Source of the DNA: Pelomonas sp. Root1444
GTDB lineage: Bacteria; Pseudomonadota; Gammaproteobacteria; Burkholderiales; Burkholderiaceae_C
Assembly (NCBI RefSeq): GCF_001426885.1
Contig: NZ_LMFP01000008.1
Location: 14,220-78,219 of the forward strand
Direction: 5' to 3'
DNA: 64,000 bases
The notes under the pieces were generated by a model. It was not told the DNA's origin and searched no databases. It worked only from the letters and a program-made list of their open reading frames with translations. Made by a program: the position numbers and the translations under genes. Below are positions 1-64,000 of the stretch, in pieces (within the stretch, counting starts at the first letter, position 1; every line of letters starts with the position of its first letter).

Positions 1-7
1 ACTGACC

Positions 8-928
8 ATGGACTGGATCCTCCTCACCGAACAAGCCCTCAACGGCCTCCAATTCGGCCTGATGCTCTTCCTGCTCGCCGCCGGCCTCACCCTCGTGTTC
101 GGCATCATGGACATGATCAACCTGGCCCATGGCTCGCTCTACATGGTTGGCGCCTACCTCGCCGCCGCCGTCGCTGCAGCCACCGGGTCCTTCCTGCTTG
201 CCGTCCTCGCAGCACTCGTGGGCACCGCCGTCCTCGGCATGGCCCTCGAAGTCACGCTGCTGCGCCGCCTCTACGCCCGAGACCACCTCAGCCAGGTTCT
301 CGCCACCTTCGCCCTCATCCTGATGCTCAACGAAGGCGTGCGCATCCTCTGGGGCGACCAGCCGCTGATGCTCAACACACCCGCCGCGCTGTCCGGCCCC
401 GTCGAGCTGCTGCCCGGCCTGCACTACCCCGCCTACCGCCTGCTCATCATCGGCGTGGGCCTGGCCGTCGCGCTGCTGCTGTGGGTGCTGGTCACGCGCA
501 CCCGCTACGGCGCGTGGGTGCGCGCCGGCGCGTCCAACCGCCCGATGGCCACGGCCATGGGCGTCAACATCCGTGCGCTGTTCACCGCCGTGTTCGGCTT
601 CGGCGCGGCGCTGTGCGCGCTGGCCGGCGCGCTGCTCGGGCCGCTGCTCGCGGTGCAGGTGGGCATGGGCGAAAGCATCCTCATCCTCGCCTTCGTCGTC
701 ATCGTCGTCGGCGGCATCGGCTCCGTGCGCGGCGCGCTGGTCGGCTCGCTGCTGGTCGGCGTCGTGGACACCGCCAGCCGCACGCTGCTGCCCGCCGCGC
801 TGCGCCAGCTCGCCTCGCCCGACGTCGCGTCCAACCTCGGCCCGGCGCTCGCCTCCATCCTCATCTACGTGCTGATGGCCGCCATCCTGTTCTGGAAGCC
901 GCGCGGCCTCTTCCCTGCGCATGGCTGA
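8..928 (+). CDS. livH: Branched-chain amino-acid-type ABC transporter permease LivH
   Basis: Inner-membrane permease of a LivHMGF-type (HAAT family) ABC importer. The 306-residue protein is hydrophobic throughout, with about eight likely membrane spans. It carries the family's early NLAHGSLYMVGAY segment (about residues 40-52) and a late GGIGSVRGALVGSLLVG cytoplasmic-loop segment that would contact the ATPases. The first in-frame ATG gives the usual LivH length. Its stop overlaps the livM start by 8 bases (ATGGCTGA), so translation is probably coupled. The periplasmic binding protein (LivK) is not in the window and may lie upstream. HAAT systems also import amides, urea and aromatic acids, so the substrate is open; the thioesterase and Rid genes downstream hint at something other than plain leucine/isoleucine/valine. 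Confidence 0.93.
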   Translation: MDWILLTEQALNGLQFGLMLFLLAAGLTLVFGIMDMINLAHGSLYMVGAYLAAAVAAATGSFLLAVLAALVGTAVLGMALEVTLLRRLYARDHLSQVLATFALILMLNEGVRILWGDQPLMLNTPAALSGPVELLPGLHYPAYRLLIIGVGLAVALLLWVLVTRTRYGAWVRAGASNRPMATAMGVNIRALFTAVFGFGAALCALAGALLGPLLAVQVGMGESILILAFVVIVVGGIGSVRGALVGSLLVGVVDTASRTLLPAALRQLASPDVASNLGPALASILIYVLMAAILFWKPRGLFPAHG

Positions 929-1871
929 CACACGCGCCCTCCACCACCGCGGCCTCGGGCGCTGGACCTGGGCGCTGCTGGCCGCGCTCGCCGCGCTGCC
1001 GCCGCTGCTGCAGGCCGCGGGCCTGGAGTTCTACACGGTGGTCGCGACGCGCATCCTCGTCTTCGCCATCGCCGCGTCCAGCCTCAACCTCATCCTCGGC
1101 TTCGGCGGCCTCGTGAGCTTCGGGCATGCGGCCTACATCGGCCTGGGCGCCTACACGGTCGGCGTGCTGATGGACGCTGGCATCACCTCCGCCTGGATCG
1201 CCTGGCCCGCGGCCATGGCGGTCAGCGCGCTGGCCGCGGCCGTCATCGGTGCCATCAGCCTGCGCACGCGCGGCGTGTACTTCATCATGATCACGCTGGC
1301 CTTCGCGCAGATGTTCTATTTCCTCGCCGTGTCGCTGAAGGCCTATGGCGGCGACGACGGCCTGCCGCTCGCGCAGCGCTCGGTGCCCGGGTTCGGCCTC
1401 GACCTGAAAGACGACGCCAGCTTCTACTGGGTGGCGCTCGCGCTGTTCGCCGCCGTGATGCTGGGCCTGCAGCGGCTCGTGAACTCGCCCTTCGGCTGGC
1501 TGCTGCAGGGCGCGCGCGAGAACGAGGTGCGCGTCGCCGCCGCCGGTGGCCGCGTGTTCGCCGTGCGTTGGCAGGCCTTCGTGCTGGCGGGCGCACTGGC
1601 CGGCCTGTCGGGCGCGCTGCTGGCGAATCTCAACGGCCTTGTCACGCCGCACCTGATGCACTGGTCGCAGTCCGGCCAGCTGATGGTGATGGTCATCATC
1701 GGCGGCGCGGGTGCGCTGTGGGGCGGGCCGCTGGGCGCGCTGGCGCTGCTGCTGCTGGAAGAGCTGTTGTCGGGGGTCACGCTGCACTGGCAGCTGGGTC
1801 TGGGCGCGTTGCTGCTGCTGGTCGTGCTGTACGCGCCCCGTGGCCTCGCAGGAGTGTGGCGCCGTGCTTGA
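921..1871 (+). CDS. livM: Branched-chain amino-acid-type ABC transporter permease LivM
   Basis: Second membrane permease of the Liv-type importer, 316 residues with multiple hydrophobic spans. The LivM-typical motif SFGHAAYIGLGAYTVG lies at about residues 66-81, and the GGAGALWGGPLGAL loop near the C-terminus corresponds to the ATPase-contact region. The start lies inside the livH 3' end and the stop overlaps the GTG start of livG, so the four transporter genes form one coupled transcription unit. Confidence 0.93.
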   Translation: MADTRALHHRGLGRWTWALLAALAALPPLLQAAGLEFYTVVATRILVFAIAASSLNLILGFGGLVSFGHAAYIGLGAYTVGVLMDAGITSAWIAWPAAMAVSALAAAVIGAISLRTRGVYFIMITLAFAQMFYFLAVSLKAYGGDDGLPLAQRSVPGFGLDLKDDASFYWVALALFAAVMLGLQRLVNSPFGWLLQGARENEVRVAAAGGRVFAVRWQAFVLAGALAGLSGALLANLNGLVTPHLMHWSQSGQLMVMVIIGGAGALWGGPLGALALLLLEELLSGVTLHWQLGLGALLLLVVLYAPRGLAGVWRRA

Positions 1872-2612
1872 GGTCAAACAGCTCGTCAAGCGCTTCGGCG
1901 CGCTGGCCGCGACCGATGGCGCCAGCTTCGACGTGCGGCCCGGCGAACTGCATGCGCTGATCGGCCCGAACGGCGCCGGCAAGACGACGTTGATCCACCA
2001 GATCTCCGGCGCGCTGCAGCCCGACGCTGGCGCCATCGTCTTCGACGGCCAGGACGTCACGCGCCAGGGCATGGCACGCCGCGTGCAGGCCGGCCTGGTG
2101 CGCAGCTTCCAGATCACCAGCCTGTTCAAGCCCTGCACCGTGCGGGACAACCTCGTGCTGGCGGTGCTCGCGCGGCGCGAGGGTGCGCCGTCGTGGTGGC
2201 GCAGCGCACGCACCGATGCGGCGGCGCAAGCGGAGGCCAACGCCTTGCTCGCGCGGGTCGGCCTGCACGCACAGGCGGACCGCATCGCCGGTGAGTTGGC
2301 GCATGGCGAGCAGCGCCAGCTCGAAGTGGGCCTGGCCCTGGCCGCACGGCCGCGCTTGCTGCTGCTGGACGAGCCGCTGGCCGGCATGGGCCCGGACGAG
2401 TCCGCGCGCATGGTGGCGCTGCTGCAGGCGCTCAAGTCGCAAGGCCTGACGCTGCTCCTCGTCGAGCACGACATGGACGCGGTGTTTCGCCTGGCCGACC
2501 GCATCTCGACGCTGGTCGGCGGCCGGGTCATCGCCAGCGGCTCGCCCGCGGCCATCCGCGAGCACCCCGAGGTGCGCCGTGCCTACCTGGGCGATGAGCT
2601 GGAGGCTGCGTC

Positions 2613-2616
<4 letters not shown>
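1864..2616 (+). CDS. livG: Branched-chain amino-acid-type ABC transporter ATP-binding protein LivG
   Basis: ATPase subunit of the Liv-type importer, about 250 residues. Walker A is GPNGAGKTT (about residues 33-41), the signature appears as the variant LAHGEQRQLEVG rather than LSGGQ, Walker B is LLLLDEPLAG, the H-loop is VEHDMD, and the LivG-typical YLGD lies near the C-terminus. The reading frame is open further upstream, but the GTG at 1864 is chosen because it starts exactly at the conserved LEVKQLVKRFG segment and overlaps the livM stop by 8 bases. The stop overlaps the livF start by 4 bases. Confidence 0.92.
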
Positions 2617-3325
<709 letters not shown>

Positions 3326-3329
<4 letters not shown>

Positions 3330-3763
3330 GCGGCTTCGCCTACCAGCGTGAACAGCTCGTGCGCTTCGGCCATTGCGATCCGGCCGGCATCGCCTACTAC
3401 CCGCGCTATTTCGAGATGCTCAACGAGCTGATCGAGGACTGGTTCGCGCACGACCTCGGCCTGCCGTTCGACGTGCTGATCGGCCAACGCCAGGTCGGCA
3501 TGCCCACGGCGCAGCTGGACACGCGCTTCCTGCGCGTCAGCCGCCACGGCGACCGGCTCGTGCAGCGCATCCGCATCGAGCGCCTGGGTGGGGGCTCGAT
3601 GACGCTGCGCGTCACGTTCGACGGTGGTGACGGCATGCGCGTCGAGTTCACGCAGGTGCTGGTCTGCACTTCGCTGGCCACGCACAGGCCGCAGGCCTTT
3701 CCCGACGACCTGCGTGCCGCGCTGCAGCGCTCGCTCGCCGCACAACAGGAGACAACCCCATGA
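3326..3763 (+). CDS. Acyl-CoA thioesterase, 4-hydroxybenzoyl-CoA thioesterase-like (hot-dog fold)
   Basis: A 145-residue single-domain hot-dog protein, predicted to hydrolyse a small acyl- or aroyl-CoA thioester in the cytoplasm. The N-terminal VRFGHCDPAGIAYYPRYFEM segment is the family's active-site stretch, with the catalytic Asp in DPAGIAYYPRY. The reading frame extends far upstream through livF, but the ATG at 3326 overlaps the livF stop (ATGA) and gives the normal family length. Co-transcription with a Liv-type importer suggests uptake and CoA-dependent catabolism of an aromatic or amide compound. No CoA ligase or oxygenase is in view to fix the pathway, so substrate is inference only. 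Confidence 0.88.
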
Positions 3764-4170
3764 TCAAGCAAATCCTGCAGCCTGCCGGCTGGACCCAGCC
3801 GCGCGGCTATGCCAACGGCGTCGCGGCCAGCGGCCGCCAGGTGTTCGTCGCCGGCCAGATCGGCTGGAACGAGCGCTGCGAGTTCGACAGCGACGACTTC
3901 ATCGCCCAGGTGCGCCAGACGCTGCTCAACATCCGCGCCGTGCTGACCGAGGCGCAGGCCCAGCCCGAGCACATCGTGCGCATGACCTGGTACCTCATCG
4001 ACAAGCGCGAATACATCGCCCGCGGCCGCGAGGTGGGCCAGGCCTACCGCGAGGTGCTGGGCCGCGACTACGGCATCGCGATGAGCGCCGTGCAGGTGGC
4101 GGCGCTGATGGAGGACCGGGCCAAGGTGGAGATCGAGGTCACGGCGGTGGTGCCCGCCGCGGCGCCCTGA
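3760..4170 (+). CDS. Rid-family (YjgF/YER057c/UK114) protein, non-archetypal
   Basis: A 136-residue protein with the Rid-family fold signals: VFVAGQIGWN near residue 29, QVRQTLLNIRAVLTEAQA, MTWYLIDKREYIA, and the C-terminal VQVAALMEDRAKVEIEVTAV. Archetypal RidA hydrolyses reactive imine/enamine intermediates using a conserved Arg (E. coli Arg105 in PARSCVEV). At the matching position here I read MSAVQV, so that Arg seems absent. This points to one of the other Rid subfamilies, which often sit in catabolic operons and may lack imine deaminase activity. The start overlaps the thioesterase stop by 4 bases, making it the last gene of the liv unit. Confidence 0.88.
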   Translation: MIKQILQPAGWTQPRGYANGVAASGRQVFVAGQIGWNERCEFDSDDFIAQVRQTLLNIRAVLTEAQAQPEHIVRMTWYLIDKREYIARGREVGQAYREVLGRDYGIAMSAVQVAALMEDRAKVEIEVTAVVPAAAP

Positions 4171-4201
4171 ATCGCATGCAGCGCGGGAGCGCCGGGCGGC
4201 C

Positions 4202-4947
<746 letters not shown>

Positions 4948-4951
<4 letters not shown>

Positions 4952-5793
4952 GCGGCGCTCCACGCGGCGTCGCGCTGCAGTACCGGCAGCACGGCGCGGG
5001 GGTGGCGCAGGCTGGGCAGCGACGCCATCAGGCCCCGCGTGTAGGGGTGGCTGGCCTGCGGCAGGTCGGCAGCGGCCAGCGTCTCGACGATGCGCCCGGC
5101 GTACATGACCAGCACGCGGTCGCAGAAATGCTTCACCAGGTTCAGGTCATGGCTGATGAAGAGCAGGGCCAGGCCCTGCTCGGCCACCAGTTCGTCCAGC
5201 AGGCCGAGCACCTCCTGGCGCACCGAGACGTCCAGCGCCGAGGTCGGTTCGTCGGCGATCAGCAGTTGCGGGCGCTGCGCCAGCATCATCGCGATCATCA
5301 CGCGCTGGCCCATGCCGCCCGACACCTCGTGCGGGTACTGCGCGGCCACTCGCTTGGGCTCGCGGATGCGCACGCGCGCCAGCAGGGCTTCGACGCGCTC
5401 ATCGCACTCCGCGCGCTGCACCTTGCCGTCGCGCTGCACCGCCTCGCCGATCTGGCGACCGATGCTCATGACCGGGTTCAGCGAGTATTTCGGGTCCTGC
5501 ATGATCATCGACAGCCGCCGGCCGCGCAGGGCTTGCATGTCGCGCTCGCCGGCCCGCAGCAGGTCGATGCCGTCGAACTGCAGCCGCTCGGCGCTGATGC
5601 GGGCCTGCTGTGGCAGCAGCTTCAGCAGCGCGCGGCCGACGGTCGTCTTGCCCGAGCCGGATTCGCCGACGACGGCCAGCTTCTCGCGGCCGAGCGTGAA
5701 GGACACGCCGCGCACCACCGGCACGGGCGCTGCGGGCGTGCCGTAGGCCACTTGCAGGCCCTGGACCTGGAGCAGGGGGGCGGCAGTCGTCAT
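4948..5793 (-). CDS. Peptide/opine-type ABC importer ATP-binding protein (OppD/DppD-like)
   Basis: First ATPase of the importer, 281 residues. Walker A is GESGSGKTT, the MIMQDPKYSLNPVMSIG stretch is typical of OppD/DppD, the signature reads VSGGMGQRVMIAMML (canonical Q replaced by M, as is common in this subfamily), and Walker B is [14 protein letters not shown]-terminal segment TRGLMASLPSL resembles the start of the family's C-terminal extension. The reading frame is open well upstream; the ATG at 5793 is chosen because it overlaps the permease stop by 4 bases and begins directly before the conserved N-terminus. Confidence 0.9.
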
Positions 5794-6677
5794 GAACTTT
5801 GGCGCGGGTCGAGCGCGTCGTTGAGGCCGTCGCCGAGCAGGTTGAAGGCCATGCTGACGGCCAGGATGGCCGCACCCGGGGCGGCCACGGTCCACCAGCT
5901 GTCCAGCATGTAGCGGCGGCCTTCGGAGATCATCGAGCCCCACTCCGGCAGCGGCGGCTGCGCGCCCAGGCCGAGGAAGCCCAGGCCGGCCGCCGTCAGC
6001 ACGACCGAGGCCATGTTCATCGTCAGCCGCACCAGCACTGAAGGCAGGCACAGTGGTGTGAGGTGGCGCCACAGCACGCGCAGGTGCGAGGCGCCCTGCA
6101 GCTGGGCCGCGACGATGAAGTCGGCATGGCGCAACGTCATGGCTTCGGCGCGAGCCAGGCGCGCGATGGCCGGCCAGGCGGTCAGCGCGATGGCCAGCAC
6201 CGCGTGGTCCAGCCCCGGGCCCAAAGCCGCAACGAAGGCCAGCGCCAGCACCAGGCTGGGGAAGGACAGGAACACGTCGGCCACGCGCATGCACAGCACG
6301 TCGACGCGGCCGCCGAAGTAGCCCGACACCACGCCGATGGCCATGCCCAGCGGGCCGACGACGACCGTCACCAGCGTGACGATGAACAGCGTGATGCGCG
6401 TGCCGTGCACGAGTCGGCTGAAGACGTCGCGGCCGAACTCGTCGGTGCCGAACCAGTGCGCGGCGCCCGGCGGCAGCAGGGCGGCGTCCAGCTGCTGGCG
6501 CAGTGGGTCGTGCGTGGCGATCCACGGCGCGAACAAGGCCACCAGCACCAGCAGCGCGATGACGGCCACGCCGATCGCCGTGAGCGGGTTGCCGAGGAGC
6601 TTGCGCGCGGTGGCGGCGGCTTCCACGCGCCAGGCCTGCCAGGGGCCAGCCGGCGCGGGGAGGGCGGAAGTGGTCAT
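5790..6677 (-). CDS. Peptide/opine-type ABC importer permease (OppC/DppC-like)
   Basis: A 295-residue membrane permease. After a first span near residues 30-50 it carries the DppC/OppC-typical HDPLRQQLDAALLPPGAAHWFGTDEFGRDVFSR segment (quoted in part), then several spans and the EAA loop (EAMTLRHADFIVAAQLQGAS). The C-terminus GLGFLGLGAQPPLPEWG is a family hallmark. The start overlaps the DppB-like permease stop (ATGA), matching the tight packing of the operon. Confidence 0.91.
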   Translation of the reverse strand: MTTSALPAPAGPWQAWRVEAAATARKLLGNPLTAIGVAVIALLVLVALFAPWIATHDPLRQQLDAALLPPGAAHWFGTDEFGRDVFSRLVHGTRITLFIVTLVTVVVGPLGMAIGVVSGYFGGRVDVLCMRVADVFLSFPSLVLALAFVAALGPGLDHAVLAIALTAWPAIARLARAEAMTLRHADFIVAAQLQGASHLRVLWRHLTPLCLPSVLVRLTMNMASVVLTAAGLGFLGLGAQPPLPEWGSMISEGRRYMLDSWWTVAAPGAAILAVSMAFNLLGDGLNDALDPRQSS

Positions 6678-7681
6678 GAGCGGGCCCTCGGGTCGAAGAC
6701 GCGGTAGAGCGTGTCGGCAGTCAGGTTGAGCGCGACGAAGAGCAGGCCGATGACCAGCACCGAGCCCATCACCGCGTTCATGTCGCCCAGCAGCAGGCTG
6801 CCGGTCAGGTAGCTGCCGAAGCCGGGCCAGCCGAACACCGTCTCCACCAGCACGGCGCCTTCCAGCAGGCCGCCGTAGGCCAGCGCGAGGATGGTCAGCA
6901 GCTGCACGCGGATGTTCAGGAAGGCATGGCCCCACACCACCTGGCGGCGGCTCAGGCCCTTGACGCGCGCGGTGGTGATGTATTCCTGGTTCAGCTGCGC
7001 CAGCATGAAGCTGCGCGTCATGCGGCTCAGATACGCCATCGAGTGCAGCCCCAGCACGCAGGCCGGCAGCAGCAGGTGGCGCAGCGCGCTCTGCAAAGCC
7101 GCGGTGTCGCCCGCCAGCAGCGTGTCGACCAGCATCAGGCCGGTGAGGCGCGGCACCGCGCCCTCGAAGCCCAGGCCGATGCGGCCGATGCCGCCGGCCC
7201 AGCCCAGCCAGGCGTAGAACACCAGCAGACCCATCATGCCGAACCAGAACACCGGCGTGGAATGACCTGCCAGGCCCACGACGCGGGCGATGTGATCCGG
7301 CCAGCGCTTGTGGTGGCTGGCGGCCCAGACGCCCAGCGGCACGCCCAGCAGCGCGCCGAGCAGGATGGCCAGCGTGGCCAGCTCGATGGTGGCGGGCAGC
7401 ACGCGTGCGAGGTCTTCGGTGACGGGGCGGCCAGTCAGTAGCGCGCGGCCCAGGTCGCCCTGCACCAGGTCGCCGAGATAACGGCCGAACTGCACCCACA
7501 GCGGCCGGTCCAGGCCGAGCTGCCTGTAGACCTGCTCGTAGGTCGCGCGGTCCGCGTCGGGGCCGACGATGGCCAGCACCGGGTCCAGCGGCATCACGCG
7601 GCCGATCATGAAGGTCAGCAGCAGCAGGCCCAGCAAGGCCAGGCCGGCGCTCGAACCGCCGCGAATCCATTTCACGCTCAT
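6674..7681 (-). CDS. Peptide/opine-type ABC importer permease (OppB/DppB-like)
   Basis: A 335-residue permease with a first hydrophobic span (GLALLGLLLLTFMIGRVM), the family's periplasmic QLGLDRPLWVQFGRYL segment, and an EAA loop near TTARVKGLSRRQVVWGHAFLN. The C-terminus GLLFVALNLTADTLYRVFDPRAR is characteristic of DppB/OppB. The frame is open far upstream through the binding-protein gene; the ATG at 7681 overlaps that gene's stop by 4 bases and gives the standard length. Confidence 0.91.
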   Translation of the reverse strand: MSVKWIRGGSSAGLALLGLLLLTFMIGRVMPLDPVLAIVGPDADRATYEQVYRQLGLDRPLWVQFGRYLGDLVQGDLGRALLTGRPVTEDLARVLPATIELATLAILLGALLGVPLGVWAASHHKRWPDHIARVVGLAGHSTPVFWFGMMGLLVFYAWLGWAGGIGRIGLGFEGAVPRLTGLMLVDTLLAGDTAALQSALRHLLLPACVLGLHSMAYLSRMTRSFMLAQLNQEYITTARVKGLSRRQVVWGHAFLNIRVQLLTILALAYGGLLEGAVLVETVFGWPGFGSYLTGSLLLGDMNAVMGSVLVIGLLFVALNLTADTLYRVFDPRARS

Positions 7682-9312
7682 GAGCGGCGGCCTTCCTTGC
7701 AGACCTCGCGCAGCCGCGTCGCGCCGCTCGGGTGGCCGTGGTAGCCGCGGACCGCGCGCCGCAGCACCTGCGTGTCGAGCATCTGCGCGATGGGCTGGAT
7801 GGCGCCGACCTGGGCGTCGAAGCGCTGCTGCGCCTGGCGATAGAGGTCGGCCTGTGCGGCGGCGTCGGGCGTCAGCAGTGCGCGCTCGATGAGGCCGTTC
7901 AGCGCGGCGTCCGCATAGCCGGTGCGCCAGCCCTGGAAATTGCTCAGGCGCGCGCTGTCGCGGTTGTCGGGGTTGTAGACCAGTGCGCGCAGGCTGGAGT
8001 GCGGATGCGCCTCGGCGCCGCCGCCGCCGCGGCCCACGACGATCTCGAAGCTGCGCTCGCGCATCGAGCCGTACACCTGGTTGCCAGTGCCCGGCAGGAT
8101 GCTGGCGCGGATGCCGCCCTGCGCCAGTGTGGCCTGCAGGCTGGTGGCGATGCCGGTGAAGGGCGCCTCGGCGACGACGCGGATGGTCGTGTCGAACCCT
8201 TCGGGCAGGCCCGCCTCGGCAAGCAGCTTGCGCGCGGCTGCAGGGTCGAAGCGGTAATCGGGCTGCGGCAGCGAAGCGGGCAGGCCGGGCGGCACGGGCC
8301 GCATCTGCAGCTCGCCGTAGAAGGGCAGCACGCCGCTGGCGACGCCCTGGAAATCGATCAGATGACGCAGCACCGCGCGGCGCACGCGCTCGTCGGCATA
8401 GCGCGGATGGCGGGCGTTGACGGCCACGTAATACATCGTGGCACGGCGCACTTCCTCGACGACGAGGTCGGGCCGCTTCGCCAGCGCGCGCACGTCGGGC
8501 GCCGACATGCCGCCGGCCACGTCCAGGTCGCCGCGCATCAGCATCAGCCGCAGCGTCTGCGACTCGGTCATGTGGCGGAACACGACGCGGCGCAGCTTGG
8601 CGGCCGGCTGCCAGTGGTGGGCCGCGCGGCGCATCGTCAGCAGCTCCTTGGGCCGCCATTCCTCCAGCTCGAAGGCGCCGGAGCCGGCGGCGTGCGTGGT
8701 CAGCCAGGCGTTGCCGAGGTCGCCGCGCTGCTCGTGGGCCAGCACGGCCTCGCGGTCGATCACATAGCCGCTCATCGAGGTGGCCAGCGTCATCAGCACC
8801 AGCGTCGGGTCGGTGGGTTGGGGCAGGTCCAGCACCAGCGTCTGGGCATCCTCGGCGCGGATGTGGGTGGCCGCATTGGCGGCGGTGAAGCCGTAGCTCT
8901 TCCAGACCGAGGCCAGTGCGAGGTTGAGCTTCAGCACCCGGTGCAGCGACCAGGCCGCATGCGCCGCCGTCAGCGGCCTGCCGCTGGCGAAGCGCACGTC
9001 GGCGCGCAAGTTCAGCGTGATGCGCCGGCCGCCTTCGCCGACGCTCCACGATTGCGCGAGGCTGGGGCGCAGCCGCGTCGCATCGGCGGCCTCCACTTCG
9101 AGCAGGCTGTCATACAGATTGCAGGCGACGGTGGCCGCATCCAGGCCCGTGGCGGCCGCCGGGTCGAGCGAGAGCAGGTTGTTCATGCTCATGCCGATCA
9201 GCAGCTGGTCGTCGGGCGAGCCGGCGTGCGCGGTGCCCCAGCCGGCGGCGAGCAGCGCGGGCAGCGCGAGCAGAGGGCGGCGGCGCAGGGGCCGCTGGGA
9301 TGCCAGGAACAT
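7678..9312 (-). CDS. Periplasmic substrate-binding protein of peptide/opine-type ABC importer (SBP family 5)
   Basis: A 544-residue extracytoplasmic binding protein. The N-terminus (residues 1-30) has an arginine-rich stretch, a hydrophobic core and an AHA cleavage site, so it is exported. Family-5 features include LLSLDPAAATGLDAATVACNLYDSL near the N-terminus, the LRADVRFASGRPLTAAHAAWS motif, and VRRAVLRHLID. Family-5 proteins bind di/oligopeptides, nickel, opines, and in some operons sugar or sugar-acid derivatives. The gene starts 10 bases after the enolase-superfamily gene, so the importer probably brings in that enzyme's substrate or a conjugate of it. Confidence 0.9.
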   Translation of the reverse strand: MFLASQRPLRRRPLLALPALLAAGWGTAHAGSPDDQLLIGMSMNNLLSLDPAAATGLDAATVACNLYDSLLEVEAADATRLRPSLAQSWSVGEGGRRITLNLRADVRFASGRPLTAAHAAWSLHRVLKLNLALASVWKSYGFTAANAATHIRAEDAQTLVLDLPQPTDPTLVLMTLATSMSGYVIDREAVLAHEQRGDLGNAWLTTHAAGSGAFELEEWRPKELLTMRRAAHHWQPAAKLRRVVFRHMTESQTLRLMLMRGDLDVAGGMSAPDVRALAKRPDLVVEEVRRATMYYVAVNARHPRYADERVRRAVLRHLIDFQGVASGVLPFYGELQMRPVPPGLPASLPQPDYRFDPAAARKLLAEAGLPEGFDTTIRVVAEAPFTGIATSLQATLAQGGIRASILPGTGNQVYGSMRERSFEIVVGRGGGGAEAHPHSSLRALVYNPDNRDSARLSNFQGWRTGYADAALNGLIERALLTPDAAAQADLYRQAQQRFDAQVGAIQPIAQMLDTQVLRRAVRGYHGHPSGATRLREVCKEGRRS

Positions 9313-9322
9313 GGCGGCGCGC

Positions 9323-10480
9323 TCAATAGGTGGCGACGGTGTGGCGGGCGATGTAGTCGAAGTTGATGTCCTCGCCGAGGCCCGGGCCCTTGGGCAGCGC
9401 GACGAAGCCGTCGGCGTCCATCGGGTCGACGATGGCGTTCAGATAGGCCGGCACCTCGTCGTAGTCCAGGAACGGGTGCAGCAGCCCGCGCTCGTACCAG
9501 CGGCAGTTGCGGATCGCACCACAGACGGCGAGGTTGGGCGCGCCGTTGCCGTGCACCTCGCAGTTCATGCCGAAGGACTCGGCCAGGTGGGCGACCTTCA
9601 TCGTCGGGCCGATGCCGCCGCAGCCGGTGACGCCGGCGCGCAGGATGTCGCTGGCGCCGGCCTTGACCCAGTCGGCGCGCGCGTAGTGCTTGCCCGACAG
9701 GCTCTCCGGGCCCAGCAGAGGCACATCCAGCTGGCCCGCCAGCCAGGCGTAGGACGCCGTGCTCTGCTCGTTCATCATTTCCTCGAACCAGGCGAACCCC
9801 AGCTCCTCCAGCGCGCGGCCAATGCGCAGCGCGTCGGTGCGGCTGTACTCGTGATAGCCGTCGAGCATGAGCTCGATGTCCGGGCCCACGGCCTCGCGCA
9901 CAGCGGTGCAAGCCTTGATGTCCATGCCGGGGTTGGGCGCGAAGGACACCGGCGGCATCCAGGTGTGCAGCTTGATGGCTTTGTAGCCACGCTCCACCAG
10001 CCGCAGCGCAAAGGCGGCGTACTCCTCGGGCGTGGACAAGCCACCGGCCAGCTCGTCGCCGCACATGGTGCTGCCGTAAGCCGGCACCTTGTCGCGGTAG
10101 CCGCCGAGCAACTGGTGGACCGGCACACCCAGCGTGCGGCCGATCAGGTCGAACAGCGCGCTGTCCACCGCGCCCAGCGCGCGGTCGGTCAGCTGGCCGG
10201 CGCTGCCGCGCTGCCAGTGCTCCAGCTCGCACCAGAGCTTCTCGCGCTGCAGCGCGTCGCCGCCCACCAGCACGCGGCGCACGAACTGGTCCAGCACATG
10301 CGGCCGCACGACCTGCGGCGGGGCGAAGCAGTGGCCTTCGACACCGTCGGTGCTGCGGATGCTCAGCAGCGCCAGCCTGGCCTGGCTCAGCGGGCCCGGG
10401 TGGGAGTGGCCGGCCGCGTCCACCGAGCGGCGCGTCGGGTGGGTGAACTCGACGGCGCGGATGCTTTCTATCTTGATCAT
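9323..10480 (-). CDS. Mandelate racemase/muconate lactonizing enzyme family protein (enolase superfamily)
   Basis: A 385-residue enolase-superfamily enzyme, with an N-terminal capping domain followed by a barrel. Likely catalytic residues are Lys170 and His172 (KLHTW, the KxK/KxH base position), metal ligands Asp207 (MLDGYHEY), Glu233/234 (FEEM) and Glu259 (GPES), then Asp278 and His310 (CEVHGNG) as a second acid/base pair. This set fits the mandelate racemase subgroup, which includes acid-sugar dehydratases and racemases; I cannot assign the substrate. The start at 10480 is preferred over an in-frame ATG at 10606, because the extra residues are unlike the family and span the divergent regulatory region. 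It heads an operon with the peptide-type importer. Confidence 0.88.
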   Translation of the reverse strand: MIKIESIRAVEFTHPTRRSVDAAGHSHPGPLSQARLALLSIRSTDGVEGHCFAPPQVVRPHVLDQFVRRVLVGGDALQREKLWCELEHWQRGSAGQLTDRALGAVDSALFDLIGRTLGVPVHQLLGGYRDKVPAYGSTMCGDELAGGLSTPEEYAAFALRLVERGYKAIKLHTWMPPVSFAPNPGMDIKACTAVREAVGPDIELMLDGYHEYSRTDALRIGRALEELGFAWFEEMMNEQSTASYAWLAGQLDVPLLGPESLSGKHYARADWVKAGASDILRAGVTGCGGIGPTMKVAHLAESFGMNCEVHGNGAPNLAVCGAIRNCRWYERGLLHPFLDYDEVPAYLNAIVDPMDADGFVALPKGPGLGEDINFDYIARHTVATY

Positions 10481-10496
10481 TTGATTATCAACGTCA

Positions 10497-10509
10497 GTCG
10501 TCTGATGAC
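10497..10509. promoter_or_regulatory. FadR/GntR-type operator-like palindrome, enolase side
   Basis: GTCGTCTGATGAC is a 13-base inverted repeat (GTCGTC-T-GATGAC) with one imperfect pair. It lies 17 bases upstream of the enolase-superfamily start and closely matches a second copy at 10619-10631. FadR-subfamily GntR proteins commonly bind short palindromes of the TNGTCNNACNA type, so the divergent GntR gene is the natural candidate. Binding is inference. Confidence 0.6.
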
Positions 10510-10618
10510 TTGCAGTGTAGGGTTGCTCGGCACGGATGCCAATGCACATTGGGGAAATTCGCCTTAGTTCAGGGTTTCCGATGATTCGCATGATTTTTCG
10601 GCTCATATACTGAAGTCA

Positions 10619-10631
10619 GTCGTCAGACAAC
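10619..10631. promoter_or_regulatory. FadR/GntR-type operator-like palindrome, regulator side
   Basis: GTCGTCAGACAAC is an inverted repeat (GTCGTC-A-GACAAC) with one imperfect pair, 23 bases upstream of the GntR start. It shares the AGTCGTC half-site with the copy at 10497-10509; the centres are 122 bases apart. The pair brackets the divergent promoter region, suggesting joint control of the enolase/importer operon and autoregulation. Confidence 0.6.
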
Positions 10632-10654
10632 TAGGCGAACTCCAACGAACTGCC

Positions 10655-11416
10655 GTGACCACTTCCGCCCAACCCGCCAGCCGCTCCACCAGCTTGTCCC
10701 AGCGCATCGTCGACGCGCTCTCCGAGCGCATCGCCAGCGGCGTGCTCAAGCCCAACGAGAAGATGCCCACGGAGCCTGCGCTGATGCAGGAGTTCGGCGT
10801 GAGCCGCAGCGTCGTGCGGGAGGCCATGTCGCGCCTGCAGGCCGGCGGCCGGCTGCGAACCCAGCAGGGGGTGGGCAGCTTCGTGCTGGCGCCCAAGGTC
10901 GAGAACCCGCTGCTGCAACCGGTGGCGGCCGCCGAGCTGAAGATGCAGCAGAAGCTCGCCATGCTGGAGCTGCGCCTGAGCCTGGAGCCCGAGGCGGCCG
11001 CGCTGGCGGCGCAGCGGCGCACGCCCGAACAGCTCGCCGCGATGGAGCGGGCGCTGAAGGACTTCGACATCCAGCGCAGCACCGGCGAGGCCACGGCCGA
11101 GGCCGACTTCCGCTTCCACGAGCTGCTGGCCCAGGCCACGGGTAACGAGTACTTCGCCCATGTGCTGCATTCGCTGAGCAGCGCCACCATCCCGCGCCAT
11201 CTGGCGGCGGCCGCCACGCCCCGCCGCGGGCGCCCGCCGAAGGTGGCGCGCTTCGGCGAGCCGTCGCCCGAGCTCCGCCCGGGCAAGGACATCACCTCTC
11301 GCGAGCACCACGCGGTGCTCGAGGCCATCCGACGCGGCGATGCCGCAGCGGCGCGCGCGGCCATGTTCATCCACCTGAACAACAGCCGCGAACGCATGAA
11401 GAACGCCAGCCGTTGA
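10655..11416 (+). CDS. GntR-family transcriptional regulator, FadR subfamily (FCD domain)
   Basis: A 253-residue DNA-binding regulator. An N-terminal winged helix (about residues 12-80, with LSERIASGVLKPNEKMPTEPALM and FGVSRSVVREAMSRLQAGG) precedes an all-helical FCD ligand-binding domain. The FCD domain shows EADFRFHELLAQATGN and EHHAVLEAIRRGDAAAARAAM, whose conserved Asp/His residues usually hold a metal that binds carboxylate ligands such as sugar acids. It starts with GTG. Divergent transcription from the enolase/importer operon and the TonB receptor gene downstream suggest that it controls both, with an acid-sugar-like effector; this is inference. Confidence 0.9.
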   Translation: MTTSAQPASRSTSLSQRIVDALSERIASGVLKPNEKMPTEPALMQEFGVSRSVVREAMSRLQAGGRLRTQQGVGSFVLAPKVENPLLQPVAAAELKMQQKLAMLELRLSLEPEAAALAAQRRTPEQLAAMERALKDFDIQRSTGEATAEADFRFHELLAQATGNEYFAHVLHSLSSATIPRHLAAAATPRRGRPPKVARFGEPSPELRPGKDITSREHHAVLEAIRRGDAAAARAAMFIHLNNSRERMKNASR

Positions 11417-11471
11417 GCGCCGCGCCGAGCGCGCGGCCGACCCCATACCTACAGCCCACCGGAGACAAGAC

Positions 11472-14309
11472 GTGCGCCACCTCACATCCCGCCCCACCGC
11501 CATCGCACTGGCCTTGGGCAGCCTGATCGCAACCGCGCCGCTGGCCCAGGCGCAGACCGCGCAGACCCAGGTCGTCGAGCGCGTCGAGATCACCGGGTCC
11601 ATCATCCGGCGCTCGGTCAAGGACGAGAGCGCGCTGCCGGTCTCGTCCATGAAGGCGGTCGAGCTCGACCAGCGGCTGAACACCGAGCTCAAGGACATGA
11701 TGCTGGAGCTGCCGCAGGCGAGCTCGCTGGGCAGCTATGCCGGTACGGCCGGCCCCATGACCAGCCTGCGCGGCTTCGGCCCCATGCGCACGCTGACGCT
11801 GCTGAACGGCCGCCGCCTGGCCAAGGAGCCGCTGACCAACCAGTACGTCAGCGTCAACGTGATCCCGCGCATGGCCATGAGCTATGTGGACATCCTGCGC
11901 GACGGCGCCTCCTCCAGCTATGGCTCCGACGCCATGGGCGGCGTGCAGGCCTTCTACACGCTGGGCAGCTACAAGGGCGTGGGCATCAAGCTCGAGACGG
12001 TCCGGCCGGAGCGCTCCGGCGGCGGCGCCAGCCGGGCGCTGGGCCTGATCGGCGGCATCGGCGACCTGGCCACGGACGGCTGGAACGTCTATGCCGCGCT
12101 CGACAAACAGCACCGCGACGTGCTGCCGCGCTCGGCCCGCCCCGAGCTGACCGACGGCTCGGCGCTGACGCAGCTGGGCATCAGCACGGCCCCCGGCCTG
12201 GGGGCCAACGCCACGCCCGGCAACTTCACCGACCCGACCCACCCGACCGCCGCGCTGCGCACCGTCCGCTACAACCCGATGTACGCCGGCGGCTGCCTGC
12301 CGCCCTACTCGGTGCCCAGCACCTCGGGCGGCCGCCAGACCTGCTTCCTGGACGCCAACACCCAGTACACGGCCTTCAACAACCGCAACGACATCTTCAA
12401 CTTCTTCACCCAGGGCAAGCTGCAACTGCCGGGTGACCACCAGCTCACGGTCGAGTTCAACCACAGCCAGTACGAGGTCGACCAGTACAACAACCCCGCC
12501 GCGCCGACGGTGCGCCTGGCCAGCACCCATCCCTACTACCCCGGCAACGGCAAGGTGCCGGCGGTGCCGGGCCTCAACCTGGCCGGCCGGCCCATCGACG
12601 TGCTCTGGTCGGTCGCCGACGCCGGTGCACGCATCCGCAACGACGTGCACACCAACGACCGCATCGTGCTCACCGGCGAGGGCACGATCGGCGCCTGGGA
12701 CTACCGCGCCGCCGTCAACCATGGCCGCTCGCAGCGCGAGACGCAGGCAGGCGATGGCTGGCTGCGCGTCAGCGGCATCGCGAGCGTGCAGGGCACGACC
12801 TCTCGCACGCTCTTCCTCGACCCCAAGCTCAACCCCTTCGGCCTGCAGGACGCCGACGGCCTGGCCCTGCTGGGCAAGGCGTCGATGACGGGCCAGACGC
12901 TGCGCCTGCACAAGGCGGAGAACACCAGCATCGACGCGACCTTCTCGCGCAGCCTGATGAAGCTGCCGGGCGGCAGCATGATGCTGGCGCTCGGCGCCGA
13001 ATTGCGCCGCGACGCCTGGAAGGCCGTCGGCCTGGCCAGCAACGACGTGTCCCCGGCGTTGAACGGCCAGATCGACCTGCTGGGCGGCGACAACCTCGCC
13101 AGCGGCGCCACGTCCGCCACCAGCACCCGCATCAGCCGCGACATCACCTCCCTGTTCGCCGAGCTGGACGTGCCCATCCGCAGCGACCTGACGCTGAACG
13201 CCTCGGTGCGCGGCGACAAGTACGGCGACCTGGGCGAGACCACGGTCAACCCCAAGCTCAGCGCGCGCTGGACACCGGTCTCCAACCTTGTGCTGCGCGC
13301 CTCCGCCAACACCGGCTACCGCGCACCCAGCCTGCCCGAGATCTACACCAAGGAAACCGAGCGCACCGCCATGGCGGTGTTCAACGACCCGCTGCTGTGC
13401 CCGACCGTCAACGGCGTCGCCACGCCCAAGCCAGGTTACGCGCCGGAGCAGGTCTGCAGCCTGACCGGGTACACGCAGATCACCAAGGTGCCCAACAACG
13501 CCGGCGTCAAGCCCGAGACCTCGCGCAGCCTGACCTTCGGCGTCGCCTTCGAGCCGGTGAAGGACCTGACGATGACGCTGGACTACTGGCGCACGCAGAT
13601 CGACAGCGTCATCGGCAACCGCGCCATCGACTACATCCTGGCCAACCCGTCGGTCTATCCGGGCCTGTTCCTGCGCAACCCCGACGGCACGCTGGGCGTC
13701 ACCAGCGCCAACGGCTTCAAGGATGCGGTCGTCAACACGCCCTCCAACGTCGGCTCCATGCGCGGCGCGGGCCTGGATGGCAGCCTGAAGTACAGCTCGC
13801 CTCGCCAGGACTGGGGCCGCGTCACCGCGGGCGTCGACATCGCCTACCTGACACGCTGGGACGCACGCTCGGAGGGCGTCAACAACGGGGACTGGGTGTC
13901 GGCGCTGGGCTTCTTCAACGATGTCGTGCCGGTCAACCCCAACGCCGGGCTGTCCAACGCCACGCGCGGCCTCAACAACCGCTGGCGCCACACGGCCTCG
14001 ATCGCCTGGGAGGGGCGTGAATGGCTGGTGCAGCTGTCGCAGCGCTACCAGAGCAAGCTCTACGACCAGAACCTGCCGGCCGTCACCGGCGCCGGCACCA
14101 GCGGCCCGCGCGACGTGAGCCCCTACGAGCAGTTCAACCTGCTGGTGCGCTATTCGGGCTTCAAGAACCTCAAGCTGTCGCTGGGCGTGAGCAACCTGCT
14201 CAACGACCAGCCGCCGCTGACCAACCACAACGCCTACCGCGGCTACCTGACCAGCGTGGCCGACGTGCTGGGCCGCGCCTACGTGCTGACCGCCGACTAC
14301 CGCTTCTGA
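11472..14309 (+). CDS. TonB-dependent outer-membrane receptor
   Basis: A 945-residue outer-membrane receptor. A GTG start opens a signal peptide (about residues 1-28, ending AQAQ). A plug domain follows with VERVEITGSIIRR (TonB-box-like region), TSLRGFGPMRTLTLLNGRR and VDILRDGASSSYGSDAMGGVQ, then a long beta-barrel that ends in YVLTADYRF with the terminal aromatic typical of outer-membrane barrels. It follows the GntR gene by 55 bases on the same strand, so it may be the outer-membrane step for the substrate of the enolase/importer unit. A strong intrinsic terminator follows. Confidence 0.92.
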   Translation: MRHLTSRPTAIALALGSLIATAPLAQAQTAQTQVVERVEITGSIIRRSVKDESALPVSSMKAVELDQRLNTELKDMMLELPQASSLGSYAGTAGPMTSLRGFGPMRTLTLLNGRRLAKEPLTNQYVSVNVIPRMAMSYVDILRDGASSSYGSDAMGGVQAFYTLGSYKGVGIKLETVRPERSGGGASRALGLIGGIGDLATDGWNVYAALDKQHRDVLPRSARPELTDGSALTQLGISTAPGLGANATPGNFTDPTHPTAALRTVRYNPMYAGGCLPPYSVPSTSGGRQTCFLDANTQYTAFNNRNDIFNFFTQGKLQLPGDHQLTVEFNHSQYEVDQYNNPAAPTVRLASTHPYYPGNGKVPAVPGLNLAGRPIDVLWSVADAGARIRNDVHTNDRIVLTGEGTIGAWDYRAAVNHGRSQRETQAGDGWLRVSGIASVQGTTSRTLFLDPKLNPFGLQDADGLALLGKASMTGQTLRLHKAENTSIDATFSRSLMKLPGGSMMLALGAELRRDAWKAVGLASNDVSPALNGQIDLLGGDNLASGATSATSTRISRDITSLFAELDVPIRSDLTLNASVRGDKYGDLGETTVNPKLSARWTPVSNLVLRASANTGYRAPSLPEIYTKETERTAMAVFNDPLLCPTVNGVATPKPGYAPEQVCSLTGYTQITKVPNNAGVKPETSRSLTFGVAFEPVKDLTMTLDYWRTQIDSVIGNRAIDYILANPSVYPGLFLRNPDGTLGVTSANGFKDAVVNTPSNVGSMRGAGLDGSLKYSSPRQDWGRVTAGVDIAYLTRWDARSEGVNNGDWVSALGFFNDVVPVNPNAGLSNATRGLNNRWRHTASIAWEGREWLVQLSQRYQSKLYDQNLPAVTGAGTSGPRDVSPYEQFNLLVRYSGFKNLKLSLGVSNLLNDQPPLTNHNAYRGYLTSVADVLGRAYVLTADYRF

Positions 14310-14376
14310 CCGGATGAACTCTTCCTGGCGTCTTCCGTCGCGTGGGGTTGCGCCCACGACGACGGCGAGACCTTGA

Positions 14377-14407
14377 GGCCCCTGGCTGTTGCCAGGGGCC
14401 CTTTTTT
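14377..14407 (+). terminator. Intrinsic terminator after the TonB receptor gene
   Basis: Perfect 10-base-pair stem GGCCCCTGGC / GCCAGGGGCC (14377-14386 and 14391-14400) with a TGTT loop, followed by CTTTTTT. It lies 68 bases after the receptor stop. The T run overlaps the stop codon of the convergent EF-G gene. On the minus strand there is no T run, so it acts for the receptor transcript. Confidence 0.9.
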
Positions 14408-16418
14408 AGGCCGCCAGTGCCGCCCGGGCGGGTGCTTCGGCGTAATGGCTCAACTGCATCGTGAACTGCGCCCGCCCCGAGCTGAGCGCGCGCAGCTGCC
14501 CGATGTAGCCGAACATCCGCGCCAGCGGCACGTGGGCCGTCACGACGGTCGCGTTGCCGCGCGCATCCTGGCCTTGCACCTGGCCGCCGCGGCGCAGCAG
14601 GTCGCCGATGACGTCGCCCAGGGCTTCGGCCGGGGTGATGACCTCGACGGCCATCACCGGCTCCAGCACCACGGGCGCCGCCTTCAGCACCGCCTCGCGC
14701 AGCGCGGTCGCGGCCGCCAGCTCGAAGGCCAGCGCCGACGAGTCACGCACGTGGGCGCTGCCGTCCACCAGCACGGCCTCGAAGTCCAACAGCGGATGGC
14801 CCGCGAACGGGCCCGCCTGGGCGGCCTTGCGGATGCCGGCCTCGACCGCCGGGATGAACTCGCGCGGGATCGCGCCGCCCACCACCGTGCTCTCGAAGCG
14901 GATGCCCGTGCCGCGCGGCAGCGGCGTCACGCGCAGCGTCAGCTCGGCGAACTGGCCGGGTCCGCCGCTCTGCTTGCGGTGCACGTGGCGAACCTCGGCC
15001 GCGGCCGTGATCGTCTCGCGGTAGGCGACCTGCGGGCGGCCCACCTGCACCTCCACGCCGAAGCGTGAACGCAGCTTCTCGACGGCCACTTCCAGCTGCA
15101 GCTCGCCCATGCCGGACAGCAGCGTCTGGCCCGAGTCGGCGTCCTGGCGCAGGCGCAGCGACGGGTCTTCGCGCACGAGCACACCCAGGCCCTTCGCGAG
15201 GGCCGCGGTGCCTTCCTGGCTGCGCGCCTCGATGGCCACGTCGATGACGGCCTCGGGCACCGCGATGCTTTCCAGCACGGGCGCGTCCTTGGTGGACGCC
15301 AGCGTGTGGCCGGTCAGCGTGTCCTTCAGGCCCACGACGCCCGCGATGTCGCCCGCGACGAGTTCGTCGCGCTCGACGCGCCGGTCGGCATGGATCTCGT
15401 ACAGCCGCGCGACGCGCTCGGGCTTGCCGGTGCTGGCGTTGAAGACCGTATCGCCACGCTTCAGGCCGCCGCTGTAGACGCGCACGAACACCATGGCGCC
15501 GTGGTCGTCGGCGGTCAGCTTGAACGCGAGGGCAGACAGCGGGCCATCGGCCGGAGCGGCGCCAGCCGCTTCAGCGGGCGCAGGCAGGTAGGCCACGACG
15601 GCGTCCAGCAGCGGTTCCACGCCACGGTTGCGGAAGGCCGAGCCGGCCAGCACGGGCACGAAGGCGCCCGCGATCGTGCCGCGGCGCAGCGCCGTACGCA
15701 GGTCGTCGACGGGCAGCGCCGCACCGCGCAGCCAGGCGTCCAGCAGCGCGTCGTCCTGCTCGGCGGCGGCTTCCAGTAGCAGCGCGCGGGCGGCCTGGGC
15801 GGCGGGCAGCAGCTCGGGCGTGATGGCGTCCACGCGCGGCGGGGCCGTGGCGTCGTCGCGGTCCCAGACGAGGGCCTGCATCGTCAACAGGTCGACGACG
15901 CCGCGGAACTCGCCCTCGGTGCCGATGGGCAGCTGCAGCGGCAGTGCACGCACGCCCAGGCGCTCGCGCAGGGACGCGACGACGCGCTGGAAGTCCGCGC
16001 CGACGCGGTCCAGCTTGTTGACGAAGGCGATGCGTGGCACGCGGTACTCGTCCGCGAGGCGCCAATTGGTCTCGGTCTGCGGCTCCACGCCTGCCACGCC
16101 GTCGAAGACGACGATGGCGCCGTCCAGCACGCGCAGCGAGCGGCGCACCTCGAGGTTGAAGTCGATGTGGCCGGGCGTGTCGATCAGGTTGATCTGCGTG
16201 CCCTGCCAGTGCACGGTGGTGGCCGCGCTGTGGATGGTGATGCCGCGGGCGCGTTCCTGCGGGTCGAAGTCCATCGTCGTGGCGCCGTCGTGGACTTCGC
16301 CGATGCGATGGTTCTCGCCCGTGTAGAACAGGATGCGTTCGGTGGTCGTGGTCTTGCCGGCGTCGACATGGGCGATGACGCCGATGTTGCGCAGCTTGCG
16401 GAAGTTGTTCGAGTTCAT
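14406..16418 (-). CDS. fusA: Translation elongation factor G (EF-G) paralogue
   Basis: A 670-residue GTPase that would move tRNA-mRNA during translocation. The G domain shows [13 protein letters not shown] (P-loop, about residue 15), [11 protein letters not shown] (switch I), DTPGHID (switch II) and [10 protein letters not shown]; later come domain II ([16 protein letters not shown]), domain IV ([14 protein letters not shown]) and a C-terminal [18 protein letters not shown]. Canonical EF-G is about 700 residues, so this is slightly short. It stands alone, without rpsL, rpsG or tuf, so it is probably a second, EF-G2-like copy. The ATG at 16418 begins directly before the conserved N-terminus. 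Confidence 0.92.
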
Positions 16419-16774
16419 GGTGGATTCCTGATGCGGTGACTGTTGCCAGCCCCCGGCGGAAACCACCTGGCAGGGCTAGCGCAAAGGCAGGACGCCGAAG
16501 CGCAGACGCGACGAAGCCGCGCTCCGGCGCTCGGGAATCGTGGCGATCAGCTTGTCGAAGGTGCGCGTGCGCATGGCGTGAACTCAGGTCGGCAAAAAAC
16601 AAAACCCCGGGAGGTGCGAGCCTGCCGGGGTGGGTGGGACCGGAAGGCGTGGCGCCTTCCGAACACGGTCGAAGGGCGTCTCAGGTGTCGAGGCGGGCTT
16701 GGATCGTGTGGTTGAACTTCATGATGGGTGCCATTGTGAGCCGACCCGAACGGGCCTGTAGCGTGTGGGGGATT
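16419..16774. other. 356-base intergenic region between the UvrA-like gene and fusA
   Basis: No convincing gene. It contains an intrinsic terminator for the UvrA-like gene at 16594-16630. Two short minus-strand reading frames are present: 16681-16734 (17 codons, start MAPIMKFNH) before the terminator and 16476-16574 (32 codons, start MRTRTFDKLI, arginine-rich) between the terminator and fusA. Neither has a clear ribosome-binding site or recognisable similarity. The fusA promoter must lie in the 175 bases between the terminator and 16418, but I could not identify convincing -35/-10 boxes. Confidence 0.5.
16594..16630 (-). terminator. Intrinsic terminator downstream of the UvrA-like gene
   Basis: On the minus strand, a 10-base stem CCCCGGCAGG / CCTCCCGGGG with one mismatch and a 6-base loop is followed by TTTTGTTTTTT. 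It lies about 145 bases beyond the UvrA-like stop and upstream of fusA, so it probably separates the two transcripts. An attenuator role for fusA is possible but not needed. Confidence 0.8.
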
Positions 16775-19060
16775 TCATTCATCCCTTGTTCGGCTGACAT
16801 GTCTTCTGAGATGCGCAGCCGTCTCGCTCGAACCCCGGGCCAGCATGTCGGCCACGGTGCCCTCGAACATGACCCGCCCTCCCGCCTGTCCTGCCTCCGG
16901 CCCCATGTCGATGAGCCAGTCCGCGCGGGCGATCACGTCGAGCTGGTGTTCGATGACGATGACCGCGGCGCCGCGCTCGATGAGCCGGTCGAACAGCCGC
17001 AGCAGGCGGTCGATGTCGGACAGGTGCAGCCCGGAGGTGGGTTCGTCGAAGACATAGAGCCGGCCGGACTGGCCGAGTTCCGTGGCCAGCTTCAGGCGTT
17101 GCCGCTCACCGCCAGACAGGGTGGAGAGCGGCTGACCGAGCGAGAGGTAAGCCAGCCCGACTTCGTCGAGGCGGTCGAGCGCCGGGCGGATGTCGTCTTC
17201 GTCGAAGAAGGCCTGCGCCTCGGCGACCCGCATCGCCAGGACTTCCCCGATGTGCTTGCCACGCAGGCGGTACTGCAGCACTTCGTCCGTGAAGCGCCGG
17301 CCCCGGCACCGCTCGCAGATGCTGACGATGGGTTCCATGAATGCAAGGTCTGTCTCCGTGGTGCCGAGGCCCTTGCAGACCGGGCAGGCACCGCCCGAGT
17401 TGGCGCTGAACAGCGACGCGCTGGCCGCGTTGGCCTTGGCGAAGAGCTGGCGGATCGGATCGAGGATGCCCGTGTAGGTCGCCGTGTTCGAGCGACGGGA
17501 GCCGCCCAGGGCGCCCTGGTCGATGCACACCGCCTCGGGGTAGGCGCGGACGAAGGCACCGTTGATCAGGCTGCTCTTGCCCGAGCCGGCGACGCCGGTC
17601 ACCACGGTGAGCGCGCCCTCCGGGATGGCGACGCTCACGTCCTTCAGGTTGTGCAGGTTGACATGCTTCAGGGGCAGCCATCCCGTCGGCGCGCGCGGGG
17701 CCCTGTTGACCCGCACGGGGCGCGACAGGCAGCGGCCCGTCGGCGTGTCGGCCTCGCGGAGTGCCGCGACGCTGCCCTCGAAGACCACCCGGCCGCCGGC
17801 GTCCCCTGCCCCTGGCCCGATGTCGATGACGTGGTCGGCCATCGTGATGACATCGGGGTCGTGTTCCACCACCAACACGGTGTTGCCCTTGTCGCGCAGG
17901 TGGCGCAGCAGCGTGCCCAGGCGCGCGACGTCCCGCGGGTGCAGGCCGACGCTGGGCTCGTCGAAGATGTAGCTCATGTCGCTCAGGCTGCTGCCGAGGT
18001 GCCGGACCATCTTCACGCGCTGGGACTCGCCGCCCGACAGGCTGGTGGTCTCGCGGCCCAGGCTCAGGTAGCCCAGGCCGATGTCGATCACGTGCTGCAG
18101 CCGGTAGGCGATCGCCGGCACCAGCGTGGCCGCGAGAGCCGCATCGACAGTGCGCACGATAGGCAGCAGCTCGGCCACCTCCAGCGCGCACCAGTCGGCC
18201 AGGTTGCGGCCGTCGATGCGGCAGCTCAACACCTTGTCGTTGAGGCGCGCCCCGTGGCATTGCGGGCACGGGCCTGCCGTGACCAGCCGATCCCATTCCG
18301 CGCGGTCCAGGCCCTTGATCTCGTCGACGTTGCGGCTGAGGAAGTTGCGGCGGATGCGAGGCAGCACGCCCTCGTAGCGGCTCGTCGGCGGCCAGCCCGG
18401 CCCGGGGTTGCTGACCGGGACATCCTGCGCATGCAGCAGCGTCTGCCACTCCGCGTCGCTGAAATCCTTCAGCGGCTTGTCGTTGTCGAACAGGCCGCTG
18501 GCCACGTAGCGCTTCCATCGGTAGCCACCCACCGCGAAGGCGCTGAAGCGGATGGCGCCCTGGTTGAGCGACAGCCGCCGGTCGAACAGCCGCTCCACGT
18601 CGACGGTGTCGACCTTGCCCAGGCCTTCGCACCGCGGGCACATGCCGTCGGGGTGGTTGAACGAGAAGACGTTGGCGTAGCCCACGAAGGGCTGGCCGAT
18701 GCGCGAGAACAGCAGCCGAAGCAGCGCCAGGATGTCGGTGGCCGTGCCGACGGTCGAGCGCGCATTCCCGCCGAGGCGGCGCTGGTCGATGACGATGGAG
18801 GCGCAGAGGTTCTGCAGCGAATCGGCGTCAGGTTGGGCGTGATGCGGCAGGCGGTGCCGCACGAAGGTGGAAAAGGTGTCGTTGAGCTGCCGCTGCGACT
18901 CGGCCGCGATGGTGTCGAAGACGAGCGAGGACTTGCCCGAGCCCGAAACGCCGGTGAACACCGTGATGCGTTTCTTGGGAATGTCGACGCTGATGTTGCG
19001 CAGGTTGTTCTCCCGCGCGCCCACGACGCGAATGACATCGGTGGGATCGGACGGTTTCAT
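16775..19060 (-). CDS. UvrA-like ABC ATPase (short, class-III-type excinuclease subunit homologue)
   Basis: A 761-residue protein with two ABC ATPase modules, as in UvrA. Module 1 has Walker A GVSGSGKSS (about residue 40), zinc-binding CPRCEGLG and CPQCHGA pairs, signature LSGGESQRVKM and Walker B IFDEPSVGLHPRD. Module 2 has GVAGSGKSS, a CPVC...CERC zinc module, LSGGERQRLKL and VFDEPTSGLHLSD. Housekeeping UvrA is about 940-970 residues; this lacks most of the UvrB-binding/insertion region, matching the short UvrA-like group (including DrrC-type drug-resistance proteins) rather than the repair enzyme. The ATG at 19060 is preferred to a GTG two codons earlier. It lies 84 bases after a halogenase-family gene on the same strand. 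Confidence 0.85.
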   Translation of the reverse strand: MKPSDPTDVIRVVGARENNLRNISVDIPKKRITVFTGVSGSGKSSLVFDTIAAESQRQLNDTFSTFVRHRLPHHAQPDADSLQNLCASIVIDQRRLGGNARSTVGTATDILALLRLLFSRIGQPFVGYANVFSFNHPDGMCPRCEGLGKVDTVDVERLFDRRLSLNQGAIRFSAFAVGGYRWKRYVASGLFDNDKPLKDFSDAEWQTLLHAQDVPVSNPGPGWPPTSRYEGVLPRIRRNFLSRNVDEIKGLDRAEWDRLVTAGPCPQCHGARLNDKVLSCRIDGRNLADWCALEVAELLPIVRTVDAALAATLVPAIAYRLQHVIDIGLGYLSLGRETTSLSGGESQRVKMVRHLGSSLSDMSYIFDEPSVGLHPRDVARLGTLLRHLRDKGNTVLVVEHDPDVITMADHVIDIGPGAGDAGGRVVFEGSVAALREADTPTGRCLSRPVRVNRAPRAPTGWLPLKHVNLHNLKDVSVAIPEGALTVVTGVAGSGKSSLINGAFVRAYPEAVCIDQGALGGSRRSNTATYTGILDPIRQLFAKANAASASLFSANSGGACPVCKGLGTTETDLAFMEPIVSICERCRGRRFTDEVLQYRLRGKHIGEVLAMRVAEAQAFFDEDDIRPALDRLDEVGLAYLSLGQPLSTLSGGERQRLKLATELGQSGRLYVFDEPTSGLHLSDIDRLLRLFDRLIERGAAVIVIEHQLDVIARADWLIDMGPEAGQAGGRVMFEGTVADMLARGSSETAAHLRRHVSRTRDE

Positions 19061-19150
19061 CGGCACGCCATGGGGTTGGGATCGGCCCTTGCGGCAAACG
19101 ACATGCCGGGCCGCAGCCGCCGTGGCCCATCACAGCAGCTTTGTGCAGCC

Positions 19151-20686
19151 TCAGGCCGTGGCCGCCTGCGGCTGCACCGGCGCTGCATAGCTGCGCACAT
19201 AGTCCTCGTGCCGCGGCAGCTGCACCAGCTGGCGGGCGACCTGCTTGCGGATCTCGCCGAGGAAGTGGCCCAGCTCGTCGTCGCCCATCAGGTCGGCGGT
19301 CGGGTGGTGGGCACCGGGCGTGAGGCCCTGGCCCAGCATGACCTGGATCCACGAGTTCTCGCCGAACAGCTCGTGCGGTGCCTTGAACACGCGCGCGGTG
19401 TCGCTGAACATCTGGATGCGGTGGGCCAGGGACTGGGGCACGTCCATGGCCGCGCAGTGCTGCCACAGCGGCGCGTCGCGGCGGTTCGTCACCTTGTAGT
19501 GCAGGATGATGAAGTCGCGGATGTGCTCGATCTCGTCGCGCACCTGGCGGTTGTATTCGTCGATGTCGGTCTGGTGGATGCCGCCCGCCGGGAAGCACTG
19601 CATCAGCCGCGTGATGCCGCGCTGGATCAGGTGGATGCTGGTCGACTCCAGCGGCTCCAGGAAGCCGCTGGCCAGGCCGATGGCGACGACATTGCGCTTC
19701 CAGGTCACGTCGCGCTGGCCAGGGGTGAACTTCAGCACGCGCGGCTGCATCAGCGCCTCGCCTTCGATCTTCTGCAGCAGCATGGCCCTGGCTTCGTCGT
19801 CGCCGAGGTATCGGCTCGCGAACACCAGGCCGTTGCCGACGCGGTGCTGCAGCGGGATGCGCCACTGCCAGCCGAACGGGTGCGCGATGGAGCGGGTGTA
19901 AGGCACGGCCTCGCCGACCGAGGCGGTCTGCACCGCGACGGCGCTGTCGCAGGGCAGCCAATGCGACCAGTCCTCGAAGCCCACGCCCAGCGTCTGGCCG
20001 AGCAGCAGCGAGCGAAAGCCGGTGCAGTCGATGAAGAAGTCGCCCTCCACCTCGCTGCCGTCGGCCAGGCGCAGGGCGCGGATGTCGCCATCGTCATGCT
20101 GCAGGACCTGGGCGATCTTGCCCTCGATGCGCTGCACGCCATGGCCTTGCGAGATGCCGCGCAGGAAGACCGCGTAGCGCGAGGCGTCGAGGTGGAAGGC
20201 GTAGTTCAGGCCGTTGCGCGGCAGGTGCGCGAAGCGGTTCTCGAGGCCGGCACGCAGCTCCAGGCAATAGTCGCCGTAGTCGCCGTGCGGCACGCGCTGC
20301 TCGCCGCGCTGCCTTGCGGCCAGCCAGAAGTGCTGGAAGCCAGCCGTCCAGTGGTCCTTGCCGGTCAGGCCGAAGCTGTGGACATAGTCCTCGCCGACAT
20401 TGCGCCAGTTCTCGAACTGGATGCCGAGCTTGAAGGTGGCCTGCGTGGCGGCCATGAACTCCTGCTCGTTGATGCCCAGCAGCTGGTGGTAGGTCAGCAG
20501 CGTCGGGATGGTGGCTTCGCCGACGCCGACGGTGCCGATCTCGTCGGATTCCACGAGGCGGATCGCCAGCCCCTTGCCGAGCACCTTGGACAGCAGCGCG
20601 GCGACCATCCAGCCGGCGGTGCCTCCGCCGGCGATGACGACGCGACGGACGGGGCCGGTGCGCAGGGGGGCGTTCGTGTGTTGCAT
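19151..20686 (-). CDS. Flavin-dependent tryptophan halogenase family protein (distal copy)
   Basis: A 511-residue FAD-dependent protein, last gene of the receptor/SapC cluster. It has an FAD-binding GGGTAGW motif at residues 20-26, GVGEATIP, the FKLGIQFENW segment holding the Lys equivalent to catalytic Lys79 of PrnA, the diagnostic WxWxIP motif as WQWRIP, and LEPLESTSIHL, where the Glu corresponds to PrnA Glu346. The halogenase residues therefore look intact. Such genes recur beside TonB receptors, SapC and cupin proteins in carbohydrate-utilisation loci of Caulobacter and Xanthomonas, where their true substrate is unclear. The start at 20686 begins just after the cupin stop. No partner flavin reductase is in the window. 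Confidence 0.88.
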   Translation of the reverse strand: MQHTNAPLRTGPVRRVVIAGGGTAGWMVAALLSKVLGKGLAIRLVESDEIGTVGVGEATIPTLLTYHQLLGINEQEFMAATQATFKLGIQFENWRNVGEDYVHSFGLTGKDHWTAGFQHFWLAARQRGEQRVPHGDYGDYCLELRAGLENRFAHLPRNGLNYAFHLDASRYAVFLRGISQGHGVQRIEGKIAQVLQHDDGDIRALRLADGSEVEGDFFIDCTGFRSLLLGQTLGVGFEDWSHWLPCDSAVAVQTASVGEAVPYTRSIAHPFGWQWRIPLQHRVGNGLVFASRYLGDDEARAMLLQKIEGEALMQPRVLKFTPGQRDVTWKRNVVAIGLASGFLEPLESTSIHLIQRGITRLMQCFPAGGIHQTDIDEYNRQVRDEIEHIRDFIILHYKVTNRRDAPLWQHCAAMDVPQSLAHRIQMFSDTARVFKAPHELFGENSWIQVMLGQGLTPGAHHPTADLMGDDELGHFLGEIRKQVARQLVQLPRHEDYVRSYAAPVQPQAATA

Positions 20687-20688
20687 GG

Positions 20689-21690
20689 TCAACGCTTCAA
20701 TCGGTTGAGGAGGTGGGCGCGCATCGCGCGGGCGCCCGCGTCGTCCAGCGGCGCCAGCGCATGGCGGGCGTGCGCGGGGATGTGGGCGACCGCGCGGTCG
20801 CCGTCGTCGAAGATGTAGTGGTCGAACAGATGGCGCCAGCTGCGGCGCTGCTCCGGCGGCAGGCCGCGCATCGTCAGCAGCGCCAGCATCAGCGCATTGA
20901 TGGGCGAGTCCATGTAGTCGGGCGTGCGGCGCCACCAGTAGTTCACCAGCAGGTTCAGCGCGGACAGGGCCTCGACGTGGTGCCACCACATGCTGGGAAT
21001 GAACAGGGCATCGCCCGGCTCCAGCTCGGCCTCCTGCCCGTGCGCCAGGGCCTCGCGGAAGCGCGGGTGGCGGTCGAAGTCGGGGGCGTGGAAGTCGACC
21101 AGGCTGACGGCCTGGCCCGCGGGTGTGAAGTCCAGCGGGCCGACATAGAGGTTGTCGATCTGCTCGGGCGGGAACAGCGTGAAACGGCGCCGGCCGGCGA
21201 CGACGCAGGCGACGTTGTCGGGCAGGTCGAAATGGGCCGAGATGCGGCTGCGGTTGCCCAGCCACAAGCTGACGATGGGGTCGTCCACCGCCAGCCCGAG
21301 GTCGTTCTCGGCGCGAAAGCCCGGCAGGCAGGTGTCGACGCTCGTCGCGCCGATGTAGAGGGCCGGCGGCTGCGGCGCGCCCAGCAGCTGCATCAGCGAG
21401 CCCAGCACGACGTCGAAGCGGCCGACCTTGCGCTCGAAGTTGAAGCCGGTGAAGTCGTCGTTGTAGAAGAGCCGGCCGCCGGCCTCGGGCGGCGCGAGCA
21501 TGACGCCGACGGTGGCGTCGCGCCAATGGCCCAGCAGGTAGCCGGCGAGCGCCTCGGGCGATTGCAGGCCGGCCTGCACGGCGGGCCAGTCGCGCACCAG
21601 GCCGCGCAGCACCAGCGGCTCGGTGGCCGTGAGGATGTCGTCGCCCAGGTCGGCCGGCTTCAGGCCGGTGCGTTCGCGGATGGCTTGCAT
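20689..21690 (-). CDS. Cupin-like (JmjC/cupin_8-type) domain protein
   Basis: A 333-residue cytoplasmic protein resembling JmjC/cupin_8 Fe(II)/2-oxoglutarate-dependent oxygenases. His153-x-Asp155 (AHFDLPDN) and a downstream histidine in MWWHHVEAL (237/238) would form the metal triad; the intervening LFPPEQIDNLY and EPGDALFIPSMWWHHV stretches are typical of the family. Many members hydroxylate protein or small-molecule substrates; the substrate here is unknown. It overlaps the SapC stop by one base (TGATG) and precedes the halogenase by 2 bases, so the three are co-translated. Confidence 0.85.
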   Translation of the reverse strand: MQAIRERTGLKPADLGDDILTATEPLVLRGLVRDWPAVQAGLQSPEALAGYLLGHWRDATVGVMLAPPEAGGRLFYNDDFTGFNFERKVGRFDVVLGSLMQLLGAPQPPALYIGATSVDTCLPGFRAENDLGLAVDDPIVSLWLGNRSRISAHFDLPDNVACVVAGRRRFTLFPPEQIDNLYVGPLDFTPAGQAVSLVDFHAPDFDRHPRFREALAHGQEAELEPGDALFIPSMWWHHVEALSALNLLVNYWWRRTPDYMDSPINALMLALLTMRGLPPEQRRSWRHLFDHYIFDDGDRAVAHIPAHARHALAPLDDAGARAMRAHLLNRLKR

Positions 21691-22406
21691 CAGGCTGGCT
21701 GCATCAGGCGGTTGCGTCGGTCGATGAGGTCGCGCCAGCGCGACATCGAGGCCAGCACCATGTGGATGGGCACGAGATGGCCGGCGCGGCTCAAGCGCTC
21801 CAGTGCTTCGCCCGGCAGGGCCGCGAGGCGCTCCTCGTGAAGGGTGTAGTAGCCCGACAGCCGCCCCTCGCTGCCGTCCTCGAGCTCGATGTCGAGCACG
21901 AAGGCCTCGAGCAGGTTCAGCGACAGCAGCGCCGCGGTGAGCTCGCGCATCTGCTGCATGCCGTGATGCAGGGCGAGCAGCAGGGCGTTGATGCGGTCCA
22001 GGAAATCGCTGCTGCCGCCGTGGGGCAGGAAGACCGCCTGCGTGCCGGCCGCGGGGCCCGCGGCGATGCGGGGGCTGGCCAGGTCGACCTGGATCATCAG
22101 CGCCTGCTCGCCCATGCCGATCAGGAAGGGTTGGCGCTCAACAGCCATGGGCAGGTAGTGGGCGTCCCATTGCCCGTCGGACAGGAAGAGGTTCTGGCCC
22201 GGCTCCAGGCCGAACAGCGCGACGGCGTTGAACTGGGTGCCGTCGGCGCTTTTCTGGAAGACGATGGGGTAATGGGCCTGGGCGTTGCGGAACTCTTCGG
22301 GCACCAGCAGCGCGGACTGCACGGCGTCGCCGAAACGCGCGCCGTGCCCGGTGTGGATGTGCAGGCCGGCGTGCGCTACGTTGTCGAGCTGGGCGGGTTG
22401 GGTCAT
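21690..22406 (-). CDS. SapC family protein
   Basis: A 238-residue protein matching the SapC family (named from the Campylobacter S-layer locus): an N-terminal HAGLHIHTG segment, the YPIVFQKSADGTQFNAVALFGLEPGQNLF core (quoted in part), and a C-terminal ALERLSRAGHLVPIHMVLASM. No signal peptide or membrane span is apparent. Its biochemical role is unknown; it is a standard companion of TonB receptors and halogenase-like proteins in carbohydrate-uptake loci. One-base TGATG overlaps on both sides tie it to the upstream halogenase and the downstream cupin gene. Confidence 0.88.
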   Translation of the reverse strand: MTQPAQLDNVAHAGLHIHTGHGARFGDAVQSALLVPEEFRNAQAHYPIVFQKSADGTQFNAVALFGLEPGQNLFLSDGQWDAHYLPMAVERQPFLIGMGEQALMIQVDLASPRIAAGPAAGTQAVFLPHGGSSDFLDRINALLLALHHGMQQMRELTAALLSLNLLEAFVLDIELEDGSEGRLSGYYTLHEERLAALPGEALERLSRAGHLVPIHMVLASMSRWRDLIDRRNRLMQPA

Positions 22407-23947
22407 CAGATGTGCGGCAGCCCGCTGCGGATGATGTGGTCGATGAGGGCGCGGTGCTTCGGCAGGCCGCCGAGCATGCGACGGGAGAGGGCAGCGGCGG
22501 CCTGCAGATGCGGTGCGGCGGCCTGCGCTGCCGCGGGCCTCGCGGTCGATTCTGGACGAAAGCCCATGCCGTACAGCACGTACTGGTAGCTGGCCCAGGG
22601 AAACACCTCATCGATGCGCCCCAGGTCCAGCCGCGACGGCGGGCGCTCGCGCCACAGCGGCAGCAGTTCGCGCAGCGCCTCGGGCCAGCTCGCGGGGTCG
22701 CGGTGCTCGCGCCAGTAGGCGCTGTCGTCGCGCTGGCTCAACGCGTAGTGCAGCTTCAGGAAGTCGATGACACGGCGCCAGCGGTAGGCGAACACCTCGT
22801 TGAAGCGGCGTGCCAGCGTGGGCAGGGCGGCGCGGTCGGCAGGCAGCGACTCGCTGATCCATTGCACGCTGAGTTCGACCATGGCCAGGGCCGAGGCTTC
22901 CAGCGGCTCGATGAAGCCGCTGGACAGGCCGATGGCCACGCAGTTGCCCACCCAGAAGCGTTCCCGGTAGCCGGGCGTGAAGCTGATGGGCCGCATGGCG
23001 GGCAGCGGCTGTGGCGCGCCCGTGGCGCGCAGGTAGTGGCGCAGCGCTTCGGCGGCTTCGTCCTGCGTCGCGTGGCGGCTGGCGTAGACGGCACCGACGC
23101 CGCGCCGCTGCGGCAGGCCGATGTCCCAGATCCAGCCCTTGGACCAGGCGGTCGCGATGGTGCAGCTGGCCAGCGGGGCGTCCGGCTCGGCATGGGGCAC
23201 CTGCATGGCCAGGGCGGCATCGTTGAAGAGCACGTCGCGCTGCTCGACCAGCGGCACGCCGTGGTGCCCGCCGATCAGCAAGGAGGGCAGGCCGGAGCAG
23301 TCGATGAAGAGGTCGGCCGCCAGGTCGCCGCTGGTGCGCGTGCGCAGCGCGGCGACGCTGCCATCAGCGGCGGGCAGCACCGCTTCGACGTCGTCGACGA
23401 TGTGTCGGACGCCGCGCTTGCCGACGGCGTGGCGGCGCAGCAGTTGGCTGAACTTGCCGGCATCGAAGTGGTAGGCGTAGTTCGCCACCGCGGCGAACTG
23501 CGGCGTGGCCGCCTGCTTGGGCGCCAAGCCAGCGTCGCAGACAGCGGTTTGCGGGCAGACGACCTCGGCGAAGGGGCGGTCGGCATGTTCGGCCAGCCAG
23601 GCCGCAACGAGGTCAGCCTCGCCGCAGCCGGTGGGCAGGGTGAAGGGGTGGTGGTAGCGATCGCCTTCGCGGCCGCTGGCCCAGCCGTCGAAGCGCGAGC
23701 CCTGCTTGAAGCTGGCGTCGCATTCGCGGATGAGGTCGACCTCCGAGATGCCGATGCGGCGCAAGGTGTCGCGCATCGACGGCCAGGTGCCCTCGCCGAC
23801 GCCGATGGGCGGCGTCGAGGCGGACTCGATGAGGGTGATGCACAGCGGACCGTCGGGCCCGCCGTGTTCGGCGGCCAACAGGCCGGCCACCAGCCAGCCC
23901 GCGGAGCCGCCGCCCAGCACGACGATTTGACGCAGTCGAGTATTCAC
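22406..23947 (-). CDS. Flavin-dependent tryptophan halogenase family protein (proximal copy)
   Basis: A 513-residue paralogue of the distal halogenase-family protein, first gene after the TonB receptor. FAD motif GGGSAGW lies at residues 12-18, followed by GVGEGTWP, FKQGSRFDGW (Lys79-equivalent retained), WIWDIGLP in place of strict WxWxIP, and IEPLEASALAM (Glu346-equivalent retained). The altered tryptophan motif and divergence from the distal copy suggest a different substrate or function. The GTG at 23947 is chosen because an upstream ATG at 24004 would put the terminator hairpin at 23961-23986 inside the coding sequence. It overlaps the SapC start by one base. Confidence 0.85.
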   Translation of the reverse strand: MNTRLRQIVVLGGGSAGWLVAGLLAAEHGGPDGPLCITLIESASTPPIGVGEGTWPSMRDTLRRIGISEVDLIRECDASFKQGSRFDGWASGREGDRYHHPFTLPTGCGEADLVAAWLAEHADRPFAEVVCPQTAVCDAGLAPKQAATPQFAAVANYAYHFDAGKFSQLLRRHAVGKRGVRHIVDDVEAVLPAADGSVAALRTRTSGDLAADLFIDCSGLPSLLIGGHHGVPLVEQRDVLFNDAALAMQVPHAEPDAPLASCTIATAWSKGWIWDIGLPQRRGVGAVYASRHATQDEAAEALRHYLRATGAPQPLPAMRPISFTPGYRERFWVGNCVAIGLSSGFIEPLEASALAMVELSVQWISESLPADRAALPTLARRFNEVFAYRWRRVIDFLKLHYALSQRDDSAYWREHRDPASWPEALRELLPLWRERPPSRLDLGRIDEVFPWASYQYVLYGMGFRPESTARPAAAQAAAPHLQAAAALSRRMLGGLPKHRALIDHIIRSGLPHI

Positions 23948-23960
23948 AAGCGGGGTCTTC

Positions 23961-23986
23961 AAACAAAAAGGGCCGCTCGCGCGGCC
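23961..23986 (-). terminator. Intrinsic terminator/attenuator between TonB receptor and halogenase genes
   Basis: On the minus strand GGCCGC-GCGA-GCGGCC (6-base-pair perfect stem) is followed by CTTTTTGTTT. It sits between the receptor stop at 24048 and the halogenase GTG at 23947. There is little room for a new promoter before the halogenase, so partial read-through, giving high receptor and low downstream expression, is plausible. Confidence 0.8.
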
Positions 23987-24047
23987 TCGCCCATCGGCGA
24001 ACAAGGGCGGCGCCCCCGCGGACGGGAGGCCGCCGAACCAGCCGGTG

Positions 24048-27020
24048 TCAGAACTTGTAGCGCGCGCCGATCATGAAGCGGCGGCCGGTCTGCGTGACCA
24101 TCTGCAGGATCTCCTTGCGGCGCTCGTGCGCGCGCTGGATCTCGTCGGTCAGGTTGATGGCCTCGAACTGGAAGGAGAGCTTCTCGTTCATCTTGTAGCC
24201 CAGGCTGAGGTCCACCTGGCCGTAGGGCTCGGTGTAGATCGGGTTGGGCTCGCGGCCATCGTGGCGGCCGGAGAGGAACTTGCCGCGCCAGTTGTACGCA
24301 ACGCGGGCGCTGTAGGTGTTGTCCTCATAGAAGCCCACGAGGTTGCCCGAGTTGGACAGGCCTTCCAGCGCGAACTGGTCGCCGATCTTGGCGTCCTCGT
24401 ACTTCAGGCCCGACTTCACGTAGGTGTAGTTGGCCGAGAAGCCGAAACCGTTGCGGAAGGCGTACTGGACATTGACCTCGGCGCCGTTGATGTAGTCGTT
24501 GCGCTGGTTGGCCGGCACGGTGATGTCGAACACCGCGATCGGGTCGCCCGGCTGGCCGACGATGGTGCCTTGCCAGTTGCCCTGGGCGTCCTTGTCGCCG
24601 CGCGTCACGCCGGGGGCGGTGGCCCGGTTCGTGAAGATCCAGTTGCGGATGCAGGGGTTGTCCGTCGCGGCACAACCCGAAGCCGTGGCCTCCTTGAACA
24701 GCGTGCCGCCGATCGGCGTGGGCAGATTGAACGGCGTGCCCTTGACGATGGTGTTGCCGATGTAGTTGCTGATGTTCTTGCGGAACAGGCCCACGGCGAC
24801 GTACGAGCCCTTGTCGAGGTAGTGCTCCAGCGAGAGGTCGAAGTTCTTGGACTTGAGGGGCTTCAGGCCCGGATCGCCCTGGGCGCCGTTGCCGCCACCG
24901 GCGCGCACCTCGTTGAGCGTCTGGCCGCCCTGGATGGCGCCCCAGCCTGGGCGGCCGATGCTTTCGCCGTAGCTGGCGCGCAGCTTGGTGTCGGACGTCA
25001 GTTCGAAGTCCAGGTCCAGCGACGGCAGCACGTAGCTGTACTTGCCCTTGAGCTCGGTGAAGCTGGCCGGGCCGTAGGTCAGCGAGAACTCGTTGAACGC
25101 GCGCCACGAGATGCCCGTGGCCGTGGGCACGAGCGCGCGGGAGGTGACGTTGGTGCGCTCGTAGCGCAGGCCCAGCGCCGCGCCCACCGGCACGATCCAG
25201 TCCCATTCGGTGTTGAACTGGGCGTACAGGCTCTGCGACTTCTCCTGCGTGCGACGGTCGACCGAGCCGGGCTGGGTGTAGTCGGTCGGCGCGCGGTACT
25301 TGCCGTTCGGGTCCAGCTTGGCCGCGATGGCGTTGAGCGCGGCAAAGTCGAAGGTGTTGAAGCTGTTGAACATGGCGGAGCTGCCGCTGCCGCCCACGCG
25401 GGAGAAGTACTTGCTGATCGAGTCGGGCGTGAAGAGGTCGTCCGGGTAGTCCGCCGCCGTGGCGATGCCGCCCCAGCTGCCGTTCTCGTTGACCGCGAAG
25501 GCGGTGCGGTTCTTCACATGCGTCAGCGAGACGCCGAAGTCCAGGTTGGAGGTGTCGGTTAACTTGTAGTTGCTGCGCAGCTGCACCTGGTCCACGTCGG
25601 ACTTCATGTAGCTGTTGCGGTAGGACGAACCGGTGGCGAGCTGGCGGCTCGTGTCGGACGTGGCACCGGGCAGGCTCCAGACCGGGAAGTCGTTGCTGAA
25701 GTCCACCGTCGTCGTGCCGCGGCTGAACACCGCCGAGCCCTGCACGGCATTGGAGCCGTAGGGGCTGTCCGGCTTGGTCACGGCGGTGGAGTGGTGGGCG
25801 TCCAGCTCGAACTTCAGCGAAGGCGTGGTCTTCCAGGCCAGGTTCAGGCCGGTGGAGTGGTTGGTGTTCTTCACGGCGAACTGGCCCGAGCCCATTGCAA
25901 GGTCGCCGGTGCCGACGCCGTTGACGATCTCCGAATAGATCAGCGGCGCGGCGGCGGGGCCATCGGTCCAGGTGGTGTTGGACGGGCCGAAGCCGAACCA
26001 GGCCGAGACGTCACTGCGACGGGACTGCAGCTTGTTCTCGGAGTAGGTGTGGTCCAGTGTGGCGACCACTTCCTTGATCGGCTGGAACTGCAGCGTCAGC
26101 TGGCCGTTGACGCGCTCGCGCTTCACGCCGGTGAAGCTGTAGCCGATGCTCTGTGGCGTGGAGTAGACGCCGCTGCCGGTGGGGCGGTTGACGGCCGTGC
26201 TGCCCGGGGCGATTTCGCCCCAGCCGCCGCCGTTGGCGGGAATCGTGTGCCAGCCGTTGAACACGCCGGCCTGGTTGTAGCCCAGGTCGCGGCGCTGGTA
26301 GCTGCCGGTCACCGCCACGCCGAACTTGCCGTCGGCGAAGACGTTGCTGTAGATGCCCGAGACCTCGGGGGTGACGGCGTCGCCCTTGAGGCGGTCGGGC
26401 AGGTTCTGGCCCGACTGGTCCTTGACGAGCTTGATGCCCAGGCTCGCGACCTGCTGCCTGGTATCGAAGGGGCGGGCGGTCTTGATGTTGATGGTGGCGC
26501 CGATGCCGCCCGTGGGGGCGTTGGCGCGGGTGGTCTTGAAGACCTCCAGCGCCGAGACCGATTCGGCGGCGAGGTTGGCGAAGTCGAAGGCGCGCGAGTC
26601 GGAGGCGCTGGCATCGTTGATGGCGGAGGCCGGCATCTGGCGGCCGTTCAGCAGCACCAGGTTGAAGTCGGGGCCCACGCCGCGCACGGTGACCTTGGAG
26701 CCTTCGCCGATGGCCGAGCGGTCGATGGACACGCCGCTGATGCGCTGCATGGCTTCAGCGAGGTTGGTGTCGGGGAATTTGCCGATGTCCTCGGCCACGA
26801 TGCCGTCCACGACACCATGGGCGTTGCGCTTGAGGTCGACCGAGGATTCCAGGCTGCGGCGGATGCCGGTCACGATGACCGTTTCGAGTTGCTGCGCACC
26901 GCTGGCGGCGCCTGCGGGCGGCGCGGCGGCGGTCTGGGCGTGCACCGCAGCGCTGGCGAACAGCAGGCCGCTGGCGGCCGCCAGGGTGGTGAGGCGAAGG
27001 GCAGGTCGAGGCTGTCTCAT
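24048..27020 (-). CDS. TonB-dependent receptor, Xanthomonas/Caulobacter carbohydrate type
   Basis: A 990-residue outer-membrane receptor. A signal peptide (about residues 1-29, ending VHAQ) precedes the TonB box region (LETVIVTGIRRSLESS) and a plug with the subfamily-typical DIGKFPDTNLAEAMQRISGV, TVRGVGPDFNLVLLNGRQMP and LEVFKTTRANAPTGGIGATIN (quoted in part). The long barrel ends in RRFMIGARYKF with a terminal Phe. This subtype mostly imports oligosaccharides. The ATG at 27020 has a good ribosome-binding site (GGAGACAAGAGA) and replaces a longer open frame. Two LacI-type operators lie upstream, and the beta-glucanase genes nearby suggest beta-glucan oligosaccharides as ligand. Confidence 0.93.
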   Translation of the reverse strand: MRQPRPALRLTTLAAASGLLFASAAVHAQTAAAPPAGAASGAQQLETVIVTGIRRSLESSVDLKRNAHGVVDGIVAEDIGKFPDTNLAEAMQRISGVSIDRSAIGEGSKVTVRGVGPDFNLVLLNGRQMPASAINDASASDSRAFDFANLAAESVSALEVFKTTRANAPTGGIGATINIKTARPFDTRQQVASLGIKLVKDQSGQNLPDRLKGDAVTPEVSGIYSNVFADGKFGVAVTGSYQRRDLGYNQAGVFNGWHTIPANGGGWGEIAPGSTAVNRPTGSGVYSTPQSIGYSFTGVKRERVNGQLTLQFQPIKEVVATLDHTYSENKLQSRRSDVSAWFGFGPSNTTWTDGPAAAPLIYSEIVNGVGTGDLAMGSGQFAVKNTNHSTGLNLAWKTTPSLKFELDAHHSTAVTKPDSPYGSNAVQGSAVFSRGTTTVDFSNDFPVWSLPGATSDTSRQLATGSSYRNSYMKSDVDQVQLRSNYKLTDTSNLDFGVSLTHVKNRTAFAVNENGSWGGIATAADYPDDLFTPDSISKYFSRVGGSGSSAMFNSFNTFDFAALNAIAAKLDPNGKYRAPTDYTQPGSVDRRTQEKSQSLYAQFNTEWDWIVPVGAALGLRYERTNVTSRALVPTATGISWRAFNEFSLTYGPASFTELKGKYSYVLPSLDLDFELTSDTKLRASYGESIGRPGWGAIQGGQTLNEVRAGGGNGAQGDPGLKPLKSKNFDLSLEHYLDKGSYVAVGLFRKNISNYIGNTIVKGTPFNLPTPIGGTLFKEATASGCAATDNPCIRNWIFTNRATAPGVTRGDKDAQGNWQGTIVGQPGDPIAVFDITVPANQRNDYINGAEVNVQYAFRNGFGFSANYTYVKSGLKYEDAKIGDQFALEGLSNSGNLVGFYEDNTYSARVAYNWRGKFLSGRHDGREPNPIYTEPYGQVDLSLGYKMNEKLSFQFEAINLTDEIQRAHERRKEILQMVTQTGRRFMIGARYKF

Positions 27021-27068
27021 TCTCTTGTCTCCGGAGTTGTGATCTTGTGGCGGTGGCCCCGAAAGGGC

Positions 27069-27082
27069 TGAAAGCGCTTTCA
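27069..27082. promoter_or_regulatory. LacI-family operator-like palindrome O1 (receptor promoter)
   Basis: TGAAAGCGCTTTCA is a perfect 14-base palindrome, with a central CG typical of LacI/GalR-family operators. It lies 49 bases upstream of the receptor start, 26 bases centre-to-centre from O2. The same core recurs before the sugar ABC operon. The adjacent LacI-family gene is the likely binder. Confidence 0.82.
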
Positions 27083-27093
27083 AGAATAAGCGA

Positions 27094-27109
27094 TTGGAAG
27101 CGCTTTCAA
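27094..27109. promoter_or_regulatory. LacI-family operator-like palindrome O2 (receptor promoter)
   Basis: TTGGAAGCGCTTTCAA is a 16-base palindrome with one mismatched pair. It lies upstream of O1, about 2.5 helical turns away, so two dimers or a tetramer could bind cooperatively. Confidence 0.78.
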
Positions 27110-27178
27110 CCTAGGCAACACCCTTGGTGCGGCGTGCCGGCAACGCCGCAAGCGCGCAAGCGGCGTAGGAAAAGGCAT

Positions 27179-27195
27179 GGCGCCGCGGTGGCGCC
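27179..27195 (-). terminator. Possible weak terminator after the LacI gene
   Basis: GGCGCC-ACCGC-GGCGCC on the minus strand is a perfect 6-base-pair stem 18 bases after the lacI-family stop. The following ATGCCTTTTCC has only four consecutive T residues, several bases from the stem. It may lower read-through into the receptor promoter. Confidence 0.35.
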
Positions 27196-27213
27196 GGCTC
27201 CAGGGCGGAGGCT

Positions 27214-28260
27214 TCAGCGCGTCATGCGCCGCGTGCTCTCGCGCGCCACCAGCGCCGGCTCGGGCAGCTGCACCTTGGGCTTGCCGCCGCGCAGCAGCTC
27301 CAGCATGGCCGTCGCCGCGCCGACGCCGATCTCGTAGACCGACTGGCGCACGGTGGTCAGCGGCGGCATGGCGTAGCGCGCCATGATGAGGTCGTCGAAG
27401 CCGACCAGCGACACGTCGTCGGGCACGCGCAGGTTGCGCCGGTGCAGGCCCAGGCAGGCGCCGATGGCCATCTGGTCGTTGGAGGCGAACAGCGCCGTGA
27501 AGCGGCCGTCGCGCTCCAGCAGGCGGCTCACCGCCAGCATGCCGCCGGCCTCGGTGAAGTCGCTCTGCACGATGAGGTTGGGGTCGACCGCGATGCCGGC
27601 CGCGGCCAGCGCGTCGAAGTAGCCGTTCTGGCGCTCCACCGCGTCCTCATGGATCAGATCGCCGGCGATGAAGGCGATGCGGCGGTGGCCCTGCTCGATG
27701 AGGTGCTGGGTGGCCAGCCGGCCGCCCAGGCGATTGTCGAAGCTGAAGCTGAACAGCTGCGGCCCTTCGAGCTGGCGGCCGACGACGACCATCGGCAGGC
27801 TGTCGGCCACCTTGGTCAGCTCGGCGTCGGAGAGCCGGCCGGCCAGCACGATGACGCCGTCGACACGGCGCGACAGCAGGGTCTCGATGGCCTTGCGCTC
27901 GTCGTCCTCGTGCCAGTTGCCGGACACGAACATCGGCACGTAGCCGGCCCGCTCCAGCTCGCGCTCGATGCCGAGCAGCGCCTCGCCGTAGAAGGGGCTG
28001 GAGATGATCTGCGTGACCACGCCCACCGACAGCGTGCGCCCGCCTGCCAGGCCGCGGGCGACCGGGTTGGGGCGGAAGCCGAGGTCGCGGATGGCGGCCT
28101 GCACGGCGTCCTTCTTGGCCTGGCTGACGGCGGCCGTGCCGTTGAGGATGCGCGACACCGTGCTGGGCGACACGCCCGCCTGTTCGGCCACCTGCTCCAG
28201 CGTGACGACGCCGTCCGGCCGGCTTGAAGGCGCTTTCATCGGGGGTGGCTTGGTGGTCAT
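27214..28260 (-). CDS. LacI-family transcriptional regulator
   Basis: A 348-residue repressor-type protein. The N-terminal helix-turn-helix and hinge (VTLEQVAEQAGVSPSTVSRI, about residues 19-38; hinge near NPVARGLAGG) precede a periplasmic-binding-protein-like sugar-sensing domain (VGVVTQIISSPFYGEALLGI, GRRVD-type region as SRRVDGVIVLAG, HRRIAFIAGD, FASNDQMAIGACLGL, PDDVSLVGFDD). Operators with a GAAAGCGCTTTC core lie at the TonB receptor and ABC/GH operons flanking it, and a one-mismatch copy overlaps codons 8-12 of this gene, suggesting autoregulation. The likely effector is a beta-glucan oligosaccharide or glucose derivative (inference). An internal ATG at 28239 is an alternative start. 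Confidence 0.92.
   Translation of the reverse strand: MTTKPPPMKAPSSRPDGVVTLEQVAEQAGVSPSTVSRILNGTAAVSQAKKDAVQAAIRDLGFRPNPVARGLAGGRTLSVGVVTQIISSPFYGEALLGIERELERAGYVPMFVSGNWHEDDERKAIETLLSRRVDGVIVLAGRLSDAELTKVADSLPMVVVGRQLEGPQLFSFSFDNRLGGRLATQHLIEQGHRRIAFIAGDLIHEDAVERQNGYFDALAAAGIAVDPNLIVQSDFTEAGGMLAVSRLLERDGRFTALFASNDQMAIGACLGLHRRNLRVPDDVSLVGFDDLIMARYAMPPLTTVRQSVYEIGVGAATAMLELLRGGKPKVQLPEPALVARESTRRMTR
28225..28238. promoter_or_regulatory. LacI-family operator-like site inside the start of the LacI gene (one mismatch)
   Basis: On the plus strand TGAAGGCGCTTTCA matches O1 (27069-27082) at 13 of 14 positions. It covers codons 8-12 of the regulator gene. It could be an autoregulatory roadblock site, or a coincidence created by the Met-Lys-Ala-Pro codons. 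Confidence 0.5.
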
Positions 28261-28337
28261 CGGCGGCAGGCGGGGGAAGCCGCGAGTTTAGGCTCGCCGC
28301 CTGCGGCAGCCTGCCCGGCCGCCCGGTGCGACCGGTT

Positions 28338-30929
28338 TCAAGGGGGCGTCGCGGGGATGCGGTTCAACGTGGCGAGAAGCAGATCGATGTCGACGGGCTT
28401 GACCAGATGGCCGTCGAAACCACTGGCCTCGCTGCGCCGGCGGTCGGCGTCCTGCCCATAGCCGGTCAGTGCGATGAAGCCGCAAGGTGTCTTCAACACG
28501 CCGCGCAGTTGCGCCGCCAGTTCGTAGCCGTCCATCACCGGCAGGCCGATGTCCAGCAGCGCGACCTGCGGATGGAAGGCCTGCGCCACGCGCAGCGCCT
28601 CCAAGGGGTCGTGCGCGAGCAGCACGCTGTGGCCGTTGGCGCGCAGCAGCATGCCCAGCAGCTCGCCCGCGTCGGCGTTGTCGTCCACGACCAGGATGCG
28701 GCGCTGGCCATCGTGGTCGTTCGGGGTCGCGTCGCTGGCGGGCGCCGCGTCGCTGCCAGTGTCCGGGCGCTGGGTCGGCAGCCTGACGATGAACTCGCTG
28801 CCGCACCCGGGGCCGTCGCTGCGCGCCTCGACCGTGCCGCCGTGCAGCTCCACCAGGTTCTTGACCAATGCCAGGCCGATGCCGAGACCGCCCTCGGCGC
28901 GGTCCATGCCCTGGTGCCCCTGGAAGAACAGCTCGAACACGCGGGGCAGCATGGCCGGCGCCAGGCCCTTGCCGTTGTCGGCCACGGAGATGGCGATGTC
29001 TTCGCCGTCGCGCCAGGCGCGCAGCCGCACATGCCCGCCCGGGTCGGTGTAGCGCACCGCGTTGGTCAGCAGGTTGGACACCACCTGGGCGAGGCGCGTG
29101 GGGTCGCCGCGCCACAGCATGCCGGTCGGCGGCACGTCGATGGACAGCCGGTGGCGGCGCTGCTCGAACAGCATGCTGGCCATCTCGACGGATTTGGCGA
29201 GCACCTGGGCGATCTCGACCGACTCGGTGCGCAGCTCCACCTTGCCGCGCGTGATGCGCGACACGTCGAGCAGGTCGTCGACGAGGCGGATCAGGTGGTC
29301 GACCTGGCGCTGGATGATGGCCTGCTCCTTGGCGCTCTGCAGGTCGCCGCGCATCTTCATCAGCTCCAGCGCCGTGACGATGGGCGACAGCGGGTTGCGC
29401 AGCTCGTGCCCCAGCATGGCGAGGAACTCGTCCTTGGCCTGGCTGGCGGCCTGCAGCTCATCGAGCAGCCGGGACCGTTCGGCATTCGAGGCCTCGAGCA
29501 CGCGCCGCCCATGCACCAGCGCCGTCACGTCCACTGCGAGCACCATCACGCCGTAGGCCGCGCCGTCCGGCGCCCGCAGCGGCTCCACGTTGAACTTGAA
29601 GAAGCGCTCCGCCGTCGCGTCGGCGGCGGCCAGGTGTGGCCGCACGCTGAGCTCGTCGACGACCACGGGCTGCCCCGTCTCGAACACCCGCTCGAGCATC
29701 TTCGGCAGTGCGGTGCCCGCCAGCTCCGGCAGCACCAGGCGGTGCGCCTTGCCCACCAGGTCCGTCCGGCCCACCATCTCGCAGTACAGCGAGTTCGCGA
29801 GCCGGAAGACGAGGTCCGGCCCGGTCAGCAGCGCCGCCGCCACCGGCGCACGCATCAGCAGGTTGTTGCGCTCGCGTTCGGTGTGCTCCCGCAGCGACCG
29901 GTCGGTGACGTCGCGGGTGAAGCAGCGGGTGTAGACGAGGCGGCCGTTCTCGAAGTAGGCGTTCGAGGTGATCTGCACATGCTTGCGGCCGCCGTCCCGG
30001 CAGCGCAGCGTCGCGGGTTGGTCGCGCAGCGTCTGGCCGGTCGCGAGCTTGTGCAGGATGCTCGTGATCAACTGCTGGTCCACATAGAACTCGGCGATGT
30101 GGCGGCCGATGTAGTCCCCGGCGGCGTAGCCCAGCATGTCGAGCTCGGCCTGGTTGGCCCACAGGATGATGCCGTCCGCGCCGACGCGGTGCAGGCCCTC
30201 GGCCGCGTTGTCGAGGAAATCGGACAGCTCCTTCTCGCGCCGGCGCAGCGTGCGCTCCGCCTCCAGGCGCCGGGCCACCTCGCTTTGCAGGGCGGCGGCC
30301 TGCTGCTGCAGCTTGGCGACGGTCGTGCCGACGTCCGCCGAGCCGGCCGGGAAGGCGAAGCTCTCGGCCGGCTGCACCCCCGTGTGCAGCGCGCACACGT
30401 GCCGGAACGACTCGGCCTGCTCGCTGCTCGCGAACAGCGCCATCGGGTAGGCGCACAGCAGCGTGAACGTGTGCCGCTGGGCCAGCCGGTTCCAGAACTC
30501 CTCCAGCTGGTGGGCCGCCTCGGGCTGACCGTCCGCACACAGCAGCGCGACCATTTCGCCGAAGGCGCGCACGGCGCGCGTGCCCCTGTGGGTGGCGCGG
30601 GCGACGACGGCGCCGACCGCCGCCTGGAAGAGGGCTTCGTCCGGACGGCCGCCGACCATGAACTGGGCCAGGGTTTCGCGCGCGTCCAGCGCGATCAGCT
30701 CCCCCGGATACCAAGGCTGCGCACTTTGGGCGCCGCCGAAGCCCTGCAGCCGGCGCCCGATGGCGGCCCGATGCTCGGGGGTGGCGATCAGGATGGCGGC
30801 GTCTGCGGAGCGCAAGGCGCCGTCCAGAAACTCCGCCACCTCCTCCACGATGAACGCGTCGTCCTCGTAGAACTGGACGAGGTGCGAACCGGGGCTCAAA
30901 GCCCGGGGCGCGAGAACGGCATCTTGCAA
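28338..30929 (-). CDS. Cytoplasmic hybrid sensor histidine kinase (MEDS-PAS-PAS-HisKA-HATPase-REC)
   Basis: A soluble 863-residue hybrid kinase with no membrane span. An N-terminal MEDS (DcmR-type) domain (HLVQFYEDDAF, about residues 16-180) is followed by a coiled coil, two PAS domains (about 240-490), a dimerisation domain with phospho-acceptor His508 (GHELRNP), an ATPase domain (DNGKGLA, GGLGIGLAL) and a C-terminal receiver (743-863) with Asp793 (LLDIGLPVMDG). The frame stays open for 80 codons upstream, but the TTG at 30929 has a near-perfect ribosome-binding site (GGAGG, 5-base spacer) and directly precedes the MEDS domain. It lies between the LacI gene and the ABC operon; no partner output protein is adjacent, so its target is unknown. 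Confidence 0.87.
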   Translation of the reverse strand: MQDAVLAPRALSPGSHLVQFYEDDAFIVEEVAEFLDGALRSADAAILIATPEHRAAIGRRLQGFGGAQSAQPWYPGELIALDARETLAQFMVGGRPDEALFQAAVGAVVARATHRGTRAVRAFGEMVALLCADGQPEAAHQLEEFWNRLAQRHTFTLLCAYPMALFASSEQAESFRHVCALHTGVQPAESFAFPAGSADVGTTVAKLQQQAAALQSEVARRLEAERTLRRREKELSDFLDNAAEGLHRVGADGIILWANQAELDMLGYAAGDYIGRHIAEFYVDQQLITSILHKLATGQTLRDQPATLRCRDGGRKHVQITSNAYFENGRLVYTRCFTRDVTDRSLREHTERERNNLLMRAPVAAALLTGPDLVFRLANSLYCEMVGRTDLVGKAHRLVLPELAGTALPKMLERVFETGQPVVVDELSVRPHLAAADATAERFFKFNVEPLRAPDGAAYGVMVLAVDVTALVHGRRVLEASNAERSRLLDELQAASQAKDEFLAMLGHELRNPLSPIVTALELMKMRGDLQSAKEQAIIQRQVDHLIRLVDDLLDVSRITRGKVELRTESVEIAQVLAKSVEMASMLFEQRRHRLSIDVPPTGMLWRGDPTRLAQVVSNLLTNAVRYTDPGGHVRLRAWRDGEDIAISVADNGKGLAPAMLPRVFELFFQGHQGMDRAEGGLGIGLALVKNLVELHGGTVEARSDGPGCGSEFIVRLPTQRPDTGSDAAPASDATPNDHDGQRRILVVDDNADAGELLGMLLRANGHSVLLAHDPLEALRVAQAFHPQVALLDIGLPVMDGYELAAQLRGVLKTPCGFIALTGYGQDADRRRSEASGFDGHLVKPVDIDLLLATLNRIPATPP

Positions 30930-31171
30930 ACTGACCTCCAGCGTCGCAGCGTCCGGAGGGCGCAACGGAAAAATTTGCCGGCGATCTCGCCGGACTCCGG
31001 TAAAGCTGGCACGACGCAGTGCCGCCCTGAACCCGGAGCGGTGGGTAAGTGCAAGCCGCGTGCCTGCCAGGCACCCCAGCTGTCGCGCAGCCATTGCCGC
31101 GCCTGCCACCGTTACCGCCGGTTCCCTAGGGTTTGTGCTGCTGAGCAATGCGCAACGGGCCACGCACAATT

Positions 31172-31187
31172 ATGAAAGCGCTTTCAT
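31172..31187. promoter_or_regulatory. LacI-family operator-like palindrome O3 (sugar ABC operon)
   Basis: ATGAAAGCGCTTTCAT is a perfect 16-base palindrome sharing the 14-base core of O1. It ends 5 bases before the chosen ATG of the sugar-binding protein, so it sits over the ribosome-binding region or transcription start. A repressor here would block initiation directly. It links the ABC/GH1/GH16 operon to the same regulator as the TonB receptor. Confidence 0.82.
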
Positions 31188-31192
31188 GCCCC

Positions 31193-32473
31193 ATGTCCTC
31201 CGCCCACGTCATTCCCCGCCGTCGTCTGCTGGCCGCCGCCTTCGTTGGAGCGGTCGGCGGCGCCGCTGCGCCGGCGCGCGCTGCGCCAGCGTCGCCGCTG
31301 ACCGTTGCGGCCTTCCCGCTCGTCGACGTCATCGCCAAGGACGTTCTCAAGGGCTGGAGCCAGCGCCACCCCGAGATCCGGGCCCAGGTCATCAGCCGCC
31401 AGTACGACGACCATCACACAGCCATGACGACCGCGCTGTCGACCTCGGGCCACCTGCCCGACGTCATCGCGCTGGAGTCCAGCTACCTCGGCCGCTTCGC
31501 ACTGGGCGCCGGCCTGGAGAACCTGTCGGCCCCGGCCTTCGGAGCGGAGCGCTTCAAGGACAGCTTCGTCCGCTTCGCCTTCGAGACCGCGCGCAACCGC
31601 GAGGGCGCCATCGTCGCCATGCCGGGCGACATTGGCCCCGGTTCGCTGTTCTACCGCGCCGACCTGCTGGCTCAAGCCGGGCTTAGGGAGGCGGACCTGA
31701 CGGCATCCTGGGAGGCCTATGTCGAAGCCGGCGCCCAGCTCAAGGCCCGGACCGGCGCCTACCTGATCGGCGACGTGCGGCTGCTGAAGGACATCGTCGT
31801 GCGAGCGGGCATCCCGACCGGCGAGGGCCAGTACTTCGACAGCCGGCAGCGCCCGCGCGTGACCCAGCCCAGCTTCGTGCGCGCCTTCGAGCTGGCGCAG
31901 CAGGTGCGCCGCCAGGGCCTGGACGCCCGCGTCGAGGTCTGGTTCAACGACTGGGCGGAGATGCTCAAGCGCGGCCGCCTCGCCACCGAGATGTCGGGCG
32001 GCTGGATGGCCGGCCAGATGGCCAACTGGGTGGCGCCCGGCACCGCGGGCAAGTGGCGCGTGGCGCAGCTGCCCGAGCACACCTACTGCGCCTACGGCGG
32101 CACCTACTACGCCATCCCGCGCCGGTCCGACCCGCGGAAGAAGCAACTCGCTTGGCAATTGATCCAGGAGCTGACGCTGGACAGCCAGCGCCAGCTCGAC
32201 GCCTTCCGCTCGCAGGACGCCTTCCCCGCGCTGCTGGCCGCGCAGGAGGACGCCTTCTTCGACCAGCCCGTGCCTTTCCTCGGCGGCCAGAAGGCGCGCC
32301 AGCTGTGGCGCGACGCCGCGCGGCGCATCCCCGTCGTCAGGATGCACAGGCAGCACAAGTTCGCCGAGGAGGTCGTCAACGCCGAACTCGACAACGTGCT
32401 GGAGTACGGCAAGCCCATTGCCCAGGCGCTGGAAGACGCACAGGCGCTGCTGCTTCACAGGGCAAACCGCTGA
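31193..32473 (+). CDS. Sugar ABC transporter substrate-binding protein (SBP family 1)
   Basis: A 426-residue periplasmic binding protein with a Tat-like or Sec signal (PRRRLLAAAFVGAVGG, cleavage near ARA, residue 30). Family-1 features include LTVAAFPLVDVIAKDVLKGW, RQYDDHHTAMTTALSTSGHLPDVIAL (quoted in part), EMSGGWMAGQMANWVAPG and YAIPRRSDPRKKQLAW. The ATG at 31193 is preferred because it starts just before the signal peptide; in-frame ATGs at 31148 and 31172 lie before or inside operator O3. No strong ribosome-binding site is visible for any of them. It heads an operon with two permeases, GH1 and GH16, so it probably binds glucose oligomers. Confidence 0.88.
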   Translation: MSSAHVIPRRRLLAAAFVGAVGGAAAPARAAPASPLTVAAFPLVDVIAKDVLKGWSQRHPEIRAQVISRQYDDHHTAMTTALSTSGHLPDVIALESSYLGRFALGAGLENLSAPAFGAERFKDSFVRFAFETARNREGAIVAMPGDIGPGSLFYRADLLAQAGLREADLTASWEAYVEAGAQLKARTGAYLIGDVRLLKDIVVRAGIPTGEGQYFDSRQRPRVTQPSFVRAFELAQQVRRQGLDARVEVWFNDWAEMLKRGRLATEMSGGWMAGQMANWVAPGTAGKWRVAQLPEHTYCAYGGTYYAIPRRSDPRKKQLAWQLIQELTLDSQRQLDAFRSQDAFPALLAAQEDAFFDQPVPFLGGQKARQLWRDAARRIPVVRMHRQHKFAEEVVNAELDNVLEYGKPIAQALEDAQALLLHRANR

Positions 32474-33369
32474 TGAGCCTTCGCATCCCCGCCCGCTGGG
32501 CGCCGTACCTGCTGGTCAGCCCCTTCCTGGTCCTGTTCGCGGTCTTCAGCCTGTTCCCGCTGCTGTTCTCGTTGTGGCTGGCCTTCCAGTCCTGGGAGCC
32601 CACCAGCGGGCTGGACTCGATGAAGTTCGTCGGCCTCGATAACTTCGTCTTCGCGCTGACCGACGGCTGGTTCTGGAAGTCGCTGCGCAACACGCTGTGG
32701 CTGGCGGTCGCGTCCGGCGTGCCGCAGCACCTCGTCGCGCTGCCGCTGGCGGTGTTCCTGCACCAGGGCTTCGGCCGCTGGCGCGGGCTGTTCTCGGGCG
32801 CCTACTTCCTGCCCTACATCACGTCCACGGTCGCCATCGCGATGCTGTTCGGCTCGCTGTTCTCGACCGACTACGGCCTCGTCAACCAGGCGCTGCACGC
32901 CCTGTTCGGCACCGAGCACATCAACTGGATGCGCTCGCCCGACGCCATCAAGCCGGCCGTCGCCATCGTCGTGTTCTGGCGCTACGTCGGCTTCAACCTG
33001 GTGCTGTACCTCGCCGCGCTGCAGACCATCCCGCACGACCTCTACCAGGCCGCCAAGCTCGACGGCGCCGGCCCCTGGCAGCAGTTCCTGCGCATCACGC
33101 TGCCCGGCCTCAAGCCCATGATCCTGTTCGGCGTGACGCTCTCCGTCATCGGCGGGCTGCAGCTGTTCGAGGAGCCCTTCATCCTGACCAACGGCAAGGG
33201 CGGCGCCGACCAGGCCGCGATGACGGTCGGCATGTACCTGTACCGCCTGGCCTTCGACTTCAGCGACTTCGGCGGCGCCAGCGCGCTGGCCTGGATCATG
33301 TTCGGCGTCATCGCCGCGCTGACCTGGCTGACCAACAAGGCCTTCGCAGAGAGGCGGGTGCAGGCATGA
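32473..33369 (+). CDS. Sugar ABC transporter permease (MalF/UgpA-like)
   Basis: A 298-residue membrane permease of the carbohydrate CUT1 type. Six likely spans begin with YLLVSPFLVLFAVFSLFPLLF. The EAA loop is in DLYQAAKLDGAGPWQQFLRI (about residues 182-201), and LPGLKPMILFGVTLS follows. The long open frame extends upstream; the ATG at 32473 overlaps the binding-protein stop by one base (TGATG). No ATPase gene is in this operon. Confidence 0.91.
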   Translation: MSLRIPARWAPYLLVSPFLVLFAVFSLFPLLFSLWLAFQSWEPTSGLDSMKFVGLDNFVFALTDGWFWKSLRNTLWLAVASGVPQHLVALPLAVFLHQGFGRWRGLFSGAYFLPYITSTVAIAMLFGSLFSTDYGLVNQALHALFGTEHINWMRSPDAIKPAVAIVVFWRYVGFNLVLYLAALQTIPHDLYQAAKLDGAGPWQQFLRITLPGLKPMILFGVTLSVIGGLQLFEEPFILTNGKGGADQAAMTVGMYLYRLAFDFSDFGGASALAWIMFGVIAALTWLTNKAFAERRVQA

Positions 33370-34184
33370 AGGCAATGCCCAAGCTCGCGGCCTATGCCCT
33401 GGTCGGCGTCGGCGCGCTGATCATGCTGGCGCCGTTCTATTTCATGTTCGTGTTCGCGACGCAGTCGCGCACCGACATCTTCAACGTGCCGCCGCCGCTG
33501 TTCTTCAGCGACGAACTGCTCAACAACATCAAGGTGCTGACGACGCGGTTGCCGTTCTGGAAGAACGTCGGCTGGAGCCTCTACGTCGGCCTGATGTCCA
33601 CCGCGCTGACGCTGCTGTTCTGCTCCATGGCCGGCTACGCGTTCGCGATGCTGGAGTTCCGCTTCAAGAAGCTGCTGTTCGCGCTCGTCATGGCCACCAT
33701 GATGGTGCCGGCCTTCATGAACATGATCCCCACCTTCATGGTGATGGACGCGCTGGGCTGGATCGACACCCACCGCGCGCTGTACCTGCCCGGCGCGGCC
33801 AGCGCCTTCGGCATCTTCCTGATGCGCCAGTTCGCGGCCAGCACGGTGCCCAGGGAACTGCTCAGCGCCGCGCGCATCGACGGCGCCAGCGAGCTGGGCA
33901 TCTACTGGCGCATCGCGCTGCCACTGATGAAGCCGGCGCTGGGCACGCTGGGGCTCATCACCTTCATCAGTTCGTGGAACAACTTCATGAACCCGCTGAT
34001 CGTGCTGCGCAGCGCCGACAACTACACGCTGCCGCTGGCGCTGCGCAGCCTCTTCAGCACCACCAGCACCGAGTGGGGCGCGCTGATGGCCGGCTCGGCC
34101 ATCGCCACGCTGCCGCTGATCGTCCTCTTCGTCATCTCTTCCCGCCAACTGATCGCGGGCCTGACCGCCGGCGCCGTCAAATAA
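33366..34184 (+). CDS. Sugar ABC transporter permease (MalG/UgpE-like)
   Basis: A 272-residue permease partner of the MalF-like protein. It shows the typical APFYFMFVFATQS opening, FKKLLFALVMATMMVP, the EAA loop ELLSAARIDGASELGIYWRIALPLMKPA (quoted in part), and a C-terminal VISSRQLIAGLTAGAVK, which is a hallmark of MalG-type proteins. The ATG at 33366 overlaps the preceding stop (ATGA). It is followed after 9 bases by the GH1 gene. Confidence 0.92.
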   Translation: MKAMPKLAAYALVGVGALIMLAPFYFMFVFATQSRTDIFNVPPPLFFSDELLNNIKVLTTRLPFWKNVGWSLYVGLMSTALTLLFCSMAGYAFAMLEFRFKKLLFALVMATMMVPAFMNMIPTFMVMDALGWIDTHRALYLPGAASAFGIFLMRQFAASTVPRELLSAARIDGASELGIYWRIALPLMKPALGTLGLITFISSWNNFMNPLIVLRSADNYTLPLALRSLFSTTSTEWGALMAGSAIATLPLIVLFVISSRQLIAGLTAGAVK

Positions 34185-34193
34185 GAACAGTCC

Positions 34194-35525
34194 ATGAATC
34201 CTCTGCATCGTCAGTTCCCGCCCGACTTCGTCTGGGGCGTCGCCACCAGCAGCTTCCAGATCGAAGGCGCCGCCCATGAAGACGGCAAGGGCGAATCCAT
34301 CTGGGACCGCTTCTGCCAACAGCCTGGCGCCATTGCCGACGCCAGCAACGGCGACGTGGCCTGCGACCACTACCACCGCCTCGACGAAGACCTCGACCTG
34401 ATCGCCGCGCTGGGCGTCAACTGCTACCGCTTCTCCATCGCCTGGCCGCGCGTGCAGCCGCTGGGCCATGGCGACTTCAATCCCAAGGGCCTGGACTTCT
34501 ACGAGCGCCTGGTGGACGGCCTGAAGCGACGCGGCATCCAGGCCTTCGCGACGCTGAACCACTGGGACCTGCCGCAAGGCCTGCAGGACCGTGGCGGCTG
34601 GAACGACCGCGACACGGTGCACCGCTTCGTCGACTACGCCCGCCACGTGCAGGCCCGCATCGGCGACCGGCTGGACGGCCTCACCACGCACAACGAGCCC
34701 TGGGTGGTCGCCGTGCTGGGCCATGAGCAGGGTAATTTCGCACCGGGCATCAAGAGCCGCCGGATCGCGGCGCAGGTGTCGCACCACCTGCTGCTCAGCC
34801 ACGGCCTGGCCTTGCAGGCGCTGCGTGCCGATGGGGCCAGGAGCCTCCTCGGCATCGTGCTCAATCTGTCGTCCTGCATGCCCGCCACCGCCATGCCCGC
34901 GGACATCGCCGCCGCCCGGCTGGCCGACTCGCGCGGCCGCCGCTGGTACACCGACCCGCTTTTCAAGGGGCACTACCCCGACGACGTGCTGGCCGAACTC
35001 GGCGCCGACGCACCGGTCGTGCAGCCCGGCGACATGGCGGCCATCGCCCAGCCGATGGACTACCTCGGCGTCAACTACTACACCCGCAGCGTCCTCTCCG
35101 CCAGCGGCGAGGACTGGAAGGCCGGCGAGCGTGGCCTGCCGGTCTCCGACATGGGCTGGGAAATCTACCCCCAGGGCCTGACCGACCTGCTCGTGCTGCT
35201 GCACCGCGACTACCCCGACCTGCCGCCCGTCTACGTGACCGAGAACGGCGGCGCCTTCAAGGACGACGCCGTCGCCAACGGCCGCGTGCAGGACGACGAC
35301 CGCACCGCCTACCTGCGCGACCACATCGCCGCCGTCGCCAACGCCATGCAGCAGGGCGTGCCGATGGCCGGCTACATGGTGTGGAGCCTGATGGACAACT
35401 TCGAATGGGCCAGCGGCTACCTGAAGCGCTTCGGCATCGTGCATGTCGACTACGCCACCCAGGCGCGCACGCCCAAGGCCAGCGCCGAGTGGTATCGGCA
35501 GTTTCTGCAAGACTGGCGCCGTTGA
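34194..35525 (+). CDS. Beta-glucosidase, glycoside hydrolase family 1
   Basis: A 443-residue GH1 enzyme without a signal peptide, so it acts in the cytoplasm on imported beta-linked oligosaccharides. FVWGVATSSFQIEGA (residues 12-26) is the N-terminal family signature. The acid/base Glu168 lies in THNEPW and the nucleophile Glu350 in VYVTENGG; FEWASGYLKRFGIVHVDY is the C-terminal family segment. The length is typical. It follows the permeases directly, so the importer probably delivers its substrate, such as cellobiose, laminaribiose or longer beta-glucan fragments. Confidence 0.94.
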   Translation: MNPLHRQFPPDFVWGVATSSFQIEGAAHEDGKGESIWDRFCQQPGAIADASNGDVACDHYHRLDEDLDLIAALGVNCYRFSIAWPRVQPLGHGDFNPKGLDFYERLVDGLKRRGIQAFATLNHWDLPQGLQDRGGWNDRDTVHRFVDYARHVQARIGDRLDGLTTHNEPWVVAVLGHEQGNFAPGIKSRRIAAQVSHHLLLSHGLALQALRADGARSLLGIVLNLSSCMPATAMPADIAAARLADSRGRRWYTDPLFKGHYPDDVLAELGADAPVVQPGDMAAIAQPMDYLGVNYYTRSVLSASGEDWKAGERGLPVSDMGWEIYPQGLTDLLVLLHRDYPDLPPVYVTENGGAFKDDAVANGRVQDDDRTAYLRDHIAAVANAMQQGVPMAGYMVWSLMDNFEWASGYLKRFGIVHVDYATQARTPKASAEWYRQFLQDWRR

Positions 35526-35560
35526 GCGCCCTGACAACACAACGACACCGGAGACCCCAC

Positions 35561-36448
35561 ATGCCCCGCACCACCCGCGCCGCCAACCCCTGGCGCATCG
35601 TCCTGCCCGTCGCCGCCGCCGTACTGACTGCCTGCGGCGGCGGTGGCAGTTCCGCCACGGCCGCGCCCGCCCCGGCGCCGGCGCCGTCCAACAGCTGGAG
35701 CCTGGTCTGGAGCGACGAGTTCGACGGCGCCGCCGGCACCGTGCCCAAGGCCGCCCACTGGAACTACGACCTCGGCAACGCCGAGAAGGACGGCTGGGGC
35801 AACCACGAGTTCCAGTACTACACCGCCAACGCGCGCAACGCGCAGCATGACGGCGCCGGCATGCTGGTCATCACCGCCGAGAAGGCCACCAACCCCGGCC
35901 CCTGCTGGAACGGCAAGCCCTGTGACTACACCTCGGCCCGCATCCAGACCAGCGGCAAGGTGAGCTTCACCTACGGCAAGGTCGAGGCGCGCATGAAGCT
36001 GCCGTCGGGGCAGGGCATCTGGCCGGCGTTCTGGAGCCTGGGTGCCGACATCGCCACCAACCCATGGCCGGCGTCGGGCGAGATCGACATCATGGAGTTC
36101 ATCGGCAAGACGCCCAACGTCACCTACGGCACGCTGCACGGCCCCGGCTACTCGGGCGCCCAGGGCATCGGCAAGCCGCGCGATTTCGGCGTGCCGGTGG
36201 CCAACGACTTCCACACCTACACCATCATCAAGCGGCCGGGCGAGATCATCTGGCAGGTCGACGGCGTCGAGTACCACCGCCTCACGCCGGCCCAGCTGCC
36301 GGCCGGCGGCACCTGGGCCTTCGAGAAGCCCTTCTTCGTCATCCTGAACCTCGCCGTTGGCGGCGATTGGCCCGGCGCGCCGGACGCGACCACGCCGCTG
36401 CCCGCGCGGATGCTGGTGGACTGGGTGCGGATCTACAAGGAGAACTGA
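35561..36448 (+). CDS. GH16 endo-beta-glucanase lipoprotein (laminarinase-like)
   Basis: A 295-residue lipoprotein. The signal peptide ends in a lipobox (VLTAC, lipidated Cys25), followed by a Gly/Ala/Pro-rich linker to about residue 45 and then the GH16 domain. The active site is GEIDIMEF with Glu174, Asp176 and Glu179 (ExDxxE; the extra Met marks the beta-bulge form common in laminarinases). WPAFWSLG precedes it, and FFVILNLAVGGDWPG is the C-terminal signature. It probably cuts beta-1,3- or mixed-linked glucan at the cell surface, upstream of the TonB receptor and GH1 steps. The ATG at 35561 is the one giving the signal peptide. Confidence 0.92.
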   Translation: MPRTTRAANPWRIVLPVAAAVLTACGGGGSSATAAPAPAPAPSNSWSLVWSDEFDGAAGTVPKAAHWNYDLGNAEKDGWGNHEFQYYTANARNAQHDGAGMLVITAEKATNPGPCWNGKPCDYTSARIQTSGKVSFTYGKVEARMKLPSGQGIWPAFWSLGADIATNPWPASGEIDIMEFIGKTPNVTYGTLHGPGYSGAQGIGKPRDFGVPVANDFHTYTIIKRPGEIIWQVDGVEYHRLTPAQLPAGGTWAFEKPFFVILNLAVGGDWPGAPDATTPLPARMLVDWVRIYKEN

Positions 36449-37984
36449 TCAGGCGGCTTGCGCCGGCGCGAAGCGCGGCGCCCGCCGGGCTTGCGTGGCC
36501 TGCTCGAAGTCGTAGGCCATCGCCATCAGCTCGGCCTCGCTCCAGGCCGTGCCGACGAACGACAGGCCCACCGGCAACAGCCCCACATGGCCGGCCGGCA
36601 CCGTCACATGCGGGTAGCCGGCCGCCGCCGCCGGCGACGTGAAGCCGTTGTCCGGCCGCTGCCGGCGCGCCGGGTCGCTGGGCCAGCCGGGGATGCTGGT
36701 GGTGCCGACCAGCGCGTCCAGCCTTTCCTTCTGCAGGACGGCATCCATGCCTTCGGTGGCCGCATAGCGCCGCAGCGTGGCGCGTGCCCGCTGCACCGCG
36801 TCGGCGGACATCAGCGCGCGCGATTCGATCGCCTCCAGCACTTCCTGCCCGAAATGCGCCATCTCGCGCGCGGCGTGGGCCTTGTTGAAGGCGATCACGT
36901 CGGCGAGGTTGCGGATGGGCGGCTCGACGGGGTACTCGGCCAGCCAGGCCGCGAGGTTGGCCTTCAGGCCATGCACCATCAGCTGCATGCCGCTGTCGCC
37001 GTAGCGGTCGCGGTTGGGGATGCGCACCTCCACCAGCGTCGCACCGCGCGACCGCAGCACTTCCAGCGCCTGGGCGAACACGGCGCGCGTGGCGGCGTCG
37101 CGCACGAGGTACTCGGTGGCGACGCCCAGCCGCTTGCCGCGCAGCGAGCCGCTGCGAAGCTGCGCCGCCACCGGCCGTGCCTCGGGGGCGCTGGCCATCG
37201 CGTCCAGCAGCAGGGCGGCGTCGTGCACCGAGCGGGCCAGCGGGCCGGCTGCGTCCTGCGCATCGCTGATCGTCAGCACGCCGGCCAGGCTGGACCAGCC
37301 CACCGTCGGCTTGACGCCGACCAGGCCGCAGATCGATGCGGGGCAGACGATGGAGCCGTCGGTCTCGGTGCCGATCGCCAGCGGCACCAGGCCGGCCGCG
37401 ACCGCGGCGGCTGAGCCCGAGCTTGAACCGCCGCAGACACGGTCCAGCGCATGCGGGTTGCGCGTCAGCCCGCCCTTGCCGCTCCAGCCGGCGATCGAGT
37501 TGAACGAGCGGGCGTTGCACCATTCGCTGAGGTTGCTCTTGCCCAGGATGACCGCGCCCGCGGCGCGCAGGCGCTGCACCAGCGCGGCGTCGCGGCTGCA
37601 ACGCACGCCGTCCAGCGCCAGCGACCCGACGGTCGTCGGCATGGTGTCGCCCGTGGCGATGTTGTCCTTCAGCACGACAGGGATGCCGTGCAGCGGGCCC
37701 AGCGGTTCGCCGCGGCGCCGCTTGCCGTCCAGCGCCGCCGCGATGGCGCCGGCCTCCGGGTTGACCGTGAGCACGGCGCGCAGCATGGGGCCGGCCTGGT
37801 CGATCGCCTTGATGCGATCCAGGCAGGCGGCGGTGAGCGTCGCCGCGTCCAGCGATCCATCGGCGATCTGGCTGCACAACTGCGCAACGCTGGCCTGCTG
37901 CGGGTCAGGCGCCGCGGCGCGCGACGGCGCGGCCGTGTGGGCGCACGCCGCCACCGCCATCTGGATGAAGTCACGCCGCTCCAT
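36449..37984 (-). CDS. Amidase signature family enzyme, exported
   Basis: A 511-residue amidase signature hydrolase. The catalytic Lys lies in VVLKDNIATGD, the cis-Ser in the Gly/Ser-rich GGSSSGSAAAVAAG, and the nucleophilic Ser in TETDGSIVCPAS. The N-terminus MERRDFIQMAVAACAHTAA resembles a Tat signal (twin Arg then hydrophobic), so export is likely. Family members hydrolyse varied amides; the substrate cannot be read from the sequence. The gene converges directly on GH16, with its stop codon immediately after the GH16 stop and no terminator between. Confidence 0.9.
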   Translation of the reverse strand: MERRDFIQMAVAACAHTAAPSRAAAPDPQQASVAQLCSQIADGSLDAATLTAACLDRIKAIDQAGPMLRAVLTVNPEAGAIAAALDGKRRRGEPLGPLHGIPVVLKDNIATGDTMPTTVGSLALDGVRCSRDAALVQRLRAAGAVILGKSNLSEWCNARSFNSIAGWSGKGGLTRNPHALDRVCGGSSSGSAAAVAAGLVPLAIGTETDGSIVCPASICGLVGVKPTVGWSSLAGVLTISDAQDAAGPLARSVHDAALLLDAMASAPEARPVAAQLRSGSLRGKRLGVATEYLVRDAATRAVFAQALEVLRSRGATLVEVRIPNRDRYGDSGMQLMVHGLKANLAAWLAEYPVEPPIRNLADVIAFNKAHAAREMAHFGQEVLEAIESRALMSADAVQRARATLRRYAATEGMDAVLQKERLDALVGTTSIPGWPSDPARRQRPDNGFTSPAAAAGYPHVTVPAGHVGLLPVGLSFVGTAWSEAELMAMAYDFEQATQARRAPRFAPAQAA

Positions 37985-38123
37985 GCCGCCCCTTCGCTGT
38001 TGATCGGCGCCAAGAATGCCAGATCGGCGTTCCCGGGCCCTGGCGCACCCCTGCCGTTGTGCCGCGACGGCGCGTACGATGGGCTGGAGTCGTCATTCCC
38101 ACCGTTCCTGTGAGGAGCGCGTC

Positions 38124-38903
38124 ATGGCCGCCGTCAGTCAGCCGATCCGAATGCTTTGCGGGGCCCTGGCTGCCGTCATGTTCGGTGGCAGCGCATACGG
38201 CTCATCCTCGCCCGACACGGCGCCGCTGACGCTGCGCCTGGCCCGGCTTGAAGGCGTGCCCGACCAACGCATCGGCGGCGAGATCCTCAAGGTGGCCTAT
38301 GCCCGGCTGGGCATCCAGGTGCAATTCGTCCCCGTGCCGGCACTGCGCTCGCTGCTGGAGTCCAGCGAGGGGCGGGTCGACGGCGAAGTGCAGCGCATCC
38401 TGCTCGTCGAAACCCAGTACCCGACGTTGATCGCGCTCAGGCCGTCCATCAACTTCATCGAGCCGTCCGCCTTCGTCAAGCGGCTGGATTTCAAGGTGCA
38501 AGGCTGGCCCTCCGTCGCGCCCTATCGGGTCGGGATCGTGCGGGGCGTCGGCTCGTCCGAAGCCGGCACGCGCGGGATGCGCCGGGTGACGGCGGTGGCC
38601 TCCATGGAAGCGCTCATGCGCATGGTCGCCGCCGAGCGTGTCGACGTGGCGGTGAATGACCGCCTCAGCGGGGCACTCGTGCTTCAACAACTGGGGCTGG
38701 AAAGCGAGGTGCGCCCTCTGGACCCCCCGCTGCAGCGCGTGGCGCTGTACCACTTCCTGCACGTGAAGCACCAGGACCTGGTGCCGCGCGTCGAGGAGGT
38801 GCTGCGCGGCATGGCGGCCAGCGGCGAGCTGGAGCAGCTCCGCGCCCGCGCGGTGCGGGACTTGTTGGAGCAGTACGGGGTCAGGCCTTTGACGCCGAAC
38901 TGA
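38124..38903 (+). CDS. Periplasmic substrate-binding-like protein, SBP family 3 fold
   Basis: A 259-residue exported protein: signal peptide about residues 1-28 (CGALAAVMFGGSAYG), then a family-3-like core (ILKVAYARLGIQVQFVPVPALRSL, GRVDGEVQRI, PYRVGIVRGVGSSEAG, MVAAERVDVAVNDRLSG). A GAGGAG ribosome-binding site precedes the ATG at 38124. There are no ABC permease or ATPase genes next to it, so it may be a stand-alone sensor or orphan binding protein rather than part of an importer. Its 3' end overlaps the convergent PEP-CTERM gene by 23 bases. Confidence 0.82.
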   Translation: MAAVSQPIRMLCGALAAVMFGGSAYGSSSPDTAPLTLRLARLEGVPDQRIGGEILKVAYARLGIQVQFVPVPALRSLLESSEGRVDGEVQRILLVETQYPTLIALRPSINFIEPSAFVKRLDFKVQGWPSVAPYRVGIVRGVGSSEAGTRGMRRVTAVASMEALMRMVAAERVDVAVNDRLSGALVLQQLGLESEVRPLDPPLQRVALYHFLHVKHQDLVPRVEEVLRGMAASGELEQLRARAVRDLLEQYGVRPLTPN

Positions 38904-39966
38904 CCCCCGCCGCGCGGCTGATGCGCCGCCGCGCCGCGAGCGCCAGCAGCCCGCCGGCCCACAGCACCACGCTGGCCGGCTCGGGCACCGGCAGCAGCCC
39001 GCCGGGGCCGTAGGCCGTGCCGGAGGCGGACAGCACCGAGAAGTCGGTGATCGCCGTGCCGCCGGCGCGCGCGCTGATGCCGGTCAGCAGCGCGCTGCTC
39101 ATGAACTCCGACGTCAGCGAGCTGCCGTAGCAGCAGGGCGAGACCGACGTCAGCAGGGCCGCTTCCACCTCGAAGGGCTCGCCCCAGCGGATGCCGAAGT
39201 TGGCGGTGCTGAGCACCTCGGCCGAGCCCTGGAAGCTGCCCGGTGCCAGCACGAAGCCGCCGGGCAGGCCAGTGCCGCCGCCGCGCAGGTAGGGCGTGCC
39301 GTCGTTGACGACCGTGCCCATGAACGAGAACCACGGCCCGTACGCGGCATTGCCCACGCCGTTGCCCACGCGTATGCCCAGGCCGATGTCGCCCTGCTGC
39401 GAGTAGGGCGCATTGGGCAGGCTCTTCAGCATGCCGTCGATGAGGAAGGCGAAGTCCACCGAGCCGGCGGTGCCGGTGGCGACACCGGGGTTCGTGAGCG
39501 TCAGCGTGTCCTGGAAGCGCGCGAACCCGGCCGTCTGGCGGTAGGTGAACGACGTGGACGCGCCGGTCATCGTACCGCTGGCGGCCACGCCCAGGCGGCC
39601 GTAGTCCGCCCGCGCGCGGGCCTCGCCGACGAAGCTGCCGCCGCCGACCGGCGCGTTCACGCTCTGCAGGGCGGCCAGCGGGCCGGACGCGGCGGTCTTG
39701 TCCTCGATGCCGCCGCCCAGGCTGCAGGCCGCGAAGCCTTCGGTGGGGATGGCGACGCCGGCGAACCAGCCGCGGCCGATGGTGGGCCCGCTGGTGGCGC
39801 AGGCGAAGATGCCGCCCGTGCCCGAGGCGATGCCGCCCACGGCGCCGGCATAGGCCTGCAGTTCCGCGGCCGCGGCGGGCGGGCTGGCCGCCGCGAGGGC
39901 ACAGAGCCAGAACGCGCAAGCGGTGACACGCGCGTTGGCGCGGGAACGTTGGACGGGGCTGCGCAT
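38881..39966 (-). CDS. PEP-CTERM sorting-domain exported protein
   Basis: A 361-residue Gly/Ala-rich exported protein. A signal peptide (about residues 1-34, ending AAAA) precedes a beta-rich body with no recognisable enzyme motif. The C-terminus has the PEP-CTERM signal: VPEPAS, a hydrophobic span (VVLWAGGLLALAA) and a basic RRR cluster, the target of exosortase/archaeosortase-type processing linked to exopolysaccharide-producing bacteria. No exosortase gene is in the window. The body's function is unknown. Confidence 0.88.
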   Translation of the reverse strand: MRSPVQRSRANARVTACAFWLCALAAASPPAAAAELQAYAGAVGGIASGTGGIFACATSGPTIGRGWFAGVAIPTEGFAACSLGGGIEDKTAASGPLAALQSVNAPVGGGSFVGEARARADYGRLGVAASGTMTGASTSFTYRQTAGFARFQDTLTLTNPGVATGTAGSVDFAFLIDGMLKSLPNAPYSQQGDIGLGIRVGNGVGNAAYGPWFSFMGTVVNDGTPYLRGGGTGLPGGFVLAPGSFQGSAEVLSTANFGIRWGEPFEVEAALLTSVSPCCYGSSLTSEFMSSALLTGISARAGGTAITDFSVLSASGTAYGPGGLLPVPEPASVVLWAGGLLALAARRRISRAAGVSSASKA

Positions 39967-40047
39967 CGGGGTTCTCCAAGCCGGTGGACCGGCGGCCGAT
40001 CCTAGGAGCCGGCCCGGCCGGCCGTCACCCCTAAGACGGCCGGGCGT

Positions 40048-41316
40048 TCAGCGCTTGCCCGGCTTCACTCGCGACAACTCCTCGCCGCCGAAGTAGAGCG
40101 CGTCGCGGTCCGTCGTCGCCACGAACGGCAGGCGCTCCACGCGCCCGCTGTCGTAGCGCAGCTCCAGCGTGTAGCCGTCCAGGCGGTAGCTGCCCGAGCG
40201 GTCGGGCAGCGTGCTGGCGCGGCGGCGCGAGGAGCCGCCACCGGCGGTGCTGCTGCCGATGGTGGCCGCGCTGCTGTCGTCGTCGTGCGTCACGCTGCCC
40301 GCCACCGCGTCGGCGCCTGCGCCCATGCTGCCGACGACGTCGCCGCCCGAGCTGCGCGCAAAGCGGCCGTCGTGGCCGAACTGGATGTCGCGCCGCGAGC
40401 GCGCCACCGACCAGGCGGTGGAGTAGGCCGTGTGCACGGCCCAGGTGCCTTCCAGCTTCTCGTCGCGCCGCGCCGGCTGGCGGGCGGTGTCGGCACTCAC
40501 CTTGTTGACGTGGCGGCTGCCGGTGCGCACCAGGTGGTACTGGCCACGTTCGCGCGTCCAGCGACCCCAGGTGTCGCCCTCGGCGCGCCGTGCGGCGGCG
40601 GCGTCGAAGTCCTCCAGCGCCACCGGGGGCAGGCCCTTGCGGTAGCTGCCGTCCTTCAGCAGCAGGTGGTAGTAGGTGCGGACCTGCATGGTCATGCCGC
40701 TCCGCTCGTCGCGCCATTCGCGCAGCACGGCCTCGATCTCGCCGGTCTTCAGGCCCTGGCCCTTGGGCGTCACGTGGGCATAGGGGGCGTCGTCGGCGGC
40801 GCGCGCGGCTGGCTTGGCGTGCGCGGTGGGCGCGGGCGGCGCAACGGCGGCGCTCTGGCCGACGCAGGCGGGCTCGAGGACGCTGGCCATCTCGGGCACC
40901 GCCTGCTTCAGGTAGCCGGCGTCCGCCGACAGCACCGCCTCGGCGAACACCAGCCCGCCCTGGGGGCGCTGGCAGGCCATGCGCACCAGATGCACGGCCC
41001 GGCCGCGCGCGTCCACGCCTTCGCCGTTGGCCAGCACCAGCATCGGGCTGGCCTGCCGCGCCGGCTTGAAGCTGCTGCGGTAGCCGGGCAGCGGTGCCAG
41101 CCGGCGCGCCTCGAACCACGCCATCAGCGGCTGGGCACCGGCTTCGGCCGGGTAGATGCGCAGCTCGGCCTGCTGGCTGCCGCGGCTGTGGCGGTAGACG
41201 TGGACGCCGCTGCCGTCGGCGGGCTCGGCCGTCCAGCCCGCGGGCAGCGCGGCAGCGGTGAAGCAGGTAAGGGCCGCGAGGGCGGCCGTGCAGGAACAGC
41301 GGGCAGGCGACGACAT
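40048..41316 (-). CDS. Exported protein of unknown function
   Basis: A 422-residue protein I do not recognise. The N-terminus (CTAALAALTCFTAAALPAG, cleavage near residue 28) suggests export. The N-terminal half (GVHVYRHSRGSQQAELRIYPAEAG, ANGEGVDARGRAVHLV) looks like one compact domain. The middle is an Ala/Pro-rich linker, then a second domain with VRTYYHLLLKDGSYRKGLPP and a Ser/Gly/Asp-rich stretch (about residues 330-375) before a C-terminal beta-rich segment (SGSYRLDGYTLELRYDSGRVERLPF, quoted in part). The ATG at 41316 is chosen because it opens the signal peptide. It lies 109 bases upstream of the ATPase gene, read in the same direction. Confidence 0.7.
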   Translation of the reverse strand: MSSPARCSCTAALAALTCFTAAALPAGWTAEPADGSGVHVYRHSRGSQQAELRIYPAEAGAQPLMAWFEARRLAPLPGYRSSFKPARQASPMLVLANGEGVDARGRAVHLVRMACQRPQGGLVFAEAVLSADAGYLKQAVPEMASVLEPACVGQSAAVAPPAPTAHAKPAARAADDAPYAHVTPKGQGLKTGEIEAVLREWRDERSGMTMQVRTYYHLLLKDGSYRKGLPPVALEDFDAAAARRAEGDTWGRWTRERGQYHLVRTGSRHVNKVSADTARQPARRDEKLEGTWAVHTAYSTAWSVARSRRDIQFGHDGRFARSSGGDVVGSMGAGADAVAGSVTHDDDSSAATIGSSTAGGGSSRRRASTLPDRSGSYRLDGYTLELRYDSGRVERLPFVATTDRDALYFGGEELSRVKPGKR

Positions 41317-41425
41317 GGACTCCGGTACTGCTGACGCCGCGGTTGAGCGGCGCGGGCAGCCTAGCGAGGCCCGGCGGCCGAAAACATCCCCAAGGCGTCG
41401 GCGGGCCGTGCGCGCGGCCGCCCGC

Positions 41426-42483
<1,058 letters not shown>

Positions 42484-42487
<4 letters not shown>

Positions 42488-43725
42488 GGTGGTCTCCGAG
42501 GGTTGTCTGTGTTCTGCAGGATCTGCGCGATCGCCTGCTGCGCCGTCTGCACGGGAATGTCGCGGTTCCAGTAGTCGCTGACGGCAAGTTCCAGCGCCCG
42601 CAGCGACTCGGGCGCCAGCAGCATCTCGGTGTTGCCCACCAGGCGGCCGGCATCGCGGAGCGCAGCGGCACCGAGCTGGGCGCAGGCGTCGAGCGTGCGG
42701 GTGTCGAGGTCGGTGCGCGCCGGCACCGAGCCCTTGCGCGCGCTGAAGGCCAGCTGCGTGGCCGGCGCGGTGGCCACGCGTGCGAGCAGCTGCTGCGCGG
42801 CGCGTGCGCTGCCGTCCTTGTCCTTGGGGAACACCAGCACGTCGCCGTCGACGATGTAGGGCGCGCGCGGCGACAGGCCCGGCGTGCAGCCGAAGTCGCG
42901 GCCCGGCTGCTGGCCGGCGGCGGTGAACTCGCCCTTGACCCAATCGCCCATGAACTGCAGGCCGGCGCGCCCGCTGATGAGCAGCGCGGTGCTGTCGTTC
43001 CAGCTGCGGCCCGGCGAGGCGGCGTCGACATAACGGCGCAACTTCTTGTAGGTGGCGAGCACCTGGCGTAGCGCGTCGCCGTGCAGCGCCGCGGCGTCGC
43101 GGTCGCGCAGCACGGCCAGGTACAGCTCGCGCCCGCCCTGGTTGGCGAGGATGGCGGCGAAGAGGTTGAGGTCCTGCCAGGGCTGGCCCCCATGGGCCAG
43201 CGGGATCAGCCCCGCGGCCTGCAGCCTGTCGAGCGCAGTGAAGAGCTCGTCGATGCTGCGTGGCTCCTGCTTCACGCCGGCCTTGGCCAGCGCGGCCTTG
43301 GAGCTCCACAGCCAGGCCGGCATGTGGATGCTCAGCGGCGCGGCGTAGAGGTGGCCGTCCACGCGCACGGCGTCCAGCAGCGTGGCGGGCAGCGTCTCGG
43401 CCCAGCGCGCTTGCGCGGCGACGTCGTCCAGCGCGTTCAGCCGGCCCTCGCGCGCGAGCTGTCGAAAAGGCTGCGACGGGTTGAACTGCGCCGCCATCGG
43501 CGGGTTGCCGGCCTGGATGCGCGCCAGCACGACGGCGCGCGCCTGCTCGGAGGCGACGACGGCCAGGTCGCGCCACCGGCCGCCCGCGGCGCGGTAGGCG
43601 TCAGCCAGCGCATGCATGGCGGCGGCCTCGCCGGGGGACGTCCACCAATGCACGACGTCCGCCTGCGGCGCCGCCAGGGCGGCAGTGGGCAGCAAGCCCA
43701 GGGCAAGGACGCAGGCGCGGAGCAT
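42484..43725 (-). CDS. Sugar ABC transporter substrate-binding protein (glucose/mannose-like SBP family 1)
   Basis: A 413-residue periplasmic protein with a signal peptide (residues 1-18, ending ALA). It has the family's early DVVHWWTSPGEAAAMHALADAY and MAAQFNPSQPFRQLAREG segments, then GWDN-type features as SWNDSTALLISGRAGLQFMGDWVKGEF (quoted in part), resembling glucose/mannose binding proteins of Pseudomonas and Thermus. It is paired with the orphan ATPase but not with permeases. The gene is divergent from a two-component system, which may regulate it. Confidence 0.88.
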
Positions 43726-43753
43726 CCGGCATCATTACCGGCAATTAATAAAC

Positions 43754-43768
43754 TTAATATCGTATTAA
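43754..43768. promoter_or_regulatory. AT-rich inverted repeat in the divergent binding-protein/two-component promoter
   Basis: TTAATA-TCG-TATTAA is a perfect 6-base inverted repeat in an AT-rich stretch that contrasts with the GC-rich surroundings. It lies 28 bases from the binding-protein start and 34 bases from the response-regulator start. It is a candidate promoter element or operator for the OmpR-type regulator; binding is inference. Confidence 0.45.
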
Positions 43769-43802
43769 CCATGAGGGCCGGCCCGGCTACATTGCTGGCC
43801 TC

Positions 43803-44465
43803 ATGAACCTGCTGCTCGCCGAAGACGACGCCCTGCTGGCCGATGCGCTGCAGCAGCAACTGCTTAACGCCTCGTTCAAGGTCGAACGGGCCGAGAACGG
43901 CGCCGTGGCCGAGTACCTGTTGCGCAAGCAGGACTTCGACATCGCCATCCTCGACCTGGGCCTGCCCATGGTGGACGGCCTGACCGTGCTCAAGCGCGTG
44001 CGCGAGGCCGGCCGCACGCTGCCCATCCTCGTGCTGACCGCGCTGGATGCGCTGGAGCACCGCGTGGCCGGCCTGCAGGCCGGTGCCGACGACTACCTGA
44101 CCAAGCCCTTCGACTTCCCCGAACTCGAGGCGCGCCTGCAGGCGCTGCTGCGCCGCGGCCGCCCCGCGTCGCAGACCCAGCAACTGCGCCGCCTGACGCT
44201 GGACCGCGCCGCGCGCCGCGCCAGCGTCGGCGGCGAGCCGCTGGAGCTGAGCCCGCGCGAATGGACGCTGCTGGACCTGCTGCTGGCCGAGCGCGACCGC
44301 GTCGTCACCAAGCAGCAGATCGTGGCGGCCTGGGGCAGCGAGGACACGTCGGGCGGCTCCATCGAGGTCTACATCCACCGCCTGCGCAAGAAGCTCGAAG
44401 GCTCGGGCCTGGCCGTGCGCACCGTGCGCGGCCTGGGCTACCTGCTGGAAGCCACATCGGCGTGA
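43803..44465 (+). CDS. OmpR-family response regulator (TctD/QseB-like)
   Basis: A 220-residue response regulator. The receiver domain has the acidic pocket (AEDDALL, residues 7-9), phospho-acceptor Asp51 (ILDLGLPMVDG) and Lys in LTKPFD (about residue 101). The winged-helix domain ends with GSIEVYIHRLRKKLEGSGLAVRTVRGLGYLL (quoted in part). It resembles TctD, which controls tricarboxylate uptake, though the neighbouring target here is a sugar-binding protein/ATPase operon. Its stop overlaps the kinase GTG start by 4 bases. Confidence 0.92.
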   Translation: MNLLLAEDDALLADALQQQLLNASFKVERAENGAVAEYLLRKQDFDIAILDLGLPMVDGLTVLKRVREAGRTLPILVLTALDALEHRVAGLQAGADDYLTKPFDFPELEARLQALLRRGRPASQTQQLRRLTLDRAARRASVGGEPLELSPREWTLLDLLLAERDRVVTKQQIVAAWGSEDTSGGSIEVYIHRLRKKLEGSGLAVRTVRGLGYLLEATSA

Positions 44466-45853
44466 CGAACGCGGCCGGCCGCTCGCTGCACCGGCAACTG
44501 CTGCTATGGCTGCTGCTGCCCCAGGCCGTGCTGTGGGGCGTGGCGGCGTTCGGCGCCTACCGCCTGGCCAGCCGCCATGCCGACGAGCTGGTCGACGCCA
44601 GCCTGCTGCAGGCGGCCCGCGCGCTGGCGCGCCAGATCAAGCCCACCGCCAGCGGGTTGTTCGTCGACCTGCCGCGCTCGGCCCAGGACATCCTGGCTGC
44701 GGACCCCGAGGACCGCGTCATGTACATGGTCAGCTCGCCGCCGGGGCAGCTGCTGCTGGGCGATGCGCGCATGCCGGCACCGCCGCATGCAGGCGAGGCC
44801 GGCGAGCCGGTCTTCTTCGACGCGACGGTGCCCGAGCCGATGCGCGTCGTCTCGCTGGACCTGCGGTTGGCTGCCGCGGGCGCCGCCGAGTCGGCCCTGC
44901 GCGTGCAGGTCGCCCGCTCCAGCGCGCCGCGCGAGCAGCTGGCGCGCCGCATGCTGCTGGACACGGCACTGCCGCTGTCGCTGCTGATCGCCCTCATGAG
45001 CATGGGCGTGTGGGCCGGCATCCGCCGCGGGTTGAAGCCGCTGGCCGAACTGCAGCAGCAGATGGAAGGCCGCCGCGCCGACGCGCTGGACCCCGTGCAG
45101 CTGCAGGCCGCGCCGCCCGAGGTGCGGGCACTGGCCGGTGCCGTCAACGAACTGCTGGGCCAGGTGCAGCACAGCCTGGCCACGCAGCGCCGTTTCATCA
45201 GCGACGCGGCCCACCAGCTGCGCACGCCGCTGGCCGGGCTGAAGAGCCAGACCGAGCTGGCGCTGGCGGCCGTGGACGGCGTTGCCGACCCGGCACTGCG
45301 CCAGCGCCTGGTGCGCGTGCACGAGAGCGCCGTGCGCAGCGCCCGCCTGGTGTCGCAGCTGCTGGTGCTGGCCCGCGCCGAGCCGGACGCGGTGGCGGCG
45401 CAGGGCTGGGCGGCGGTGGACTGCGGCCGCCTGGTGCGCGAGGTGGCCGCCGAGTGGGTGCCACGCGCGCTGGCCGCCGGCTGCGACCTCGGCGTGGACA
45501 TCGCCAAGGAAGGCTTGAGCGTGCAGGGCGTGGAGCTGCTGTTGCGCGAGGCGCTGGTCAACCTCATCGACAACGCGGTGCGCTATGCCGGCGCTGGCGC
45601 GACCCTCACCGTGAGGCTGCGCCGCGCCGGCGACGATGTGTGGATGGACGTGGAGGACAACGGCCCCGGCCTGGCGCCCGACCTGCGCGAGCGCGCCTTC
45701 GAGCGTTTCGTGCGCGGCGCCACGACGGGTGAAGGCTGCGGCCTGGGCCTGGCCATCGTGCGCGAGATCGCCGAGCGCCACGGTGGCAGCGCCGAACTCC
45801 TGCCCGCCGCGCCGCGGGGCTGTATCGCGCGATTGACGCTACCTGCCGCCTGA
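44462..45853 (+). CDS. Membrane sensor histidine kinase (TctE/QseC-like)
   Basis: A 463-residue inner-membrane kinase. Span 1 is about residues 12-32 (LLWLLLPQAVLWGVAAFGAY), then a periplasmic sensor region to about 170, span 2 (TALPLSLLIALMSMGVWAGI), a short HAMP-like segment, the dimerisation domain with His251 (SDAAHQLRTPLAGL) and the ATPase domain (NLIDNAVRY, DNGPGLAP, GEGCGLGLAI). The GTG at 44462 overlaps the regulator stop (GTGA). Partner: the adjacent OmpR-type regulator. The ligand is unknown. Confidence 0.9.
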   Translation: MTNAAGRSLHRQLLLWLLLPQAVLWGVAAFGAYRLASRHADELVDASLLQAARALARQIKPTASGLFVDLPRSAQDILAADPEDRVMYMVSSPPGQLLLGDARMPAPPHAGEAGEPVFFDATVPEPMRVVSLDLRLAAAGAAESALRVQVARSSAPREQLARRMLLDTALPLSLLIALMSMGVWAGIRRGLKPLAELQQQMEGRRADALDPVQLQAAPPEVRALAGAVNELLGQVQHSLATQRRFISDAAHQLRTPLAGLKSQTELALAAVDGVADPALRQRLVRVHESAVRSARLVSQLLVLARAEPDAVAAQGWAAVDCGRLVREVAAEWVPRALAAGCDLGVDIAKEGLSVQGVELLLREALVNLIDNAVRYAGAGATLTVRLRRAGDDVWMDVEDNGPGLAPDLRERAFERFVRGATTGEGCGLGLAIVREIAERHGGSAELLPAAPRGCIARLTLPAA

Positions 45854-45917
45854 GTGGGGGTATGCGGCCAACGTCTGCGTGAGCGCCTTGCTGGCCGGTC
45901 CCGTTGAGGGCGAGGGT

Positions 45918-47588
45918 TCAGATCAAATCTTTGACATCCAGCCCGAATGCGAAACCGTTGCCCTCGTGCGCGAGCACCGCGTTGATCTGCGCGCCGTGCC
46001 CGGTCGGCTGCACCTGCACGATGCCGAAGTTGAACTGGTTGACCACGTCGCGCAAGGTCGAGGTGATGCCGGGCGCCACCGAGAACGACTCGTCGATGAA
46101 GGTGCCGACCAGCGGCTGGGTGTCGTCGATCTGGCTGATGCCGGACGACGTCAGCGACACCGCGCTGGCGTTCTGCAGCTGCGCCTTGAGGTCGAAGATG
46201 CAGCCGATATGGATGTCGCCCGAGAGGAAGACCAGCGCGCGCATCGACGCCGCGTTGCGATTGAGCTTCCGTGCCGCGAAGGCCTTCTGGATCAGCTCCT
46301 TCTGCTCGGGCCGCGCATAGCGATGCGACCACTGATCGCGCGCCTCGTCCAGGTTCGAGACCTGGAATGCGCCGATGTTGGGTTGCACACCCGTTCGGCT
46401 GGCGATCTTGCTGCTGAGGATCGCCTTCACCAGTTCGACCTTGGAGCTGCTCGACTCGGGGTGGAACAGTGCCTCTTCGTCGCCGCGCTTGAACGCTTCA
46501 ACGTCGTCCGTGCGTTCGCCCATCAAGCGCTGGGTCTGGCCGTCCGGGTCTTGTGACGCGACCGGCGTGGGCGTCACGATCGCGAGCGCGTCGATGTCGT
46601 CCGGAAGGTTCGCGAACACCGCGTCGATGAACTGCCATTGACGCAGGCCGAGGATCGGCTTCTCTTTCGCGGGTCGGAACACGTCGCGCTCTCCCCGGCT
46701 GTCCAGCACCAGCACCAGCACGCGACCGCAGCGGAACACGTACGGCATGCCCAGCCGCTGGCCGTGCGGGACCGGCGATGCGATGTAGTTCGGAAAGGCC
46801 GGGTCGAGTTGCGCCGGGAAGAACGCGTCGCGGTGGTCGCCTGGCAGCGGGTTGCGGCAGCCCTGGAAATGCCAGTACACGTCGCGTGCGTCCTCGAAGA
46901 ACGCGGTCGACTTGCGGAAGATCGCCGCGCCGCGGTTGAAGCGCGCCGCCATCGTTGGACTGTCGGACGCGAGCGATCCCCAGCCGTCGCGGATGTCGTG
47001 GTCATCCCAGACCATGTAGCAGGGGGTATTCGCCAACACACGGCGCACCGGCTCGCGCGACCAGTTGGCGCGGACCTTGTCAGCCATCGCGCGGCGCCGC
47101 GTCACCGGGTCGGAACCGAAGTGGCGTTCGAAGATGTCGGGCTCGTCCTCGTCCATGTAGACCTGGTCGCCCATCATGACGACGAACGAGGGCTTGGCAT
47201 CCTCGACGTGGTCGGCGAAGCGGTCCCAGGCGCCGAGCTGTTCGGCGCCATTGCAGGAGATCACGCTGAACAAGAGGTTCGTCATCGAAGCGGCCGGCGG
47301 CATGGTGCGCACGGTGCCGCTCGCGCCCGGCACGAAGCGGCCGGCGCGGGTCACGCGATAGCGGTAGGCGATGTCAGGCTGCAGGCCGGTGACGAAAGCG
47401 ATCGCGGTGCCGAACTCGACTGCGCCGAACTCGGTGCTCTGAAACGGAAACAGCCCGATGCCTTCAACCCGCAGCGCATAGCGCGACGGGTCGTCGCCGA
47501 CCTGGATCCAGATGCGGGTGGACGTGTCGTCGGTGTGCCCGATCACCGGCCCCAGTTGCAGGCGGCGCGGGGCTCGACGGGTGACCAT
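45918..47588 (-). CDS. PhoD-like metallophosphatase/phosphodiesterase
   Basis: A 556-residue PhoD-family protein. An N-terminal Fn3-like domain (about 10-100, TRIWIQVGDDP to VRTMPP) precedes the metallophosphoesterase core with MMGDQVYMDEDEPD, YMVWDDHDIRDGWGS and LSGDIHIGCIF as metal-binding motifs. Classical PhoD proteins carry a Tat signal; here the N-terminus (MVTRRAPRRLQLGPVIG) has no hydrophobic segment, so the enzyme looks cytoplasmic. It follows an unrecognised 637-residue gene by 57 bases on the same strand, probably in one operon. GC content by eye is lower than in neighbouring genes, so this pair may be acquired. Confidence 0.85.
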   Translation of the reverse strand: MVTRRAPRRLQLGPVIGHTDDTSTRIWIQVGDDPSRYALRVEGIGLFPFQSTEFGAVEFGTAIAFVTGLQPDIAYRYRVTRAGRFVPGASGTVRTMPPAASMTNLLFSVISCNGAEQLGAWDRFADHVEDAKPSFVVMMGDQVYMDEDEPDIFERHFGSDPVTRRRAMADKVRANWSREPVRRVLANTPCYMVWDDHDIRDGWGSLASDSPTMAARFNRGAAIFRKSTAFFEDARDVYWHFQGCRNPLPGDHRDAFFPAQLDPAFPNYIASPVPHGQRLGMPYVFRCGRVLVLVLDSRGERDVFRPAKEKPILGLRQWQFIDAVFANLPDDIDALAIVTPTPVASQDPDGQTQRLMGERTDDVEAFKRGDEEALFHPESSSSKVELVKAILSSKIASRTGVQPNIGAFQVSNLDEARDQWSHRYARPEQKELIQKAFAARKLNRNAASMRALVFLSGDIHIGCIFDLKAQLQNASAVSLTSSGISQIDDTQPLVGTFIDESFSVAPGITSTLRDVVNQFNFGIVQVQPTGHGAQINAVLAHEGNGFAFGLDVKDLI

Positions 47589-47645
47589 GAGCTTCGGTGT
47601 CTTCGTTTCGACGGTGGTCCGGCGGTGACCGGTCTGCCATCCGCC

Positions 47646-49559
47646 TCAGCGCTTGCCGCCGACCGCGCCGCTGCTGCTGCCCGTCAGGCCCTTGCCGATG
47701 GTGGCCAGCATCGCTGCGCTGTCCTGGCCGGTGACGCCCAGTTTGATCAACTCCGGCGGCGTGCCCTCGATCTTCTGGCTCTTGAACAGCGCACGCAGCC
47801 GCGCCACCTCGGTGTTCTGACGTTCCACCTCGGGCGCGTTCTGCAGCACGGTTGCGATGTCCGCCAGCTTGCTGGCGCCTGCCGCCTGCAGCATCTTCAC
47901 TTGTGCGCCATCGAGCTGCAGCAGCTTCGCGGCCTCGCTGAGGCCGACGTTGCGTGCGTCGTCGGCCGGCAGCTTGCGGATCGCGTCGACGAAGATGCCC
48001 ACCACCTTCGGGTCGTTCGCGACGAGTGGCGTTTCCTTCAAGCCGCTGCCGGGGTTGCCGAGCAGGCTGCTCACCTGCTTCTCGATCGTGTTCCAGCGCG
48101 TGATGGTTTCCAGCGCGCGGGTTCGCGTCGAGGTGGTCAGTGACGCTGACGCGCTGCGCACGCCGCCGATGTCGAACAGCCCCTGGTTCAGCGGCACGCG
48201 GAACAGCGGGCTGACGCTGGCGTTGCTGCCGCTGACGACGAACGCGCCATCCGCTTCGGGCCCGCTGGCGAAGCAGGTGCCGAGGAAGCGGTTCTCGCCG
48301 AACAGCACGCCGCGTTCGAGCGGTGAGCGCGCCAATTCGCGCTCGTACTCGTCTCGCAAGGTGTCGAGCCAGACCTCCAGCATGTGCTTGTAGTTGGCGC
48401 TGCCGCGCTGCGACGCCCCGGCCGACGCGCCCGGCGACACCACCGACGCGACCACCAGGCTTTCGCCCAGCCGCAGGCCCCAGAGCTGGACCACTGGGCG
48501 CTTGAAGGTCCCGCTGGTCAGGCCGCCAATGATGTCGATGTCGAGTTCTTCCAGCGGCGTGCCGGCCGGGAAAGTGCGGTTCAGGTAGTTCACCATGCGC
48601 GCGAACTGCAGCAGGGTGCCGTTGAAACGCTCGTCGTAGTTCAGCGGCCCGGGCAGGCTGTCGAGCAGGCAGACTCGGCGCAGCCGGGCGTTGATGCAGA
48701 AGTCCGTTCCCTTCGGCACGACGATCACCGCCGTGAATTCCTGGATGCCCTCGATGCCGCTGGAACGCCGGGCCAGCAGCTGCTGGAACCACAGGTTCGG
48801 GTCCGAGGGGTCGATCGAGAGCTGCTGCAGCGGCTGCGGCGAGAGTGAGAAGCTCAGATGCGGCGTCCCGACGTACTTCGTCGACAAGAGCGAAATGATG
48901 TTCTCCACCCGCGTCGTGTGGCTCAGCAGCTCTCGGCGTTCGTCCGAGGCCTGGCGCGAGGTCGTGTCGACGACCTGCGAGACCGCGCGGTCGCTCCCCA
49001 CGTCGGTGGTGGTGTTGCGCACCGAGCCGCCCAGCGAGAACGGCCCGAGGCTCAGGCCCGCCGAGGCGCTGGCGGTGGTCGTGCTGGAATGGCTGCGCAG
49101 CGATTCGGCCATCTGTGAGCCGCTCTTGCCGATCGCGACGCCGTCCGATTCGCCTTCGTAGGCGTCGGCGCCGATCACGCCGGTCTGCAGCATGCGCCGG
49201 TTCAGCGGTGCGGCCGCATGGAAGTACGGGCGGATCGTGTCGGCGGGCGGCGTGCCGTCGACGTTCGGCCGCACCTTCAGGTCGAGCAGCAGGTGCATGC
49301 ACGGAATGCCTTCGCCAAGAAAGCTTGCCGCCACCTTCGAAAGCTCGGCCGGGAACGACGCCGGCGACACCGACGCGGTGATCTTGACGAACACCAGCCG
49401 CTCGTCGGGGAAGGCGCCGGTCAGGTTCGCATCGTCGGGCTCGAAGAAGAACAGCGACATCGCGGTCTGCGCGGGCTCGCCAGTGACCAGCGGCTGCGTC
49501 GTCGACGCCAGCTTCCACGGGATCTCGATCGGCGGCAGTGCGGCTTCGGGCTCGGCCAT
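47646..49559 (-). CDS. Large protein of unknown function, paired with PhoD-like phosphatase
   Basis: A 637-residue protein I cannot assign. No signal peptide or membrane span is evident. A globular N-terminal region (LFFFEPDDANLTGAFPDERL, FPAELSKVAASFLGEGIPCM) is followed by a Ser/Thr/Gly-rich stretch (about residues 140-190), a central region (PHLSFSLSPQPLQQLSIDPS, TAVIVVPKGTDFCINARLRR), then a helical C-terminus (LSEAAKLLQLDGAQVKMLQA, GVTGQDSAAMLATIGKGLTG). AAGGAG lies 7 bases before the ATG at 49559, which fixes the start. Composition looks less GC-rich than flanking genes. Co-orientation with the PhoD-like gene suggests a joint function, perhaps a structural or toxin-like partner; I do not claim one. 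Confidence 0.75.
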   Translation of the reverse strand: MAEPEAALPPIEIPWKLASTTQPLVTGEPAQTAMSLFFFEPDDANLTGAFPDERLVFVKITASVSPASFPAELSKVAASFLGEGIPCMHLLLDLKVRPNVDGTPPADTIRPYFHAAAPLNRRMLQTGVIGADAYEGESDGVAIGKSGSQMAESLRSHSSTTTASASAGLSLGPFSLGGSVRNTTTDVGSDRAVSQVVDTTSRQASDERRELLSHTTRVENIISLLSTKYVGTPHLSFSLSPQPLQQLSIDPSDPNLWFQQLLARRSSGIEGIQEFTAVIVVPKGTDFCINARLRRVCLLDSLPGPLNYDERFNGTLLQFARMVNYLNRTFPAGTPLEELDIDIIGGLTSGTFKRPVVQLWGLRLGESLVVASVVSPGASAGASQRGSANYKHMLEVWLDTLRDEYERELARSPLERGVLFGENRFLGTCFASGPEADGAFVVSGSNASVSPLFRVPLNQGLFDIGGVRSASASLTTSTRTRALETITRWNTIEKQVSSLLGNPGSGLKETPLVANDPKVVGIFVDAIRKLPADDARNVGLSEAAKLLQLDGAQVKMLQAAGASKLADIATVLQNAPEVERQNTEVARLRALFKSQKIEGTPPELIKLGVTGQDSAAMLATIGKGLTGSSSGAVGGKR

Positions 49560-49652
49560 GGTCAGGCTCCTTCGCGTCGGTGCCGCAGCGTTCGTTCCGA
49601 TTGGTCCGGATCCGTAACGGCCCACGAAAGGTACGAGTGCGTGCCGCCCAGC

Positions 49653-49676
49653 GCCTCCCCTACGCTTAGGGGAGGC
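49653..49676. repeat. Perfect 10-base inverted repeat (hairpin) in divergent intergenic region
   Basis: GCCTCCCCTA-CGCT-TAGGGGAGGC forms a perfect 10-base-pair stem with a 4-base loop. No T run follows on either strand, so it is not an intrinsic terminator. It lies 93 bases upstream of the unknown 637-residue gene and 178 bases upstream of the molybdopterin oxidoreductase gene. An operator or leader-RNA structure is possible. The rest of this 295-base intergenic region shows no other clear feature. Confidence 0.65.
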
Positions 49677-49854
49677 TGCAGAACCCCGCGTTGCAGTTCG
49701 ATCGCAGCTCAGCTTTAACGGCAACTGGCTGTTTCCCGGAGACTTGCCCAGTCATTGACGCCAGCGATGGCTGGCCAGCCTTGTACGGTGACCCTCAGCG
49801 AGCCGGTCGGGCATCCCGCGCGAGAATCGCGGCTCTGCCCCAATCGCGACTCCC

Positions 49855-51852
49855 ATGACCACCCGTACCGTCTACGGCGCCTGCCCCCACGACTGCCCGG
49901 ACACCTGCGCCATGCAGGTCACCGTCGAGAACGAGCGTGTCGTCAAGGTCCAGGGCCGCGCCGACCATCCCAACACCCATGGCGCGCTGTGCACCAAGGT
50001 GTCGCGTTATCCCGAGCGCACCTATCACCCTGAGCGTGTGTTGCATCCGCTCAAGCGTGTCAGCAAGAAGACCGAGGCGCCGGCCTTCGTGCAGGTCAGC
50101 TGGGCCGAGGCCCTTGCCGACATCGCGGCCCGCCTGAAGGCGGTGAAGGACCCGCAGTGCATCCAGCCGTACAGCTACGCAGGCACCATGGGCCTGATCC
50201 AGGGCGAGGCCATGGCCGGGCGGCTGTGGAACGCGCTGGGCGCCGCGCGGCTGGACCGCACCATCTGCGCCTCGGCCGGCGGGGCGGGCCTGGCCGCCAC
50301 CTACGGCCACAAGCTGGGCATGCACACGCGCCACTTCGCCGGCGCCAAGCTCATCATCATCTGGGGCAGCAACAGCATCGCGTCCAACCTGCATTTCTGG
50401 ACGTACGCCAACCAGGCCAAGCGCGAGGGCGCCAAGCTCGTCTGCATCGACCCGCGCAAGACCGAGACCGCCGACAAATGCCACCAGCACATCGCCGTGC
50501 TGCCCGGCACCGACGGCGCGCTGGCGCTGGGCCTGATGCATGAGCTGATTGCCAGCGCCTGGCTGGACCAGGACTACATCGACCGGCACGTCGACGGCTG
50601 GGCCGAGCTGCGCGGCAAGGCGCTGGACTGGCCGCCCGAGCGTGTCGCCGAGGTCTGCGGCATCACCGCCGAAGAGGTGCGCGGCCTGGCGCGCGACTAC
50701 GCCACCATCACGCCCGCGGCCATCCGCATGAACTACGGCCTGCAGCGCGTGCGCGGCGGCGGCAATGCCGTGCGGCTGATCGCGCTGCTGCCCTGCCTGA
50801 CCGGCGCCTGGCGCCACCCCAGCGGCGGCATGCTGCTGTCGGCCTCGGGCTGGAATGCGCCGTTCAAGAACGCCAACCTCGAACGCCCGGACCTGCTGGC
50901 CGGCCGCACACCGCGCATGGTCAACATGAGCACCATCGGCGACGCGCTGCTGCAGGCCGACCCGCCGATCGAGGCGCTGATCGTCTACAACAGCAACCCG
51001 GTCGCGGTGGCGCCCGAGTCGCCCAAGGTGGTGAAGGGCTTCCAGCGCGAGGACTTGTTCACCGTCGTGCTCGAGCACTTCATGACCGACACGGCCGACC
51101 TCGCCGACTACGTGCTGCCCGCCACCACGCAGTTGGAGCACCTGGACGTGCACACCAGCTACGGCCACACCGACGTGGTGATGAACCAGCCGGCCATTGC
51201 GCCGCTGGGCGAGGCCAAGCCCAACACGCAGATCTTCCGCGAGCTGGCCGCGGCGATGGGCCTGACCGACCCGTGCTTTGCCGACACCGACGAGCAGTTG
51301 GCGGCGCAGGCCTTCACGGCCGACATCGACGTGGCCCTGCTGCGCGAGCAAGGCTGGCAGCCGCTGCCCATCGCCGAGGCGCCGTTTGCAGAAGGGGGCT
51401 TCCGCACCCCCAATGGCCGCGCGCAGGCCGCGGGCGCCGACTTCGTGCCCAACTACGAGAGCGCCCGGAGTTCGCCGGAGCTGGCCGCCCGCTACCCGCT
51501 GGCCATGATCTCGCCGCCGGCGCGCAACTTCCTGAACAGCAGCTTCGTCAACGTGAAGAGCCTGCGCGACATCGAGGGCGAGCCGCTCATCGAGATGCAT
51601 GCCGGCGACGCCGCCGCGCGCGGCCTGGTCGACGGCGCGCTGGTCGCGGCCTTCAACGACCGCGGCCGCTACGTTGCCAGGCTCAAGGTCAGCGCGCGTG
51701 CGCGGCCGGGCGTCGTCAACGGGCTGGGCGTCTGGTGGCGCAAGCTGGGCGTGCAGGGCAGCAACGTCAACGAGGTCACGCACCAGCGCCTGACCGACAT
51801 GGGCGAGGCGCCGGCGTTCTACGACTGCCTGGTGCAGGTCGAGGCCGCTTGA
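49855..51852 (+). CDS. Molybdopterin-dependent oxidoreductase with [4Fe-4S] site
   Basis: A 665-residue DMSO-reductase-superfamily protein. Cys10, Cys14, Cys18 and Cys46 (ACPHDCPDTC then GALCTKV) match the N-terminal [4Fe-4S] motif. Molybdopterin-binding segments follow (GSNSIASNLHFW, CIDPRKTETADKCHQH, LPGTDGALALGL), plus a C-terminal molybdopterin guanine dinucleotide domain (MISPPARNFLNSSF, EMHAGDAAARGL). No Tat signal is visible, so it is probably cytoplasmic. The physiological substrate is not evident; similar proteins are annotated only as oxidoreductases. The stop overlaps the following lipoprotein gene start (TTGA). Confidence 0.9.
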   Translation: MTTRTVYGACPHDCPDTCAMQVTVENERVVKVQGRADHPNTHGALCTKVSRYPERTYHPERVLHPLKRVSKKTEAPAFVQVSWAEALADIAARLKAVKDPQCIQPYSYAGTMGLIQGEAMAGRLWNALGAARLDRTICASAGGAGLAATYGHKLGMHTRHFAGAKLIIIWGSNSIASNLHFWTYANQAKREGAKLVCIDPRKTETADKCHQHIAVLPGTDGALALGLMHELIASAWLDQDYIDRHVDGWAELRGKALDWPPERVAEVCGITAEEVRGLARDYATITPAAIRMNYGLQRVRGGGNAVRLIALLPCLTGAWRHPSGGMLLSASGWNAPFKNANLERPDLLAGRTPRMVNMSTIGDALLQADPPIEALIVYNSNPVAVAPESPKVVKGFQREDLFTVVLEHFMTDTADLADYVLPATTQLEHLDVHTSYGHTDVVMNQPAIAPLGEAKPNTQIFRELAAAMGLTDPCFADTDEQLAAQAFTADIDVALLREQGWQPLPIAEAPFAEGGFRTPNGRAQAAGADFVPNYESARSSPELAARYPLAMISPPARNFLNSSFVNVKSLRDIEGEPLIEMHAGDAAARGLVDGALVAAFNDRGRYVARLKVSARARPGVVNGLGVWWRKLGVQGSNVNEVTHQRLTDMGEAPAFYDCLVQVEAA

Positions 51853-52910
51853 TCCGTCGGCTGTTGCTCGTTCCGCTGGCGCTGGCCCTGGGCGGCTGCA
51901 GCGCCCTGGGCCACTGGAGCCAGGCGGCCAACGGCCATCTGGGCATCGTGCGCGCCGCCAAGCCGGTGGACGACTGGCTGGCCGACCCGGCCACGCCGGC
52001 CGACCTCGCCGAGCGCCTGCGCCTGTCGCAACGCATGCGCGATTTCGCCAGCAGCCAGCTGGCCCTGCCGGAGAACAACAGCTACCGCCGCTATGCCGAC
52101 CTGAAGCGCGCGGCCGCCGTCTGGAACGTCATCGCCGCGCCCGAGTTCGGCTTCACGCTCAAGACCTGGTGCTACCCCATCATGGGTTGCGCCGGCTACC
52201 AGGGCTGGTTCGACCTCGACGAGGCGAGGAAGCGCGCCGACGCGCTGAAGGCCGAAGGCTGGGAGGTCCAGGTGCAGCCCATCCCCGCCTACTCGACGCT
52301 GGGCTGGAGCCGGCTGCTGGGCGGAGACCCGCTGCTCAACACCTTCATCCGCTATGCCGAAGGCGAGCTGGCCGCCATGATCTTCCACGAGCTGGCGCAC
52401 CAGCGCGTCTACGCCAGCGACGACACCGGCTTCAACGAGGCCTATGCCAGCGCGGTCGAGCTGCTCGGTGCACGCCAATGGCTGGCCGACAAGCCCGAGG
52501 CATTGGCCGCCTTCGAGGCCGGCCGCGCGCGGCGTGCGCGCTTCCTGGCGCTGGCGCGTGAAGGGCGCGAGCGGCTGCAGAAGGTCTACGACGGCCCGGC
52601 CGAGTTGCGAGCGCAGGGCAAGGCCGCCGTCATGGCCGAACTGCGCGAGCGCGCGCCGCGCGAGGCGCCGGGCTACGAGGCCTGGTTCCAGCGCGCCAAC
52701 AACGCCAACTTCGCCATCCTGTCGGCCTACAGCGACCTCGTGCCGGCCTTCGAGCGGCTGTTCGAGCGTGAGGGGCGGGACTGGAGGCGCTTCCATGCGG
52801 CTGTCGAGCGACTGGTGCCGCTGTCGCGCGAGGAGCGCCGGGCTACATTGCGGAGCCTTGAAGGAGGCACCCCGCATGAAGCTGACCCTGCGCCGCGTCA
52901 AACCCGCTGA
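51849..52910 (+). CDS. Predicted aminopeptidase lipoprotein (zinc HExxH)
   Basis: A 353-residue lipoprotein. A TTG start overlapping the upstream stop opens a signal peptide with lipobox (ALGGC, Cys17). The body matches the family of predicted aminopeptidases: WCYPIMGCAGYQGWFD (residues 107-122), the zinc-binding HELAH (His180, Glu181, His184) and the downstream ligand Glu in FNEAYAS (Glu197). A helical C-terminal region follows. It is expected to be membrane-anchored facing the periplasm. The frame is open upstream inside the molybdopterin gene; the TTG start is chosen because it alone gives the lipoprotein signal. Its end overlaps the GNAT gene by 35 bases. Confidence 0.86.
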   Translation: MIRRLLLVPLALALGGCSALGHWSQAANGHLGIVRAAKPVDDWLADPATPADLAERLRLSQRMRDFASSQLALPENNSYRRYADLKRAAAVWNVIAAPEFGFTLKTWCYPIMGCAGYQGWFDLDEARKRADALKAEGWEVQVQPIPAYSTLGWSRLLGGDPLLNTFIRYAEGELAAMIFHELAHQRVYASDDTGFNEAYASAVELLGARQWLADKPEALAAFEAGRARRARFLALAREGRERLQKVYDGPAELRAQGKAAVMAELRERAPREAPGYEAWFQRANNANFAILSAYSDLVPAFERLFEREGRDWRRFHAAVERLVPLSREERRATLRSLEGGTPHEADPAPRQTR

Positions 52911-53415
52911 CGCCGCGGCCATCGCCGAACAGTTTTCCGACCCCGACGTGTTCGGCGGCACGACGCAACTGCCCTTTGCCAGCGAGGAGCTGTGGGCCCA
53001 GCGCATCGCCGGCATGAACCCGCCGGCCCCGGGCTCCAACGAACTGGTGCTGGCGGCCGTGCTGGGCGACAAGCCCGTGGGCCTGGCCGGCCTGCATCCG
53101 GCCGGCCCCTCGGTGCGCCGCCGCCATGCGATGGGCCTGGGCATCACGGTCGCCAAGGCTGCACAGGGCCAGGGCGTTGGCCAGGCGCTGATGGCGGCAC
53201 TGCTCGACTACGCCGACAACTGGGCGCAGATCCTGCGCATCGAGCTGACGGTCTATCACGACAACGCGCGGGCGATCCGGCTGTACGAGCGCCATGGCTT
53301 CGAGCACGAGGGGCGGCTCAAGGCGTATGCGTTGCGCAATGGCGTTTATGTGGATGTGTTGTCGATGGCGAGGCTGCATCCGAGGCAGCCGTTGGTGCGT
53401 GCCGTTGAGCGGTGA
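52876..53415 (+). CDS. GNAT-family N-acetyltransferase
   Basis: A 179-residue GNAT acetyltransferase that would transfer acetyl from acetyl-CoA to an unknown amine. The start has a strong AAGGAGG site and lies within the aminopeptidase 3' end. Core motifs include MGLGITVAKAAQGQGVGQALM (acetyl-CoA-binding Q/RxxGxG/A at about 98-103), ELTVYHDNARAIRLYERHGF (the C-terminal GNAT signature) and RNGVYVDVLSMARL. The arrangement resembles PhnO/RimJ-like or YhhY-type acetyltransferases; the substrate is not predictable. Confidence 0.88.
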   Translation: MKLTLRRVKPADAAAIAEQFSDPDVFGGTTQLPFASEELWAQRIAGMNPPAPGSNELVLAAVLGDKPVGLAGLHPAGPSVRRRHAMGLGITVAKAAQGQGVGQALMAALLDYADNWAQILRIELTVYHDNARAIRLYERHGFEHEGRLKAYALRNGVYVDVLSMARLHPRQPLVRAVER

Positions 53416-53426
53416 AACGCTGCAGG

Positions 53427-53711
53427 CTATCTCGACACGTCGGTTTTGACGATGTTCACCAAGCCGCCATATGGCGTGCTTGCACACCACGCACTTTTTA
53501 GACCCGTGAGTGCAACTGGACTAAAAAGGCCGGCGGGATCCTCTTCCATTGCCTGAACCAGGCGGGCCAAGCGCTTCTCTCCGATGCCAGGAATTTCCCC
53601 TGCACTCAACCGGCGTGACCATGCAAGAAGGGCCACCAGAGCGGTTCGAGCACGTACCTGCTTCATGTAAGTGCCGCCTTGGTATTCCCAAATGATCGTG
53701 TAAGTGCTCAT
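53427..53711 (-). CDS. Small hypothetical protein with a helix-hairpin-helix-like segment
   Basis: A 94-residue protein I do not recognise. It starts MSTYTIIWEYQGGTY, then has an Ala/Leu-rich helix (RARTALVALLAWSRRL) and IPGIGEKRLARLVQAM, which resembles a helix-hairpin-helix DNA-binding turn (GIGEKRL), and ends GLVNIVKTDVSR. The gene is visibly less GC-rich than its neighbours, suggesting different origin. It sits alone between convergent GNAT and the same-strand aldo/keto reductase, separated by 43 bases from the latter. Confidence that it is a real gene is moderate. Confidence 0.6.
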   Translation of the reverse strand: MSTYTIIWEYQGGTYMKQVRARTALVALLAWSRRLSAGEIPGIGEKRLARLVQAMEEDPAGLFSPVALTGLKSAWCASTPYGGLVNIVKTDVSR

Positions 53712-53754
53712 CGAAGGGTTCGTGTCGTCATCCCGATGCGGCGGCACGCTTGAA

Positions 53755-54714
53755 TCAAGGCAACGCCTGCCCCCGCGCCGCCACATACAGCCGATACCAC
53801 TCCTCCCGGCTCAGCTGAATCTTCACCGCGTCGCCGCACGCCCGGATGCGCTCCGCATTGCCGCTGCCGATGACCGGCTGAATCCCCGCCGGATGCCGCA
53901 GCAGCCAGGCCAGCAGCACGGCATTGGCCGTCGTGCGGTGCGTCTCGGCCACCTCATGCACGACCTTTGCCGCCGCCGAGGCTGTCGGATCGCTGAACCG
54001 CCCTTGCGCCAGCGATCCCCAGGCCTGCAGCTGCACGCCGTGTTGCTGCGCGTACTCCAGCGTGCCCGCCCACGCGTCGCCGCCGGGCCGCGTCGCCGCC
54101 TGTGGGTCGTTGAAGGTGGTGCCCGCGTCGATCGCGTCCAGCTTGGCCAGGCTGATCTCCAGCTGGTTGGCCACCAGCGGCTCGCTCAACGCCGACTGCA
54201 GCCAGCGCATCTGCCCCGCATGCATGTTGGACACGCCCAGATGCCCGACCTTGCCCGCTGCCTTGAGCCGCCCGAAGGCGCGCGCGACCTCGGCGGGCTG
54301 CATCAGCGGGTCGGGGCGGTGCAGCAACAGGATGTCGATGTGCTCGACGGCCAGGCGCCTGAGGATGCCGTCGACGCTGGCCTCGATGTACTCGGCGCTG
54401 AGGTCGTAACGGCCCGGCGTCGTGTCGTCGCCGAAGCGGATGCCGCACTTGCTCTGCAGCCGCACCTTGGCGCGCAGGCCGGCGTCGCGCTTGAGCAGCT
54501 CGCCGAACACGGCCTCGGCCTTGCCTCGGCGGTAGATGTCGGCGTGGTCGAAGAGCTTGATGCCGATGCCCAGCGCCGCTTCGACGGCCGCGTGCGCGTG
54601 GGCGACGTCGGCTTCGGTGACCGGGCCGCCGCTCCAGTCGCCGCCCAGGGCCATGCAGCCGTAGACGAGTGGGCCGACGTGTGTCAGGTGGGCGTTCAGG
54701 GGCAGCGCGGACAT
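53755..54714 (-). CDS. Aldo/keto reductase (YdhF-like)
   Basis: A 319-residue NADPH-dependent oxidoreductase. The catalytic tetrad is complete: Asp56 and Tyr61 (FDHADIY), Lys89 (QSKCG) and His132 (LLLHRPD). GVSNMHAGQM and the C-terminal GIQPVIGSGNAERI cofactor-binding segment match the family, and overall it resembles E. coli YdhF. The physiological substrate is unknown. It lies 2 bases after the Sel1-repeat gene on the same strand, so the two may be co-transcribed. Confidence 0.91.
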   Translation of the reverse strand: MSALPLNAHLTHVGPLVYGCMALGGDWSGGPVTEADVAHAHAAVEAALGIGIKLFDHADIYRRGKAEAVFGELLKRDAGLRAKVRLQSKCGIRFGDDTTPGRYDLSAEYIEASVDGILRRLAVEHIDILLLHRPDPLMQPAEVARAFGRLKAAGKVGHLGVSNMHAGQMRWLQSALSEPLVANQLEISLAKLDAIDAGTTFNDPQAATRPGGDAWAGTLEYAQQHGVQLQAWGSLAQGRFSDPTASAAAKVVHEVAETHRTTANAVLLAWLLRHPAGIQPVIGSGNAERIRACGDAVKIQLSREEWYRLYVAARGQALP

Positions 54715-54716
54715 GA

Positions 54717-55484
54717 TCAGGCGATGGACGTGGGGCCGGCATCATGCGCCAGCGACTGACCGGTGCGCCAGCCGAACAGGCCCGCCAATGCTGCGGCGAT
54801 GCCGGCGATGAGCGCGGTCACGCTGGCCGCTCGCAACAGGTGGCGGCGCCGGCGGCCGTCGCGCCGCGCCTTGCGGGCCGGGTGCTGGGCCAGCTCCTGC
54901 ACCAGCACGATCTCGCGCTGGCGCTCCTCGATGAGACGGGCCAGATCGCCGGCCTGCTCGAAGCGCCGCACCAGCTCGCGCAGGGCGTCCAGTTCGCGCT
55001 TGCGGATGCGCAGGCCCGGTGCCATCAGCGGGCTGCCCAGCGCCCGGGCGCGCAGGAACAGCGCTTTGGCGCCGAGGCGGTCGGGCTGGCAGCCCCAACC
55101 GGCGTCCAGGCAACTGGCGAGGTTGAAGGTGGCGTCGGCATGACCCCGGGCCGCGGCGGCCACGTAGAGGGCGAGGCCGCGGGCGGCATCGGGCGCGCCG
55201 CCCCAGCCGGCCACGAGCATGCGGCCGAGGTGGAACTGGGCCGTCAGGCTGCCTTCGGCCGCGGCCTGCTCCAGGCGCGCACGGGCCTGCACCGCGTCGC
55301 GCGGCAGGCCCAGGCCTTCAAGCTGGCACAAGGCCAGCATCGCCAGGCCTTCGGCATGGCCCGCGTCGGCAGCGACGCGGAACCAGTACACCGCCTGCTC
55401 ATGGTCGGGCTCGGCCGCGTTGAAATGCGCCAAGCCTTCGTCGAGCGGCTCGAGGCAGTGCCGGTAGGGGTCGACAAGTCGCAT
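54717..55484 (-). CDS. Sel1-like repeat protein with C-terminal membrane anchor
   Basis: A 255-residue protein with about four Sel1/TPR-like repeats (about residues 25-165: AVYWFRVAADAGHAEGLAML, ARLEQAAAEGSLTAQFHLGR, LALYVAAAARGHADATFNLA), a coiled-coil-prone segment (RFEQAGDLARLIEERQREIV) and one C-terminal span (ASVTALIAGIAAALAGLFGW). It is probably a tail-anchored adaptor at the inner membrane. The ATG at 55484 has an AGGGAG site; the longer open frame is not used. It is divergent from the PHA-granule-type gene. Confidence 0.83.
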   Translation of the reverse strand: MRLVDPYRHCLEPLDEGLAHFNAAEPDHEQAVYWFRVAADAGHAEGLAMLALCQLEGLGLPRDAVQARARLEQAAAEGSLTAQFHLGRMLVAGWGGAPDAARGLALYVAAAARGHADATFNLASCLDAGWGCQPDRLGAKALFLRARALGSPLMAPGLRIRKRELDALRELVRRFEQAGDLARLIEERQREIVLVQELAQHPARKARRDGRRRRHLLRAASVTALIAGIAAALAGLFGWRTGQSLAHDAGPTSIA

Positions 55485-55624
55485 GGTTTCTCCCTGCTGC
55501 AGCGGGCTTGAGCCCGGCTTTTGGCGCGGAAGTATGCGTGCAAACGGTGGGTCGGAAGGCCGGCCAGATGTGACACGAGGCTTCTCGCGTAGAGTGCGCC
55601 GCAAAGAGACCAAGGAGGGCCGCC

Positions 55625-55954
55625 ATGGCCGAAATCCGCATTCACCGAGACCACGACCTGGGCCTGACGAAGGCGCGCGAGATTGCCTGGCAATGGGCCG
55701 AGCAGGTCGAAGCGAAGTTCGACATGGAATGCACGGTGCTGGAAGGCGAAACCAGCGACACCGTCGAGTTCACGCGCTCGGGTGTGAAGGGCGAGCTGAC
55801 GGTCGCGCCCGACCACTTCGAGCTGGTCGCGCAGCTGGGCTTCCTGCTCGGCGCCTTCAAGAAGACGATAGAGGGCGAGATCGAGAAGGAGCTCGACTCG
55901 CTGCTGGCTGCGGGCGCCAAGAAGAAGGCGCCGGCCAAAAAGAAACCGGCCTGA
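55625..55954 (+). CDS. Polyhydroxyalkanoic acid system (PHA_gran_rgn-type) family protein
   Basis: A 109-residue cytoplasmic protein matching the PHA granule-associated regulatory family: MAEIRIHRDHDLGLTKAREIA at the N-terminus, the FTRSGVKGELTVAPDHFELVAQLGFLLGAFK core (quoted in part), and a Lys/Ala-rich tail (AKKKAPAKKKPA) that could bind DNA or granules. It lies close to an acyl-CoA-binding protein and a WS/DGAT acyltransferase, consistent with carbon/lipid storage. The precise function of the family is not established. Confidence 0.85.
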   Translation: MAEIRIHRDHDLGLTKAREIAWQWAEQVEAKFDMECTVLEGETSDTVEFTRSGVKGELTVAPDHFELVAQLGFLLGAFKKTIEGEIEKELDSLLAAGAKKKAPAKKKPA

Positions 55955-55997
55955 GCGCGCAGGCCCGGCCGGTCGTGGATGAGCCGACGGCGTCGGC

Positions 55998-56249
55998 TTA
56001 CTTCAGGGACTCGATGAGGTCCACGTACTGCTGCATCGCCTCGTCCTGCGACGTGCCCTTGAGCTCGTTCCACGCGTCCCACTTGGCGCGGCCGACCATG
56101 TCGGTGAAGCCCGGGCGCTTGCCCTCGACGTCGCCGGCGCTGCCCTGCTTGTAGAGGGCGTAGATCTTCAGCAGCGTCATGTTGTCGGGTCGCTCCGGCA
56201 GATTCTTGGAATCGGCGACGGCGGCTTCGAACTGGTCTTTCAGGCTCAC
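55998..56249 (-). CDS. Acyl-CoA-binding protein (ACBP)
   Basis: An 83-residue four-helix acyl-CoA carrier. The family core is clear: LLKIYALYKQGSAGDVEGKRPG and DMVGRAKWDAWNELKGTSQDEAM (quoted in part), including Tyr/Lys residues that contact the CoA 3'-phosphate. The GTG at 56249 with GGAG 6 bases upstream is preferred over a TTG seven codons earlier. It would deliver long-chain acyl-CoA, a substrate of the divergent WS/DGAT enzyme 98 bases away; they probably share a regulatory region. Confidence 0.92.
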   Translation of the reverse strand: MSLKDQFEAAVADSKNLPERPDNMTLLKIYALYKQGSAGDVEGKRPGFTDMVGRAKWDAWNELKGTSQDEAMQQYVDLIESLK

Positions 56250-56346
56250 GGGGTTCTCCAGGCTGATCAAGTGCGTCGATTCTCATGACAATCGACTGGC
56301 GGCCAGCGAGTTTAGGCCTGCAAGAACAATCAGCGAGGAGACCGAT

Positions 56347-57780
56347 TTGGGCCAGATGAGCGAACGCATGTCCAAGGTGGATACCGCCTGGCTGCGCATG
56401 GACACCGAGGCCAACCTGATGATGATCGTCGGGGTGTGGTCCATCCGTCCCGGCATCACGCTCGCCCAGCTGCGCGAGCGCGTGGCCGAGCGGCTGCTGC
56501 AGTACCCGCGCTTTCGCCAGAAGGTGGTCGAGGACGCGCTGCTCGGCGCGCAGTGGGTGGCCGACCGCGACTTCGACATCGCCCGCCACGTCATCGCCGA
56601 GGTGCCGCTGCCGATGCGCGGCGAGAGCAACGACGAGGTGCTTCGCAAGCGCGTCGCCGAGCTGTGCGCCCAGCCGCTGGACCCGGCCCACCCGCTGTGG
56701 CAGATGCAGCTCATCGAGGACATGGGCGACGGCACGAGCGCGCTGATCGCCCGCATCCACCACTGCATCGCCGACGGCATCGCGCTGATCGCCGTCATGC
56801 TGTCCATCACCGACGGTGGCAAGGCACCGCCGAAGCGCGCGCCCCGCGCCGAGGCGGAAGAACCCCATGAGGCCGACTGGCTGCTGGACGCCTTCCTGCG
56901 GCCCATGACCAACATGACCGTCAAGGCCATCGGCATGACGGGCAAGGGTGTGGCCAAGGGCGTCGACATTGCGATGAGTGGCGCCACGCCGATGGACTCG
57001 TCCATGGAGATGGCCCGCATGGGCTACCAGGCGGTGTCCGACGTGGCGGCTTTCGCGCTGATGCCCGACGACTCGCCGACGCGCCTGAAGGGCAAGCCCG
57101 GCGCGAGGAAGACCGTGGCCTGGGACGACAGCCTGGCGCTGGACGAGGTGAAGGCCGTCGGCAAGGCGCTGGGCGCGTCCATCAACGACGTGCTGCTGGC
57201 CTGCGCGGCCGGCGCCATCGGCCGCTATCTGGCGGACAAGGGCGAGGACCCGGCGGGCAAGGAGATCCGCGCGATGGTGCCCGTCAACCTTCGGCCGCTG
57301 GAACAGGCCTGGCAGTTGGGCAACCGCTTCGGCCTGGTGCCGCTGGTGCTGCCCATCGGCATCGCCAACCCCGTCGAGCGACTGTTCGCGGTGCGGGCGC
57401 GCATGAACGAGCTGAAGGGCAGCTTCCAGCCGGTGATGGCCTTCGGCCTGCTGTCGGTGGCGGGGCTGCTGATCAAGCCGGTGCAGCACGCGATGCTGAA
57501 CATCTTCGCCCGGAAGGCGACGGCCGTGATGACCAACGTGCCGGGCCCCGCCGAGGCGCTGAAGTTCTGCGGCTCGACGGTGGAGAAGGTGATGTTCTGG
57601 GTGCCGCAGTCGGGCGACATCGGCATGGGCGTCAGCATCCTGACCTATGCCGGGCGGGTGCAGTTCGGCCTCATCACCGATGCCGTGCTGTGCCCCGACC
57701 CCGAGGCCATCATCGCCAACTTCGCGCCGGAGTTCGAGAAGCTGCTGATGCTGGCGCTGATGATGCCCTGGGAGCGGTGA
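56347..57780 (+). CDS. Wax ester synthase/acyl-CoA:diacylglycerol acyltransferase (WS/DGAT)
   Basis: A 477-residue bifunctional acyltransferase that makes wax esters or triacylglycerol from acyl-CoA. The condensation-type active-site motif HHxxxDG is present as HHCIADG at residues 138-144, with PLWQMQLIED before it and the C-terminal NVPGPAEALKFCGS and GIGMGVSILTYAGR-type segment after. The start is a TTG at 56347, fixed by GAGGAG 6 bases upstream; the first ATG (56356) is too far from that site. It is divergent from the acyl-CoA-binding protein gene. Confidence 0.91.
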   Translation: MGQMSERMSKVDTAWLRMDTEANLMMIVGVWSIRPGITLAQLRERVAERLLQYPRFRQKVVEDALLGAQWVADRDFDIARHVIAEVPLPMRGESNDEVLRKRVAELCAQPLDPAHPLWQMQLIEDMGDGTSALIARIHHCIADGIALIAVMLSITDGGKAPPKRAPRAEAEEPHEADWLLDAFLRPMTNMTVKAIGMTGKGVAKGVDIAMSGATPMDSSMEMARMGYQAVSDVAAFALMPDDSPTRLKGKPGARKTVAWDDSLALDEVKAVGKALGASINDVLLACAAGAIGRYLADKGEDPAGKEIRAMVPVNLRPLEQAWQLGNRFGLVPLVLPIGIANPVERLFAVRARMNELKGSFQPVMAFGLLSVAGLLIKPVQHAMLNIFARKATAVMTNVPGPAEALKFCGSTVEKVMFWVPQSGDIGMGVSILTYAGRVQFGLITDAVLCPDPEAIIANFAPEFEKLLMLALMMPWER

Positions 57781-57822
57781 ACCCCGGCGGGCCGGCTTGG
57801 GAGCCTGGCGCTCGGTGCTGCG

Positions 57823-58164
57823 CTATTTGCCCGAAGCCGAGGCGGCGGTTGTAGGTTTCTTGGCCTTGGGCCGGCCAGCAGCGCTCGGGTAGGCGCGCAT
57901 GACGAGCGAAGGCTCGGCCTTGTCGAGGTAGGCGGCCAGCTGCTCTTCGGTGCAGGGCTTGGCGTCGCTGTAGTGCCGCATGTCGCCAGGGTGCTTCTCG
58001 CCGCGGTACTCGGGCGCGTTGCCGGCCGGCTGGTTCGCGATGAAGCTGGCGTAGCTCTGCGCGCAGCCGGCGCGCAGTTCGGACCGGGCCTTGGTCATGT
58101 CGGCGTCGTCGGCAAGAGCGCCGGTGCTGGCCAGGACGAGCGAGGCGATCAGGAGTTTCCGCAT
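57823..58164 (-). CDS. Small exported protein of unknown function (paralogue A)
   Basis: A 113-residue protein: signal peptide at residues 1-18 (RKLLIASLVLASTGALA), then SELRAGCAQSYASFI, PGDMRHYSDAKPCTEEQLAAYLDK and RAYPSAAGRPKAKKP. It is clearly a paralogue of the adjacent 121-residue protein, sharing the LRA.CAQSY, PCT..Q.AAYLD and AYP.AAGRP elements and two conserved cysteines that may form a disulfide. The tail is Lys/Ala/Thr-rich. The ATG at 58164 follows an AGAGGT ribosome-binding site. Function unknown. Confidence 0.75.
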   Translation of the reverse strand: MRKLLIASLVLASTGALADDADMTKARSELRAGCAQSYASFIANQPAGNAPEYRGEKHPGDMRHYSDAKPCTEEQLAAYLDKAEPSLVMRAYPSAAGRPKAKKPTTAASASGK

Positions 58165-58215
58165 GGCATGACCTCTTTGGAGTGCACTGAACTCCAAGAT
58201 TAGGTCGCCCAGCGC

Positions 58216-58245
58216 CAAAAACAAAGGCGCTCCGGAGAGCGCCTT
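58216..58245 (-). terminator. Intrinsic terminator between the two paralogous exported-protein genes
   Basis: On the minus strand AAGGCGCTC-TCCG-GAGCGCCTT (9-base-pair stem, 4-base loop) is followed by TGTTTTTGG. It lies 24 bases after the stop of paralogue B, so paralogues A and B are likely separate transcripts. Confidence 0.85.
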
Positions 58246-58269
58246 GCGTTTGCTGACAGCTGGGCCGCG

Positions 58270-58635
58270 TCAGAGGCTGAACGGTTCGGCCTTCTCGGCC
58301 TTCTTCTTGCCCTTGGTGGTGGGGCGGCCGGCGGCGGTCGGGTAGGCGGCCATCACCTTGGCGGGATCAGCCTTGTTGTCCAGGTAGGCGGCGTACTGCT
58401 GCGTGGTGCAGGGCAGCAGCTTGCCGGGCTTGGCCTCGCCCTTGTACTTGCCGTTCGAGTAGACGAACTGGTATTCGTTGGCGGCGGCCGGCATTGCCAC
58501 GCTGCTGGTCTCGCTGTAGCTCTGGGCGCACTCGGCGCGCAGCTCGGCCTGCTCGGGCGTGGCGTTGTTGGCTGCCTGGGCGGCGGAGCCCACGAAAGCG
58601 GTCACGGCGGCGAGGGCAGGGATCAGGAACTTCAT
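58270..58635 (-). CDS. Small exported protein of unknown function (paralogue B)
   Basis: A 121-residue protein: signal peptide at residues 1-21 (KFLIPALAAVTAFVGSAAQA), then AELRAECAQSYSETSS, NEYQFVYSNGKYKGEAKPG, LLPCTTQQYAAYLDNKADPA and AYPTAAGRPTTKGKKKAEK. It is a paralogue of the gene just downstream, with the same pair of cysteines and same AYPxAAGRP motif before a basic tail. It ends in a strong terminator. The periplasmic location is inferred; the function is unknown. Confidence 0.76.
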   Translation of the reverse strand: MKFLIPALAAVTAFVGSAAQAANNATPEQAELRAECAQSYSETSSVAMPAAANEYQFVYSNGKYKGEAKPGKLLPCTTQQYAAYLDNKADPAKVMAAYPTAAGRPTTKGKKKAEKAEPFSL

Positions 58636-58762
58636 GGCGCGGTCTCGTTGAAGGGGTGGCTGATGGGGGCGAAGCTTACGTCGCGGCACCTTGGCCCGCA
58701 CCCCCGGAAGCACGGGTGGCCGGGTCGTGAACTCCGTCACGACCCGCGGCAGCAGGTGTGAC

Positions 58763-59536
58763 TTATTCCTCGAGTTCTTCCTTGGCCATCTCGACGTCCA
58801 GCTGCTCCATCGCATCCATCGCCTCGCAGGCGGCCGCGTCGGCGTACAGCTTCTCGGCTTCCTTCATGCGCTTGTCGCCCTCCAGCATGACCAGGCCGTT
58901 GGCGCGCTCGATCATCGCAATGGCGCTGGTGGGGTTGAGCTTCAAGGCCTGCTCGAACATCTTCAAGCCCGTGGCCGTGTCGGCGCCCTGGGTCTTGCCG
59001 AGCAGCTTGCCGACCTTGTCGATGACCTCGGCGTGGAAGGCACCCAGCGCGATGTGGGCGTCGGCGTGCTTGGGCGCCAGCGTGATGGTGGTCTCCAGCG
59101 CGTTCTTGACCTTGGAGCCCAGGCCCTGGGCCAGCGCCTTGGTGATGCTGATGCCCTGGCCATAACGGCCCAGTGCGTAGGCCTGCCAGTAGTGCGCGTT
59201 CGGGTTCTTGGGTTCTTCGGCCTGCTGGGCCTCGGCGCGCTCGGCGATCTCCAGGAACATCTCCAGCTTCACCTTCTCCTTCTTCTCGAGGTAGTTGGCG
59301 TAGATGCCCTGGGCCTTGTTGGCGACGGTGATGCCGGCGCCGCCCGCGGCCAGGCCCGCGTCGTAGGCCGCCTGGAAGTCGCCGGCGTGGAAGTGGATCC
59401 AGGCCTGCACGACGTCGGCGTCCTTGGGGAAGGGCTCCGCGTCGCCGGCATGCAGCCGCGCCCAGTGCTTCTTCAGCGTGGCCGGCGTGTACACGAACGC
59501 GCTGTTGTCGTAGGGGAAGGCGGTCCACTTGGCCAT
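58763..59536 (-). CDS. Tetratricopeptide-repeat-like protein
   Basis: A 257-residue, helix-rich, soluble acidic protein. TPR-like helices are seen at KDADVVQAWIHFHAGDFQAA, ALETTITLAPKHADAHIALG and MFEQALKLNPTSAIAMIERA; the C-terminus is highly acidic (EQLDVEMAKEELEE). It starts MAKWTAFPYDNSAFVYTPATLKKHW, an N-terminal segment conserved in this kind of protein in my recollection. It probably acts as a protein-interaction scaffold. It lies 13 bases after the TetR gene on the same strand, so the two may be co-transcribed. Confidence 0.8.
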   Translation of the reverse strand: MAKWTAFPYDNSAFVYTPATLKKHWARLHAGDAEPFPKDADVVQAWIHFHAGDFQAAYDAGLAAGGAGITVANKAQGIYANYLEKKEKVKLEMFLEIAERAEAQQAEEPKNPNAHYWQAYALGRYGQGISITKALAQGLGSKVKNALETTITLAPKHADAHIALGAFHAEVIDKVGKLLGKTQGADTATGLKMFEQALKLNPTSAIAMIERANGLVMLEGDKRMKEAEKLYADAAACEAMDAMEQLDVEMAKEELEE

Positions 59537-59549
59537 GGCTTTGTCTCCG

Positions 59550-60221
59550 TCAGGGTTGTGATTGATGGGTCTGGTACTGGCCGGCGAGTTTGTAGAGGTG
59601 GTCCTTGGACGCAGGCTCAAGGTAGGGTAGCAGCAGGCTTAAAGCGTGGAAGGCGCCGCGCATCAGCGCCGCGCCGGCGCGGTCGGGCTCCAGCGCATGG
59701 CGCGGGTCGCGCACGTATTCGTAGCTCAGCCAGTAGCTCACGACGACGACCATCGCGTTGGCCGTGGGCGCGGCTTCGCGCAGCTCCATCTTCAACGCGC
59801 CGCCCAGGTGCAGGCCGGACAGCACGTGCCGCATCGCCTGCTCCTTGGCCGCCAGCAGCGTCTGGAAGTGGGTTTCGAGCCGGCGGTTCTTGAACAGCAG
59901 GTCGTTGAGGTCGCGGTACAGGAAGCGGTGCTTCCAGATCAGCTCGAACAGCATGTGGAAGAACAGCCAGGCGTCCTCCACATTGCGCACGTTGTCGGCG
60001 GCGGCCAGCAGCTCCTGCAGCTCGGCCTCGTAGCGGCCGAAGAGGGCGTTGACCAGCTCGTCCTTGGCCGGGTAGTGGTAGTACAGGTTGCCCGGGCTGA
60101 TCTTCAGTTCCGCCGAGATGAGCGTGGTCGACACATTGGGCTCGCCGAAGGCGTTGAAGAGGTCGAGCGTGACCTCCAGGATGCGCTCGGCGGTGCGGCG
60201 GGGTTTCTTGGGCGGCGGCAT
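59550..60221 (-). CDS. TetR-family transcriptional regulator
   Basis: A 223-residue repressor-type regulator. The N-terminal helix-turn-helix lies at about residues 11-57 (RILEVTLDLFNAFGEPNVST, LISAELKISPGNLYYHYPAKDELV, quoted in parts), followed by an all-helical ligand domain with aromatic clusters. The ATG at 60221 begins the typical basic N-terminus (PPPKKPRRT). It is divergent from the YadGH-like ABC exporter and precedes the TPR gene; it may regulate either. The ligand is unknown. Confidence 0.9.
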   Translation of the reverse strand: MPPPKKPRRTAERILEVTLDLFNAFGEPNVSTTLISAELKISPGNLYYHYPAKDELVNALFGRYEAELQELLAAADNVRNVEDAWLFFHMLFELIWKHRFLYRDLNDLLFKNRRLETHFQTLLAAKEQAMRHVLSGLHLGGALKMELREAAPTANAMVVVVSYWLSYEYVRDPRHALEPDRAGAALMRGAFHALSLLLPYLEPASKDHLYKLAGQYQTHQSQP

Positions 60222-60295
60222 GGGGCGGGAGTGAGCTGCGGGGCATTCTGGCAGTGAAGAGCGGCCAAACGGCGCCACTCCTAGAATTCCGCGCC

Positions 60296-61219
60296 ATGCC
60301 GAGCCCGACCCCATCGCCCCCTGCCATTTCGTTCGAGAACGTCAAGAAAACATACCGGGGAGGGCAGCTCAAGGCGCTGGACGGGGTCAGCTTCGACATC
60401 CAGGCCGGCGAGTTCTTCGGCCTGCTGGGCCCCAACGGCGCGGGCAAGACGACGCTGATCAGCGTGCTCGCCGGGCTGACCAAGGCCACCGAGGGCCGCG
60501 TGCGCGTGATGGGCCATGACGTGGTGGACGACTATGCCGCCGCCCGCAAGGCACTGGGCGTGGTGCCGCAGGAGCTGGTGTTCGACCCCTTCTTCAGCGT
60601 GCGCGAGTCGCTGCGCATCCAGAGCGGCTACTTCGGCGTGCACGGCAACGACGACTGGATCGACGAGCTGCTCGCCAACCTGGGCCTGGCCGACAAGGCC
60701 AACGCGAACATGCGGCAGCTGTCCGGCGGCATGAAGCGCCGCGTGCTGGTGGCGCAGGCGCTGGTGCACCGGCCGCCGGTCATCGTGCTGGACGAGCCCA
60801 CCGCCGGCGTCGACGTGGAACTGCGCCAGACGCTGTGGCAGTTCATCGCGCGCCTGAACAGGGAAGGCCACACGGTGCTGCTGACGACGCACTACCTCGA
60901 AGAGGCCGAGGCGCTGTGCCAGCGCATCGGCATGCTGAAGAACGGCCGCATCGTGGCGCTGGACCGCACTTCGCAGCTGCTCGCCGGCACGGCGTCGACG
61001 ATGCTGCGCTTCAAGACCGACGCGCAGCTGCCACCGGACATCGCCGCGCGTGCCCGCGTGACGGGCCGCATCGTGCAGGTGACGGCGCACGACGCCGCTG
61101 AAGTGGAGGCCACGTTGGCGGAATTGAGAAAGGTCGGCTGCCCCGTCGAGGACCTGGAGATCGGCCGGGCCGACCTCGAAGACGTGTTCCTGGAAATCAT
61201 GCAAGGGGAACATGCATGA
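60296..61219 (+). CDS. ABC exporter ATP-binding protein (YadG-like)
   Basis: A 307-residue ATPase of the DrrA/NatA/YadG class. Walker A is GPNGAGKTT (about residues 45-53), the Q-loop region is VPQELVFDPFFSV, the signature is LSGGMKRRVLVAQAL, Walker B is VIVLDEPTAGVDVELR and the H-loop is TTHYLEEAEAL. The length (307) closely matches E. coli YadG. The ATG at 60296 is preferred over an in-frame GTG at 60254. Its stop overlaps the permease start by 4 bases; together they form an ABC-2-type exporter of unknown substrate. Confidence 0.91.
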   Translation: MPSPTPSPPAISFENVKKTYRGGQLKALDGVSFDIQAGEFFGLLGPNGAGKTTLISVLAGLTKATEGRVRVMGHDVVDDYAAARKALGVVPQELVFDPFFSVRESLRIQSGYFGVHGNDDWIDELLANLGLADKANANMRQLSGGMKRRVLVAQALVHRPPVIVLDEPTAGVDVELRQTLWQFIARLNREGHTVLLTTHYLEEAEALCQRIGMLKNGRIVALDRTSQLLAGTASTMLRFKTDAQLPPDIAARARVTGRIVQVTAHDAAEVEATLAELRKVGCPVEDLEIGRADLEDVFLEIMQGEHA

Positions 61220-61971
61220 ACGGGGCCTCGACGCTTTTCAAGAAGGAAGTGCTGCGCTTCTGGAAGGTTGCCTTCCAGACCGTGTGCGCGCCGGTGCTGA
61301 CGGCCGTCATGTACCTGCTCGTGTTCGGCCATACGCTGGAAGACCACGTGAAGGTCTACGACACGGTGGGCTACACGCAGTTCCTGATCCCCGGCCTGGT
61401 GATGATGAGCGTGCTGCAGAACGCCTTCGCCAACAGCTCGTCCAGCCTCATCCAGAGCAAGATCACCGGCAACCTAGTGTTCCTGCTGCTGACGCCGCTG
61501 TCGCCGGCGGCCTGGTTCGTCGCCTACGTGGGCGCGGCCGTCGTGCGTGGCCTCGCCGTGGGCGCGGGCGTGCTGCTGGTCACCATCTGGTTTGCGCCGC
61601 CCGGCCTGGACAACCTCTTGTGGGTGCTGGCCTTCACGGTGCTGGGCGCCGGCCTGATGGGCACGCTGGGCCTGATCGCCGGCCTGTGGGCCGAAAAGTT
61701 CGACCAGCTCGCCGCCTTCCAGAACTTCATCATCATGCCGATGACGTTCCTGTCGGGCGTTTTCTATTCGGTGCACTCGCTGCCGGGCTTCTGGCAAGGC
61801 ATCAGCCACCTGAACCCGTTCTTCTACATGATCGACGGCTTCCGCCGCGGCTTCTTCGGCGTCAGCGACGTGTCCCCATGGCTGAGCCTGGGCGTCGTCG
61901 GCGTCAGCTTCGCGGTGACGGCGAGCCTCGCTTTATCGCTGCTGAAGAGCGGCTACAAGATCCGGTCCTGA
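61216..61971 (+). CDS. ABC-2-type exporter permease (YadH-like)
   Basis: A 251-residue membrane protein with six likely spans and an N-terminal amphipathic [18 protein letters not shown] segment. It carries the ABC-2 features [38 protein letters not shown] and [20 protein letters not shown]. The length closely matches E. coli YadH (256). The ATG overlaps the ATPase stop (ATGA). The substrate is unknown; related pairs sit beside bolA-like genes in Burkholderiales. Confidence 0.91.
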
Positions 61972-62009
61972 GTCCTCCCTAAAATCCGGGTTTTTCCCGA
62001 GGACCCATG

Positions 62010-62249
62010 ATGGCCGACCCGACACCGCAAGAAGTGCGCGATTTCATTGCTGCAGGTCTGCCCTGCACGCATCTGGAAGTCGAGGGCGACGGCCGCCACT
62101 TCTTCGCGACCATCGTGTCGGCCGAGTTCACCGGCCTGACCCGCATCAAGCGCCACCAGCGTGTCTACGCCGCCCTGGGCGAGCGCATGCGCGAGCAGAT
62201 CCATGCGCTGTCGATGAAGACGCTGGCCCCCGAGGAGTGGACGCAATGA
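62010..62249 (+). CDS. BolA/IbaG-family protein
   Basis: A 79-residue single-domain BolA-type protein. The conserved [22 protein letters not shown] and [19 protein letters not shown] segments are present (quoted in part). A Cys ([12 protein letters not shown]) and the conserved His (QIHALSMKT) would ligate a [2Fe-2S] cluster with a monothiol glutaredoxin in family members. The ATG at 62010 is preferred over the adjacent ATG at 62007 because GAGGA lies 6 bases upstream. Its stop overlaps the hisG start. Confidence 0.88.
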
Positions 62250-62905
62250 CCGGCCTGACCCTCGCGCTCTCCAAGGGCCGCATTTTCGAAGAGACGCTGC
62301 CGCTGCTGCGCGCCGCCGGCATCGAGGTGCTGGAAGACCCCGAGACCTCGCGCAAGCTCATCCTGCCGACCAACCACGACGGCGTGCGCATCGTGATGGT
62401 CCGCGCCAGCGACGTGCCGACCTATGTGCAATACGGCGGCGCCGACCTCGGCGTGGCCGGCCGCGACGTGCTGCACGAGCAGGCCCTCGCGCAAGGCGGC
62501 TCGCACGGCCTGTACCAGCCGCTGGACTTGAAGATCGCCCGCTGCCGCGTCAGCGTCGCGACGCGTGCCGACTTCGACTACGCCGCCGCCGTCAAGCAGG
62601 GCTCGCGCATCCGCGTGGCCACCAAGTACACCGAGATCGCCCGCCAGCACTTCGCCGACAAGGGCGTGCACGTGGACCTCATCAAGCTCTACGGCTCGAT
62701 GGAATTGGCGCCGCTGACCGGGCTGGCCGAGGCCATCGTCGACCTCGTCTCCACCGGCGGCACGCTGCGTGCGAACAAGCTGGTGGAGGTGGAGCAGATC
62801 ATGGACATCTCGTCGCGCCTGGTCGTCAACCAGGCGGCACTCAAGCTCAAGCGCGACCTGCTGCGCCCGCTCATCGACGCCTTCGCCTCGGCCATCCAAC
62901 CATGA
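62246..62905 (+). CDS. hisG: ATP phosphoribosyltransferase HisG (short form)
   Basis: First enzyme of histidine biosynthesis, condensing ATP with PRPP. At 219 residues it is the short form that lacks the C-terminal regulatory domain and normally works with HisZ, which is not in the window. [18 protein letters not shown] opens the protein, [17 protein letters not shown] and [14 protein letters not shown] are family stretches, and [15 protein letters not shown] is the PRPP-binding motif. The ATG at 62246 overlaps the BolA-gene stop (ATGA); a GTG three codons earlier is less likely. Its stop overlaps hisD (ATGA). Confidence 0.94.
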
Positions 62906-64000
62906 AGCTTCGCCAACTCTCGACCGCCGCTGCCGACTTCGACGCCGAGTTCGAACGGCTGCGCCATTGGTCGGCCGAGACGGATGCCGCCATCGAGGCC
63001 CGCGTTGCCGGGATCCTGGCCGATGTGCGGCAGCGCGGCGATGCCGCCGTGCTTGAGTACACCGCCCGCTTCGACCGCATGACCGTCGGCAGCGTCGCCG
63101 CGCTGGAGATCACGCAGGCCGAGTTGCAGGCCGCACTGGCGTCGATCACGCCTGGCCAACGCAGCGCGCTGGAGGCTGCCGCCAAGCGCGTGCGGGCCTA
63201 TCACGCGCGCCAGCTCGAAGTCTGCGGCCTGAGCTGGAGTTACCGCGACGACGACGGCAACCTGCTGGGCCAGAAGGTCACCCCGCTGGACCGCGTGGGC
63301 ATCTACGTGCCCGGCGGCAAGGCGGCCTATCCGAGCAGCGTGCTGATGAATGCGATCCCCGCGCATGTGGCCGGCGTGCAGGACATCATCATGGTCGTGC
63401 CCACGCCGGACGGCGCGCGCAACCCGCTGGTGCTGGCCGCCGCCGCCGTGGCCGGCGTGCACCGCGTGTTCGCAGTAGGCGGCGCGCAAGCCGTGGCGGC
63501 GCTGGCCTACGGCACGGCCACCATCCCGCGCGTCGACAAGATCACCGGCCCCGGCAATGCCTACGTGGCCTCGGCCAAGAAGCATGTGTTCGGCCAGGTC
63601 GGCATCGACATGATCGCCGGGCCGAGCGAGATCCTCGTCATCGCCGACGGCACGACGCCGCCGGACTGGGTCGCCATGGACCTCTTCAGCCAGGCCGAGC
63701 ATGACGAGCTGGCGCAGAGCATCCTGCTCAGCCCTGATGCAGCGTTCCTCGCAGCCGTGCGCGCCAGCATGGAACGCCTGCTGCCCACGCTGCCGCGCGA
63801 GGCCGTGATCCGCGCGTCGCTGGAAGGCCGTGGCGCGCTGATCCTGACGCGCTCGATGGAAGAGGCCTGCGAGATCAGCAACGCCATCGCGCCCGAGCAC
63901 CTGGAGATCAGCGCCGAGCAGCCGCAGCGCTGGGAGCCGCTGCTGCGCCACGCCGGCGCGATCTTCATGGGCGCCTACACGAGCGAATCGCTGGGCGACT
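62902..64000 (+). CDS. hisD: Histidinol dehydrogenase HisD (3' end beyond the window)
   Basis: Last two oxidations of histidine biosynthesis, L-histidinol to L-histidine with NAD+. The first 366 codons are present and open to the window edge; a full HisD is about 430-440 residues. Recognisable segments are [64 protein letters not shown] and [14 protein letters not shown] (zinc/catalytic Gln-His), then [10 protein letters not shown]. The ATG overlaps the hisG stop, so the genes are co-transcribed as hisG-hisD. Confidence 0.95.

Follow-up and report, generated by a model that had tools for sequence, protein, structure and literature searches.

The described proteins closest to those considered here are the flavin halogenases (FDHs) Xcc4156 and BrvH, with solved structures 6y1w and 6frl. 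The long loop that closes over free tryptophan is absent from both, their active sites are open, and they accept indoles and refuse free tryptophan; a peptide substrate has been proposed for enzymes of this type (PMC7336383, PMC5945002). The native substrate of Xcc4156 is reported as unknown (PMC7336383). A precedent for peptide-bound tryptophan as the substrate of an FDH is MibH (5uao; PMC7336383, PMC5945002), which belongs to the NAI-107 peptide pathway. The gene neighbourhood figure for BrvH includes a second halogenase gene (PMC5945002), and the main texts of the Xcc4156 and BrvH papers contain no mention of TonB, cupin, SapC or 'receptor' (PMC7336383, PMC5945002).

On the side of sugar uptake, the closest systems are the CUT loci of Xanthomonas and Caulobacter, which have a TonB-dependent receptor of the TIGR01782 type, LacI-type control and glycosidases. 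The Caulobacter maltodextrin operon and the Xanthomonas CUT operons presumably carry annotated halogenases. The 2007 paper on CUT mentions no halogenase, SapC or cupin in its main text (PMC1790865), and neither 'halogenase' nor 'SapC' occurs in that of PMC2996990. Among the literature matches listed, which comprise titles and the beginnings of abstracts, mostly from outside the subscription journals, no description of a halogenase-SapC-cupin set at TonB receptors was found. A report on halogenase transcripts of Colwellia and its phage puts forward a receptor-redox idea for virus-host contact, which is different from the present set (PMC11337851). The 'SapC' of another match (PMC4911050) is the name of a clay and is unrelated to the SapC protein.

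The window, by which we mean the whole analysed stretch of 64,000 nucleotides from Pelomonas sp. Root1444, shares with the CUT loci the receptor type, the LacI-type control and the glycosidases. Unlike them, it has a set of FDH, SapC and cupin genes added. The genes of interest lie on the minus strand. The LacI-family regulator (27214..28260) has LacI HTH and Peripla_BP_3 matches; since the HTH match starts at residue 20, the gene probably begins some 45 bp further in than the ORF does. The TonB-dependent receptor (24048..27020, with its ATG at 27020) has Pfam Plug and barrel matches and scores 626 bits against TIGR01782 (TonB-Xanth-Caul; cut-off 310), with model positions 1-868 covered. Its N-terminus, judged by eye, is signal-peptide-like, and its predicted structure has a pLDDT of 85.5. 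The genes that follow encode FDH-A (22406..24004), a halogenase-like flavoprotein of the WxWDIGLP subfamily that scores 390 bits against PF04820 (Trp_halogenase; cut-off 21 bits); a SapC-family protein (21690..22406; PF07277, 214 bits), whose residues 7-227 match profile positions 1-220, that is, the whole domain; a JmjC/FIH-like Cupin_8 protein (20689..21690; PF13621, 244 bits), a candidate Fe(II)/2-oxoglutarate hydroxylase; and FDH-B (19151..20686; PF04820, 622 bits), a halogenase of the Xcc4156/BrvH indole-brominase group. FDH-A has an alternative start, a GTG at 23947. The original prediction had placed the receptor and the four enzyme genes here, the latter overlapping or nearly so. Profile matches for each of the five uphold this, as do the one-base overlaps at FDH-A/SapC and at SapC/cupin and the 2 bp between cupin and FDH-B. 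By eye, no signal peptide is present at the N-terminus of any of the four enzymes, which suggests that they act in the cytoplasm.

When GAAAGCGCTTTC is searched for with up to one mismatch, four sites are found in the 64 kb, versus 0.08 expected from shuffling. Two of these, as had been predicted, are LacI-type palindromic operators ahead of the receptor gene (27068..27109). An operator-like site with one mismatch lies within the 5'-terminal part of the LacI ORF (28224..28238), where LacI autoregulation is possible. The same operator is found at the start of a divergent ABC transporter-GH1-GH16 operon (31172..31187), with one mismatch to the 15-bp pattern and the 12-bp core exact. The prediction that GH16 and GH1 genes belong to the linked operon is likewise sustained by the shared operator and by profile matches for a GH1 glycosidase (34194..35525, plus strand; PF00232, 522 bits) and a GH16 glucanase ORF (35381..36448, plus strand; PF00722, 90.5 bits). 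Since the operator is common to the two operons, they probably form one LacI-type regulon with beta-glucan-type genes, and the LacI protein of the window would be expected to bind these predicted operators.

Both FDHs were said to keep the equivalents of Lys79 and Glu346 of PrnA, and the alignment agrees. In ORF numbering, the catalytic Lys and Glu correspond to K100 and E369 in FDH-A and to K86 and E347 in FDH-B. The Glu was identified via BrvH E349, which precedes T351-S352; the reference residues are K79/E346 in PrnA and K83/E349 in BrvH (PMC5945002). Loss of the catalytic residues on proper alignment had been named as an outcome that would speak against the reading; in both proteins they are intact, and the reading is not refuted. 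In the aligned FDHs of the fetched loci, 57/58 FDH-A and 121/127 FDH-B proteins retain both Lys and Glu, and the 6 exceptions in the latter are divergent paralogues in which the two residues are lost together. A difference between the copies in the tryptophan motif had also been pointed out. It is there (FDH-B conforms to WxWxIP with WQWRIP, and FDH-A carries WIWDIGLP instead), but as a trait of the two subfamilies rather than an oddity of these copies. The residues after the Glu are mostly Ala-Ser-Ala in FDH-A versus Ser-Thr-Ser/Asn in FDH-B. At the classical Thr-Gly halide site, FDH-A proteins have Ser (52/58) and Ala (48/58), and from Ala-Ser-Ala after the Glu it follows that the halide site of FDH-A is not the classical one (for the role of this site in FDHs see PMC7336383, PMC5945002).

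The closest solved structures to FDH-B are 6y1w (Xcc4156, 703 bits), 9luq (579) and 6frl (BrvH, 461); MibH gives 193 bits. The alignment with Xcc4156 spans both proteins nearly end to end, and FDH-B has its family, Lys, Glu and WxWxIP motif in common with Xcc4156 and BrvH. For FDH-A the closest are 2pyx (521 bits), which we take to be a Shewanella halogenase-like protein, 9ltb (518) and 9lu2 (437). The EPLEASA pattern is common to FDH-A, 2pyx and 9ltb. All three structures are annotated no further than 'tryptophan halogenase', and the halide-site residues of FDH-A differ from those of classical FDHs. The FDH-B from a receptor-SapC-cupin-FDH-B locus of X. arboricola (L188) matches Xcc4156 with 1025 bits, 438/505 residues (87%) being identical. 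Given this identity, a receptor-linked set of this kind in X. campestris very probably has Xcc4156 as its FDH-B.

The cupin shares with FIH, JMJD5 and JMJD7, which are protein hydroxylases, a JmjC/Cupin_8-type match and an HxD...H iron triad. This triad is intact (H153, D155, H237) and invariant in 7/7 aligned sequences. FIH is the closest solved protein (77 bits over 118 residues), followed by JMJD5 and JMJD7, and C2orf60 entries also match. Unlike FIH, the cupin is bacterial and is encoded in a receptor operon. SapC has a predicted structure with a pLDDT of 96.4 and a pTM of 0.91, for which a Foldseek search at E<=0.001 gives no relatives in either PDB or BFVD; profile searches for relatives of SapC gave none. 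Kinship of SapC to the cupin or to DUF6445 was considered and receives no support from profile comparison. DUF6445 (PF20043) forms a neighbour cluster at 5/43 FDH loci of the first set (three members scanned) and is also encoded in 6/80 of the cupin-selected loci described below. Five aligned members have H112-x-D114, H204 and R222 in common, and DUF6445 thus looks like a candidate for another Fe(II)/2-oxoglutarate oxygenase. Its profile has no credible relative in PDB (best E 0.65), so that this assignment is drawn only from the HxD...H...R pattern of five sequences.

The existence of repeated SapC-cupin-halogenase sets, on which the original prediction depended, was borne out by a survey of neighbourhoods. 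Among 588 confirmed cupin matches the best 80 were taken as named loci, in which we denote receptor, FDH-A, SapC, cupin, FDH-B and DUF6445 by T, A, S, C, B and D. All 80 of these best 80 keep the same-strand order T-A-S-C-B, with absences allowed. SapC, FDH-B and the receptor are each present in 70 of them and FDH-A in 48. The arrangements among the 80 are TASCB (37), TSCB (18), ASCB (7), TC (5, including L201), TSC (3), TCB (3), TASCBD (3), cupin alone (2), TSCBD (1) and ASCBD (1). Receptor, SapC, cupin and FDH-B occur all together in 59/80 of these best loci (37 TASCB, 18 TSCB, 3 TASCBD and 1 TSCBD), and the window, too, has SapC, cupin and FDH-B after the receptor on one strand. In 7/8 of the A-S-C-B loci without a receptor, the stretch begins within 4.1 kb of the cupin. 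The genes are closely spaced in most loci: with ORF starts uncurated, the gap between SapC and cupin has a median of -17 (maximum 317) and that between cupin and FDH-B a median of 10 (maximum 1369). The loci come from Roseateles, Duganella, Massilia, Rugamonas, Xanthomonas, Lysobacter, Pseudoxanthomonas, Steroidobacter, Cellvibrio, Pseudokordiimonas and others. By record names, with the orders taken partly from established taxonomy, they span Burkholderiales, Xanthomonadales, Steroidobacter, Cellvibrionales and Pseudokordiimonas. Since the 80 loci were selected by cupin similarity, these figures describe a conserved order and not the frequency of the set among receptors.

The genome to which the window belongs encodes 13 full-length FDHs, 22 receptors above the TIGR01782 cut-off, 3 SapC and 3 Cupin_8 proteins. 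Another contig (C3) carries a further complete T-A-S-C-B operon, at locus L009. In Caulobacter vibrioides, which served as a control, matches to PF04820, SapC, Cupin_8 and TIGR01782 are found as well. An FDH is found within 3.5 kb of 6/22 receptors (in the window and at L009-L013). Most TIGR01782 receptors of this genome (16/22) have no FDH nearby, which counts against receptor tailoring.

Among 150 genomes of the phylum, this one included, SapC occurs in 54, an FDH at E<=1e-60 in at least 15 and a TIGR01782 receptor at E<=1e-90 in at least 20; match counts are lower bounds, up to 10 FDH and 5 receptor candidates having been scored per genome. With our own genome excluded, a TIGR01782-type receptor is present in 12/14 genomes with an FDH versus 7/135 of the others (Fisher 2.6e-11). 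In the 15 FDH genomes, 54/67 FDHs lie within 5 kb of such a receptor, defined as a score above 350 bits in a profile that we built. The receptor density of the window's own genome, applied to all 15, predicts about 5%. The figure is 50/63 without four divergent FDHs that were recovered only by the self-built profile inside the fetched stretches. For another 4/67 the receptor is 5.6-7.1 kb away, and for 9/67 the fetched stretch contains no TIGR01782-type receptor, one of these being on a 3.3-kb contig. At three loci (L124, L157 and L161) an FDH without such a receptor in the stretch is paired with DUF6445 or a 2OG-FeII_Oxy_5 protein, the latter following the FDH at L161. The SapC family is not restricted to this context: 60 loci fetched by SapC alone, which are part of the matches from the 150 genomes and mostly the higher-scoring ones, have an FDH in 6 cases, a receptor match in 7 and either partner in just 9.

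The glycan enzymes encoded next to FDHs are diverse. Neighbour clusters at 43 FDH loci include GH3 (8), GH13 (7), GH10 (3), GH16 (3) and GH1 (3), along with a sugar MFS transporter (5), BNR repeats (4) and another MFS protein (4); clusters are named by a scanned representative, and 9/18 recurrent clusters were identified, DUF6445 among them. FDH loci are thus associated alike with starch-, xylan- and beta-glucan-type enzymes. While the glycan enzymes vary, the receptor type is constant, and what these loci have in common is hence the receptor rather than the glycan. The description of the locus as one for beta-glucan uptake accordingly holds locally, through the GH1/GH16 link, but does not extend to FDH loci elsewhere, which carry GH13, GH10 and GH3.

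In a receptor tree of 68 rows, adjacency to an FDH takes 9 changes versus a shuffled mean of 22.8, with 0/500 shufflings as low. Three clades of 16, 15 and 14 rows (45 in all) hold 12, 12 and 11 FDH-linked receptors, that is, 35 of the 36; 9/22 receptors of our own genome are outside these clades. R148 and D428 mark these clades, each being found in 34/36 FDH-linked receptors versus 12/32 and 10/32 of the others, respectively. Both residues also occur in L139, whose genome (G090) encodes receptors but no FDH at E<=1e-60, and they therefore follow the lineage and not the enzyme. Among the 36 FDH-linked receptors of this wide set no column has Trp in more than 80%. In a module set of 74 receptors, W278 is the top column linked to FDH-B (65/66 versus 3/8; G680 ties). 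It was rejected as the FDH-B target, the Trp being kept without an adjacent FDH-B in L024, L200, L201 and L235 and being Tyr in L173 despite the FDH-B there. W537 is the best cupin-linked column (15/16 versus 15/52) but was also rejected, as by eye it is a clade trait. The NW dipeptide ranks 2/400 in FDH-linked receptors (p 4e-5, uncorrected for phylogeny) and 2/398 inside the R148/D428 group (33 versus 10), and we give it no weight. Sister receptors with and without an FDH show no candidate-Trp differences in the pairs compared by eye, which speaks against tailoring of the receptor. In sum, the receptor alignments contain no residue that tracks the presence of FDHs independently of lineage. 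The receptor itself may still be modified, as originally suggested, but these alignments gave no residue-level support for it. FDHs acting in trans in genomes with several of them could explain Trp residues kept in receptors without an FDH.

How might such a set work? We tentatively suggest, giving it a little less than an even chance, that this is a LacI-controlled carbohydrate receptor operon whose conserved receptor-linked oxidative enzymes tailor the polypeptide of the receptor while it is still in the cytoplasm, prior to export. FDH-B, using FADH2, O2 and halide, would halogenate residues of an extended polypeptide, and the FIH-like cupin, using Fe(II), 2-oxoglutarate and O2, would hydroxylate others. 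This polypeptide would most likely be the nascent receptor ahead of Sec export. SapC could be an enzyme, or else an adaptor or chaperone that presents the substrate, and FDH-A may be a second flavoenzyme with a halide site unlike the classical one. Since subsets of the enzymes occur with the receptor (TC 5, TSC 3, TCB 3), the enzymes would each have a site of their own instead of forming successive steps of a linear pathway. The open active sites of Xcc4156 and BrvH and the likeness of the cupin to a protein hydroxylase appear consistent with a polypeptide substrate. Against it stand the many receptors with no FDH close by, those of G090 included, the FDHs whose receptor is more than 5 kb away or missing from the stretch, and the SapC loci, most of which hold neither partner. 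A wider proposal, in which halogenases and 2OG oxygenases with SapC as their partner constitute a dedicated maturation system that halogenates and hydroxylates the unfolded outer-membrane receptor in the cytoplasm and tunes its carbohydrate-binding loops, seems to us rather doubtful.

Several other targets can be considered. The enzymes could act on a small aromatic compound, e. g. an indole or phenol, that the receptor imports or that the cell itself produces, the link to the receptor being its uptake or release. Such a compound would suit the characterised relatives, which halogenate free indole derivatives in vitro (PMC5945002, PMC7336383), and the 9/67 FDHs whose fetched stretch lacks a TIGR01782-type receptor. 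It would be less expected that one FDH type accompanies GH13, GH10 and GH16/GH1 loci, that the 9/18 identified neighbour clusters (glycosidases, sugar transporters, BNR, DUF6445) include no aromatic biosynthesis, and that an FIH-like hydroxylase, which hardly suggests a small-molecule pathway, is part of the set. On balance we consider a small aromatic target unlikely, though deserving serious attention. If the target is instead some other protein, exported or of the envelope, whose gene lies elsewhere, receptor operons would carry the enzymes because of a common growth condition. The wide distribution of SapC (54/150 genomes, with an FDH or receptor match at only 9/60 SapC loci) and the receptor-less FDHs of L124, L157 and L161 would fit such a protein. 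The fidelity of FDHs to three receptor clades and the conserved gene order directly 3' of the receptor do not, and we see this as improbable.

An aromatic substituent of the glycan, which had also been proposed as the target, is weakened by the GH13, GH10, GH3 and other enzymes at FDH loci, as an aromatic substituent common to glycans of such varied CAZymes is unlikely. GH13-type alpha-glucans have no obvious aromatic substituent. In its favour is the operator common to the receptor locus and the GH1/GH16 genes. Against it, FDHs stand at GH13 (alpha-glucan-type) loci as well, and enzymes that by eye are cytoplasmic would encounter the glycan only once it had been taken up and hydrolysed. We regard it as most improbable. 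FDH-A and FDH-B might also be non-halogenating flavin oxidases or redox sensors that place receptor production under oxygen- or halide-dependent control. The Ser and Ala of FDH-A at the classical Thr-Gly halide site (52/58 and 48/58) and the six divergent FDHs without both Lys and Glu could be seen in this light. The two residues are, however, intact in 57/58 FDH-A and 121/127 FDH-B proteins, and Xcc4156, 87% identical to an FDH-B of the set, brominates model substrates (PMC7336383), which makes such a role very unlikely.

As far as shown here, the receptor-linked set is real, widely conserved and under-described in the literature searched. Its parts belong to known families; the novelty, if shown, would lie in how they are arranged and in the oxidative tailoring that a transporter is likely to undergo. 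We know of no earlier case in which a membrane transporter is modified by a halogenase. Flavin halogenases of a large group, crystallised members included, adjoin carbohydrate receptors in genomes of the alpha, gamma and Burkholderiales types, and four poorly understood families, namely receptor-linked FDHs, SapC, Cupin_8 and DUF6445, are united in one set. Once suspicion falls first on the receptor polypeptide, the question of the substrate becomes one for ordinary proteomics. If the wider proposal of a receptor maturation system is correct, it would provide a native substrate for the BrvH/Xcc4156 group.

A second TonB receptor of the window (11472-14309, plus strand) is only weakly TIGR01782-like and scores below the cut-off. 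The LacI gene is separated from the ABC-GH operon by a minus-strand gene (28338-31169) whose product, judged by its domain matches, is a hybrid histidine kinase carrying MEDS and PAS domains. Among the stretches of DNA fetched from other loci, L017 contains two TIGR01782 receptors flanking a cupin gene on the opposite strand (4674-11672); FDH was not found in that stretch.

Genes of the halogenase-like subfamilies FDH-A and FDH-B also occur in fetched stretches where a TIGR01782 receptor was not found. In L124 (6324-9414), FDH-A, SapC and DUF6445, a candidate 2-oxoglutarate oxygenase, are encoded consecutively, with an apolipoprotein N-acyltransferase gene upstream of the row. An FDH-B-type halogenase in L161 (6701-9867) is followed by a protein whose C-terminal domain is 2OG-FeII_Oxy_5. 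L016, from the Root1444 genome itself, encodes an FDH-A-type protein with Ser in place of the catalytic Lys (6101-7699); no TIGR01782 receptor above 350 bits was found in this stretch.

Alignment of the FDHs from the fetched loci revealed six divergent FDH-like proteins in which both the catalytic Lys and Glu are missing. Five of them adjoin an intact FDH-B gene, in each case in a receptor locus (L145:4994-6481, L149:8041-9528, L153:5481-7214, L158:11035-12531 and L164:4144-5781). The sixth (L085:12248-15067) lies in a fetched stretch where an intact FDH was not found. These proteins may be non-catalytic partners, i.e. pseudo-halogenases.
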